The notes beneath the pieces are model-generated. The model did not search any database, was not told the DNA's origin, and saw only the letters and a list, made by a program, of their open reading frames with translations. A program made the translations under genes and the position numbers. From NCBI RefSeq assembly GCF_000003815.2, contig NC_049991.1, forward strand, positions 12,248,955-12,312,954: DNA of 64,000 nt, in the 5' to 3' direction. Each line of letters starts with the position of its first letter. Within the stretch, counting starts at the first letter, position 1. The DNA comes from Branchiostoma floridae. Its lineage: Eukaryota > Chordata > Leptocardii > Amphioxiformes > Branchiostomatidae. Shown here piece by piece: positions 1 through 64,000 of this stretch.

Positions 1-2309
1 ATTCTTCAGTCCCAGAACCAACTGAAATCACAAAATGAAAACAGCTACATATCTATCTATCAATAATGAAATGTCAGAGCACTAGTTTCGTGAACATGTA
101 ATTTGAATTTGTGCCATGGTAACTCTAGCTGGTTTCCGATGACCTTCTTGATTTGTTGCACAGAACTTGTACTTGGTAACAGACATGCCTCCTCACAGTG
201 CTACATCTATGCATCTTTGGACGATAAAAGCTATATAATATCTTTGTTATGTATTGAATATACATCAACTGATGTTACGGATGCAGTATACCTTTTCAGC
301 ACCAAGGACAGTGACTTTCAGCACATACATGTACCATATTTTTTTAATTTCATGGTGTATAATAAAAGCTATTTTGGGTTATAATATCTTTGATATACAT
401 TTGTATATCAAACATACTAACTGAAGAAGTAGTTTACCTTGACTTGTGAAGTAGCTATGGTGATGGCAGCTGCAGAAGAGAAGCCTGCTAAGACTGGGAA
501 GGAGATGAAGTTCACCAAAAACCCTGGAAAAATTGAGTAACATTCAGGTTTATTTGCATACATGATACACACAACTTACCCAGCACCAAGAGGCCACGTC
601 TAGCGAAATAATAAACGTTTAACAAGGACAACAACAACAATAACATTCAGACTTTGGGCATTACTAGTACCATCCATCAAATTAAAATGTGTGGATTGAT
701 TATTGCAACAACATTATCACACAGATACAGTTATCATGTAGCATCAGATTACAGGGTTTCAGGACTCACCTAAGTGTAGAACTCCCATGAGGAATTGCAC
801 ACAGCCAGCTAACAGGCACAGGACTACTGCATACACAGGCTCCCCATTTACGTATTCCGCCACCATGAGAGTAGTGATGGCGGTTGGCCCCAGTGTCACG
901 TGTCTCGAGCCTCCAAAAACGCAGTAGACGAAGCAGCCCATGAAGGCAGAATACAGGCCATACTGTAGGAGATGACATAATTATTCAAACACTTCTAACA
1001 GTAATCAACCACGAGTGATGACATCACAAGAAAGTAGCCATTTGTGTAACGCTAGTTCACCTTTATCCGTCAGGTAACCTATATCCGTTGTTTTTGAAAC
1101 AGGGTATTTAAGGATATAAGTCTACGACCGTTGGTTTCCAAATGCAATTTTTTTTCAAATACTTCAATTTGTCAATTTGTCGACTCGATATCCCTAAAAA
1201 GCCTATCAAAACGGATTTAGGTTACTTCGCGGATAAAGGTGAACTAGCGTTACATACATTAAGATTTTTATGTATGCTTGACAAGAAATATGCAGCGTTA
1301 TACATTTTTCTTTTTCTTTAAACTTAAAGGCAGCCTTATTCACTCATATATCTTTACAGTATGATGTACATGCTGGTATTATCAATTCTACAGTTTGCAA
1401 AAATGGCCCTTACTGGATCACTTGTCCCAATTTGCTGTAAAAGAGCTGAAGGTACATATTTATGACATCGTCTAATTGCACTGGTGATGTTTACTGACCA
1501 AGAGCAAACATGTGCTTGTTAGGAATTAACCTCTGACTTCTTGGAGATAATGTTGACCTCGCCTGACCTTGTAATTTTGTGGTCCACTGCACAACAATGG
1601 CTCAGGTTGGGTCTTAGACCTGCACTCTGCAAGTGGCCAATTTTGAAATAGATTTTATTTGAAATTCAGGTTGTTTCAAGTGATATAGATCATTAAGATT
1701 TTTAATCATCATAAAAGAACATTTCATTTAAGAAAATGTTTGACCACATCCCATTTGAAAGTGATTTATAATCAAGCCCCATCTAAATTAGTAACAACCT
1801 CGGAATTAATACAGGTCATGATGCGAATTATACACCATATAACGTAAGTGTTGGTCTGTCTCTTGTACAAACTCTGTGTACTGGATTCATGAGTCTTACT
1901 TTAAATCTGTTGCCGACTTATCTTTGTTGTTTACCCTCTACCTCTTTAGTTGATTATCTACTACGCCACGAACGATAACAGGGATAGGACGTTTCGGGCT
2001 GCACGTACGCACACCAGATCTCACCTGTAATGGCAGCTCAGCCAAGGCTGCGTAAGCCAACCCCTGGGGGATCACTGTCAGTCCCACCGTGAAACCCGCC
2101 ACAAAATCACGGAACAACCACGCCAGTCGGTACGTCGGCAACCAAGTCAAGATGGGCAATCGTGTCTTTGCCGTTTTGACGGTACAGCAGCTTCGCAAAA
2201 ATCTGCTGCATCCTTGTTTGATGTCCTCTCTCCATCCTTGGTCCTCGCCATCCCTGTTTCCCAGTTCGTGGATGGCCACCTGCGTTCCGCTGTCCACCGT
2301 GTCGCACAT
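1..2309 (-). CDS. SLC26A11: SLC26A11-type sulfate/anion transporter, gene A (5' part, truncated by window edge)
   Basis: Four exons on the minus strand: 2309-2025, 962-770, 523-438 and 21-1, where the window ends. All junctions are GT-AG. Exon 1 encodes 95 aa ending in the SLC26 signature GLTVIPQGLAYA. Exon 2 begins YGLYSAFMGCFVYCVFG, exon 3 is GFLVNFISFPVLAG..., and exon 4 starts LVLGLKN. Exons 2 (193 bp) and 3 (86 bp) have the same lengths and phases as in gene B, so the two are paralogues. The start at 2309 is supported by an in-frame TAG two codons upstream. Its N-terminus (MCDTVDSG...) is unrelated to that of gene B. The SLC26A11 family carries sulfate, chloride and related anions across membranes. 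The remaining exons, including any STAS domain, lie outside the window. It is divergently arranged with gene B, 1.7 kb apart. Confidence 0.9.
295..315 (+). promoter_or_regulatory. NRSE/RE1-like motif in gene A intron 3
   Basis: TTCAGCACCAAGGACAG fits all 17 positions of the degenerate RE1 consensus NTYAGMRCCNNRGMSAG used for REST/NRSF sites. It lies in the intron between exons 3 and 4 of gene A. Binding is inferred from the motif only. Confidence 0.45.
576..645 (-). repeat. Dispersed repeat end with (GTT)n tract, copy 1
   Basis: Read on the minus strand it has GTT triplets, then TATTATTTCGCTAGACGTGG, then GTGCTGGGTAA. The same order and near-identical sequence occurs at 43212-43285 on the plus strand. 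It looks like the conserved end of a SINE- or MITE-type family. It lies just outside exon 3 of gene A, within intron 2. Confidence 0.6.
1046..1253. mobile_element. Small MITE-like element with ~45 bp terminal inverted repeats
   Basis: Both ends read inward as GTAACGCTAGTTCACCTTTA, and imperfect pairing continues to about 45 bp. The element is 208 bp, non-coding, and sits in intron 1 of gene A. No target duplication longer than TA is obvious. Confidence 0.75.
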
Positions 2310-4046
2310 CGCCTACTGTCCTTGAGTATTATCTCAACGGGGAGCACAATTCAACAACACCTATCTCATCCCTTTGGCTCACCTGTCACGTACGTGAGCG
2401 GCAAAAAACATCTGCTGCTGCTCCTCGGATCCTCGTGAACAGATTTTTGCGCGAAAACAACGCGTTGTGATATGATACAGAACACTTCCGGACACGACAC
2501 TATACATCCAGCATTACATACAAACTGCTGTGTTTAACCTGGACACCTTGTTGGCACAGTCAACAGTGGGTGTCAACGATTGGGCAGTTGTTCCTACCTC
2601 TTGACTGAAGACCTAGGCATACGGCACGCGTTTTGCAAGCTCAGTGTGACTTGCAGTTTGCACAATGTCAGATAGCAAACAGATGTTGTGAATAGACCAA
2701 TCCAAGGTCGACTAACCTTGGATATGGATACAAAGATATTTTTTCCTTTAAAATATGACGCCAAATATCAAATCTTTATATCAATATTGTAGTGAGTAGT
2801 ACTAGCAGACTTCTACTAGCGGCACATCTGAAAAACAGGCAATTTTATGTTGAATTTAGGGGAATGGTTGAATTGAACCCCCCTTCGCTCAACCCCAGTG
2901 GAACCGTCCATTCCATGATGTCATACGGTTGCGTCATGGAATACCCCCAGTAGCTTCCTGAATTTGCTTCTCGGGATCAAGGTGCTTAATTGGGTTCATG
3001 GGGCAAAACAATCTGCATTGTGGGACATACATAGTGCTTAGGTTGCAGTGGGCATTGGAATGTGTAAAGTCTGATGATTTTGGAAGCAGAGAGATGTTGA
3101 ACGGCTGTCTTTCTTTCCCGTGTCGACTTTAATTGCGTGTCAACGTTATGTTTGTACGATTAGCTTTTATAAAGTACTACAATAAGTGTTGTTTTTATTA
3201 GTCTTAGCTGCATACCTTACTAAAGAACAGACTGAAATAGTTGAACAAAGACTTGAGGACATTAAAACTTTTCAGTTGTTGGTGTCGTCGCAAAAAAAGG
3301 TGATCGTTTGGAAACGCTTGAAAACAAGTAACTAAAACAACTGGCTTATTGATCAGTTTTCTTGTTTTGCAAACATGCAAAAAATAGTTTCTTGCAAGCA
3401 TCACATGCCTTGTCGAAAAAAATTCCACAATGGAATTGTGACCATCTGTGACAATCGCCAATGTCCTCTTAGACCTTTTAGGCAAGTTAAGTCAGCATTA
3501 TTATATCGGTTACCTACATAAATATTAGTTATAATATGGCTTTTTGGAGAAGTTAGGATACTCTCATGATAAGTGAGACTGACATAGAGGGATACACTTT
3601 TGACTAATCCTAAAGGTTTGACTGCCTTGTAGAGTTAAGCTCGGAACCTTAATGTGAATTGTTGAATCATCCAACGAGCTTCATTGTTTTAAATTAAAAA
3701 TCAATCTATCTTAAGTTGGAAGAATTTTGCCAGCCTTTGCGTCAAATATTGTGCAAGAATGGAGTTTTATCTAATGCGAGTAAAGCTAACCAAAGAAGTA
3801 AACCATTTAAGGTATGATAAAAGCCCGATAACCATTTGTGATAGGAACTGTAGTGTGATACCATAAGGTCAAAGGTTGTTGATGATTGCGGGCACGCAAG
3901 TGACACTGAGCAAAGAAGTCAACGTCCACACGGCGTTTTCCACAGCGTTAGAGCCATGTCCTGGTCGCTAAAAGACTGAAAACTCACACCAGCGATCCCA
4001 CTGAACCAGAGAGGTCCGAGAAGGTCTTCAAGTAACGTCGGAGTGA
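2310..4046. promoter_or_regulatory. Shared intergenic region between divergent SLC26A11 genes
   Basis: 1.7 kb separates the start codons of genes A and B and must hold both 5' UTRs and promoters. No coding exon is recognised. A short inverted repeat, TTCCATGATG...CGTCATGGAA, lies near 2910-2943. I see no clear TATA box. The promoter role is inferred from the head-to-head layout. Confidence 0.5.
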
Positions 4047-7000
4047 ATGGCAGTGGTTCTGAAGAAGTGTAAAAGAAATGGCGTCAAATTGGTCCAGGAA
4101 ACGTGTTCTGTGCGTTTTCTCAAAAAGAGACTACCGATCGTGGCATGGCTGCCCAGGTACAACCTCGAGAAGTTCCAGGGAGATCTGATCGCAGGTTTGA
4201 CGGTTGGTTTGACCGTGATTCCCCAGGGTTTGGCTTATGCTGCAGTCGCCGAGTTACCTCTTCAGGTGAGCTATGATAAATTCGGACATGACCGGAAGTG
4301 ACTGAGTGGGCTGGGGTGGTGGGCAAAAACTCCATTTTAATTTTTTTGATAACAATTCGGAACCTGTTATAATATAAGCAGAACTGGACCTAGAAAATTT
4401 TAAGATGGTTGAAACTTCTATGATGGTAAAAGGGGGCGGGTCTAGGTCAAATTGGGGTCACCCATGTCAGCTGCGTATGCAAAATGATTGATCAGTTCAT
4501 CAAAGAAGAAAGCACAAACATCACAACAAATTATGGAGCTAGTATTACGACCACATTTAAGTAATTCAGTTCCCCTGGTAATACCCCCTCCTCTGTGTAA
4601 TGCCACAGGGTTTTTCAGGATTGAAAATTGAGATATGAATGATGTCTCTGGTGACATTATGTATGTCCACAAAGGAAATCGACCCTCAGGCACTCCTAGT
4701 AGACAAACCTGATACCTTATAAATTCAAGCAGATTGCAAATTGGCTTATTCTATCTCGGAATGTGAATGTATTTGGAGGGGTACCCCAAAAAAGGATACC
4801 GTAAATTTGCTGCATTTGCCTGCCCATTGCCAGAATAAGATTCCTGAAAAACATCACACATGAGTGTGAAACCACTTAAGGGGATGAAGGAAGCATTTGT
4901 AATCAAGAAACAACAATATAAGTGGCATTTACAGACAACTAGACAGGCAGCAACCATTAACTGAAAGCAAACCATTTCTTGGTGGAATAATGTGTGAGCA
5001 AAGCTGGTGAATTGCACTTAAGTTATATATACATGCCAAGTAATTGCAACATTATAATAGTTTTAATACAATATACAGATGACCATGCAGATGAAAATAA
5101 CAACAGTTTTATTACCAGTATTTATTAGTACATATGTATCACTGAGAGCATTTTTGAAACTTATCATAATGGTTGATATCTTATTAATCCCGTAGCTCGT
5201 AATTGTGAACTTTACTAGTAATAGTGTTTATGCTGAGTCTATGTTTTCCCACTTGACGTGTCTGTGTATTAAGAGAAATGGCATTTTGATTAGTGATAGA
5301 TCTACTAGAGTAGTTCCTATATGACTTGACAAGTCCCATTAGCAGACATACAGTCAGAGGGGAGTGAAGGCCTACAGTATATGTGTGTGCCATTTGCATT
5401 CCTCGTCACTTTTCATTGTCTACTATAGTAATTACCAGGGAAAGACTATTTCACACTTGAAGCCAGATTTGTTGGATTGCTTGTCAATGGAAGGCATTTT
5501 GTTTGGCATGGTCTAAAGTTTTCTCCGTATGGCACCTAATTGATAGCATAGCATTGATCATTATTTGATTGATTAATGTTGATTGATGAGAATCTTTGTT
5601 AATGCAAGGACGTTATATGTCCTTGGTTAATGTGCTCCCCTCTCTAAGGGACAAGACTGGTGTTTTGAATTATGCTCCTGTTTTGATGGGAGGACATACT
5701 ACATCAGGCGATGTGTGACATGGTGGACAGTGGGATGCAGTTGGCCATCCACAAACTGGGAAACATTCAGAGTATTGTATGGATAGTCTAAAAACATAGC
5801 CTTTCAAAACAGGCACAATCAATTATTGATATGTTATTCCTTGTTCTCACCCAACAGTATGGTCTGTATTCAGCCTTTATGGGCTGTTTCATCTACTGCC
5901 TGTTTGGCACATCGAAGGACGTCACACTGGGACCAACGGCTATCATATCGCTGATGACGGCTGAGTATGCGAAGGGGGAACCTACGCTCGCTATCGCTCT
6001 CTGCCTTTGCGCAGGACTTGTACAGTTTGCCATGGGTGTCTTACAGTTAGGTGAGTGCTCGAAATAATTTTTTGGTAACAGTTGAAACATCTACATCCAA
6101 AATCATATATCTTCTGTAGTAGCCACAAAAGCTCTTAGGCCATAAAGCATTACATGTACAACATATAATACATGTAATAGTATATACACATTTGATCCAA
6201 CATTTAATCATTTGACATTAAGCTCATATTTAAGAAGAGTGTCAAACTCAGGGAGGTAGTTCACTGCCTTTATTGTTGCTAGATGAATCACATTTAAAAC
6301 TGCTATAAATGTAGTAGGATTAATTGTAAGAATCCAACGAGAGGACAGTTTTCTTTTTGAATTATAAAAATGAGAGTATGTTGTATGATTACCATTTGCC
6401 TTGTCATGTTTTAACACAATGGCTCTTCATATTTTGCTCTGTAGGTTTTTTAGTGAATTTTATGGCGTTTCCGGTCATCTCAGGGTATATGTCTGCTGCA
6501 GCACTCATCATCGGATGTGGTCAGTTGAAGGTAAGGCATACATGTACAGAGTAATTGCAGTACTAGCCTATCATCTAGGAAATGTTCTTGCATGGTTTAC
6601 TTCCATGTTCTTTCCTGTAGAACTGAATCTGCAACCATCTGTACACAAACTTTGCTGACTTTTCTTCTGCATTAGACTCGAGCACTTTTTGAACTTGCAT
6701 GGCAAAAGTTTGATCCTTCTCTTTGCATATGCATTTGGTCATTGCCATACAAATTATATAGATCGTTTGAAAATTGTTACCTTTTTCCCCTGAGCAATGG
6801 TAGTATTAGAGTTGTACCTCCTTTGGATTGGTTTTGGATCACAGCATCCCTACAAGCTGGGCATATTTTTGGCCATTAATCTACCATATTGCATTTTGTA
6901 TGACGCCATGAGTATTTCCATATGCATGGTAGTGTTTTATATTTTGTTCTATGTTTAACATGGCTATTTTATTCCTATTTCTCCTTCTAAGTAACAATAC

Positions 7001-10000
7001 CGGGTAGAACTAGGTAGGTGTGTAGTGGCTTCTTTTGTGAGTGAAGACTGTGCTGTGAGTTGTAAGCTTCGGCGTGTAGTCTGGGGTTTTGTGACTTCTT
7101 TGTGTGAAAATTAGTACAGCGCAAGGGACAGACATGTGGATATCATGGATGGGGCTGTGTAAAGATTTGAAAAAGAAGATATGAAATGAAAAATCTTCAT
7201 ACAACCAACCATATACGAGGGCGGTTCAAAAAGTAATGCGACTGGTTTTATAACAGGCTCATTTTTTTCACCGAATGAGTTGCAATTTGGCACAAAGGTA
7301 CAAGAATATATCCTCTTGAGATTGACATATCTCAATTTGTTGTTAAGATTTTTATAAGTGACTGAGTTGAGTTCAAGATGACCACACCCTTGTTATCCCG
7401 TCGGAAGAAATTAGAGGGTCAATTAACGTGCAATTGATAATGTCTCTAAATCACTTATAGCTATTGTAAGGAAATAAAATTGCACATGTATCAAGTTGCA
7501 TTTCTCTATAAGCCACATGCCTATTTTCATCTTTTAAATACAATCACTTATCATTTTTTCGTTCCTGATGTGAAGTAAGGTGGTCAGGGTCGTAATTAGC
7601 GGTGGATTAGGGGTGGTCTGCTTAACGTTTCCATAACCGACTTTTTTATTAACTGAGAAAAATCAAACTTAATACACTTCTTGATCTTGAAACAGTTAAT
7701 AATTGTGCTAAGTTTCGCATCTTTTGGCTAATGGAAAAGCAGTCTACAAAGACCTTTATTCAACAAATCACGTATTTGACTATTAATCAAACTGCCTGTA
7801 ATATAGTAACTCGCTCCATTCTAGTGGCTGTAAAAGATGAACCATTGTGAGTTCAAACATGAAATTTGGCATATAATCTATAGAGACATTTGTTATTGTA
7901 CAGGTAAAATTTCGGCTCCCTACAATAATTCTAGAATGGTAAGATCTAGAGGAACTGATCTCCTGACAAGCTTTTAAGGGTGTGGTCATCTTAAAATCAT
8001 CTCAGTTGCTCATAAAAATTTGCACCACAAATTGAGATACATCAATCTGAACAGGATATAGTCTTGTACATTTGTGCCAAATTTCAACTCATTCGATGAA
8101 AAAATGAGCCTGTTATAAAACGAGTGGCATTACTTTTTGAACCGCCCTCGTATTCAATATATACTATTGGTAAGATTGGTGAAAATAACATAGATGTATT
8201 ACACCATGTATAGTAAGCAAATCAGTATATTGTATGCTGAAGCATACAGTGTATTGCAGTTGCAATGGCTTTGCTTTCAATGAAAGTTTAATTCAAATTG
8301 TATTTAGTCATCTTATTACAATGGACATGTGCATTATGTACTAATACTAACTGCTGGTATCTCTATTGTCTGAAAGCTGTTGTCTGAAGTAGTCTATTGT
8401 ATTAACCAAGTCACTAAATGATAATCCCGGTTCTTCTGTTAGTATGTTTTGCAGTTTTGAATAAAGTACTGTATTACTATCATGCTACAATGTGTAAAAT
8501 ATATGACAATGTGTGTTTCTTCCTGGCTGTTGTAGCTCATCTTTGGACTGAAAAATGTTCGGAGATCCTTCATCTGGAACATCTATGATACATTCAGGAA
8601 ACTTCCAGAAACAAAGTGAGTGGAGTAGGATTTTGCTTGTATATTATTCCTCATTCTGACTATATTATCATTGCTACTGTATAGCATGTAGAAATAGATA
8701 GTTCTTCTACAACAGTAGACATAGCTGTTGTGACAATGTATTTGAGGCAATTGTGAGAAGAAGCTGTCTTTGACAATGTTAATTTTGTTTTCCAGTCACT
8801 GGGACCTGACTCTGGGAATTATATCTTTTGTCATCCTGTTAATAATGAAGTGGTTAAAGGACAGAAACTGGGACAAAGACAGGGACCCCTTCACACCCCT
8901 CACCACAAGGCAGAGGGTTGGGAGGAAGGCTGTCTGGCTCATAGGAACTGGTGAGACCAGTGTCTGATGTTTTGTCATTGTATAGACACATAGAAGAAAT
9001 GGAATATACAGAAATGCTGCTACCTGAATAACGGTATGTTTCTGTGTACAAGGTACTGATTGACAGAAGTACTAAGGTCAGCTACCAGAAGTACCAAAAT
9101 CAACAAGGACTGTCTCCAACACCCACATGTACCTACACACCAAATATTCCACCGGACATGCACAAACACACACACAAGATCCATGCCACAGTGAAAACTG
9201 TACCTCTTTTTCTTATGGAGGTAAATATGCATGTACAGCACGTCCTTACTTTTGCTATAAAGTATAAACTTTAAAGGTCTACAAAAAATCTATAAATGGA
9301 GTCAAGTCTTCAATGGTTATTTGCCATATACCTGTGGTCGTTTATTGATACTAACATGTGTTTGTTTTCTATCTTTCTCCAGGAAGGAATGCTCTTATTG
9401 TAATTGTGACGACAATCCTTGCTGGTATTCTCTTCAGCAACAACATTAAACCCTTCACAATGACCAAAGATGTGCCACCTGGGTTCCCTAAAGTGGGGCC
9501 CCCTAGCTTCTCTTACCAGCATAACAACCAAACTGTAGAAGGGGAGGAGTTTCTAAGTGTAAGTGTGTGCAGTTATGTAAGCTGTCTTCTAGATGGAACA
9601 GAATTTATCAATGAGTATGTGATCAATTTACATGATATAACTCCAAGCATGCAAATGGGCGATTTTGCAGAAATAGAGCAAAAGTTAAAGACTGGCATTC
9701 CCCACAGTAAGGATGATGCCTATGGGCATTTTTGTACAGAAATAAAATGATGAAATAATAGCACAAGCCTATTACTTTTCTTCCATCGTAACTCATCACA
9801 GCTAATACATCCCTGGCCAGTGAGATGTTGTCATCTTTAGACATAAATATGTATATATATTTTCTTACAGAATTTAGGAGCCGGGATTGCAGTCTTACCT
9901 CTCATTGCAATACTCGAGACCATTGCGTATGGTAAAGCCTTTGGTAAGTCTTCTTTCATCACCCTTATTGTAGGACTAAGGTTGTGTCTTTTCAGAAATA

Positions 10001-13000
10001 TAATGCTTTATTTGAATTTGGCAGTTTTACCAAATATTGCAGTGATCAATATATCTCAGCAAAAATATGAACATTGATACTTTTTAGATAGTCATTGAAA
10101 TGCTTTTCTTACAGCATTACTGATAAGTAGCACAAAAGTTGATACTGATGATAAGATGCTCTTAATCTTGCTTCCTTTACAGCAAGTAGGAACAAATACA
10201 GAATAGATGCTACACAAGAACTCTTAGCACTTGGTAAGTACCCATGGCAAGTAACATATAATCTTACCTCGAATTATACAGTGCATAAAAAAGTCTGTAT
10301 TACTACCAGTATACTCCTATTGATGCTGAAGAAGAGTGATGGATGTCACTTGAAATGTCCGGAAGTAAACCTCCATTTTGTACCCAGTTATAGAGATTAA
10401 ATTGTATTTGAATACCAGCATAAGAATTTTCTCTTGTTGAGGCTAAACAGAAGGATTGCAGACCAATTAATACAGTAGGTGGGCCCTACAATTTTGTATC
10501 ATCTGGTGGAATCATGTACCTTTTGACCTTTTGAAACTTTTTTTGAGAATGTAGATCTCATTTGATATATACTAAAGGTACCTCTGTCCATTCCTCCCCA
10601 GGTATTGCCAACATAGTGAGTTCGTTCTTCGGGTCGTACCCCATGTCCTGTAGCTGCTCCAGAACAGCCATCAACTCCACCAGTGGGGTCAGGACTCCTT
10701 TAGGGGGGATCTTTGCAGGTCAGTCATTTTGGTAGTTTCTTTGTTGTAATATACCTGCAGTTTTTAAGATACTCATGACTCTATGGGCATTTTTAAATCA
10801 TTATTATGTACAACCAAGGACGTTATATGACATCCTTGTTACAACATGAAAAGCACTTACTGTCAGTCTTAAAATGTTTTAGACCAAGAATTCATGGCAC
10901 CAATAATTTGCATCTTCAATGAATTTCTGAATTGTTTCAACTGCAAAGCTTCAAATAACATGAAAAACTCCTCTCCCAGATCCCCTCCTACCGGGAAATT
11001 AAGTCTGCAAAAATGAATTGATTAATTTTATAGCACTTGGTGTCCTTGTGCTTAATGACATGGTTTTCTTTCTTATTATTTATATGTTTGTTTATTTGTT
11101 TCTTGTTGTTTGTGCACAGGGTTGCTGGTGATCCTAGCTCTAGCATTCATCATGCCATATTTCCGGTACATCCCCAGTGCAGTACTAGGAGCAGTCATCA
11201 TTGCCTCAGTTATCAACATGTTTGAGTATCAGGTCATCCCCAAACAGTGGAGGATACACAGTGAGTTTAGGCATAAGTTTATAGTAAAAATTATTGTAAA
11301 TTAGACTATCTACTCTAATTACATTTCAAAGGAGTCAGGCAGCTTCCCGGGTCCGGCAGCTTATTGCATCTGGCACCTTACCGGGTCCAGCAGGTTACCG
11401 GGTCCGGCAGCTTTTTGGCCCGGGCCCGGCAGCTTACCGGACCCGGCAGCTTACCGGGTCCTGCAGCTTACCGGGTCCGGCAGCTTACCAGGTCCGGCAG
11501 CTTACCGGACCTGGCAGCTTACCGGATCCGGCAGCTTACCGGACCCGGCACCTTACCGGATCGGACAGCTTACCGGGTCTGGCAGCTTACCGGGTCCGGC
11601 AGCTTACCGGGTCCGGCAGCTTACCGGGCCCGGCAGCTTACCGGGTCCGGCAGCTTACCGGGCCCGGCAGCTTACCGGGTCCGGCAGCTTACTAGACCCG
11701 GCATCTTACCGGATCCGGCAGCTTACCGGGTCAGGCAGCTTACCGGGCCCGGCAGCTTACTGGGCCCAGCACCTTACCGGGTCCTGCACCTTACCGGGTC
11801 AGGCAGCTTACCGGGTCCGGCACCTTACCGGGTCCTGCACCTTACCGGGTCAGGCAGCTTACCGGGTCCGGCAGCTTACCGGGCCCGGCAGCTTACTGGG
11901 CCCGGCACCTTACCGGGTCCTGCACCTTACCGGGTCCTGCACCTTACCGGGTCAGGCAGCTTACCGGATCCGGCAGCTTACCGGGTCAGGCAGCTTACCG
12001 GGTCCGGCAGCTTACCGGGCCCGGCAGCTTACCGGGCCCGGCACCTTACCGGGTCCTGCACCTTACCGGGTCAGGCAGCTTACCGGGTCAGGCAGCTTAC
12101 CGGGTCAGGCAGCTTACCGGACCCGGCAGCTTACCGTGGAGCCCTAAAGATTAGCTTGATATGTCTGGAAAATTTTTCATAAGCAAAGCTGACTAACTCT
12201 TTTTTTTTCTGCCACAGAACCAGACTTGTTAGTGTGGATGGTGTGCTTCTTATGTGTGTTGTTTCTAGGAATCCAGGTAAGCACTTCTAAATTTTCCATA
12301 TATCCATCACTCAAACAGATCAAGATATAACCAGATAGATGTGGTCTTGTAAGTAATACCTGGTTCATCTGAAGATGCTTCATTGTTTCATTTTGATACG
12401 CTTTGTGTGAGGTTTGTAACCTGATGTAACCTTCTACAGTTTGGCATCCTTGTTGGAGTGGGCCTGGGACTGGTTATTGAGCTGTATGGATTAGCCAAAC
12501 CTGGCACAAAGGTACCGCAATATTCTACATGGTTTGATGACTTATTTGTGGCTTTCAAAAACTGATTCCACACTAGCTGTTCATATAAAATGTATATCAT
12601 GTATGGATTACATAATTTGTAGTTTTTGGAAAATGACAGCTCAGAGACGGTATTAGATCGGTTTTGACTTTATCTGTCTTTCTCAAGAACCAAGTATGGA
12701 TTGCAGTTTGTCAACAAGATCAAGAACACAGAAGATTAATTGAACCCACCACACTTGATATTATGACTCAAGAGTAGTATGCCTGTGGGGGGGGGGGGAG
12801 TCAAAAGATACAAGGACAGGACACCTCCAGACAGTTGCATTCCTTCTCTAAATTTCTATGGTAAGGTACATAGAAAGATTCATGATGTATGATAAATATG
12901 AAGGAAGGGTAAATGCTTAACTTCACATGTAAATGTTACTCTTCCAGGTTGACACAATTGACTGCTGCCCCAAGATCGTGGTAGTCAAGTTTGACAAGGG

Positions 13001-15757
13001 GCTGTCTTTCCCTGCCTCAGACTTCATTGTCACCACCATTCACGATGCTGGATTGGATGGTGAGTGGCCTTGATCTTCTCATGTTAGGCAACAGCATGAT
13101 TACCAATAACATTCAATACTTTATTCAAGGTCTTGAATGTATGACATCAGATAGATACATGTGTTTTTTTAAAATATATGTTTACAGGCTATTTATGTTT
13201 GTTACTTGTTTGTTTATTGTTTTCTGTTTGTTGTTTTTCAGAGCCACCCTACAAACCTGTCATTCTAGACTTTGCCCATGTCTCCCATCTTGACTTCAGT
13301 GTTATCAGGGTAGGAGTTTATTTACACTTCATGAACATTTATGTCATTGTCTTGTATCTTGTTGTAACAAGTAGATTTTTAGAAGCAAAATCTAACTTCT
13401 AGCTAAAGGCTCTGATGTTCATAAAAGACAAAGGCTTTTGATATTTTTGAGTCAGTGAATGAAAATTGTTGATTTCTTGTAATCTTTCCTGTCAAACTAA
13501 TGAATGTCCTGGTTTTTAACTTTTCAGTCTCTTGCCCTCTCCGTTGAAGAGTATGCCACAAACAACACACCATTATATTTTGCCTGTGTCAATGTAAGTA
13601 AGGAACTCAACAGAGCTGCTGTCATAAAGTACTCATTATGCAAAATTATGCAGTTTATACTTATCTAGCTGTCTAAGATAAGATAGTAATCTTTACAAAT
13701 GTAGTGAGAGCTGTCATCTTGTATGTAAAGGAGTATGTATGTGGTAGAAGTACAGGAAATTATGTTTCTTTGTATTGGCACAATCATAGTACATGCAACC
13801 ATCTCTGATTAAAAACAGATTAGACATGTGTTCCGAATTACCATTTGTGTGTGTTGATGACAGCTTTGTGCATTAATTTTGTTATGTCTTCAATGGCTTA
13901 CCAGAATGTATTCTCACTAACTTGTATCATTTTCTGTTTTTGTTTCTAAAGAGGGATTTGGAAGCAAAGCTCAAAAAGGCCAGTATTAAGAACCTACAGT
14001 GTTTTCCTACAGTCCAACTGGCTACAGAGGCAATTCTTGGTAAGAATTAAATTATTTAGATACAATATGTGATTTCACCATTTTAAATCAATGATAAAGA
14101 ATCTTTAGATCTTACTGATTCATGTGGGAAATGTGCAATTTGAAATGGTTATATTTTTCCCCAAATGATCTTCAACTGTTTGTGATTTTTTGCAAATCGT
14201 GTGTCATGCCGTTATTTTTTCGTGATGATCGGAGATATTTTTCAATGAATTCCCCAATCAAATTGAATGTGATGCATTTTTCATGATTTTTCTCCCAAAT
14301 TGCACGTGATCTGCTGATAGCTAATGCAATGACTTTCAATGGCACAGATGAAGGCGTACATGGGTGTATAGGCATGGGTTTCAACGAGGGGCAAAACCGG
14401 GGAACCCGGAGAATAACCCTCGGTACAGGTAGGAGACAGACTATGCCAAACCCCCTCTGCACGTGGACATGGGAACTGAACCTTCTATTCATGTTTTGTT
14501 GCACCGTATACCTACTGGGCTCGCACTTTTGCTCAGTACCATTTCATCATGGGTGGAGGAAGGTGATTTCTTTGGATCATCTCAACATAACTTGCCTGGC
14601 CCGATAGTCTGTGTTGTGTTATTGTCTTGTATTTTGTTGGGTTATTGTCTTGTATTTTGTTGGTATGTTGGTCTACATGGTACGGTATAAGGAAGGGATG
14701 CCCAAATCTGTCCTTTAAACATCTTTGAAAAAGAAAAATTGTCTGCAAGATGGCTCAAAAGACGTTAACATTACGTCATTAAGGTTTGCTTGAACAGACA
14801 CCAGGCTTGCTGTTCTTCAATGAACTGTTGTTACAAAAGATAACTCAATAATTGTAGACAATTTAGAAGTCTTGAATACTAGCAATATTCATGCTCAAGA
14901 GATGTCTAATTTCTAACAAGGCTCTTGCTCTGCTCTTAGAAAAAAGGGCTGATATGATCAAATCATGCATGTCAATCAGCATATACTGATTAACAATTTA
15001 ACAGCCGAGAATTTTCAGAGAAATAATTTCATATGTAACCGTGTACCATATTTCTATGCAGACATGTTGAGATCTGCCTTAGTGTGTTCAGTCCCTATTC
15101 CATCCTCCCATTCCAGCATGTGCTTCCAGTGCTAATAAGTGTCCGTGTCAGTATTCACTAACTGTGTTAGTGTGGATGTTTAACTGTACATCACTGCATG
15201 TGCCAGATGTCACTAATACATGTACATTGTGCTGTATGCATACTTGCCACAAATTCTAAGTTAATCTGCCCCACTTGAAAAAAAGATAAGAATTGCTTCA
15301 CTTCTTTATTGTATATCTAACTGGTTGATTTCAGTAATGTGTCTAATCTCAGTAATATCTCTAATCTCATGTTCTGCAATTACTTAAAATTTATTCTTAT
15401 TTGATCCCATCCCTGTGATTCTCCCCCAATGTAGTTCAATGTCTCCTTGCCATGGGCCTATTTATGCCTCAGAAGTCAAGCTCATGACACCGATTCTGAA
15501 CCCAAAGTGTTTTTGACAAGTTCCCATAGTATTGATATGTAACACCAGAATGGCAAGGGAGGCACACATTGCCTTATTCCATCTGTAACATCTCCGTGCC
15601 ATCCACAGGTGCAACAAGAGAAGACGGAGATGTGCACCAGCCCATACTGATGACAGAGGTGTCCTTGGACCATCTGGACGTCTCCAGCGACACAGGAGAA
15701 GTTCTGCAGAACCACACATCTCACTCAGACAGAGACAATCATGAGACAACAGTCTAG
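4047..15757 (+). CDS. SLC26A11: SLC26A11-type sodium-independent sulfate/anion transporter, gene B (complete, 17 exons)
   Basis: Exons: 4047-4265, 5858-6050, 6445-6530, 8536-8615, 8796-8950, 9383-9558, 9871-9943, 10183-10233, 10602-10718, 11120-11260, 12218-12276, 12440-12511, 12948-13059, 13242-13309, 13528-13593, 13952-14039, 15609-15757. All use GT-AG sites with matching phases and sum to 1905 bp, 634 aa, near the ~606 aa of human SLC26A11. An in-frame TGA directly before the ATG fixes the start. Residues ~30-75 carry the sulfate-transporter signature (LTVIPQGLAYA). Exon 9 has the conserved SCSRTAINSTSG segment. Hydrophobic helices fill exons 1-12. A cytoplasmic STAS domain spans about 475-586 (VVVKFDKGLSFPASDF..., VILDFAHVSHLDFSVIR), followed by a short acidic tail. 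The family moves sulfate, chloride and other anions in plasma-membrane or endolysosomal membranes. Which anion this copy carries cannot be read from the sequence. Confidence 0.94.
5645..5770 (+). pseudogene. Decayed copy of gene A exon 1 start inside gene B intron 1
   Basis: From ATG at 5711 the reading is MCDMVDSGMQLAIHKLGN, against MCDTVDSGTQVAIHELGN at the start of gene A. Weaker similarity continues into the 5' flank (GAATTATGCTCC here, GAATTGTGCTCC in A). After residue 18 the similarity ends and a stop follows at once. Five of the seven base differences in the best 55 bp are C-to-T or G-to-A changes at sites that are CpG in gene A. It lies ~90 bp before exon 2 of gene B. It could be a relic first exon, or part of the 5' UTR of an alternative transcript. 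Confidence 0.7.
7214..8152. mobile_element. Mariner-type non-autonomous element with long (~178 bp) inverted repeats
   Basis: The left end TACGAGGGCGGTTCAAAAAG is repeated inverted at 8152, bounded by TA on both sides. The arms 7214-7391 and 7976-8152 align almost base for base, with few mismatches. The core, about 580 bp, holds no transposase I can recognise. The terminal sequence and TA target fit the Tc1/mariner group. It sits in intron 3 of SLC26A11 gene B. Confidence 0.88.
11333..12136. repeat. 17-bp GC-rich minisatellite, about 47 copies
   Basis: Tandem array of CAGCTTACCGGGTCCGG and variants in intron 10 of gene B. The variants change CAGC/CACC and GGGTCC/GGACCC/GGGCCC/GGGTCA, and strings of variants recur, suggesting higher-order duplication. 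The unit lacks stops in one reading direction, so it creates a 272-codon open frame with a 17-residue periodic product. That frame is an artefact of the repeat. Confidence 0.95.
12787..12798 (+). repeat. G12 homopolymer
   Basis: Uninterrupted run of twelve G in intron 12 of gene B. The length may vary or be misread. Confidence 0.9.
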
Positions 15758-17080
15758 TCAACAGCCTGGAAATGACTATCACCGCATCCTCTCCTGCCAA
15801 AGCTGCCACTTGTACTACCTGTTATGCAAAAACAGGCAGAGGCCCTGGCTTTCCAGCCTACAACCTGTCCTTCTGGCAGTGTTAGTGCTAGCCAACTGTC
15901 AGCCAATCAGATTCTCTGCCCTAGCCCTGCTGTTGTTCCCAGGAAAGTTGCCAGCCAATCATGTTGCTTATTATTGTGAAGAGGCATTGTGATTGGATGG
16001 TAACTTACCCAGAAATGGCAGCTGGAAATGCATGTTACCAGAAGGGCTGATTACAAACTGTTAGACCAGGGCTACTGCTTACAGAATACAAATGTACATG
16101 TACACAAGTGGTGGCTCTGGCAGGAGAGAATACATCACTCATGATGTGCTGTATGACAAAGCAATCTATTTGCATTCTTCTACATGAAGCATGAGAATAA
16201 GTATGACCATAGCAATATGATGATATTGTTTTGATGAATGCTAAGTCTGTGAAAGCAAAAAAGTCATAAAATATAGCAATATTTTTGAAGAGGGTAAATT
16301 TACCTAATCACACCGCAAAAATTAGCACATTTGAATATGAACTCTCTATCTCAACCAATATAATATACTTCATTGCCAATGAAAGTGCAGGGACACATTG
16401 TTTAACACAGACTGAGAAAGTTACAGGTAGCTGTAGGACTGATCTCAGAAAATATTAGCCATATTTTTTGTAATTTTAAAAATGGAGTGTCAGTAACAAA
16501 TCAGAATTGACCATTCTTTGGTAGGGTAAATGGGACATGTGCAACAAATCAAAGGGAGGTTCCTGACTGTCTCGCATGCACTATTGACTGTCAGGAACGT
16601 TTATTACTCACAATACTCTATAACTTTGACTTAATGATGATAGTGCCTTAGCTACTGCTGCTACCAATGGTGTGATTCCGTGGCCAGCAATCTACTTAAG
16701 ACATTGTTTTCACTTTTCATTGGGACTGATATTGGAGTCTTGAAGGCAATTTGATGATGTTTGACTGCATGGAGGGTGACACAAAGATTTGTGTGAAAAG
16801 GACACAACCTTCATAACATGTATTGAAACTTGAAGTGTGGGACTTATTTTTCTATTTTGGAAAGTATTTTCTAGACTACATGAGATGTGGATATCCCATA
16901 TGTGGATTCTATATGAATGACTTTTAGACATAAAAAAGCTGCCTTGATACGTTTGCACAATTGTGTAAGTTTTTTTCAAGAGATCAAATTTATGTGGCCA
17001 AAGTATAGAAATCGACTGTAATCCAGTACAGAAAAAATATAGTTGTGTTCAGGTAACTGGTGTATAGAGGTCCACAATAA

Positions 17081-17248
17081 GTGGTTATAGTAGGAAGTAG
17101 AGTATGTGGGAAAGGACAACCTCAACCCAACTGCATACACTTATGCCACATCTTCAGAAAAGACGTCTTTTTTGAAGATGTGGCGTGTGTGTGGTTGGTT
17201 GGTTTGAGGATGTCCTTTCCCACGTACTCTACTGGTTACAGTAGGAAT
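17081..17248. repeat. Near-perfect foldback hairpin with ~84-base arms
   Basis: The arms 17081-17164 and 17165-17248 are reverse complements with scattered mismatches, joined at AAAAGACGTCTTTT with no real loop. Both arms share GTGGGAAAGGACA and GCCACATCTTC. It would form a long double-stranded RNA if it lies in the gene B 3' UTR. A foldback MITE remnant is the simplest origin. Confidence 0.85.
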
Positions 17249-17792
17249 TGTTTGAAAAAAGAGGTGATCAAAATGGTATCAAAATTGTGTATGTTGCAGA
17301 ATTGAGAATAAGCCTTAGGGTTTTGCAGTGCAGTGATGTGCCTTGTAAAATGAGCAAATATACTGGAGACAGAATATACTTTGCTACTTAATATAAATTA
17401 TAGTATTTTGCCAATTGTTTTATCAAGGTATCTATATGAGTACTATTCATTATGAAAATACATGTGTATGATGCTCTCAAATGTATCAGTGTATGATAAA
17501 TACTAATGCTTAATAGGGAAACCTATTCATTACATAGGTCCTATGGACTTCTTGTAACAGCAAGGTGAATATTTCAACGTTCTAGTTGTTGACTGATTGA
17601 TTTAATAGCTCATTAATGGGAATTACCATGACTGAAGCCGCACAGTGTATACTTGTCACCTGCTATTAATTATCTTTATTATTCAGTTGTAACACTAATT
17701 GCAACAAAGTTAATGAAAACATTGTTGCATTATTTATATAATGATCACAATAGTCTGAAATCCAACCTTTACACTGAATGTTTGTGGGTGCA

Positions 17793-17798
17793 CAATAA
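17793..17798 (+). terminator. Polyadenylation signal AATAAA, gene B
   Basis: AATAAA on the coding strand 2.04 kb past the stop, with TG-rich sequence around it. It is the first convincing signal after exon 17. Confidence 0.45.
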
Positions 17799-18321
17799 AG
17801 GTGACTGATTTGAAAAGAACTGTCTCAAAGTCTCAAAGTTAATGCCAAGGTTTGGATGAAACCTGAAAAGCTGTGTTATCAGTTGTAATTATCTTTTACG
17901 TTACTTGAATAGAATGTAGGTATCTTGATACTGGCTCTGATACTACCTGTACCCACCTCTTTAAGCTGACCTAGTGGACATAACCATTGCTTTATCTCTC
18001 TCCAAAATTTGAGTAGTAACTTGGAATAGTCCTCTTTGCATTGGGGTATTTTTGGGAAGGTTCATTGTTGCGTGCAGAGTCAAATAAGAAAAATTCAATT
18101 TTTCTTCGATATGGTGTTCAGATTGTCCATTTATGTGTAGCAGTAACTTTTGGTTGGTCCATTTCTGCAAAATGGTGATTTCGGAACAGTCCATTTTTGC
18201 AAGGGGAGGGTGGGGTAGTGTTGTCTTATTTGCTTACAAAGTGGGTACAAATACAGTTTCATAATGTAGTACTTCAAAATTGTATTTTCTAAAATTGTAT
18301 TTTCTGTGTATAACAGTTGTT

Positions 18322-18342
18322 AGTCCTGTCCTTGGTGCTGAA
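18322..18342 (-). promoter_or_regulatory. NRSE/RE1-like motif, pair member 1
   Basis: On the minus strand TTCAGCACCAAGGACAG matches the 17-position RE1 consensus completely. It lies 0.3 kb beyond a candidate polyA signal of the sialyltransferase gene, and a second motif is 39 bp away. Confidence 0.45.
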
Positions 18343-18360
18343 TGAGTGATTGAGTGATGT

Positions 18361-18381
18361 TTCCCTGTCCTTGGTACTGAA
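18361..18381 (-). promoter_or_regulatory. NRSE/RE1-like motif, pair member 2
   Basis: On the minus strand TTCAGTACCAAGGACAG, one mismatch (T for A/C at position 6) from the RE1 consensus. About 15 bp of flank resembles its neighbour, so the pair probably arose by local duplication. Confidence 0.4.
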
Positions 18382-18637
18382 TGAGTTACTCTGTGGAGAC
18401 GTATGTTCCACAGTTTTAAAATGATAACCATTTTTCACTCTGTGGTGGAACTCAGCTGTTGATGTTTTGCCTGCCCATGACGCAATTTGTCACCCACATT
18501 AGTCATTACAGTCATTTACTGTATATTCCATCCAGCTGCTGTCGAGTGCCTGTCAAACTAATGTGCTTCTCCAAATGGTGGTTATACCGGATGTATAGAT
18601 ACAGATAAGATATTCACACAATGTCAGGTAGATTGTG

Positions 18638-18643
18638 TTTATT
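18638..18643 (-). terminator. Candidate polyadenylation signal for the sialyltransferase gene
   Basis: AATAAA on the minus strand, 0.7 kb past the stop codon. A second AATAAA is at 18747-18752. The 100-N gap between the stop and this site means the true distance is unknown. Confidence 0.35.
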
Positions 18644-19190
18644 GTTTTCTTTACGTAATTACGCTTCTTAATGATTATTTCCAACTAACTAATCACCATA
18701 GCGTGCTAAAATCTACACAAGTTGCATGCTAGATTCAATCGCACCATTTATTCTTACACCAAAACATACACAACACAAACATGAACTTTCTATTATTTGC
18801 TATGAAAATACTAACAATTGTAAGTGAGTAGGTTTGTGTAGAGTATCTATCACTATCCTATCATAAATCACCATCAAAAATACAATTCAAGCTTTTACTG
18901 TGAAGCGGTCTGAGTTAACTAAGAGGATTCTTTGATCAAACTAAGACGTGGACGTAAGACAATTCTTAAGCATATAATTTTCTTTAGAACTACATGTGTA
19001 CGCTTCAATCTAAAATTTCTACTTGGCATTTTTACGGACTGCATATCTTCTTGGTCATACAGTGATCTAACTACCCGTTGAGGTAAGATAGGATTCTACC
19101 TACCCACAACGCTGTTTTCTTGGCTTTACTTTCTATGGCTACCTTTTTTTCTCAAAGATTGCTCGACAGCATCTATTTGACCAAAGCTAG

Positions 19191-19290
19191 NNNNNNNNNN
19201 NNNNNNNNNNNNNNNNNNNNNNNNNNNNNNNNNNNNNNNNNNNNNNNNNNNNNNNNNNNNNNNNNNNNNNNNNNNNNNNNNNNNNNNNNN
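19191..19290. other. Assembly gap (100 N)
   Basis: Exactly 100 N, a conventional unknown-size placeholder, just past the sialyltransferase stop codon. Confidence 0.99.
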
Positions 19291-19343
19291 TACCGATGTA
19301 CTGTGTTATCATCGGGCGAATTTTCTGTAGTCACTTTTCCCCT
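19291..19343. repeat. Contig-end duplicate of sialyltransferase exon 2
   Basis: This 53-bp stretch matches 23937-23990 except for three single-base length changes in base runs (CGA/CGGA, TTTT/TTTTT, CTTTT/CTTT). Each copy abuts a 100-N gap. The copy at 23940 reads in frame as exon 2; this one is frameshifted. Low-quality contig-end sequence is the likely explanation. Confidence 0.75.
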
Positions 19344-19346
19344 GGT

Positions 19347-22300
19347 CTACCGACCACTCTGATCTCTGTATCGGGGGTTATTTCGCATTGCATAGACGTA
19401 GGAAGGGAGAGGCTTGCAACGTTCTCGCAATCTAACGACCCCCTTGTCATGTAGCGACTTCAGTGCTTTATACTCGTTGTACATCTTGTGTGGCCCTTGT
19501 TCAAAGTTGTAGCGGCTCCTCCTCTCGTAATAGTGGTAAGGCAGGCGGTTGCCCTCTCTGTCGTGGTTGGAGGGGTAGAAACCGTAGAGCGCCACCTGGC
19601 GGCATACAGAGGCTGCGATGGTGTACATGCATAGGCCAGTCGTGAGGCGAGGCACTTCCAGCTTGCGAGTGTTCCAGAACCTAAGAGATGTTTAAAAGTC
19701 AATTTACATTGTTAGCTGACTTTAGCGAACATTTGCAAAATTGTCTGGACATTAGCAACATAGAGGGCGTGCCTTTGGCAATGCAATATAAGACCTATGC
19801 CCTTTCGGCCATTCTCATACGCGGAGAGCCCAGCGTCGTTTTGCGACGACGTTGGACTCTCTGCGTAGGATAGGAGAATGGCTGAATGCTTTGGCAGGAA
19901 ATACTTTACTAACTTAAAGGTATCCTTTTGCTGTTAAACCTTTGATCGTATGTAACAATGATAGGATACGTATATACTAAACTTTCCTTTCCTTTTGTGA
20001 AACCGATCATCATACATTCATGTCCCCGTGTAGCGGAAAGTGTCACTTTACAATATGAAAGCAGTAACGGTTTTACTTGTGTGAGATGTACATATCGTAA
20101 AGTGACTCACTTGAAGATTGCCCTGGTGACCTCCTTTGTCGGATACAATGGCTGCAATGGCAGTCCGTTTAACCTCTCTCCCATGAGAATGGAATTTAAC
20201 AAGTTCACTTCCCGCTCTCCCATTTTCGACACGAAGGCGGGGATCCACAGAAAACCGTCCCCTATCTCCTCCAGTCGGTTGATGAATCTTTTCCTGCTGT
20301 TTTCCGAGTTGACCCGGTTGTAGTACGTCTTGAGAACGCTAGGGTTCATGGTAGTGAAGTTCGTACGGGTCCCCACGTCCACGTGGTATCGCGAGATCGG
20401 CGCGAGATTACAGCGAAAGACGAAGTCAGCGGTGTCGATCTCGTCTCCGCATCTGCTATCCCTGAGATGAAACGAGGGACATTATCTTTTTTATCATCAT
20501 TTGTAGGGTATTAAACGGGCGTGACATTGACGTTTGAAAATTGAAAACAACTGGCGTTATCATTTGTCACACAAACTTTTTTCCGGACACATACACCAAA
20601 ACTGAAACTGTCGTGGAAGCTGCTCAATTCACCAGCTGCTTGTCTTGCTCAATGGGAGACCTACGCTAGTTCATCAGTGATTTACCACACATAACCGACA
20701 ATCAACCAACCAGACAATGGAACTACACTGTAGTATATGACCTCTGATATAGCACCTACCTGAGTATACCCCCATTGCCCACTACTGCGCATGTGTTGTA
20801 GAACTTCCCATCGAACGGTGACGTTTCGGGCAGCAGCACGTACATTGGTCCAGCCAATGTGACGTAGTGTTGAGGTTCGACGTCATACACGATCTTCTTC
20901 CCCACCTTGGCCGAGCTCTTGGTGAGGGAGATGTCCCGTTTGATGTGACACTCCTCTTCCAGCTCGTCCCTGTGTGTTCATATCATACAGTCTTAAAGAC
21001 CTGTCCTATTGTGTATGTGGTGTCATAAGGCATCGCTGGGCCCTATAACCACCAAATACACCACCGAATGAGCAAAGCAAAGCCAAAGGAGGTGATTTAT
21101 GAGGTGGTTATAGGAACTGACAGTGCCTAGCTTCAACACCGTATATAACGAAGGAAAATAGGCCATAAAGTTGTTATCATACAGCCATCTTGATATATCA
21201 AATTGAAACATGCATTTGTTCTATGAAAACAAAATACTTCGGTATCGCGACAAGAAAATTATCAGATTAAAATCATAACATCAGCATTATATCTACGCAG
21301 GAGAGCCGGTAAAGATACAAGCACACCTGAAGGATGATGCGGCCTCCTCGTCNNNNNNNNNNNNNNNNNNNNNNNNNNNNNNNNNNNNNNNNNNNNNNNN
21401 NNNNNNNNNNNNNNNNNNNNNNNNNNNNNNNNNNNNNNNNNNNNNNNNNNNNNNNNNNNNNNNNNNNNNNNNNNNNNNNNNNNNNNNNNNNNNNNNNNNN
21501 NNNNNNNNNNNNNNNNNNNNNNNNNNNNNNNNNNNNNNNNNNNNNNNNNNNNNNNNNNNNNNNNNNNNNNNNNNNNNNNNNNNNNNNNNNNNNNNNNNNN
21601 NNNNNNNNNNNNNNNNNNNNNNNNNNNNNNNNNNNNNNNNNNNNNNNNNNNNNNNNNNNNNNNNNNNNNNNNNNNNNNNNNNNNNNNNNNNNNNNNNNNN
21701 NNNNNNNNNNNNNNNNNNNNNNNNNNNNNNNNNNNNNNNNNNNNNNNNNNNNNNNNNNNNNNNNNNNNNNNNNNNNNNNNNNNNNNNNNNNNNNNNNNNN
21801 NNNNNNNNNNNNNNNNNNNNNNNNNNNNNNNNNNNNNNNNNNNNNNNNNNNNNNNNNNNNNNNNNNNNNNNNNNNNNNNNNNNNNNNNNNNNNNNNNNNN
21901 NNNNNNNNNNNNNNNNNNNNNNNNNNNNNNNNNNNNNNNNNNNNNNNNNNNNNNNNNNNNNNNNNNNNNNNNNNNNNNNNNNNNNNNNNNNNNNNNNNNN
22001 NNNNNNNNNNNNNNNNNNNNNNNNNNNNNNNNNNNNNNNNNNNNNNNNNNNNNNNNNNNNNNNNNNNNNNNNNNNNNNNNNNNNNNNNNNNNNNNNNNNN
22101 NNNNNNNNNNNNNNNNNNNNNNNNNNNNNNNNNNNNNNNNNNNNNNNNNNNNNNNNNNNNNNNNNNNNNNNNNNNNNNNNNNNNNNNNNNNNNNNNNNNN
22201 NNNNNNNNNNNNNNNNNNNNNNNNNNNNNNNNNNNNNNNNNNNNNNNNNNNNNNNNNNNNNNNNNNTAACAGTTGCGACATCGTACCATCTTATATAACA

Positions 22301-25300
22301 CTCTGGGTGCCCAATGACCCATATTTTTCTCTAGTCACTTGCTAAACTTTGGTAGAGTGTGCTGTGCACCGTGACTCGTGCTTTGTACATTAGTACAATG
22401 CTGTAATATTCACGCTTGTTTTCGATTACTTTGAAGGTTTGCGACACCTGGTCGACTTGTGTGATTCTGGGAAAGAATCAGTATTGCGACTACGTCCGCA
22501 AAGGAAGCTGGGAAAAGTAAATGTTTTGAGACTTCAAGTGTCGCCTTTCACCCGGCAATGTACCATGCTATGGGACAATGTAGAACAGCTTTCTGAGCTC
22601 CAAGCTTCCCTGAAAATGGTAGGTTCCTACTACAGTTCTTGCTAACTGTATAACATCTCAACAGTAGCAGTTCCTTGAACATTTTTGCGAGTCAAGAATG
22701 TATGCTGTATATTTTCAAAACCTGACTGGCAAATTAGCAAGTTCAAGATTTTCAAAGGCAGTCTTTTAAGACTAGTGAGCTAGTTGCATAGAGCTACGTG
22801 ACTTACTTGTGTTTGTGGTTCAGACATTCTTTCACGAAGAAGATTCCTTAGAAACTTGTAAACCGCGGTAACGTTACCTGAACACTTCTACTTCCACACA
22901 TGCATGCATATGCATCAGAGTGTTTATACACTTTTGTTAGTAGGTGTCCTTTGTTCAAACGATGCATGGATATTACGGCTTTATAATCTTCAATTGTGTG
23001 CAGCTATTTGCTCGCATTGCACACAAATCTATTTGTCAATTAGTTTGAAACTATTTTAGGAGTTTGAAGTTTTAACAGCAGCAGATGTGACGCATTATGG
23101 AAGGTTCCAAAGTCAACTGCCCCCTATCGATGAGAACAGGAAGCGCAGCACCTGAGTAATAATACCGGTATCAGTGTGTCTCTCCTTGTATGGGTATCTA
23201 AAAACCGGTAAGACTCTTCAACTGGAAGTGCGATGACCTTGTGTATGGTAACAATTTTTGTTTTCCTGTCTGTCTGATCTTGAGATTATATTCATAGTTA
23301 TCCCTGTCAGTCGTGTTTTAAGTAAAGAACATCACGCCAACAGTGAACACTACCCATGTATCCATTCCCGTGAGAGAGAGGTAACTACTTAATCTGTTTG
23401 GACATTGCTGGAAGGACCTACTTACGATGTCTTATTTACATCAGTTGTACACCATTTTGAGCCTCTACGTGATCCAATCCTTGACACGCGGCTAGGCATA
23501 CAATATATACTATTGTACAAGAAGCAGCACATTCTAAACCTATGTCTAGAAGAGTTGTGGAAGACACTGCAAAGAGGGTGTAACTAGTTGCGAAATTGGT
23601 GGAAGGATATTTTGTGTGATGTCACTTTCTATATACTCAAAGCTTCGTTGGCTATGACTATGACGAACAACATCACGGGTAAAGGATAGGTACAAAAGGT
23701 CTTGGAGTTGGATAAAACATTATGCTATGGTAGATGTTCGGCTGGAAAGAGTAGAATACAGGGCTCACATGAGTGTCTAACCACTGCACATGCGGAATGT
23801 TCACTGGCTTCGTATTGAAATGATACATTTCACTGGTAGCGTAAATGCTGCTCGGAGACAACTTTTATAATCAAGGGAAAACTAGACAACAATTTGATTG
23901 ATAATGTGTGGCCCAGGGCTTAACATTACGTGAACATACCGGATGTACTGTGTTATCATCGGGCGAATTTTTCTGTAGTCACTTTCCCCTNNNNNNNNNN
24001 NNNNNNNNNNNNNNNNNNNNNNNNNNNNNNNNNNNNNNNNNNNNNNNNNNNNNNNNNNNNNNNNNNNNNNNNNNNNNNNNNNNNNNNNNNGTACGTCCAG
24101 TTCCCGGTGTTGAGGAGGGCCTTTGTGCCGTACATGGTGTTCCTGACCACAGAGAAGCACATGCTGCATGAGCACACACGTACACACAACCATCAGCATG
24201 CACAATCATCTGCAGAAGGAACTCAAGGCAAGTACATTTACGTGCAATTTTCTATATTATATTTTATAAATAGAGAATCTCTAAGCTGACCAGGACACAT
24301 GTACAACCGTTCAGCCGCTTGGAGTGTGCTGTTTTAAACTTGAGATATCAATATAACACTAACATTTTCTGCTTCATCTTAGTAATGTCACTGATTTCTA
24401 TACATCCTAAATCTTGGGAATGAAACAACTACCATAATAAATCTGAAACCTTCATAAACGCACCACAGCAATGATCTTGCAAAAACAAACTAAATGAAAT
24501 ACAAAGACATCATTGAAAATAACCAGCGCTGATTCAGTGCGCTTCTACCGAGTACAAGTAAAAACACAGAACTGTTTTACAGAGCTAAGGGACACTTTCT
24601 CGAGCATTTTGATCAGTCTATCATAAGGCAAAACTGTGCCATAAATATGCCACAGTCGTTAACTCGCGGTGACTGAGTGTGTGCAGCTCCAAGGGAAACG
24701 AATGCCTGTTTCGTTAACCAATTAGGTCTCCTGTGGCGATACTAGCTAAAGACGGGGCAAATCATTACGTGCCTCCTTCATCATGTTTTCTCACAACCAT
24801 TGGCAGCCTGAGTCAGAGTAAGGAATCTGGCTACCAACTGCGACTTGTCAACACTCTTCAGTCTTCAGCAAACAGCGACGCGGTGTAAACAGTTGTGTCT
24901 TGCAACCCATAATATATACTTATCACAATATCCAATGTGGTGATCAACTCACCTACAATTGTTTTATTCGTTTAGAAATTCTTCTGACTTAAAAGCATAG
25001 TTCTCTTCAAATTGGCATCGCAAAAAGCAACGTGAAAAAAAGTAGTCAGAAGAAGCCCTGTCCGTTACTACATCTTTTATTTCCGATTCCACATCTACTG
25101 TAAGTACTGCACGTACATCTGCGTCACGCTCTGAAGACTTTCTCATCAATCTGTTTAATATTAAGTTCCATTATGTAGCAATGATTAAGACTGATCGACT
25201 GTAGTTAAATTAGATAATCCAACATCAATTTTACCATGCATATAAACAGGCCGGGGCAATCAAGCATGTAATCCTGTGCACTATTTCATGGGGTAGGGTG

Positions 25301-28300
25301 GATGTGCTGGGATTATAGTCGAATGAAAATCTTAATAAGGGACGAATGATAGTAGCATTTCGGCGCCAATTGTTTTTCCTTTTTGATCAAACCAGGAGGG
25401 CGTTTGGGAATACACATTCAATAAGATTAAAGTGTAGTAAATGGAGTAGGTATGGGTTTTTCAATGTACCATGGTTATCCCATTCTCAATGATGCTATGA
25501 TATGATCTGTGTTGTATAATCTTTTGCCTTCGGATGCTTAGTGGACCTCCTCACAGAAAGAGCTTCTGGGGAAGACTGAACTAGGGAAGTTTTCAGACTA
25601 TCTGTGATACTACAGGACACCGCGTTGGCCTCTTTTACCGTGTTCTCTCAAAACATAAGAAAAGCAATCAAGTCTGAGCCTCAAAAACGCAGGGTTATAA
25701 ACGAAAGTACGGAATGTGGGGGTGGTTAGCGACACGGGCCGCACCGGCGGCATGTTCGGGACGAGATAAGGGCGGTTATCATCCGGGCTCTTCCGCTTGT
25801 TGGCCAGTATCTTAACGAGACGCCGTAATGGATTACGTGCCTGACCAAGGGCACGATAGACCGGGGGAGGTCTCGGTAGAAAGAGAGGGAAAATGCGTGG
25901 TTTACAGTATAAGACTGGCGTTGTAAATCAGATCTATGACGAGCAGTTGGGCTCGTGTGAGTGTGAGTTTAAACGTTAACTTTGAACTGTGTTACTTGCA
26001 TAGGCTATAGCTGCTTTGATAGAGTAGAGACATGCTACGGAAATGATGGGGCGGTCGGTATACGCAGTTAGGGCATTAGGGATTTAATATCAGTACTAAA
26101 ATATCCAACTATTTTTACGGTCTTTAAGACCCCACAATTGTTTTTTAATGCGTGGAATGATGTTGATATTTTGACAGGTCCTCTACCATGCTTATCCAAT
26201 ATTTGTAATTCACTACTTAGGAACAATTTGGGACACGTACGCAAGATGCCCAGGGGGCCCGGTAGGGAGGTAGTGCCCGCAGAGTCCGGCCTGACTACCG
26301 GTACCCTATAGTTTATAGGTACCTGATCATGAGAGGCCCGCGGGGGTCTATAGGATCCTTGGGGGAAAATCGCATATTCTAAATAATGACTACTTGCAAT
26401 TGTTTTTTGTCAAAACGTTGTTTTGCCACACTATGGGGGTTGAACCCCTCAGAATTGCATTTAGCTCCATCATCTCTTGCTTAGTGGTTTACAACACACA
26501 CAGCAGACAAACAGACGCATCCCGCATATTTATCGGCGAACTTGATAGCCTACCATCTGCTCCTCATATGCGTATCGGAATTGGGCCGCCGCTATGCAGG
26601 GATGCACAAAGGCGCCGTTCCACTTTACGGGCACATCTATGATTCACGTAATGCCCTGTCCAGTCGTAACGCCGTGGTCTTAGCATTTGTATCGGCCGGT
26701 ATTCCAAACGTGGGAACCAATCATACGTAGATATGATTTTCTGCGCATTAGCGTGTGCCTCCCTCCGCAATGCCGGAACCGCTCCTGGGTCAATCGGACC
26801 GGCTGAACCAGAAAATGGTCATGTATTAATCAGTGCCTATCGATTTTACCCTAATCAGCGCTTAGTTCGCTTTGTAGGCGGCCGATAGCACAAATCAGGG
26901 CTCGAAACACTTGTTTTCTGATAGTAGAACGTAGTCAGAAACTTTACGCCAAAACGCAGTTACTCAAGCAACTGGATATAATTTTGGAAACGGCCAGACG
27001 TTTTAGACAGCATCCATGATGCACAGTCTTTCGTCAGTGGCACTGAGGAAAGCTGGCTGTTGAGCAGGTTTTATACCCTACCTATGAATTGATATGAAAT
27101 GAGATGAAGACAATTTCGAAAGGTCCAATAGAAAATAAACGTTACCTGTAATTTGGAAAAGAAATCTTCACGCAAGTTGATAATTGTTTTGCCCTGCTGT
27201 TAACGCTCAAAGTTGTCACGTCATCAAACTGTTTTCCTATTTAATTTCGTCAATGATAAACTGCACCTCTTCCTTCCAAGCTGCTGCAGCTTCTCGACTC
27301 TGCAAGTTAGCTAAATCAGAGACGTTTAAGTTTAACCTTCTTGGTTAAATTGCAATGTTTTGCAACTACATTATGAACCCACATCGTGAGTAGCTGAAAC
27401 CATGTTAGCTGGTGCATATATCCAGCACATTTCGCCATTCAAACTTCTCTCAGGTTCACAATGTGTTTTTCAGGCACATGTATGGACGTACATGTATATG
27501 ATCGTAGTATGCCCTTGTCGGTCTTGCCCCGTGCTATTGTGCTTGATATCAAGCCGGCTTCTATTTCTCCGTACCCGCCACGGGAGCGGCCATAATCTGG
27601 CCAGGATGACATGTAGAACATGATGTCAATGAGTAACGTAACACAACAGACTAGTACTATGTCTGAATAACATAACATAACATAACAGGCTGGTGTTACA
27701 GTATGAAGTCTGTTGTCTGTGTGAGTCCTTGGTGGTCCGGGGACCCGGGTTTTCATTCAGAGGCCATAATCTGGCCAGCATGACATGTGTAACATGATGT
27801 CAATGAGTAACGTAACATAACAGACTAGTGCTGTACAGTATGAAGCCTGTTGTCTGTCCCGAGTCCTTGGTGGCGCTCCCCCGATGTCACAATGAGCACT
27901 GATTCATCTTTCCTGTCCGGGGAATGGGGTTTTCATTCAGAGGACATGCACCCCATAATCCATCAACATCGCACTACTTCATACGTGTAATTACGCTGTA
28001 ATGGCGGTGCTTTTTGTTACCGAGTCCCGGAGTGGGAGGCCAACGTCGTAATGATACACTGCCACTTTTTGTATGATAATTACGGCTTCTTTCACCGAGA
28101 CAGGCATCCAGAATTTATCGGAAAATTGGATACAAGTCTTATTCCAATAATAGACCTTCCAAACGTACAGAGACGACGGTATAATAAAACGAATCAAAAA
28201 CAGAATCCTCCCGTCTAGATCAGTGCCCAGATGTATAGCGTACGTATTCTCTATCAGGAACTTGTCATCGCAAATTCTTCCATTCATCATTTCTGAATGA

Positions 28301-31300
28301 CGCGCACGTGTATTGTCAGTATGAGCACGTGGTCCTATCGATTGCTATCAATGAAAGGGGCACATTAGAAAACAAAGGAGAAATGACATGCCCTACTCTA
28401 CGTTTACGTTGTTATGTCATAGGATGAGTCCTTGCCGAATTATTAATTAAGGGCCTTTATGTTTCGTGAAGCTGCCAGGAATCTCGTAAAAGTGCGGAAT
28501 TAATACTGTAAAGAACATCTGTGGAGTGTATGCTACCAGGATCATTAAAGATTAATGTTTAGCTTGCCAGGCACCTGACAGACTAGTCTACAGATGGCTT
28601 TTCTATTGTACTGTGTCGGGATAAAAGCTATAGGATGGAGGCAACGTTTCAATGTCACCTTTATCTCAGAGTGTTGGTTGGAAACACAGGGGAATGATAA
28701 AAGGGTAATGCACCCCCTGTGTCATATGAGTTACTTCCAACCTTTCTCCACGTCCAATCGTTGAAAATTGAAAATATATTAACGTAACAAATATAGCCCT
28801 ACTGATTTTCAAAAGGCATGCACGGGGAGCAGTGTTTTACGACTTTGGCACTTGCCATTTTTTGTCATATTATTAGTTTATTCCTGTGTCTTATTCCTGG
28901 CGATATTCTGTAGGTAATTATTTCATAACCTGTAAACAAACCTTTCAAGTTGAATCTTTCATAACTCATTGTTAAATGTCAAATATCTTGAAGTAAAAGC
29001 TGTAGTTTCGTTTCTATGAGCAGTTTAAGTCCTGGACCTGAGTAACACTAGCACCGCCCGTACATTTCTACAGATGTCGAGTCGATATTAATTCTATTGT
29101 GTAGCCCTCCTGGCGTGACACACACAACGTTAGGAATACTGATTCTGACGTAACCACATTTATCACGCTTTTATTCTCCTCGTCAGGGGAATAATGCCGT
29201 CCAGTAATGAAACATGATAGAATAAGGCAAGTCTCGAGTTGGCTATTTTTATCTTGTTCCAATTCCTCTCGTGGCTGCACAATTTGCAGAGATTTTCAGC
29301 TGTGTTTTGCCGATAACGTGATTTGATATCGGGACGCTAATTGGTCTTACTCGTGTGCGATCTAAGTTTTACATGAAATATACATGATGAATACCATCTT
29401 TAATGTTTTATTACGTCGGGAGACAATTCCATTGACGTGAATTGTTTTTATCTTGATTGCATCCGGGACATCCGGTTTCATTTATTTGTCAATCACCGTT
29501 ATGGTATTGTACGTAAGTATTAAATATTGATATACAAATCTCACAAATGTTCCTGGGATTAACGCATTCTTTTTGTGTTACATAAAGTTTATAACTTCTC
29601 TTGTAGATTGTTTCAAATCGCCGTGTCTTCGTGTTCCGAACTTAACTACTCATCAAATGCAGCTTGGAGAGCTTCTTTCTACTGACTAACTGACTAGCTC
29701 TAACATTCTTCCTACTGACTAACCCAGTAACTAATGCACATTTGGTGCAAAATGGCTACCTTAGCATGAAGAAGGTTGATTACAGAATACCACGAAAATC
29801 ATACATTTAGAAATCATTGATCAGAAATCAGAAATCAACTTTGCGTTGCCTAACGATGAACTCCAAACATGATAGCTTTGTCAGATGTGGCACAAGATGG
29901 TTTTAAAATGAAGTACATCCCGTACAATGTACCGTACCAACAGGATAGGGTACAACAGTACGAAGTATGAATGGAAAGTAAAGCCTTATCTGGTAGTCAT
30001 TACAGCAGCAGTGTAGTGGGATACGGAATACGAGTACATGAAATAGACAGCATATCGGGACATATCACGATAAGCGACTAAAATGAAATATTTAAGGGTG
30101 ACCCTTTAAAGTTTTTACGATGAAGATGGTCTACACTGAAGCTCATCTGACTCAATGCCTACAGTCATCAAAGGAGTTTGCCTTGTAACTCTGTGGTTAC
30201 AAACTAGTCTTTACCAGAACTACGCTGGCTATTGGGAGAATTTTCGCTCGGAGTGTTTGGTCACCATATTTCTTCGGAGGATGAAATGTAAACCGTCCCA
30301 CGAACTGACTTTGTTGACCAATCTTTCACCCCACCAAGTAGCCTGGTGGGAGCTACTTGCAAACCACAGAAATGAGAAGGCAATCGTTTGATAAAGGTTT
30401 CTCCTATAATTGAAGACCAGTGTCAAAAACAGTATGGATCCCAATGTCAGTCACTCTTTTAACCAGCAGCGTTCTTCAATGGTGTGGAGTGAGCCCAGTG
30501 TTCAATTTGGCCAAGGAGGTCCCTTTTTCAACCTCCTTGATTTGGCAAGCAGATTGTTTGGCAATCGGCAAATCTGTTCATTAAGCAGGGGATGTAAAAA
30601 CATGTTACGGGGTTTATTTTAGATCCGTCCCTACGGTGGTCGCAGCGGGAGTTCTGATACACAAGACCGATACATAGTTTGTTAGGATCGTCGCGTTCCA
30701 ACATTTGCTCTCCGCATGTCAAGACCAAACTGTCAACAGAGCGAGCACAGCAGCAGCTCTGGCGAACGGCCAGAGCAAGAACTTCTCTGGGCACAGGGCG
30801 AGCATCGGCTGTCAACAATGACAACACTGTCGTCCGCCCATGTAGTGCAGTTACGAATGTACAGTAGTACATTGATCATCAGTTTAAATTGTTGGGCGAG
30901 TTCTAGTTGGTGTTGAACTTGTGCTGAGTGTGTTTGCTGCTGGATACAAGCTTTTATCGTTTGCTTAACTGTGTAGGCGTGCTGTGTAGATTAGGATGGC
31001 AATGCAATAGATACAGAATCCGAATTCTATACCGCTTCTACACATGTGCCATGCAAAGATTTGTCGGTGACAATCGCGCCTGTAACAACAAGTAACTACT
31101 GTGCAGTACTGATGCCAAGTTTACAGTCAATCCTGTCGTTATCGGATCTTCTGAACTGCTCCAGAAGTGCATTTCTGGAGTGCTGGCGACACGTTGCCTG
31201 GATACCACCCATCGGACAGTAGTGTCACGTACTGGGATATCGGGCCGGCCCTGCACGATTTGGAATGAGGAGTTTAGGCCCAAATTGCCTGATCGTTAAA

Positions 31301-31775
31301 CTCCGGAATTGGTTGGCGTAGGGCGCAGGAAGGAGTCGCCATTTGACGGAGAGGTTGAGAATACGAAACTGCCCCCGGTGTTTCCGGGACCGGAGTGTGT
31401 GTGTTGAGATTTTGGGGGGAGCATGGCGCGGGGGCGGGAACAGGCGCTGCCATGAATGCTAAATAAGACCGCAAGGTCAAGACAGAGGACACCGCACTGA
31501 CAGTTCACACACATCGATTATGAGTGGTGGACAACCACCCCTCCCCTCCCCTTCCCATGGAAGTAAGAACAAAGAAGCTGGTACCTGATGTGATAGTCCA
31601 CATACTCCTTATACTGTGTGTATCCTTGTCCCAGAGTGATGGCCACGGTTGTCATGGTGACGAAGATGAGCAGTCGTCTGCATGTGTCGTTTCGGTTCTG
31701 CTTGGTCAGGATGATGTTGTCGAGGCGAATTTTGGTCATGGGTGCCGGGCCATGTCGTCTGGACCTTTTAGTCAT
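19347..31775 (-). CDS. ST8SIA-like: Alpha-2,8-sialyltransferase (ST8SIA family, GT29), interrupted by assembly gaps
   Basis: Minus-strand exons: 31775-31585, 24142-23940 (broken by N), a partial exon ending at 21327, 20969-20760, 20461-20111 and 19680-19347. Phases agree at every visible junction. Exon 1 gives a type II anchor. Sialylmotif L spans the exon 4/5 junction (TCAVVGNGGILR, then DSRCGDEIDTADFVFRCNLAP). Motif S is in exon 6 (RLTTGLCMYTIAASVCRQVA), followed by motif III (PYHYYE) and motif VS (HKMYNE). These bind CMP-sialic acid and acceptor in the Golgi lumen. NGGIL, KFWNTRK and the lack of a strongly basic stretch before motif S suggest the ST8SIA1/5/6 side of the family rather than the polysialyltransferases. 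The last codons (after YVYAMRN) sit beside a suspect contig end, so the true C-terminus may differ. Exon 3 is mostly lost in the 914-N gap. Confidence 0.93.
21353..22266. other. Assembly gap (914 N) covering sialyltransferase exon 3
   Basis: 914 N. The visible edge 21327-21352 encodes DEEAASSF and joins in phase to exon 4, so the rest of exon 3 lies in the gap. Confidence 0.97.
22267..23939. other. Intron 2 of the sialyltransferase gene; nothing else recognised
   Basis: 1.7 kb without a convincing exon on the minus strand. A plus-strand open stretch at about 22439-22620 ends at a GTAGGT donor-like site but resembles nothing I know. Confidence 0.5.
23940..24142 (-). CDS. ST8SIA-like: Sialyltransferase exon 2 (stem region), split by a 100-N gap
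   Basis: The acceptor TCAG before 24142 leads to NTMYGTKALLNTGNWTY up to the gap. Beyond the gap, GESDYRKIRPMITQYI(R) runs to a GTATGT donor after 23940. The first base completes the AG left by exon 1 (AGG, Arg). NWT is a potential N-glycosylation site, and the W plus the RKI...I pattern resembles ST8SIA stem sequence. The frames either side of the gap require a true gap length of 2 modulo 3, so 100 is not the real size. Confidence 0.75.
23991..24090. other. Assembly gap (100 N) inside sialyltransferase exon 2
   Basis: Exactly 100 N; coding sequence is visible on both edges. Confidence 0.99.
26520..26880. other. CpG-balanced patch of unusual composition
   Basis: I count roughly 32 CpG in ~360 bp at about 52% G+C, more than expected from base content, while the flanks are AT-rich with few CpG. 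There are no long A or T runs. No gene or repeat is recognised. A small CpG island with an internal promoter, or inserted sequence, are both possible. Confidence 0.4.
26941..27045 (-). repeat. Structured dispersed repeat, copy with a long central stem
   Basis: The minus strand reads CCACTGACGA, a hairpin, AAAACGTCTGGCCGTTT, then ATATCCAGTTGCTTGAGTAA and TTTTGGCGTA. The copy at 48583-48670 has the same order. The central hairpin here pairs AGAC/GTCT and GCATC/GATGC. Confidence 0.7.
27588..27943. repeat. Tandem duplication of a ~174-182 bp unit
   Basis: Both units start GGCCATAATCTGGCCAG, continue through ACATGATGTCAATGAGTAAC and end GGGTTTTCATTCAGAGG (27588-27761 and 27762-27943). The units differ by small indels, including a CATAA-type repeat in the first. 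Intronic, with no coding content. Confidence 0.85.
31585..31775 (-). CDS. ST8SIA-like: Sialyltransferase exon 1 (cytoplasmic tail and membrane anchor)
   Basis: Starts at ATG 31775 in a good context (CTCACCATGA) and ends at a GTACCA donor after 63 codons plus AG. It encodes a basic tail (MTKRSRRHGPAPMTKIRL...), a hydrophobic signal-anchor at about 35-49 (LLIFVTMTTVAITLG) and the start of a stem (GYTQYKEYVDYHI). This is the layout of Golgi type II glycosyltransferases. The phase fits exon 2 exactly. Assignment to the gene 7.4 kb away rests on phase, topology and the absence of another candidate. Confidence 0.8.
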
Positions 31776-31982
31776 GGTGAGATGCGAGAACAAAACGATA
31801 CCGCTTCCATCCCTCCTCGTAAATAATCACCGGCGCCTGCTAGCGCCTGCCCTCGGCCCAACTCGCGCTGTCCTCCGCAGGGGTGCGGAGGGGAAGGTGG
31901 TGCTGCATGTGCGCGTCATCCCCCTAGCATGATCGCATCCCACTGCCAAACATTAAACAGAACTGGCCTGCCGAGGAATGGA

Positions 31983-31989
31983 TTTTATA
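31983..31989 (-). promoter_or_regulatory. TATA-box-like element upstream of sialyltransferase exon 1
   Basis: TATAAAA on the minus strand, 208 bp upstream of the start codon, in a GC-rich stretch (31.8-32.3 kb). It would place a transcription start near 31955. Transcript data are not available here. Confidence 0.35.
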
Positions 31990-32635
31990 AGGCGATTCTC
32001 TATTGGGATATGCATTACACCGACCGCTGATACCCTGAATCCCTCACAGCTTGGGAGTGGAGCAGGGGGATGCGTTCTCATAAATATTCATGAGCTGGAA
32101 ACGACATCCCGGATATGGGAGTTCCAATCGGATGGTCCGCGCGCGCACAAGCGGGAAATTGCATTCAAGATTTTCTGAAATTTAGTAATGATATTGCGTC
32201 AATCCCTCCTGCGCTGACGCCGGCGTGTCCGCGTGTCCGCGTGTCTCACAACGGCAAGGTCACCGCTAGGACGGCGGTATCGACCCGCGGAGAGAACTTC
32301 CCGGGAGGACACCAGGGGGAACAAGTGTAAGGGTGACGAGAAGGGGTGGATTTCGGGCAAAAGTTTGGATGTCCAATGTGTTGGGATGGTGTGTACATAC
32401 ATGAGCAAACTACACACACATTACAGCTGAGCGAAAAGCTCTTCCTTCTTCTGGGATTTAAACCAAAATTGCAGTAACGACTTAACGGAAAGTGAAAGTT
32501 TCTTGTATATTGGTTGTTGCCAGGAATTGAATAATTGAGAGTCCGGAACACGACGCCGAAGCTGTTCTTAAGGAGTCATTAAAAACAGGAAATGAAAAAT
32601 GGAGGAATAATGTGTTTCGCGCGCGCGTGTTTGTA

Positions 32636-32639
32636 TGTA

Positions 32640-32677
<38 letters not shown>

Positions 32678-32796
32678 TGTTTGTGTGTGTTTGTGTCTGT
32701 GTATGTGTATGTGACTGTGTTTGTTTGTGTGTGTGTGTGTCATGGTGTATGTACGTGCGTGTGTTTGTGTGTGTGTGTGTGTGCTTGTTTATGTTT
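32636..32796. repeat. (TG)n microsatellite, interrupted
   Basis: About 160 bp of TG with TTTG, TATG and similar interruptions. It gives artefactual open frames rich in V/C on one strand and H/T on the other. Confidence 0.95.
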
Positions 32797-35700
32797 TTTA
32801 ATATTTGTAATAGCATAACAATAAGTCAATTTATGGATTGTGATGATATTTGGTACGTTTGCCAATGTCCTGTCTGCTTATACATGCTCATTGCTTGAGT
32901 TGAACGGTGGTCTTGTTCTGTTCTTGATTGCTAGTTTAGCTAACCAACTTGCTCGTTGTGGCCAGGTCATTCATTCACCCTCAGCAATAAGTAATGACCT
33001 GTTTTAGCTAAACCTTGCGTGCGATGGTAAATAATAATTGCTTATTGATTATAGTTCCATCAATCTCCAAATACATCGAAGTGCCGAATTTTTTTGTTTA
33101 TTCAGGCATTACGAGTAAGGCAATCTTTATACAGATAATGAAAAGTTGACATAGTAAAGTTATTAAACTTAAAACTAAATCCAGGCATTTGATGAAGACG
33201 CAGCTTTGTCGTTGTTGGTGTTGGATGGAAGTTTGTGGTTGGCAAGGTGAAGGTACCAGACATCTTATCAGTACAAATGGCCATCCTCTCCCATTTCCCT
33301 GTTTTCCTACTTGATTATGTAACACCGCGGGCCGGTTTTGCTCCAAACGGCAATAGCAATTCAATTACCGGGCCCGAACCGTGCTTATCTGTCCGCTAAT
33401 CACCGTGCCTGCTCGGCAGTGACGCATGGCTGTGTCTATATGTACAAGTAGAGGCACCCGCTGCTGGGTCCGACCGATGGCTATCTAGTCGAGGAAGAAT
33501 ACTCTTTATCCACATTCAATTACATCTGCGGCGATGGAGTTAGACGTTTACGTGCGCGCATTACTTCGAGCCCACAGGCTGGAGTGCGAAGATCTCACCG
33601 TGCGAACATATGCATTCAAGCCCGCATGGGTTGTGAATTGACATCATTTCAAGTCAGGCAAATTCAAAATTTTACTTTTGTAGAAGTACTTGGGGAGAGG
33701 GGGGTTAGATAACCAGGCTGGACAACAGTCGGTTAAGGAAAAAAACCTTATTCTTTGCAAATCATATGTGCACTGGTGTGTCCGCTTCGAATTCCTAAGC
33801 GAAACTACAAAGAAAACCGAAAAGGATGGAGAAACCGGTTGCCAGACCTTCCAATTCTGTGGTGCCGCACCAATAGTCATGATCAATTAGGCACAGACCA
33901 AGGGATAGATGATGATGAGATGATTTCTTCATAACATTTTACGTCTTTGTATTCTTTTACTTCATTCATTTTGACATGAAACTATACAACACCCTTTTCT
34001 TGTAAAACGGACGAAGTCAACATACGTACTTTTAGGACAGAGAATATTATAGATAGGATACTTTTAAAGTGCACTGAAAATAAGAAATGAATATAACTTC
34101 GCGTTCAGTTGCAGAAGTCATATTTCACACAACTAGTATTTACTAACATTTGCTGTTCAAAATATCACTGACGCGCGACTTTTGAAATGCCATCCAAAAT
34201 TCAAGAAACCATCGAACACAGCACCTTAGCCAGATGGTGCCACAGTGGCATCGTCCTGAAATTGAACTTGGAGGACGGCATTCAGGCCGGGGAAATGTCG
34301 GCTCATCCTCAGAACTGGTTCCAATTTGCCGCTAGGGCCGTTTTACGGCGGCAGCAGCACAGACGGTGTTCCTGAGTGTTGGAGCGGCTGCTAATTTGTT
34401 GTGCCGCCGGGCGCGTAATTGTGAAGCACGAAGGCATGACGTTCGTTCTGGAGGACACATTTGTGCACATGTGTACGGGAGACGCCGCCCCGAGGGGATG
34501 TTTGACTCTCACGCTGCTGAATACGTAATCACCAAGCAGATGTTGAGGAAAAGTGGAGTGTTTTCTCGCTTGCCATGGAATGGTTGCGTGTCGGAATTAA
34601 CAGGCAGAGAACGTAATGGTTTTCTGACCAACATTTGCTTGGATATTACAGACGAGACACGTTACAAGTGAAATATCTTCAAATCGACATTTGACAGCAC
34701 AGAATGCTAAATCATAGCTAATCAACGCTAAAGCCTATAGTGACCGGCCGACAGCCAGCGAAAGATGATGTAAACATAGGCTAATAAACGCTGGAAAAAC
34801 TTAGATCGCACTGTACTGGTGCGTGGACAACAAAATTGTGCAACTTTGCAGCACAAACTCCAATTATGGCACGCCGACTTTTCAGTGACACACATACATG
34901 GACAATCACTGCCACAACTGTCTTGTTTGTTTGTTTTCCCCAACATACTTGCAACAGAAAGTCTGTTATTTGGGGTTTCTTTGGAGGGAAAAATTAACAA
35001 AAAATCTTCATTTGTTTTCACATTACGTTGTTCTCACATCATCCATGTCCAAGCGGTAATATGGTTGATCTATGCAATGTTCTGTATAATTAAGCAGGCC
35101 GCCCGATGATGGTGTTCTATAGTACTCTTGAAGGTCTGAATATTCCGACTTTGTTTCAAGTGTGCCATTGATATTGTTGATTGACAAATCATCGAGTAAC
35201 ATGTCCATAAAATTGATGATTCCTATTCCATTTTACTTACTAAGAAAAATGGCATTTTGATCGAAGGTTATCATTATCAAATGCGTCACCAATCTTGATG
35301 GTTTCTAAGAAAATGTTGAAAAGAATTGTACGCAACCCCAATCGCGCCCCTTACTAGGTCTCCAGCAAACCGCGGCGCATTGACAGAAGTGTAAGCCTGT
35401 GCTATTGACTGGAGGAAGACATACTGCTCACATTGGATAAAAATCAATTCCGAGTCCACGCGTGCATATAAATCAGCCGGGATTTGTTGGCAAGAATTCC
35501 GACACGCACGGGGTAGACTATATAACCTTCAGTTTATGTCAGGCGTGTCAAAGGTCAGCCATACGTCACCCGACGTGAGGAATTATGGGCCACATGTGGT
35601 CAGTCTGCTAACTTTTCATGTTTCTCGCTGTCCGGGGTGCTGAAGGGAAATCCAATACATCAAATACATGAAAAACTCTGGATATGTAGCAAACTATATT

Positions 35701-36715
35701 CATGTTCCCCTTCCTCATTTTCCGCTGCCGTTGAAAGTGTGTAACTTGCTTCAAAACAAGTCATATTTGCAGGGGAACTGTAGAACAAATATGATTTATT
35801 CACAATTGTTCTTCATATTGAATATTCTAACTTCATGAACAGTACTAGTGATTTTGTTGGCAACTTGTTTTCTTTGTTATAAAGCATATCCCTTTTCTTA
35901 ATCTTTAAGAGTGTATGGTAACAGTGTTAAACCTGTAAACGGAACAGTGATAATGCACAGTTGGTGCTCGCACCCACGTGCTCACAAAAGGTAGTAAAGA
36001 CTTTTACGGACATTTCCGCTCGATGCCACTTTGTGAGCCGCTCGGCGTATTATCGAGTTAAGTCGAGAGGAAAATTGAAGTTTGATAATGACCCTAACCT
36101 CTGTTTTTCGGGACGAGAGGAAATTGATTCTGGACTGCACATCGTTCTTTTCCAATAACGTTAACCTGTGTGAATGGTCGGCTTCTCATAACGTATACTA
36201 GTGATGGGGTCCCACAGGGTGTTATTCTCGGCCCACCATTCTACTAATTCTATCCTGTTCTTCCCGGAATCACTGTTGACTTCTGTTCCTGTGTCGTCTG
36301 AAGTAGAAACATTTGTAGAAAAAAATGGAAGCAAGTCATGCTGTCATGAAATCCAGTTGCGAGCGCATCTTGCCAAAGGTAATCAATGGCACAGATACAG
36401 GCACATCAATGTAATATTTGAATCTTCCTTAATCGTGTCAAGTACAGTTCATTGGAATACATTGTCTGTGAGAAGTGCAACCATCATATGTCAAAGCATT
36501 TAGACTCGTGTGTTCTATTATATAATATGTACGTCGGGTGATATGAGTTATTGTTGGGGAGAATTACATTAGTGCTTACACCAACACTTCTACTGTTGAG
36601 CCCGTGTGGTCTCTCTGGGGATGATGCATGGACAGACGTCCGCTATCGGCTGGGCTATCGAATACTCGTCTCGACGTGGCAATCGGCAATGTTCGTAGAA
36701 TACGAAGTACATGTG

Positions 36716-36759
36716 TTGTATACAATAACAGTTTTGATTGTATACAATAACAGTTTTGA
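36716..36759. repeat. 22-bp perfect tandem duplication
   Basis: TTGTATACAATAACAGTTTT plus GA, twice without change. Each unit contains the palindrome TTGTATACAA. Confidence 0.9.
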
Positions 36760-39700
36760 TACAGGAGTTGGTAACAGTCACTTCACTCATTTGTGGGATT
36801 TTAAGAGAATTTCCAGCAAAGGCCAATCAATACACATTCAACATTTTTTGTTCAATTGTTTGCACCTCAGAGCTTGGAGAGATTTACCCCGCCAAGTCCA
36901 AGGTCACCGGGGACACAGCTTCTTGATTTTCTGTAAATTTGAATGTTCATGTGATTCTATATACATTAACAACACCAACCCGTGGTCATCACATGACAAA
37001 AGTTCTCTCGCCGAGTATGACTATGAACACATTTGCTGAGAAACGCAGTCAAAGATAAATTGATAACGCGGTCTCGTGTTCAATGTCATTTTTTCTTTAT
37101 AGAGTTGCCTTGAAATTTATTCCCTTGTTCAAAATATTATGCCATGTAGCTGTAAGTATCACTAATTAAAAATGCATCGATGATTTCCTGTTATAAATTC
37201 TTCGACATCTTTATCGATCTTTGCTTAAAGTTTATGAAGTTTTCAATACATCGGGACATATCTTTTAACTTTGTGATCAGGTCGTAACCAATATTGTACA
37301 CTAACGTGTCCGTGTTAGCACTAAACGACTTTTAACATTACAAGTCTCAGGAGAATTCTCACGTTGCCGAACCCCCCGAGACTGCCTCTGATGTGCACAT
37401 CCTCTAAATGCTTATCGCGTGTTTGGTACTAATGGAAGGTTGAGGGAAGGGCGCCGGAGCCTGTGTGCAGGAGAGGGGATTACAGAACGATTTGTCGCCA
37501 CACATTCGGTCTGATCTTCGGCGTGATTCAGTAGACCGGGTAATATCTCACACGCGCAGGCCTAAATGGTCTACAAACGTGCTTCCGGAACCTCACACGT
37601 TATGTTACTGGCTTTAGGTAATTCACTCTGTACAACAGTCAAAGGTCATTATTACACCACACTGATACGTAACGGTTAGTATGAGAATGGATACTCCTTA
37701 TTAGTAGCGAATAGTCACACTCGTGTTTGTCTTTGGTTTGCCCACGTGCTTCATTGACTTTCATATGACTTTGGGAGGGGACAGGGTGGTGATTAGCCGC
37801 TTAGCTTGATGGTAAACTGAAAATTTCTCTTGGGGCATAGATAGTACAATTCAGCAAAAAAGGGTTAACTATTAGCTAGGAGAGTCATTGTCATTATATG
37901 TGTCGGTCTGCGCGGGAAGTTCACATTCCGCCTTCTGCTCCAGTCCAAAATAACCCTATGGTGGCCGAACTCGACTGACCCTAGCAAAAAGTCACACATA
38001 AGCTAGCGTAGTTGGTCTGGTGTAGACTAAAAGCTGTGCCATTTAGTGCTGTCTAAACCACGTGACGGAATCGGAGAAGGCGTCCACCAGACCGTACAGA
38101 CAGATTTACAGACGCGTGTTCAATTTAAATATGTAGGAAGCAACCTGTCAAACCCGAACGACGCTCATATAATGATAATAATTAAAGTAAAGGGTATAGA
38201 TAATAAAATGTACGTCCCATGTTGGTGATAACAAGCCGTTTCCCATTTGTGTAATTGATTTGATACACCTTGAACTTCGTAATATTAAAAGTCAACAAAG
38301 TGAAAATTATCAGATTAGTCCAGTTTACATAAATGGGTTTAATGGCATACACAAGTATACATCAAAAATGCGATTTTGTGATAGGTGAGAGCTTTATCGT
38401 CATAATATGTAAGATAAGTACGTTTTCTGTCCATCATGGTGTTTGGTAAATGTAAGTGCGATGTCAGCCATATAGGCCCTTCCTGTGGGAAGCTGTTAAA
38501 AGATTACTTATTGATTTATATCCACTGAAAGGGTGTGTGAAATATTAATGATCGAACTGCAGGTGGCACGCGGTCATCCAAGGGCACGAGTGGGGTCACG
38601 TCAAAGTCATTTGTCTGTCTTGTGTAACTCTAACTTTCAAAATATATTGTGTTTTTTAACGTGTAAGTCCAGACAAGCTGATAAACTTAAGATCTGAAGT
38701 CTTCCAAACATATTGATAATCAGTTGTTTGATGAAAGGTGGAAAAATGCAAATGTTTACCGATTAGTAAACATGAAGTAGATCGAAGAGGTCGTTTCAAG
38801 CCATAACCTACTAAAAAGTAACGCCGTGGAATGCTAAGATTTTGTTAAGACTTTGTGAGCGACATGAATCGTCAATGTAAAGGTAAAGCTCGATAGGACT
38901 GACCAAGAGCGCCACATGGCGACTCGGACGACGTAATACATCGAACGATTATTGCCACTATTATTGAAAAAGTCCAACGACGTGCCCGCCCACATTGTCA
39001 TTCATAACTGCTTCGATAAGTTGTCCTTCCGTTACAGTCGTTCACTTGGATCGAGATCTGCGGTAAAGCTATCAATACCACTGTAATCATTTTCACTTTG
39101 TTACGTCTGACTATAATACGTTGATTGCAATAAGCGTCACACCCTTTTATTGTGATATACACAGTTCTGTTTTATCGTCCCAAACCTGCAATAAAACATG
39201 TATGCCTTGATTCCTGTGAAGTGAAATAGTTACTAATGGTCTGAATCTACACCAGCTGTTACAGATATTAATAAAAATCAGATGTTGATACCTACTCTGA
39301 TCACGAAGAAAGAGCAATGAGTCGGAAGCGGAGTCCCTCTCCCAGTTCAAAGCTGAGCTGTGACGGGCTCTGCTGCATTGAGCTATCCCCTGTCATTTTT
39401 ACATATGTAAATAGGTGTACATAACAACAATAACCACCTGTCACGTCTTTTTTGCACACGTCTACGTCTTTCCCCGTTCTTATCCTTTGTTTGCATTAGT
39501 CTTAACACTGGTCATCGCGCAGCTGGTAATAAGCTAAGCAGTACCAAAGATGTTGATGAGTCATACGTCCATGACGTCCATGTGAATGTTTTCCTCGATA
39601 ACAAGATGGTTTTTACCAAAGGATTTGATTAAGAATATTGTGACGTTCAGGGTTATCTCCACACTCAAAATACTTTTCAGTTACGCCATCTAGGTAGTTG

Positions 39701-41819
39701 TTTTGGAGCTGCAAGTTGCAATTACTCACAATGACCTTGCATACGACGACGCTTCTATTGCACAACATTGCACCGCTCAAGAAACCTGTATAACTTTCAT
39801 CGTTAGTTCAAATATCTAATCAAAGATCAGAAGAACTTTACTTTTATTCTGCGGAGCCATACAACAATGGCCAGTCACTAAACTGTTAATTGACAATTTG
39901 GAAAGTGGAAAATCTAAGAATCAATGGGGTCTAGTAGTTGCGACTTTGTTCTCTAAACAGCATTTTTGAAGAACACTTCTTATCCACAAAAGGAGTTGAG
40001 TTCATTCTGTCTGTATCTACATCCGTTCACACACACCGTATTACATGCATGCAGCCTCCTGATATTTTCTAACACACCGATAGGTGTCGCTTTTTCCTTG
40101 CTGCTGTGTGCCATGATTGGAAAGTGCTTGGCACCCTGCAGCCTCGCACTAGCGCTAGACCGAGTAAGTATGTTGAAATGATTTTGAGACCGTATCATCA
40201 TCCTCCACAAACCTCTTTCTATAAAAGTCACCACAAATCTCGCAAAATATCAAGCGCTTGGCTGTTTTCAAATGAATATTTAGTCTTCTCAATAACCGAC
40301 TATTCAGCACCAATGACAGACACAGTTTGAGATAAATTTATATCTGTATTGCAAGTTGCTGAAGCACATTTCTGTTCCTGACGATTAACTGTCAATCACG
40401 TACCTTCACTTCGGCCCCGCTCCTGTACCTGTTCGCAGAAATGTTACAAAATGATTTAAAATAAGACATCAAGTTCGCAGCCCGTTTCGTGCTAACTTCG
40501 GCTACCCGGTCCCGGTCTGTGACTATTTTTGGTGAAAGATCCACCAAACACTTAAAAGGACAGTACTGCAGCTACTCACGATAAATCAATAACAGCAGCC
40601 ATCTTTTCCACCAAAACTTTCCAAAATTGGCTCCATTTTAGGCTATGTTATACGGTACTATCAAATCAAAGCTCACCGCATAATATCTTAAAAGGTTGTA
40701 ACGCCATAATGAAGATTGTTGTGCCTCACGTCCACGCATCTTTCCTTCACGCTGTATCAAGCTCGTGGAGTCGTTCTCGCAACGTTTTACTGTACTGTGT
40801 ACTTATTACCATCAAATCACTATATTATGATGTGTGGTTTATTTATGGTTTGAATCCCATTTTCCAGTGCCGACTGTGTTCGTTATCAGCTCGACAAGAC
40901 GACAATAAAAGTGAAAGAAAATCATTTGTCTCTTTTTCCGTGGCGCCATCTGATCCTCAAAGATCTATCAATGGGCCATAAAATGTCACCGACAAGCAGT
41001 TGCTGGGACCATTTATCAAGAAACACCGTTTCAACCGGTATCAAAAAAAAATCCTAGTGAATGTTTACTTTGTGAGACTGACCATAGGTTAAGAAGATTT
41101 GTATCACGTATGACGCTAAATACTCTGTGTAAGCGTGTTCTGTTCTGGTTTTACTTTGGTTTGGCACTTCGCAAGCTAAGAAAATGTAATACCAGTAAGC
41201 AATGTTCTAGACAATTCACATTTGAACATAACATAACAGCAAAGAAAATTCAACTTGGCATTTTAGCAGCACTTGAGCGAAAAAATAGATCATTCACTTT
41301 TTAGGGCTCTTCACATGGCGCCAGTTGAAATGATACCTAATCTACAAACCGTGCCAGTCGCGGACGGGTAGTAATCAATAGTCGTGCCGCTGGTTAGTTT
41401 TATGGGAACAACAAAAGAGATAAAGTCTAGCATTAAATGATGGTAGGTCTATTCTTTTGCTTACATTATTTCATTTTCTCTTGTAGAGTGAGAATTTGAA
41501 AGAACTGGAGCGACAGAAAGACTATAGTTACAAAACTTTTACACCTGCAGCAAATGTGAACTTGCCTGGTTAAATAGATAAACTGAAACTGAAATGTGTG
41601 AAAAAACGTTCTTATACCAAACCGCAACGATTAACCACAATGTGCCAGGCTGTAGACTGCTTCAACCAGAGGCGCCAGCATGTCTCCACGTGCGGGCCGG
41701 GCTTATGAAGCAGACGGGAGATCTCCGTTACAGATCCAGGCTGGCTAGACGCCTGGCAGACGAGAGGGTCGTAAAACAAGTTCAGAAACACCCATCGGGA
41801 GTTCACCTAGAGTTCAACT

Positions 41820-41831
41820 GGGGGGGGGGGG
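41820..41831 (+). repeat. G12 homopolymer
   Basis: Run of twelve G in the gene desert. Confidence 0.9.
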
Positions 41832-43211
41832 AGGCGTGTGTTTATGTCTGAGGCTTACCTTACAGGAAAGGTGAATCGTTGGGCGCCAACTGTGAGACTG
41901 AGAGTATTTGAACCTTAGTTGGAGCACAGCAAATTAAAACACATTGGCCATTTCAGTTTGCCCCAAGTACTTCCAAATGTACCCTTATTTTCAATAAGAT
42001 GTATCCACGATAAACGTTGGATATACCGGTACCGTGTGGCACAATATCCTTGTAAGAGATGGGAGCTTTAGACACTGAAGTCAGGCGACGCTTACTTTTC
42101 TTAGATCTTTTTTGCCTTCGCCTCAACAGGTATATATGCCGAAGTATATTATTCCCGAAGTATATCATTCCCGTTTGTTCTGCATTACATTGTAAAGAGT
42201 ATACCTACTCCTACATAATAAATCAGAACAAACAGGTCTTTCAGTAGCTTTATAGCTCTGCTTATGTTAAAGGCAGTTCCTGACCCCATTCTACATGTGA
42301 AATGCACCTACTACCTGCTGTGAAACACACAGTTTGATTGATATTGATAGCTTTTGTCTGGCGCCAAAACCACATGTTCTTTATTAGAAAATCCGGTCCA
42401 TAAAAAAACGCTACTTACCCATTTTCATGATAAGCCTTGTTTATGGCTTCTAGCTCAAGGCAATGGCCACACGATACCATTTGTCGCAATCCGTGGGTTA
42501 TGGAGAATATCATTTGTCAATGTAAACTAATAGCCATTTTCATTTGTATGTTTGTTTTCATTTTGTACTGTGTCAAGCGTAGTAGCACTAATGCATGTTT
42601 CAAACCAAACGACGTCCAATGGGCTCGTGTGGAATTAAAAAGAACAGCACAGACGATGATGAAACCAAACTAACTTTAGTTAAGAACCAGAGATAGAAAA
42701 GAAAATCAACAAAAATGTTGACAATCCTGGCGAGAAAAGACGTAAAGGCATTACTATCGCTTCTTTAAAAAGCGTGAATGTAACATACATTGTTAACAAT
42801 AGTTGCTAGTTTTGTCTGCCAGTGCTGTTTTGTGCCTTATCCTGTGCGCAAGCATGTACTCAGCAGGTTAAAAACGTAACGCTTTGTATTCCCTTCCCTA
42901 TGCACAACTACAGTCATTATATGCAATATTCCCCAACTCTGTTTAGTGCCCTAGTCATTATACATACAGATGTAATATGACGTTTTCATAATGCATGGCT
43001 TCAATATGCCCTATCTCCACAGCAATGAACTGGAATATGTTGAAAGCGTTATTAAGGAAGCGACACGGAACAGCGGTCACAACATCCCTGTAAAATTGTG
43101 GACCGCAGCAGGCGCTTCCATTTATTCTGAATCTGTCGTTACATATAAATTACCTAGGTCAGACTCCGACACTACAATGGCGTGATTCTGGTCGGAAATG
43201 CATTGAAATAT

Positions 43212-43285
43212 TTGTTGTTGTTGTTATTATTGTCGTTGTTTAACGTCTATTATTTCGCTAGACGTGGTCTCTAAGTGCTGGGTAA
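43212..43285 (+). repeat. Dispersed repeat end with (GTT)n tract, copy 2
   Basis: TTG triplets, then TATTATTTCGCTAGACGTGG, then GTGCTGGGTAA. It matches 576-645 read on the opposite strand. The element's other end is not recognised. Confidence 0.6.
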
Positions 43286-44838
43286 CACATGGTACAGTAT
43301 GGCTTCCATGGTCTGTCTAGGTACTAGTATTTCTGCAACTTAGAAAAAAAGTAAGACGACTTCAATAAAACATACTGTACAGATTAAAGATAAAAATACA
43401 GACGCATGGTGGTTCATCGTCTTGATGAATATATTGATAGATAAATTCTTCGTCTTGTTTCAGAATACGCTGTTATTTCCATGAACTAAGTGATCAAACA
43501 TTTTTACAATACGTAGGGTCGTAGCTCTTCTAAGACCACATTTTTTACTTTACAGGTAGAGTGATTTTACCATTCAGTTAGCATTAATAGCAGCACTTCC
43601 ACACACCAATGCCGTGTTCCCGTCGCGCTAGTTTGCCCACAATATAGCGGTTCATTACCATTGATTGCTGATGACCTTTGACATCCCCGTTCCGCTCCAG
43701 CGATTTTTGCCTACATATCCGTCCACTTATTGCTCGGAATAACGTCTCCTATGGACATGTTAATTGAGGGTGTTCTAGGAATAGGAAAAACTGATTGTAA
43801 GTTATTTGCAGGGGTTGTTACGGGTGAGTGCACTTTATTATCTGCGTATTCTTTTACAGATATTGCAACAATACTGGCCAATAAAGGGACCAAGCCAACG
43901 CATTCTGTTCATATATGGATTCATGACTTTTTGATTGAAAACGAAAGATAACACATGAATCTAGATATGTGTGGATTTCGCTGGTGTAACTCAAGGATAA
44001 AAAAACATGACATCATTTCAGACTGATGCTCCTTGTGATACGTGTTTCGAATACATTTCAGTGGTATTCTTAAGACTTATAATGCGACAATTTTCACGTT
44101 CGGATTAGCTTTTCCATTGAGTGTCAAAAAACAACAACAATGAAACCCGCGCATGATTTAACCACTAATATATCTTTTAAGGTTACAACTGACTAAGAAG
44201 TTAGTCGGAAAAGTTGCGATTCACCATTCCTGTATATTGCAGATAACAGATTCACTATATCATCCTCATTATCGCACCTTCCCCGCAATGTACATTAGTA
44301 TGCCTTGCCGTGTACCGTTCTTTTGAAGAGCCTGGGTTGCCTAATTACCGCCCGCTTGTGAGTGCGTGCGTGGATTCTCTCCCTTCGTGCTCAGAATGTC
44401 ACTTTGATATTAGTGCATTACTGATGCTCTTCTTTGATGCGCGAGACTGACATGCTCTCATGTGCGAGAAATATGTGGATCACAGTGGATGTACGCGTGA
44501 TGTCAATTGTACGTTTGAATTCAATTCTTGGAGAGGAGAAATCATCATTGAAGTCTTCTACCCTAGTGATACGCCAAAAATTCTTTTCAAAACGCTCTTA
44601 AAAAACAAAACATTCGTTGAACGACATGATTTTGTTTACCTGTAGCACATGTATAGTAATAATTGGATGTAGAATGCATGTATGATATTGTTATCGTTAA
44701 CACTACATATGTTAAAGGTGTTGTTTGCGTCATAGATAAGGCTAAGAAGATGTGAATAAAGTTGGGTATGAACATGTTTTAACCTTTGGGACTGCAACAC
44801 CTGTGCTTACATGTATATACCACTAGTATCTAAGCTGA

Positions 44839-44859
44839 TTCAGCACCAAGGTCAGGGAT
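44839..44859 (+). promoter_or_regulatory. NRSE/RE1-like motif in gene desert
   Basis: TTCAGCACCAAGGTCAG, one mismatch from the RE1 consensus (T at position 14). It is 4.7 kb beyond the candidate polyA signal of the LRR receptor. Confidence 0.35.
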
Positions 44860-47800
44860 GGTGACACTCGGTACAAACCAATATTTTCAAATGTAGATGT
44901 TATATCTTTTTACACTATTCAGTGCTGGATAAGATAGTGCTACTGTCTAGCACACGGCACACTTGTATAGCTATAGTGTTAGCGATGTACAGTACCAGAA
45001 ACGTGTGGCACTTGCAATTTGTACACTAATTCACAAGACAAGATGGTAATGAACATACTCAAATTAAGTACTCGAAACACTGTATGCCGCGTCAAGCAAA
45101 ATACAAAGATTGACGTTTCCTCTTTTGATAAAAGTGAACATGTTTTCGCGTGACGCACATAAAAGACCTTGGCAGAATCAACCACATAGTAACCATGGTA
45201 ACGTAACCGTCAGACCGAATCCCTCATGATACAAAGCAGGTGTCGCAGAGAGGCACCATGGGAAATCAGTGTACCCGTCATTAATGAGGTAAATGATGCC
45301 GAACGCGTGATAACGACGTTTGTTATACAGACTCTCAGCACATCATTGTGGTACAGGCAAAGTATATTTGGTGGCACGTTAACAGTACGTCAAGGAGAAA
45401 GAAAATATTGAAGCAGTGTTGCTGAAAATATATTACTTGCTGCATCATAAAGCAGATAAAATTTTATGAAAAGAAATAAATATCATTTTACACCAAAGAT
45501 TTGGCAACTTATCAAAAACATGATACAAGTTGATTTTGCATTGTTCATTGTACATAGAGCAAAGCAAAGCCGATCAAAAATCACACTTTACTAGTGAGAA
45601 CACAGAAACCTCACAGATGTAGGTCTCCTGTGCTTACGTATGCTACCCAACACGGGGTTTCCGGTGTGCTCGTTTGATTGACAGGTGAAAGGGACGATTT
45701 CGATCGCTTGATCTATGGGATAAACGCACACCGTCCTCATAATAAAGGTGGAATAATCAATATTTCATGGCTTTATTTCGGGCAAAATTTGGGAAAAATA
45801 GACCAAAAAAAGAGCAAGAAGCTTTTGTTACTTCATACAATGGTTAAAAAAGCACAGAAAAATAAAATGTGCAACTGTCCCACATATCTGTATTTTGCTC
45901 CGTGAACAGAAGACTTATCTTTCAACTAACAGTGTGAGAGTATTGCTGTTTATGATAGTTTCAGTGGGGCCATAAATTTCATTTATAATAAAATAATATA
46001 ATCTCACAATAGCTGGTGCGGTTGGAGGGTGATGAAGATTTAATTTGAGGACGTAAATTATGAGTTTGACATCTACATGGGCCTGGCTGGCCTAGAAGTT
46101 TTCTTATCAATAACAGAATAGCACAGCTTTTACTGAATAAAATTCCGCTTGTGGTTTCGTATTGCTGAATTATTTTATACACGGGCCTCTCACTTCTGCC
46201 ATAGCGCTCCTCAAAAGGATTTAGGAAATGTAGTATATTACATATATTTGTGCATATTTTAAATTTGATTCAAGTAAGTTAGTTGTCCACACGTATCTTT
46301 TACAAGACATCATATTTGTGTGTATTTTACGGACATAGCATGACTTTCGTGCCACGTCACTGTCGTAAACATGAGCGCAGAACATCCGTGTACGTGACAT
46401 GTGGAGATGGAAGTGCAGCCATTCATTTTACTGGTATGGTGTGAGGTCAACGTCAGCATCTTTCGCTCGCACCATATTCGTCATCTGGGGTTCTTGGGAG
46501 AATCTCTTGCTTAAAGCGTCCTTATCTTTGTTTTTACTGTCCAACAACTACAAGAGAATACTTGAGTCGTCTCATGCGACTACCTACATTGGATGGAGAT
46601 GAAGCCCATGCTCCATACGCTCGGGTCACGGAGCGGGTTCTGTTTCCAGTCATCCCTGCCGCTGACTGATCTGACATGAGGGACAGGGGTTATTGTTGTG
46701 ACTACATGTCGCTCTGGTATTAGAGAAAGGTTTCTGAATCAGCCATGGGGAATTCCGCCCAGTACACGCTTCCGTGCAAACGTGCTGACGGCCGAGAGAT
46801 GGCATATAAAGTCTAAGTGCAAACCGACATATGATACCAATGGAACTGTCAGTTTAAAAGGCGACTTACTGGTTTTACCAGTATTGCGTTGCCTACTTCA
46901 CGCAAACGCAATAAGTATAGAGATTATTCATAAATCTGTGTGCAACAGCGATATTTTGAAACACGAGAGTCTTTGCAGCTCACAACAGAAGTTTTAGATG
47001 TTTTGAAAGTCACATCAAAAGTCACGAAGGATTTGTATCGAGATTACAATTAGTTTGGTGTAGTTGTTGATCTAGATGGATGAGGGAGGCGCGGTGGTTT
47101 ATTACTGTACCACTGTAGCACGTGACGTGAGGTGTGATGGATGGATGGGGGATGCTTCTTTCCATTCCCTCAAATCGTTCTAGTCGATTTTATTCCACCC
47201 TTTTCTCTTGGTTTTAGAGGTAGAAATGTCCGTCACGAATCGTCTTATCACTGTAGATCCGCCACTGTTCCAATATGGTGGTATTTCTATGTGTCATGGT
47301 GAGAAGGGGCAAATTTTGCTCGAACATTGCGATGAACATGCACACTTCTACCAATGTCTTTATGTTAAACCCAACAGTGTTAACATTATGTGAGAGTTAA
47401 GAAAATATTTCAATGATCATATTCTAATAAGATTATAAACAATGTATAGAAATAAACAATGCGAAACCACGAGGTCTCAAACACTATCATAATGCAGCGT
47501 TAGCTTGACTCTCTTGTTTACATCTTACGTCTTCAACATTGGTACCAACGCTACAATCATTTGATCACATTACTCGTGTGTGTCACCCAGTCACACCTTC
47601 CACAACAACGCACCTTATACTGATCTGACTGTCAGTTCCCGGCCAATTACTGTTTGTGGGCGAAGACGGATGGCAGAGGACATTTAATCCACTTTATCCT
47701 GTCCGAAATCCACTTTATTGTTCCGGGTATTACGGTGGGAAAGAGATGAAATCGTATATCAATCAGGGCTTCCACAGTTTCCACCTAATCTGGTATCCGT

Positions 47801-48582
47801 TCAATTAGGGTTTCTTTCCAGTTGTGTTTTTCCTGACACATGAAAACTGTACCAGAAACTGTCGTTATGAATTTAACGTTGGAGGATTTTATAGGGGCAA
47901 ATGCTTTACGCCCACGAAAATCGCTACCACTACATTGCCTTGGACTTGATAAACATGTTGACTATATTTGGCATTCTAGTAGAAAAACCAAGGCGTCAGT
48001 GCCAGCGTATTTCTGCTGACAACTTAATTCTTCTTGTGTTGTTTTAGGAAGACAATATTAAAACAATAATACAGGCCGTACGTCGAGATGAAGGTTTCTA
48101 ACAAGGGCGCTAACATAAAACATACTAAGAAAAACATGTTCGCCTCAGGGTAGGATTGAGAATGTCAGATTCTTGGCGGTCAATTTACCTTTTCTCCAAA
48201 GTGGATTTTGGTTTACAGCATTGTGCAGTATATCATAGTCTATTACTGGTATCTAAAAAGAAAAGCTTCCTATATTCTTGTGTATACGTACTACACTAGA
48301 TAGATGTATATGCAAGAAAACTAAGACCACTACGCTAAAAAGATAGAAATTACAGAAGGTTCGTTACTAGCACATTGCTTTAAAAGCGATTTCTCATGCG
48401 TCCTTGATTTCTTTATTAATATTATCAATAACGCAAGAAAGTAATCAAATCCATCATATTGTGTCGTGCAAGCTATACCCGATGAAAGAATGAATCTCTT
48501 TTGAGTGAAATCACGATAGAATCACCGTCAGCGAATGTCGATACACAGGGTGTGGAAGCATATCTGCTTTACATAAACCAAA

Positions 48583-48670
48583 GCCACTGACGAAGGATAG
48601 TGGATTCTATCCGAAACGTCTGACCGTTTCAAAACCATATCCAGTTGCTTGAGTAACTATTTTTGGCGTA
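48583..48670 (+). repeat. Structured dispersed repeat with hammerhead-like core
   Basis: CTGACGA at 48587-48593, stem GGATAG/CTATCC, then GAAAC at 48613-48617, followed by ATATCCAGTTGCTTGAGTAA. CTGANGA-stem-GAAA is the catalytic-core layout of hammerhead ribozymes. The copy at 26941-27045 keeps the flanks but has a different, still paired, central stem. Stems I and III are not clearly formed here, so activity is uncertain. Confidence 0.55.
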
Positions 48671-49132
48671 TCTTATTACCTGGATGTCTAACCTACATCG
48701 ACAAAGCCAAAGATTTCAAGTGAGATATTGTCGTATCGATATTACTACAGAGTTGATAAAACACCCTGTCAGTTTTGATATGAAATTGACGACTGATAAA
48801 CATCAAGTCCGATGGATTAACCCTCGCCAACAGCCTATGCGAAATGGTGCAGACAAAAAGCCTTGGGCAAAGATGGCATCTACTGAAGTGACAAGTCCCG
48901 GTTTGGGTGTGGTGGAATTCTGCATTCATTTCGATGTGAGTAAGCGAGCGGGGTTTCTTGCCAAAATTTGGACATTTATCACGCCGCGTTTAGTAGATGG
49001 ATAATCTCAACCAATAGCACACAGGCATGTATGGAATGTCTCTAGCTTCTTAGAAGGACTGGAAGACAAGACCTAAAAGAACCATTAGAGAGTAGCTGTT
49101 GTTGGTGTTTTTGTTACTTGAAACCAGGGAAA

Positions 49133-49153
49133 TTCAGCACCAAGGACAGAGAC
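49133..49153 (+). promoter_or_regulatory. NRSE/RE1-like motif downstream of LRR receptor gene
   Basis: TTCAGCACCAAGGACAG followed by AGAC. All 17 consensus positions match. It lies 1.3 kb past the LRR receptor stop codon and 0.44 kb past its candidate polyA signal. Confidence 0.5.
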
Positions 49154-49575
49154 CGAAAGCAACGTCAACGCTCCTAACAAAATCTAACCTCCTTGCTCCT
49201 AATAAACAAATGCAGTGGTGTTCTTCCACTTGCTTGTTTCTTTTCTATAGTCCTATGTTTGTTTGTAGTATGAAATATCTGTGTAGCAAAGCCTCCTAGG
49301 TTGTAGCTTGGAGTTTCTCAGCCACTCTCCCCTTTCGTCAAAGCCCTACCATCAGCTTCAATTGACAGGTGTTCCGGGTAGGCCGCCATTTAAAGCGCTT
49401 CTAGTATTAGCTATATTGCCTTTGGGCTGGATGATATGAAAGACTTAATAGAGTTTTTCGTGTAACAAGGTATTCAGTTTGGGCTAATATGATACGGGTT
49501 TGTTTGAAATTAGTTTAGCCAAGAGAGACAAACAAAGAGCGATCCGTGTTTTCAACAATGATTTCACCATGTGAC

Positions 49576-49581
49576 TTTATT
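49576..49581 (-). terminator. Candidate polyadenylation signal, LRR receptor gene
   Basis: AATAAA on the minus strand, 0.85 kb past the stop. It is the first one found there, which would give an ~870-nt 3' UTR. Confidence 0.45.
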
Positions 49582-50433
49582 ACAATGAAGCATCCATAGC
49601 TGCCACGTTAACACAATACTCACAATTCTAATGAAATATCACAATTTTCTGACAGGATAATTTGTCATAATTCAATGTACAGACATGACCTCACGATCTG
49701 GGATTTAGGGGTCTATATTCACACAGGACGATTTCATCGCCAAGGGATCCACGGACTTGACATCACTTACATGGAATGTATTGTCGTTGAGAGATATCAA
49801 GTTCCCAAAGGAAAAGTCATGAACTGTTGACACAAAGGCCTAACGTTAATCATAAAAAATTGCCGGGTATCACAATTGATATTGACAAAAGTTATATACA
49901 TTATAGTTAACGTTAGATCTCGATTCAATTCTTGCAAGTTATGTAGCGTTGGAAACACCCTTTGACATCTGACTTATAAAATCTGTTTCATAAATTTTAA
50001 GTTTTAAGTTACAATTCAAACACTGGAAGGGTGCATAATTACAATGGTATTGGTACAAATATTTCAGTAATTATTTACAAGTCGGAATTTTTTCACTGAC
50101 TAAATTGTTGATCACTTTAACGCCAAAGTTTTTGTTCATTTCCACATAGTGCATTTGTCATACTTTTGTTACAATACATTTTTACATACAAAATATACAC
50201 AGCCATTGCCTATTTTTAAAGTGGAAAGAGTGTCGAGTGACTTTACCTTTTCAAGCTGAAACAGTGCTCCTATGCTGCCTGCTATCTCTTAATTAGAGTC
50301 AATTGTACCAATTTTTCTCTGTTCCATCAATCCAGGGTAGGTCTGAAAGTCAGAATGTAAGGAAATAGTTTTAGGTTCTGTCAGCTGCGAGGACATACTT
50401 TGTATCACCATTTATGGTGTTAACGTTATATTC

Positions 50434-52665
50434 TCAAAAGTTTGTACTCTTTGAATGCTTCAGCCGACAGTACTGATACTGTGTGAAAGAAGCCATCGTC
50501 TTGGCGCGAGGAATTCTTCGAGATTTTGAGGCGCGCATTCCAAGGTTTCCTTCCTCGTCTGAGAGATCTTCGTCGTTTCTTACGATGGGTGCAGCTGTAG
50601 CACCCAACAGCTCGGGTTCTATGTCCTCGTAGATGTGCTCCGACATGCGGTTGGTGTCCTCTCGTTGTAGATGTTTTCTCATTGTTGCTTTGGGATCGCT
50701 GTCGTCGGGCGAGCTCATCATTGAGGACCGAAGAGCCGCGTTACGATGCCCGCCTAGAGTGGGATCGTCAACATACGAATTCCTGTTCTCGTAAACATTG
50801 TCCACCAAAGTGACACAGTCTGATCTCGGTCTCACGTTTACGTTTGGTCTGCTACCACTGACGTCGGGCTGTGCTTCTCCGAGCCGCCGCCGACAAATGC
50901 TCAAGAAACCGCAAAGACTGCCGCCATTTTCTTCTTCCTCTTCATCCGTTTCTGTTTTTATGACAACCTTCGGTTTTCGACACTGGATGATAGCGTAGTG
51001 AATGCTGGCCACAGATAGTGTTATGATTGCCATCCCGCACAGAAAAGTACCAACTATGATCGGTCCTAACATCTCTTCCATGTACGTCTTGCCAGGTAGA
51101 GTTGAAAACGTGGTACACACCTTGCTTGAAACACAAAGCCTGTACATTGTTCCAGGCCGCAGGTGCTGTAGATGGTGGTCGGACCCTCCCCCGACTTCCA
51201 CCGCCAGGAGCTTGGAGATGGTTCGGTTCGAGTTTTCATCGAGAATTGTCACGTTCGCACAAAACGGAGGCCGTGCACAATCTAGAGTGCACCCAAATCG
51301 AACTGTTGCTTCGTCCGTTGACACTTTGACAATAGACAGTTCTAAGTCGGTAGTCATTTGTAAGTTCGACCCTTGAGATGTAAATTCTGAGCAAATGTCA
51401 GGAACTTTAGTAGTTGTTTGTGGTTTTGGTACTGTTGGTTGCGGTACAATTCTTCCAGAAGGTCGGGTGGGGATAACACCACCACCTTGCGTTGGAACAG
51501 TTGTGGCCGATGACAAGGTAGGAGCCAAGGGTTTCCCGCCGGGGCTAACAGCTCCCTTCTCTGTGGGACCTTTAGGCGGAGTCCCGGCGGGTGTTGGCGC
51601 GGGTTTGCTCGACGTCGTAGCCACCTCGGGGGTCGGAGTCGTCTTCACAACAACCGGTACAGGATCTCGCGTGAGGGTCAAGATCAGCTTGGAGCTGACG
51701 GATCCTGCGGGATTTGTAGCGACACAGATGTACGTTCCTCTGTCTCTGTACTGCACCGACCGCAGCACTATCATCCTGTCCGTACCCTCATCCTTGGGTC
51801 TCACCGTCCCTGCAGGAGTTATCCACTTGACGGTCGGGAGCGGGTCCCCATCTATAGCGCAGTGGAGATATACTCTGCTCTCTACGGGGATTACACCTTT
51901 GGGGATGGCCCAGGCCCGTGCCGTGGGAGCTTTACATGGTAGCTCCTCGGCTTGATCGACTCTCTCTCCGTGTAGCTCAGCAGGTGTGGCGCAGGTGATG
52001 TCCTTACGCTGCTGAACGTCGACGTTCGTTGTTTTCAGCCAGTCGGCTAACCATTGTACCCCACAGTTACAGTGCCATGGGTTGGCGTGGAGAAGCAAAT
52101 GTGAGAGAGAGTTCATACGGTCGAAGGCACCCGAGGGTAGAGCTGTTATTTCGTTATGGTGTATCCTCAGAGAGCGCAGCTTGGTCATACGATTAAAAGC
52201 TTCAATCGGAATGTACGTTAACTTGTTGTTGTTAAGTTTGAATAGCTGTAGTCCAGGTAGATATTGCAATGACTCCCACGGAAATTCTTTTAGCTCGTTG
52301 TTTCCCAAGTCCAGATTTCTCAGCGCTCCTAGTCGCATGAAGGCCATGTCCGATATGGTCTGTATATTGTTGTAGCTAAGCCATATGGAGTGTACCATGG
52401 AGTACCTGGCCAAAGAGTCGTCAGTTATAACAGTCAGGTCGTTAGCGGCCAGGTTGAGGGAAGTCGTGGTCCGCGGGATCTCTGTGGGAACCGTCTGTAG
52501 GTTTTGGTACGTGCACTCCACCGAGCAGAGCAGAGTGACGTTGTTGCAGCGGCACTTGCAGACCGTCGGGCAGGTGGGGAGCGCCCCTGCCGCCGAGCTG
52601 ACGACTATCCACGCCACGGGGAGAATCAAGAGCAGCGTCCACGGCGTAACGGTAAATTTGGACAT
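50434..52665 (-). CDS. LRR-Ig-FN3 single-pass transmembrane receptor (LRFN/LRIT-like), intronless CDS
   Basis: 743 aa in one exon. Order: signal peptide ~1-28 (LLLILPVAWIVVSSAAG); LRRNT 32-65 (CPTVCKCRC); about five LRRs 66-190; LRRCT 195-246 (NPWHCNCGVQWL...); one Ig domain ~248-333 with Cys269 and Cys314 (GTYICVA); Pro/Thr-rich linker 335-422; FN3-like domain ~425-522 with extra Cys pairs; TM ~533-560; cytoplasmic tail 183 aa. The tail has an acidic run (DEEEEEN) and tyrosine sites VYENR and IYEDI of SH2-ligand type. It ends STNF, which fits a class I PDZ ligand (S/T-x-hydrophobic). This architecture is shared by the vertebrate LRFN/SALM and LRIT neuronal adhesion proteins; I cannot choose between them. 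RE1-like motifs lie on both sides (49133, 54257). Confidence 0.95.
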   Translation of the reverse strand: MSKFTVTPWTLLLILPVAWIVVSSAAGALPTCPTVCKCRCNNVTLLCSVECTYQNLQTVPTEIPRTTTSLNLAANDLTVITDDSLARYSMVHSIWLSYNNIQTISDMAFMRLGALRNLDLGNNELKEFPWESLQYLPGLQLFKLNNNKLTYIPIEAFNRMTKLRSLRIHHNEITALPSGAFDRMNSLSHLLLHANPWHCNCGVQWLADWLKTTNVDVQQRKDITCATPAELHGERVDQAEELPCKAPTARAWAIPKGVIPVESRVYLHCAIDGDPLPTVKWITPAGTVRPKDEGTDRMIVLRSVQYRDRGTYICVATNPAGSVSSKLILTLTRDPVPVVVKTTPTPEVATTSSKPAPTPAGTPPKGPTEKGAVSPGGKPLAPTLSSATTVPTQGGGVIPTRPSGRIVPQPTVPKPQTTTKVPDICSEFTSQGSNLQMTTDLELSIVKVSTDEATVRFGCTLDCARPPFCANVTILDENSNRTISKLLAVEVGGGSDHHLQHLRPGTMYRLCVSSKVCTTFSTLPGKTYMEEMLGPIIVGTFLCGMAIITLSVASIHYAIIQCRKPKVVIKTETDEEEEENGGSLCGFLSICRRRLGEAQPDVSGSRPNVNVRPRSDCVTLVDNVYENRNSYVDDPTLGGHRNAALRSSMMSSPDDSDPKATMRKHLQREDTNRMSEHIYEDIEPELLGATAAPIVRNDEDLSDEEGNLGMRASKSRRIPRAKTMASFTQYQYCRLKHSKSTNF

Positions 52666-55600
52666 CTTTGTCGCCTTCTGAACACTTCTCGCGTCCCGAA
52701 CAGAGTTAACTCAGCCTAAGCTTGGTCCGACAACAGTTCGCGTTTTTCTTTCTCCATGCTTGCTCTGTGGCAAGGAAGCGCGTTAGAAAATAAGCTGATT
52801 ACCATCACATAGTAGTCCCAGTTTCCATCGTTCCCACCTGCAATTTCCCCTCAGAAGCCAGCACCCGTGTGCAGCATGTATACATGAGCGAGCAAGTCAG
52901 CTTTCCGTGGCTGCTCATCCAAACGCCGGATCGACCCGCACTCCTGTCAATCTCGCTGGAGTCCAGCCTTCTGATTGGTCGCTTTTTTCAGGACTTTTCT
53001 TGTGATTCGATTGCTGCGCTCCCTCGCCGGGGGAAATCACACCATCGGCCGTAAATAGGGCCTGATTGCCGCGCGTAAATAGGCACTTATTGCAGTGAAA
53101 ACTTGTCAGGCTCGCCAAATGTACTTAATTTGCAGTCCACAAATAGGACATTAGGCGCATTTGCCTGACAATAAACAGATATCCCGCTTATATTTTACAC
53201 GGTGATGATAGAAACGCCACAATCCTGACATGGCAGTATCTCCTCCAGCATCGCGGGACCAGGATTAAAAGTAAAAATGATTGACAGCTCGAGCACGCGT
53301 TGTACATCTTAATCATACCCAGCCCGAGCACCCCCATCCCTCTGTGGGGTTATGGGAGCAGCGAATATGATCAATATTTTATTGCCCCGCTTTCGCTCTA
53401 CATAATCCATAACCCTGCCGAGCTCTGTGCTGATGAAAAATCACGCGAAATTACTTCCACTTCGAGATGTCTAAATTGAATACTCAGGGACAGGTCACCT
53501 TGTGTGCTATTCTGAACAGATCTGAGATAGAGCTTTGTCACATACGGTCTTCGTTTCATGGAGATTCTTCTATGTGAATACCGGTCGATCTATCCTTACA
53601 TGGCACACATTTGAGTTGTTGGGTGTGATGAGGCCTTCGAGATAATCATATGGTCCTGGGACCACAGAAAGTCGTAAAACGTAATCAAACCCGTCTCTCC
53701 CCCGCCGTGCGTTGAGGGATATGCCGGGACAGGATTTATGATATACGGCGGTTATCATTACTATTAATTGTAGTGATAATGAGGTCTAACCGCCGCCGTA
53801 AATCTGTCAAAGGTGCAACATGGCGGGAAAACGGGCAGACTGGGTAGAACGGACGGGCAGGGCGCCATTTTACTATAGCGTGTAAAAATGTCAGGATTTC
53901 GTGAAGGGTGTCTTATGAATTAGCCACGCATTAACAGAGGCAAGCTGTCTTCTTTACACGTAAAATTTGATTATGGATTGGTATATGTATCAATTCAAAT
54001 CTTCATGATATTCTGATTTTACACATGTAAAAAGCTACATAAAAATACATGTACATGTATATGGAAATACGCAGGAGATTTGCTGTGACAAAATTAGGGA
54101 CTCCTAGTATATCTTTTTATACCTGTCAATCACGACAGAGCCATGGAAAACTTAATCTTCTTGTTATGGCTTCGAGACAAAATTAAAACATAGCTATAAT
54201 TACTTCCGCTTTGGTGTGGTGTTGTGACTAAGCGTGTGACGACGTGTGATTTTGGTTTCAGCACCAAGGACATGGATAATTCTGAAAATGCGCCTAGCGC
54301 AAAGGGCGCCATTTTTATCTGTCTGTAAGGTCCAGTGTTCGTCAACGCTTTGACCAATCGTGTCAGTGAACGTTATATGTTTGTCATTTAAGTTGCCCAA
54401 CATCCAAGCCCTTGTGCTATTTGGTTAATCAGAAGTGTCTTTGAGACTCTTTGGCAAACTCATTCAGAATTACATTTTATCTTCAAATCTAGCAGGCGTT
54501 GAGTTAGTGACAGACATGTGCGTGCTGAACGCTGTTTACGTTACGAATCCGAGTGCTTCCCACTTCAATTGAGAAAGCATTAGCGCTAAGTGGGGTGACC
54601 TTCGTGAGTTTTGCAACATTAAAATCAATTAGACACACGGATGTCTCTTAGCATTTGGGACAGTCTTCTAATGAATAGACATATGTCAAATTCAATAAGA
54701 AATGCATTTTCTTCTAAAGGGCAAATGAAACGGCATTTTCCAATGGCTATCAATAGTAGCTGTGAAAAAAGCAAGTGGCGTACTTTGCCTGGGTCAAACA
54801 TGGCAAATTCGGTTTACAGTGCGCCCAGTTTTGAGTGGTGTGCTTGGAACTCGGTCTTCAAGAGTCCACTTGTATTGTACACTTACTAGTATTTTGATTT
54901 TCTACCGTTCAGAGCGTCATGATCGCCCCATATGATTAATCTGTCTTACTAGCTAAGTTAAAGACACTGTTAACATGCATGACCATCATTATTCTAACAC
55001 GAGCCGAGGCATCATTTAGCCGAGGGCTAACCAAAGCCTCCTGGCCGCTGCCATGGCAACTGACCTGGTCCCCATTAGAGGGAATATTTCGGTGGGCGGA
55101 GGTTGACATTTACCACGCACAGCTTGTCCAAACTTGTTTTCCACCGTACTGAAGAAGCCGGAAGGATGCAGATATATTGATCACGGGATGAATCGTGCTG
55201 TATGAAAGGATTGGGAGATAATAGTCACAGGGGAATATCGCTTTGGGTTGACGCACTACATCCAGGGAAGGGTTCAGATCAGATAACACACATGATGTAT
55301 TACAGCTCTTTTATTCCAGCAATATGACGGATGTAATTTTTCAACTTTAATGATTTGTATGTAAGATGAGTGTATCTTAAAAGAATAACAACAATCGCGA
55401 GAATATTGTGCGCTGGTAACATATTTAGTGATGTGGACGTGAAAGGGTAGAAAATCAGAGGAAGTGACTGCGTGTCCCAACGGAGGGAAGGCTAGTTGAG
55501 AGAGTCAGAGTTGATGCTGACGGTCCCTCCTGTAGGACTCACTAATGGACGCGTACCGCCTATTTCTGATACCAAGCGGTCCCCTGGGCTGGGGATGTGG

Positions 55601-57000
55601 GACGAATACGCGATCTACACAGAAAGTTGGTGAACTGCTAACTCGGTTAAAAAAAAGCACTGTGGAGCTCAGAGATACAAAGACAGATGGTGATGTCACT
55701 GATATTACGAAAAAAGGCAAAGGATACGTTGTAATCCTCGTGCTGTCTCTTTCTTTCTTTAGTCTTCAAGTTATTATTATGAAAGCTATATTCGCCGTGG
55801 AATGTACATGAAACTTTACAAGTTGTACATTTTAACGATCCTTTTAGCATTAGACTCTATTTAGCTTTTGTGGGTCACAATGACATATGCATAAACTGGG
55901 CTCTATTCTAGAAATATATGGAAGGCAACTTCGACATTGTTTACGAACTGAATATTTACGGCGTTTGTTAAAAGCGACATCTAGCGTAGGATGGTTGGTT
56001 TACACAGCGTGAGGCCTGATGGCGATAGTGATTCATGTATATTTGAAGTCATCTTTACATTTCAATATAACGTAACAAAACGTTATAACTTGTCGGGGTT
56101 TGAGATGAGCAGTGGCTCGACATAAAACATGGCGTGAGGAGTATAGGAGAAACATCCCTTCAAAATCTCCGTAGAGAGAACTTGTAATGTCAACTTAACT
56201 ACTGCACGTCATTTGTCAATTTTAGGTCCCTGAAGGACTAGCTATTGTCATTCAAGACAGTCATTTAAGTGCTCTTATTAGATTTTGAAGTGGTATCTAA
56301 TAACTTGCTCGAGTTATTCCGCAGTTTCTAAACACCGTTTCCATGTCCAAATTCACCGTAACGATATAAGTCCGGTTCGATATGCTCACCGTCGTTGGAA
56401 GAAAATCAATCCCTGATGGTCTAGTCTGTATTCCGGACCCCCAGCACGATCTCAATAATATCAGCTGATGAGCTGGTCTGTGTAGGCCCTGGAGACAGTC
56501 TGGCATCCAGGCTACTGATGATGACCTGGCCTTTGAGTGAGTTTTTGTTGAAAGGCTGTTGTAAGCGCCAACTCTCCAGTTTGAGTTTACCGCCATTAGT
56601 TTAGAAGGTTAGCTTTCCTGCCAAAGTCAGTCCCACCACCCTGGGGAGTAAGCCAGTGGCGGGAATGCAGACCTGAGACAGGGTCAGTCAGTTGAGAAAG
56701 GCAACCGTCTGGAATTGGTGGAGGAGCCCTACTTGATCCTACTTTGCCCCTGTTGGTGTTATTTGGGGGGTTCATTGAGCTGTGGATGTATCGGTGCTTT
56801 CCTTTCCAACCTTTTTGGTCTTACCGTGCGTGTATTGCTCGTGTCACAGACATGATTAGTCTGAATCCGATTATTGAAAGACATAGAAGGATAGATTGTC
56901 TGCTTCTGCTCGAGACTTGATAACTTGTCTGCAGTTGAGATCTAACGTTATTCCAGTAGGCGTCGCTTTTTCATGACTGACTGACTAGGGAGATTACCCA
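52666..57000. other. Intergenic region between divergent LRR receptor and ALYREF genes
   Basis: 4.3 kb holding the LRR receptor promoter (GC-richer, 52.7-53.3 kb) and the ALYREF upstream region. No gene is supported. An open frame at about 56300-56590 (minus) beside 56600-56770 might be a decayed retroelement, but I cannot name it. Confidence 0.5.
54257..54277 (+). promoter_or_regulatory. NRSE/RE1-like motif upstream of LRR receptor gene
   Basis: TTCAGCACCAAGGACAT, one mismatch (last position) from the RE1 consensus. It is 1.6 kb upstream of the LRR receptor start codon. Confidence 0.45.
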
Positions 57001-57029
57001 CAGTGCATTGTATATCCGGTTACCCAAAG

Positions 57030-57040
57030 ACCGCCATTTT
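57030..57040 (+). promoter_or_regulatory. YY1-like site in the ALYREF core promoter
   Basis: ACCGCCATTTT, the YY1-type motif common near start sites of housekeeping genes, 86 bp before the ALYREF start codon. No TATA box is seen. A transcription start in the pyrimidine-rich stretch 57070-57090 is possible. Confidence 0.45.
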
Positions 57041-57125
57041 CTCCGCGTCGGTGTGCTGCACGCAGTAGCTGGTCTTCTCTTCCACTTTTGCTGTCTGTTC
57101 CAGTACAGAATACACACTTTTCACA

Positions 57126-60100
57126 ATGACGGACAAGATGGACATGTCTCTTGACGATATCATCAAGCTCAACAAGCCCGGGCGCGGCGGGAGAGGCCGG
57201 GGAGGCGGCCGGGGACGGGGAGGTGGCCGGGGACGCGGCGCAAGTCGAGGCCGTGGCGGCGGCGGTGGAGGTGGCTTCAGTGCCGGTGGTGGCGGCGGCG
57301 GTGGTCCCATGAGGAGGGGAAGACGGGGCAACCCTAGGTCAGCTCCGTACTCGAGGGTTAGTATGTTTTCCCGTCCTTCGTAGCCCAAAAATCCTCCTCC
57401 TGTATTGTCAACATGTATCACAAACCGGATATCGTCATCAGTGGGCTACGCCATGTTAGCGTCATCTCCCTCACTGACAAAGAAAACCAGGACGGACGTT
57501 TAAACGAGTATTTTCGGTGTCCAGGAACCACAATATCCACAAGTTTAATATAAACCAGCTACATTACGTATAGTACTAGGTCTGTCCTGCACCAGGTGGG
57601 TTATTTTCTCTGGAGTTATGAAGTTATAAGGGAAACAAAATTTGCCCCCCTCCCACGGTGTGAAACAGGACACATGCAAAATAGACAGGCACGAGGACGC
57701 CACCCGGACATGGGACTCAAAACATGACGTAAAGGAACAGGTGATGATGAAGTGTCACAACATGTGTCAAGAACAACACCTTCAAGTCAAAACGTGTCAC
57801 ACGATAATGGGCCAGAGGTATACTTTGTCTGTGCTTTGTCCTAACTTTTGTTTTCAGCACTTCAGTAACGTTATGTCACATAATGTGTGACTTGTGTAAT
57901 CTTATCCTCATAATATTTCATGTTTGACGTAACCTCAACAGATGCAGGTGCATCTTGTATATTGTTCCCAATTGAAAAAGATTATTAAAAAATCGCTAAG
58001 TCCCACATTACTCCACATGAAATAGCTTTGCAGTTAATTGACTTGAACTAATTTCCATAAGAAATGCACAGATGCTTTTCCTGTCCCTGGCTGAACAAAA
58101 GTACATTAGAAAGATAAAAGAGTGTCATAACACATTAAAAAGACAAAGGTTTTCCTAAGGAATTGCTAGACAAGAGGAACCTGGAAGTTGTGTAGAATTG
58201 TCTTACACTTATCAGCTTCGTCTTGATTCCAGGAACATTACAAGTAATTGCGTCCATCTGAAATTGGACACTAAAATGACACAACAGCAGATGATCTCCA
58301 ATAAGAATATATCGATAGTAGCTACAGAATATTGCAACCCTTCCACAAAAGAAAATTAACTATCAAGTTTACCAGGTCAAACCAACGAAGTTCAGCTATA
58401 AATGAAACAGGCTATTTTTTTACACAGCTCGTATTAGGTTAACCACACCGACAGACAGTCATCTTTGACATGGAAGGACCACCAGACTAAGTATTTATGA
58501 TATCTTAAACTATTGCGATGCTCAGTCAGCTGTTTAAGATTTAACGTGTGCATGCAGACCTTTCACGAATTTTGAATAAGCTGAAAACTGAAACTGAATA
58601 TTTTGACTTTAGATCTCTTTTTGTACCTTTGCAGCCCCAGTCCATGCCAGATGTGTGGCAACACGACATGTTTGACGGTGGTGTCGGAGGAGGGGGTGCA
58701 CGGAGGGCGCCACAGCTAGGGGGAGGGGGGACCGGCATCTCCACAGGAGGGAAGCTCCTCATATCTAACCTGGACTTTGGGGTCTCAGACGCAGACATCA
58801 AGGTGGGTCATAGTGCTTTCCTGGAGACACTGCAATGGGTTGCAACTTGCTCTATTAATCCTACATTCGACATTGTTTTATGAAACTCTAGGGAAGAAAG
58901 GAATGGGTTGACTCTGAAGTACACTTTGTTCAAATTCCAACACCCCTCCTAGAACTCCCCTTACCGTTCATGAACAATGTGAAACAAAGTTTGATTGCCT
59001 AATTGTTATTCATGAGATACAGTTGCACTTGTAGTAGAGAAGTTATAAGCTACTGTAGTTAGTGGTTGCTCACACAGGGTTCCTTGTGAATGTCACAAAA
59101 AGAACCTCAATACTTCAGTTTACAAGTTCTTCAGATGACTTGTGTTTGTACACAAATAAAAGATTTGTTTAATTGATTCTTGCTTAATCCAATGTCTGAT
59201 CCAATGTTAGTAAATGCAACATTTTGCTCTTTGGGATAGCTTTTACAAAGTGTTTATTTTCTTCCTGCAGGAGCTGTTTGCAGAGTTTGGGAACCTGAAG
59301 AAGGCAGCGGTACACTACGATAGGTCAGGTCGCAGCCTGGGGACGGCGGATGTCGTGTTTGAGAAGAGAGCAGACGCCATGAGAGCCATGAAGCAGTACA
59401 ACGGTGTTCCACTAGATGGTATGTTAAGAAAAAGTAGCTCAAATTATTGTATTTGTGTCCACTCTGTAAAAATAATCAATGACAGACTAAGTTGATGCAT
59501 TTTCATACCAAGAATGTTGTGGAGAGTTTTTGGAAAAGAATGAAGATAAATTTGTATGCGTATGTTTCATTGGAAATTCATTGAATTTTTTCGGAATTTA
59601 GAAAGGTTTAAAACTGAGCCTCTTATGTCCACATCAAATGTAAAAGTCCATTCATATCTTACAAAATATCCTGAAGAGTCGTGAAATGTTAATTAATTGT
59701 TACAGATGACATGTATATATCAATAATACAGGTAATATGAAGCCCTGCATTACCCTAACTACCCATGTTGTATCTCTGTAGGACGGTCAATGAACATCCA
59801 GTTGGTGACTTCAAACCTGGCCGCAGCAGGCGGTGGTGGAGGCGGCGGCGGTGGTGTCGGTGGCGCCAGACAGGGGTAAGACTTGTGTTGTTGTTAATCA
59901 GCTATTTCTGAAAAAGTACAGGTGAACTTCAGTATTATTAGACACATACATGTCTGCAAAAAGGAAGCTATGGATAGGTACATTCTCATGTCATGTGTAA
60001 GCAAAGGAAAAGTTGAACTAGTTCTTTCACCCACAATTATCTGTGGAACCCATTACTACCATCGCCCTAAGCACAAATAAAAAGAAACCCTGCCATCCGT

Positions 60101-61263
60101 TTACAATTGTATGTGATGAACTCACCAGACTTCTTTTCGACATACCAGCAATATTCTGTCTGTTTAGGTCTTAATAAATCTAGGATAGAATCATTCTTTG
60201 AAAAGATAACTGTTAATAGAGTGGTTTGGAAAGAAACCTGGTACGAATGCTGAAAAGCTGTTGGTGTTGGTCTTGCACATGTCCAAGCCTTGCTATTCCT
60301 TACATGGATATCTCACAAGTGTGAGGACATGTGCCCAGACCTAGAGAAAAGCACAGAGGATCACACATGGCAGGCTACAGGTGTGGGGCACTCCAAGCTA
60401 GTGTTCCATGTATAGCACTGCCTACATACAGATCATGGCCTCAAGCTTTGTTTATTACCATATTGTTGTAATGAACTTAAAGATATGATATGCTTTTGTC
60501 CTTCCTCTCTTGTATTATCGTTAATCATTAGCCCATACTAGTGTCAAGCACAATAAAAATGTTTGTATTACAAAGTTAATGTATTTTCACTTAATGCTGA
60601 TATGTAACCAATTAACAGGAACCAACTGACAGGAACCAATTGACAGGAACCAATTGGCCATCTATATCAAGTACTTAACATGCTTGAAACTTAGCCAACT
60701 GTTTAGGCTATTGATTTTTGGTAACAGATTCCCACTGTTGCCAAAGTAAAGCCTAACAATTGAAACATTTGTGTGTCCTTCAGTGGAGGCAGCTACGGAG
60801 GAGGCAGAGGGCGTGGCGGAAGGGGCCGAGGTGGGTTCGGGGGCAGGGGACGCGGTAGGGGTGGTGGTCGTGGAGGCAAGAGCAGAGAAAACATCTCAGC
60901 AGAACAGCTGGACGCTGAGCTAGATGCATACAATGCCGGGGTAAGTTGGAGTACAATTTGTTTCTCCCATGAAAGACATAAGTAGATGGTGCATTTCTTT
61001 ACAACAGTTTGGCTGTAGTGCAACAATGTATAGTTTCGTACATCGCTGGTTTGAAATAATGTTTTTTACAACATCGAACAGAATTAATGATATAAGTGAG
61101 TACTTTGATGTGAAGAGATGAGAAGATTAAGGGTTAATCTTGTTTGTTTAACTTGTGCTTTTATAAGAACTACTAGTACCTTGTTATTGAAGTTTTTGTG
61201 AACACCGCAAACAGGAAAGACCAATAATCTAACCACTGTTTTCTCTTGCAGATGAACAGCTAG
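57126..61263 (+). CDS. ALYREF: ALYREF / THOC4 mRNA export adaptor (six exons)
   Basis: Exons 57126-57356, 58635-58802, 59271-59418, 59782-59875, 60784-60940 and 61252-61263 sum to 810 bp, 269 aa. The N-terminal UAP56-binding motif ([13 protein letters not shown], residues ~5-17) is followed by an RGG/Gly-rich arm. The linker [18 protein letters not shown] leads to an RRM at ~115-192: RNP2 LLISNL, RNP1-like [10 protein letters not shown], and the family hallmark [21 protein letters not shown] second Gly/RGG arm and the C-terminal UAP56-binding motif ([18 protein letters not shown]) close the protein. ALYREF couples spliced, capped mRNA to the TREX complex and NXF1 in the nucleus. The exon 1 donor is GTTAGT; the last exon codes only MNS. 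Gly runs after residue 197 and in exon 2 make it longer than the human protein (~257 aa). Confidence 0.97.
60607..60657. repeat. 14-bp tandem repeat, about 3.6 units
   Basis: ACCAATTGACAGGA and one-base variants in ALYREF intron 5. Confidence 0.85.
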
Positions 61264-62070
61264 ATGACTTCCAGGTGGATGAACCAAGGGGGAGGGGGGG
61301 GGGCACTTCCATAAATCCTTACTTCAGACCACAGTCCCAGATTAGTTGGTGTTCTACATGTACAGTGACGACTACAAGAAAGGATACAACAGGAATATAG
61401 AGATATAGATGCACCTTGTAGTAGTGGTCAATATTTTGTAATTCCTTCGTATATAGTCAGGGCTCATGTGTTTCCATTTTTATGTAAGAGGAAATAGTGA
61501 AATAGCATGGCATGGGTTTAAAGAACTCCCATATCCACTCTCAGAGGCTCCACTCCAGTATGTTTTAGTCCCCACCAGTCATTCTAAACGACATGTATGG
61601 AGCTTGTTGACCGTCATTAGCATTTCCAGAATCTCGAGAGAAGAATTGATCATCATCAGCATCTTCATTTGTACTTTATCCCTCTCATATTGTTTGTAGT
61701 CTATTGTACCTCATTGTGTAAGCACTATATTCCGTAAAAGTCGTATTTTTAAGTTGGAAGGAAAATAGAAAAGGAAGATAGAATTAAATATTCCCGGCAA
61801 CGAGTTGATTAACGGCGTTTTGAATCTGTATCTTTTGGTTTTAATTCTATACTATACTATAATTTTAGCGATATTCCGACACCTGTTTTTTTTCTTAACC
61901 TCCTGATGTTAGTCTTTGTAAACGTACATGTACTTTGTTGTGTTTAAATAGAGGGGAAACTTTGTTACAGAACGAAATACACAAAGCAATCTGTGTCTCT
62001 CTTTATTTGATGAAGTGTGCCTGTATTTCTTTTTTTCTTGTTAATAAATTACAGTTTTAACAGGTGAACC
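61264..62070 (+). other. ALYREF 3' UTR (probable)
   Basis: Non-coding sequence from the stop to the first AATAAA at 62043-62048. A later AATAAA near 62143 is an alternative. It begins with a G-rich run (61290-61303). Confidence 0.5.
62043..62048 (+). terminator. Polyadenylation signal AATAAA, ALYREF
   Basis: AATAAA 780 bp past the stop, after an AT- and T-rich stretch. Confidence 0.5.
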
Positions 62071-62959
62071 AAGTTTGTAGAAATGCTCTCTTGTAATGCT
62101 ATTCATTACACCAAAAATACCTGTAACATTGTCAGACCACAGAAATAAAAACATAGGGTCTTCTCAACTGCTTTGAAAAGTTATCAGAAGGAAACTTTGT
62201 GGTATCATAAGGCTTAAGCTCTGTCTGAATCTTTGCAGAGAATTTGGTAACAACATTTCACTCAAGCACTGGACCAATGCTGACCTACGTGTTCTGCATA
62301 GAACAAGAAGCATCAATGTTGATGATATCCCATAAAACAGTAATAAAATGTAAGAAGGGACCAGGAAGTGTGAAAATACAAAAATATTCCAACATGATTG
62401 AATGTTGGTACGATTATGACAAGGGATAGCAAACAACGAGCTGGAAACATTTAAATTAGCTGCATATAATGTTATATATTCCGACTGGTCTGTCCTCGAA
62501 AAGTTGGCTTCACCAAGTGTGGCACACAAGTAACGTTAATAGCCAACAGCTTAATTGTAAACTTAAAATCTAAGGAAAAGCATTAATGTGCAAATGACGA
62601 TGTTGATTAAGTGGGGACAAAAATTTACGACCTCGAAATATTTCAAGAAAGAAGTTGTGTATTAGTGCTGCCTTTGTAAGTGAAGAACCCAAATTGGCCT
62701 TTTGGCTTGCTGCTTTTTATTGAGGTCATTAGTGATTAGGTATGACCTGTGTAATTGTTGGACAGAACATCGTGTAGCCGCTTCTGTAAAAAAAGTTACA
62801 GAATGGATAAATTTGACCTCCAAAACTCATTGATAACTCTAATCATGAAGCACTGTCCAAACGCTCCCATACCTGGGACTACTTTTTCTCCGCGCATTCC
62901 TCCTTGTTGTGCTTGGGCGGAAACGCGGATGGCGATCAGACATACAACCGCACATCCGG

Positions 62960-63031
62960 CCGCCATTTACCTGACATCAGGAGATCGAGGGGTGGAGTTC
63001 CCTGTTGTTTCTATCACAAGCTCTACATTCC
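62960..63031 (+). promoter_or_regulatory. Possible first exon and promoter of a gene to the right
   Basis: GGCCGCCATTTA (YY1-like, as at the ALYREF start) is followed about 65 bp later by a strong donor, TTCCA|GTAAGT, at 63031/63032. This resembles a short 5' UTR exon. No coding exon is seen in the remaining 1 kb. Confidence 0.25.
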
Positions 63032-63946
63032 AGTAAGTTTGTCACCTTTTATCTCATCCACGCATACATTGAAATACTTCTTACGTAGTTTGAAAGCCTA
63101 CAAGTGTAGAAGATCGCGTAGGTGTTCGTGATTTTTTCGGGGCGAAGTTTTGTGTGGCCGTGCGACGGTAGCCCACTTCCTTCCTTGGGGAGGGCAGCTG
63201 CAGGCATGCATGACACTATAGAATGGGAGGGCCAAGTCTGGAAAATTCCAATTTTCTGATCAACAGTTAGGTTAGTTGTAAAAACCCTTGCAATATCTGT
63301 CGTGAAACGTTTCATTTCGCCTTCGATGTATGCCGCCTAAGATTTAAGCTACTGCAAAATTATCTCGTAAATTTATGAAAATTTGCAGGTGTAACGTAAT
63401 CTAGCACTCGAAACGTCTAGAAAAATGAAGGCAGTGCAACCAAAATCCTTCAGTTGAAGTGAATAGAAAGTTAAGGGACATATTAAAGGACGATGTTTTT
63501 ATGTTGGCATCAGGACTTTTAAGCATAACACTGCCTTATTTGCATTGCAGTTGTTCCCATTTTCAAGGGTGATGGGCAAACACCACTTGTAAATTTGATT
63601 GCCTTGCATGATGTCACACAAGCGCTGTAGAAGGAGGAAGTTGCGATGATAAATTATACAAATCGTGAGCTGTTGATAATTTGATGTGTGCATTATTTAA
63701 TGCTATCCTTTTCATCTTTTATTCTAAATGGGATCTCTGAAATGTCTTAAAAGACGTTCAACTGGCTTTTCTAGTTACATGTACTGGCTTATTTGTTCCA
63801 CCAGGTCTGAAGAAAACGTGTACTGGTATTTCCAATTTTTCAAACCATGTACAGATAACGTTAACACTAACTGTTAATAATATTACAGCCTTGTCACAAA
63901 CTTTTAGATTAGGGGGCTAATATTAGAAAGTAGCAGGCAATGCGCG

Positions 63947-64000
63947 TAGCGGCTTGCGGCGAGCCACGAAGTGGCGAGCGGGGGGTAGGTACGGGAGGGG
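63947..64000. repeat. GC-rich low-complexity sequence at window end
   Basis: GCGCGTAGCGGCTTGCGGCG, then the palindrome GCCACGAAGTGGC, then GCGAGCGGGGGG. An abrupt change from AT-rich sequence suggests the edge of a dispersed repeat. Confidence 0.4.

Follow-up and report, generated by a model that had tools for sequence, protein, structure and literature searches.

The lancelet genome carries several thousand exact RE1-type cores, both as solitary sites and within tandem arrays, and ten such sites form a bounded cluster in and beside the 64,000-nucleotide stretch of Branchiostoma floridae DNA analysed here (the window). The sites are genuine, of RE1 type and far more abundant than was first thought; a circuit specific to the receptor gene that two of them flank is unproven. 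Our preferred reading, held with a little under even confidence, is that these are sites for a REST-like zinc-finger protein, occurring both as solos and as minisatellites, and that the ten-site cluster acts as a shared, redundant silencer domain.

The original prediction drew on two exact copies of the 16-mer TTCAGCACCAAGGACA, at 49133 and 54257 on the + strand, and a string search of the window finds both in place. The fit described for them also stands: the former agrees with 15/15 fixed positions of TTCAGCACCNNGGACAG, the latter departs from it once (T at position 17), and the sequences flanking the two are unrelated. What does not survive is the idea of a two-site pair around a receptor gene. 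The exact 16-mer occurs four times in the window, at 295 (+), 18327 (-), 49133 (+) and 54257 (+), and is joined by four sites with one mismatch or a variant spacer (Table 1). Counted by mismatches over the 15 fixed positions, TTCAGCACCNNGGACAG yields 4 sites at 0, 8 at up to 1, 8 at up to 2 and 9 at up to 3. Thirty first-order Markov sequences gave on average 0.033 sites at no more than one mismatch (maximum 1), where the window has eight, and no member of a set of 2,000 permuted motifs reached more than one site in the window at the same threshold. The left half TTCAGCACC occurs seven times in the window, against 0.59 expected by shuffling, and in all seven cases the sequence goes on into a right half that has one mismatch or none. 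The full RE1 layout (left half TTCAGCACC, 2-bp spacer, right half GGACAG) is present at eight sites with at most one mismatch, four of them at 15/15.

Among the eight window sites, no column beyond positions 1-20 is strongly conserved. The spacer is AA in seven; the exception, at 35624, has both spacer bases changed and 0/15 core bases changed. Position 20 is A in 7/8 sites, and the right-half extension is thus weaker in the window than in the solitary sites that we sampled from contig C1. At that position the C1 solos have C in 16/39 and A in 11/39, the sites of the window cluster being more alike mutually than the genome set. Elsewhere in the window, a tandem array at 11305-12182 gives rise to overlapping long open frames (LTGSGSLPGPAAYR-like) and is probably no gene, and a run of N of about 1.1 kb, masked or withheld sequence, occupies 21262-22322 (1,114 N in the window).

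Table 1. Features of the window, in window coordinates.
Feature	Position	Strand	Remarks
RE1-type site	295..315	+	exact 16-mer; 15/15 core positions
RE1-type site	18322..18342	-	exact 16-mer; second unit of 39-bp two-copy tandem
RE1-type site	18361..18381	-	one mismatch (position 6); first unit of 39-bp two-copy tandem with 18322..18342
RE1-type site	35624..35644	-	spacer CC, not AA; 15/15 core positions
RE1-type site	40303..40323	+	one core mismatch (position 12)
RE1-type site	44839..44859	+	one core mismatch (position 14)
RE1-type site	49133..49153	+	15/15 core positions; ~1.3 kb downstream of receptor stop
RE1-type site	54257..54277	+	one mismatch (T at position 17); ~1.6 kb upstream of receptor ATG
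Exon with Sulfate_transp (SLC26) match	1941..2312	-	Pfam
Two exons with Sulfate_transp (SLC26) match	4047..6004	+	Pfam
GT29 alpha-2,8-sialyltransferase exons	19350..20977	-	Pfam; best solved relative 5bo6
Intronless LRR-Ig receptor, 743 aa	50434..52665	-	single open frame; Pfam; solved relatives
ALYREF-like gene exons	57126..60940	+	RRM_1 at 59265, FoP_duplication at 60785

A scan of 100 kb on each side of the window for the RE1 core at up to one mismatch added two sites on the left, neither farther than 1.7 kb from the window start, giving ten sites in 55.9 kb. Beyond the cluster, no site at this threshold occurs in the next 98.3 kb to the left or the next 109.7 kb to the right; the right flank has one 2-mismatch site, 2.1 kb from an exon of HID1. 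Were nine independent sites distributed uniformly over 264 kb, so tight a group would arise with a probability of about 4e-5. The local density of sites is genuine and bounded. Yet chance alone would produce five exact loci within 56 kb 0.35-0.95 times in the whole genome, and a stretch of 56 kb with four exact loci already occurs in the 13 Mb of C1, which makes the cluster notable but not extraordinary. Five of the sites (35624, 40303, 44839, 49133 and 54257) lie 4.3-5.1 kb apart, more evenly than chance would have it (P 0.0004, post hoc), a spacing that does not extend to the remaining sites of the cluster.

The genes under the cluster, which is a single locus, are a sialyltransferase, the LRR-Ig receptor and SLC26 exons. 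The receptor had been described as an intronless LRR-Ig-FN3 gene at 50434-52665. It is indeed one uninterrupted frame of 743 aa, on the - strand, and its LRR and Ig parts are solid in Pfam; the FN3 part is weak (E 0.17; 12.6 bits, where the cut-off is 25). Its membrane span was assigned by eye. Among the best 60 of 349 matches to solved structures, relatives matching over both LRR and Ig include LRRC4C, LINGO1 and LRFN5, and the top-scoring one, LRRC15, matches in the LRR part only. Resemblance of domains makes the receptor a candidate neuronal protein. The closest solved relative of the sialyltransferase, 5bo6, is presumably ST8SiaIII. The gene at 57126..60940, which from its domains we take to be ALYREF-like, has no Pfam match in its two first exons. 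Farther to the right come a RhoGDI gene and HID1; ALYREF, ARHGDIA, SLC26A11 and HID1 are all on human 17q25, in keeping with a chordate. Left of the cluster, a rhodopsin-type GPCR gene (7tm_1; L076:1307-3167, C13 ~12.220 Mb) ends 25 kb from the nearest site. The left 100 kb, this gene included, hold no site at up to three mismatches except the two at the window edge. With a GPCR gene that has no site nearby, the locus gives no backing to a simple rule.

The original prediction would be refuted by a motif from a high-copy repeat family with no bias to neural genes, and the first half of this applies, the 16-mer being very high in copy number and partly tandem. The assembly (431 contigs, 513,431,437 bases) holds 4,974 copies of the exact 16-mer (2,259 + 2,715) and 0 of the reversed 16-mer, taken as a control. 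The sample comprises all 58 loci (L009-L066) among the first 100 matches listed, which lie within 0-13 Mb of C1. Three large arrays with a period of about 43 bp were set aside, leaving 39 solos and 16 multi loci among the remaining 55, some of the latter counted as multi solely because a 3-mismatch site, possibly a chance one, lies nearby. When copies within 2 kb are merged, C1 has 57 loci in 13.06 Mb, or 4.4 per Mb. This RE1-type population is very large and takes two forms, namely solos in mostly unrelated surroundings and tandem duplications turned minisatellites. Flank likeness among the 39 solos is limited to three paralogous pairs and short matches to one locus (L060). Arrays with periods of 35, 39, 42-45 and 57 bp share the core, 39 bp being the period of the window's pair at 18.3 kb, and at L009 (C1:910900-913300) a 43-bp minisatellite of 46.6 copies has the RE1 core in its unit.

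The identity of the motif is addressed most directly by bases that played no part in its selection. In vertebrates the right half of RE1 runs to position 21, as G.GCC at positions 17-21, and our solos were chosen by positions 1-16 only. Once three paralogues are removed, 36 solos remain, including one (L036) that by eye is a diverged relative of L055 and L056. The vertebrate letter is found at position 17 in 26/36 (G), at 19 in 15/36 (G), at 20 in 14/36 (C) and at 21 in 18/36 (C), and position 18 shows no preference for C (4/36). On average 2.03 of the 4 letters of G.GCC are matched, whereas 98 control offsets give a mean of 0.78 (sd 0.13, maximum 1.08). This lean at unselected positions marks the solos as RE1-type and would be unexpected for a repeat unrelated to RE1. 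Judged on sequence, the motif is of RE1 type and not merely a repeat; that part of the original claim is supported, and the special pair around the receptor is not. The conserved block is not cleanly a 21-bp footprint, since columns -7 and -2 (0.39 and 0.36 bits) are as informative as position 21 (0.35 bits). Upstream of the block, the 39 solos have A or G at -7 in 33/39 and C at -2 in 20/39. Copies with T at position 17 form a subclass ending ACAT, in which L036, L055 and L056 are possibly coding paralogues.

A search for a REST-type zinc-finger gene, which had been suggested as a check, brought many matches and no clear orthologue. Our query, an approximate REST finger sequence of 168 residues, matches the Pfam REST-like finger PF24540 and gave at least 425 matches in the genome (150 of 4,855 candidates scored). 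None of the matches listed stands out as the orthologue, and one with short exons could rank lower. The best listed match, on C16, has 44% identity over residues 1-165 of 168 and lies in a stretch with many similar fingers; the next three listed have 45-46% identity. All four fetched top matches carry generic C2H2 linkers and none keeps the query's unusual linkers throughout, one of them (L090) having HNG at one such linker. All three finger loci that were scanned match PF24540 above the cut-off. Matches are dense on C16 at ~18.0-18.7 Mb, on C158, C200 and C323, and on C10 at ~22.4-23.1 Mb. A large set of putative REST-like finger matches is present in the lancelet genome, and a lineage expansion of finger genes could have accompanied the growth of RE1-type sites. 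PMC9903721 describes REST as conserved through chordates, citing two 1995 papers. That our query brought out no clear orthologue lowers our confidence in the preferred reading and raises it in a repeat origin.

A repeat origin is possible, though on balance doubtful. It would make the sequence a short dispersed repeat or minisatellite core, a unit of 16-20 bp spread or kept for reasons other than silencing, with the solos as seeds or relics of arrays. Precedents for a shared core exist, the CENP-B box being common to unrelated satellites and the Jeffreys core to human minisatellites. The sheer number of exact copies and the common core of arrays with different periods would fit such an origin. 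So would the array spacers, since 13/66 compared pairs score above z 3 for likeness, most of these between 43-bp arrays (L033, L050 and L062, which have no short spacer, were left out); the spacers of L057 and L066, by contrast, are unlike every other unit compared, none above z 3. Sites with two and three mismatches are common in the fetched loci (17/120 and 20/120), mostly in arrays, but the window has no site at exactly two mismatches. The near-fixed AA spacer hints at copying, given that the vertebrate consensus leaves the spacer open (PMC9903721, PMC3531662), and A at position 20 in most window sites likewise favours a copied unit. The signal upstream of the RE1 block and the lack of a clear REST orthologue among at least 425 finger matches point in the same direction. 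Against all this stand the solos themselves, whose flanks are mostly unrelated and which still favour the vertebrate letters at positions 17 and 19-21.

The other alternatives carry less weight. A silencer pair specific to the receptor and bracketing one neuronal adhesion gene strikes us as quite improbable: two sites do bracket the gene, at ~1.3 and ~1.6 kb, but the 56-kb cluster to which they belong has eight further sites and extends over the sialyltransferase and SLC26 exons as well, and the receptor's neuronal identity is a matter of domain resemblance only. A further possibility arises from small RNA data. When four 17-mers/16-mers were sought in the literature, the AA form appeared in one lancelet paper, as the B. 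belcheri microRNA bbe-miR-2060c-3p (gttcagcaccaaggacaggc), which contains the 17-mer and goes down after poly(I:C) (PMC5650284). Going by this one source, the core is not private to one lancelet species; however the microRNA arose, a second lancelet has the sequence and transcribes it. That our sites are miR-2060 hairpin genes or their relics, with the RE1 likeness secondary, is nonetheless very improbable. In an opposite-arm test of the eight window sites, only 49133 lay above 99% of random segments, with 10/12 pairs by eye, and its P of 0.008 is close to what 16 tests would give by chance; the other seven sites have no opposite arm above the 95% level. A microRNA hairpin at the window sites was rejected on these results. 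Rfam gave no match in the window at gathering level, and the six weak matches at E<=3 include none over any RE1-type site, one of them (SCARNA7, 44644-44808) stopping 31 bases before the site at 44839. Moreover, the 20-base string of bbe-miR-2060c-3p recurs 21 times in array L009, being part of its unit, so the annotation may itself stem from the repeat; on this evidence the miR-2060c call is more likely a product of the arrays than the reverse. Hardly credible at all is a coding origin, in which the 16-mer would encode FSTKD with preferred codons. Three copies, L036, L055 and L056, all of which have T at position 17, do lie in frames of more than 100 codons reading FSTKDIA, but the FSTKD frame is shorter than 100 codons in 40/43 copies examined; with long frames in only a minority of copies, this candidate was set aside.

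We therefore return to RE1-type sites for a REST-like protein as the reading that we prefer. A lancelet REST-type finger protein is predicted to bind the sites, including TTCAGCACCAAGGACAG, and once bound would recruit co-repressors. The ten sites over the sialyltransferase and the LRR-Ig receptor, both candidate neural genes, would then constitute one shared, redundant silencer domain, and solo sites caught in tandem duplications would have become minisatellites. The putative binding protein, the repression and the target genes in this scheme are proposed from sequence features. An extended form of the same idea would combine thousands of selected solo RE1s, RE1-seeded minisatellites, array-derived RNAs (miR-2060c) and a grown set of REST-like fingers, with the arrays and RNAs serving as decoys that tune the repressors on a scale above the vertebrate counts cited here. 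We consider this unlikely; if true, the REST site would be among the commonest short elements of lancelet genomes. With several thousand exact cores in solo and tandem form, the age and growth of the network can be tested on lancelet genomes and chromatin data that already exist. The abundance is a warning, too, that a catalogued lancelet microRNA may be the product of an RE1-core repeat.

Most descriptions treat REST as a vertebrate system, and comparison with known systems may help to place the lancelet sites. The CENP-B box, a protein site of 17 bp, persists in satellite DNAs that differ in the rest of their sequence. The lancelet site is likewise kept in unlike tandem DNAs, and differs in that it also occurs solo and fits a silencer motif. 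From neural stem cells of the mouse, Kuwabara reportedly described in 2004 a small double-stranded NRSE RNA that carries the RE1 sequence. The lancelet bbe-miR-2060c-3p shares the RE1 core with it, but comes from one table row, in which a link to REST or neurons is absent. According to PMC3902484, amphioxus 'mirage' minisatellites (Canestro 2002) duplicate intron/exon borders; they and the RE1-core arrays are both lancelet tandem repeats, the mirages being distinguished by this origin. A literature search of titles and abstract openings found no report of RE1 sites in lancelets. In the main text of PMC4284660 neither 'minisatellite' nor 'tandem repeat' appears, and in that of PMC6292497 none of REST, NRSF, RE1, minisatellite or tandem appears as a whole word, supplements lying outside both searches. 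With the vertebrate RE1/NRSE (the REST/NRSF site), a 21-bp bipartite element with a 2-bp spacer (PMC9903721), the lancelet sites share the bipartite layout, the 15 fixed core positions and, in solos, the right-half preference at positions 17 and 19-21. They differ from it in their near-fixed AA spacer in the window, in serving also as a minisatellite core, and in number: a single variant has 4,974 exact copies in 513 Mb, against 1,102 sites at up to one mismatch reported for zebrafish (PMC3531662) and 1,892 for human (PMC1794552), both counted with other patterns.
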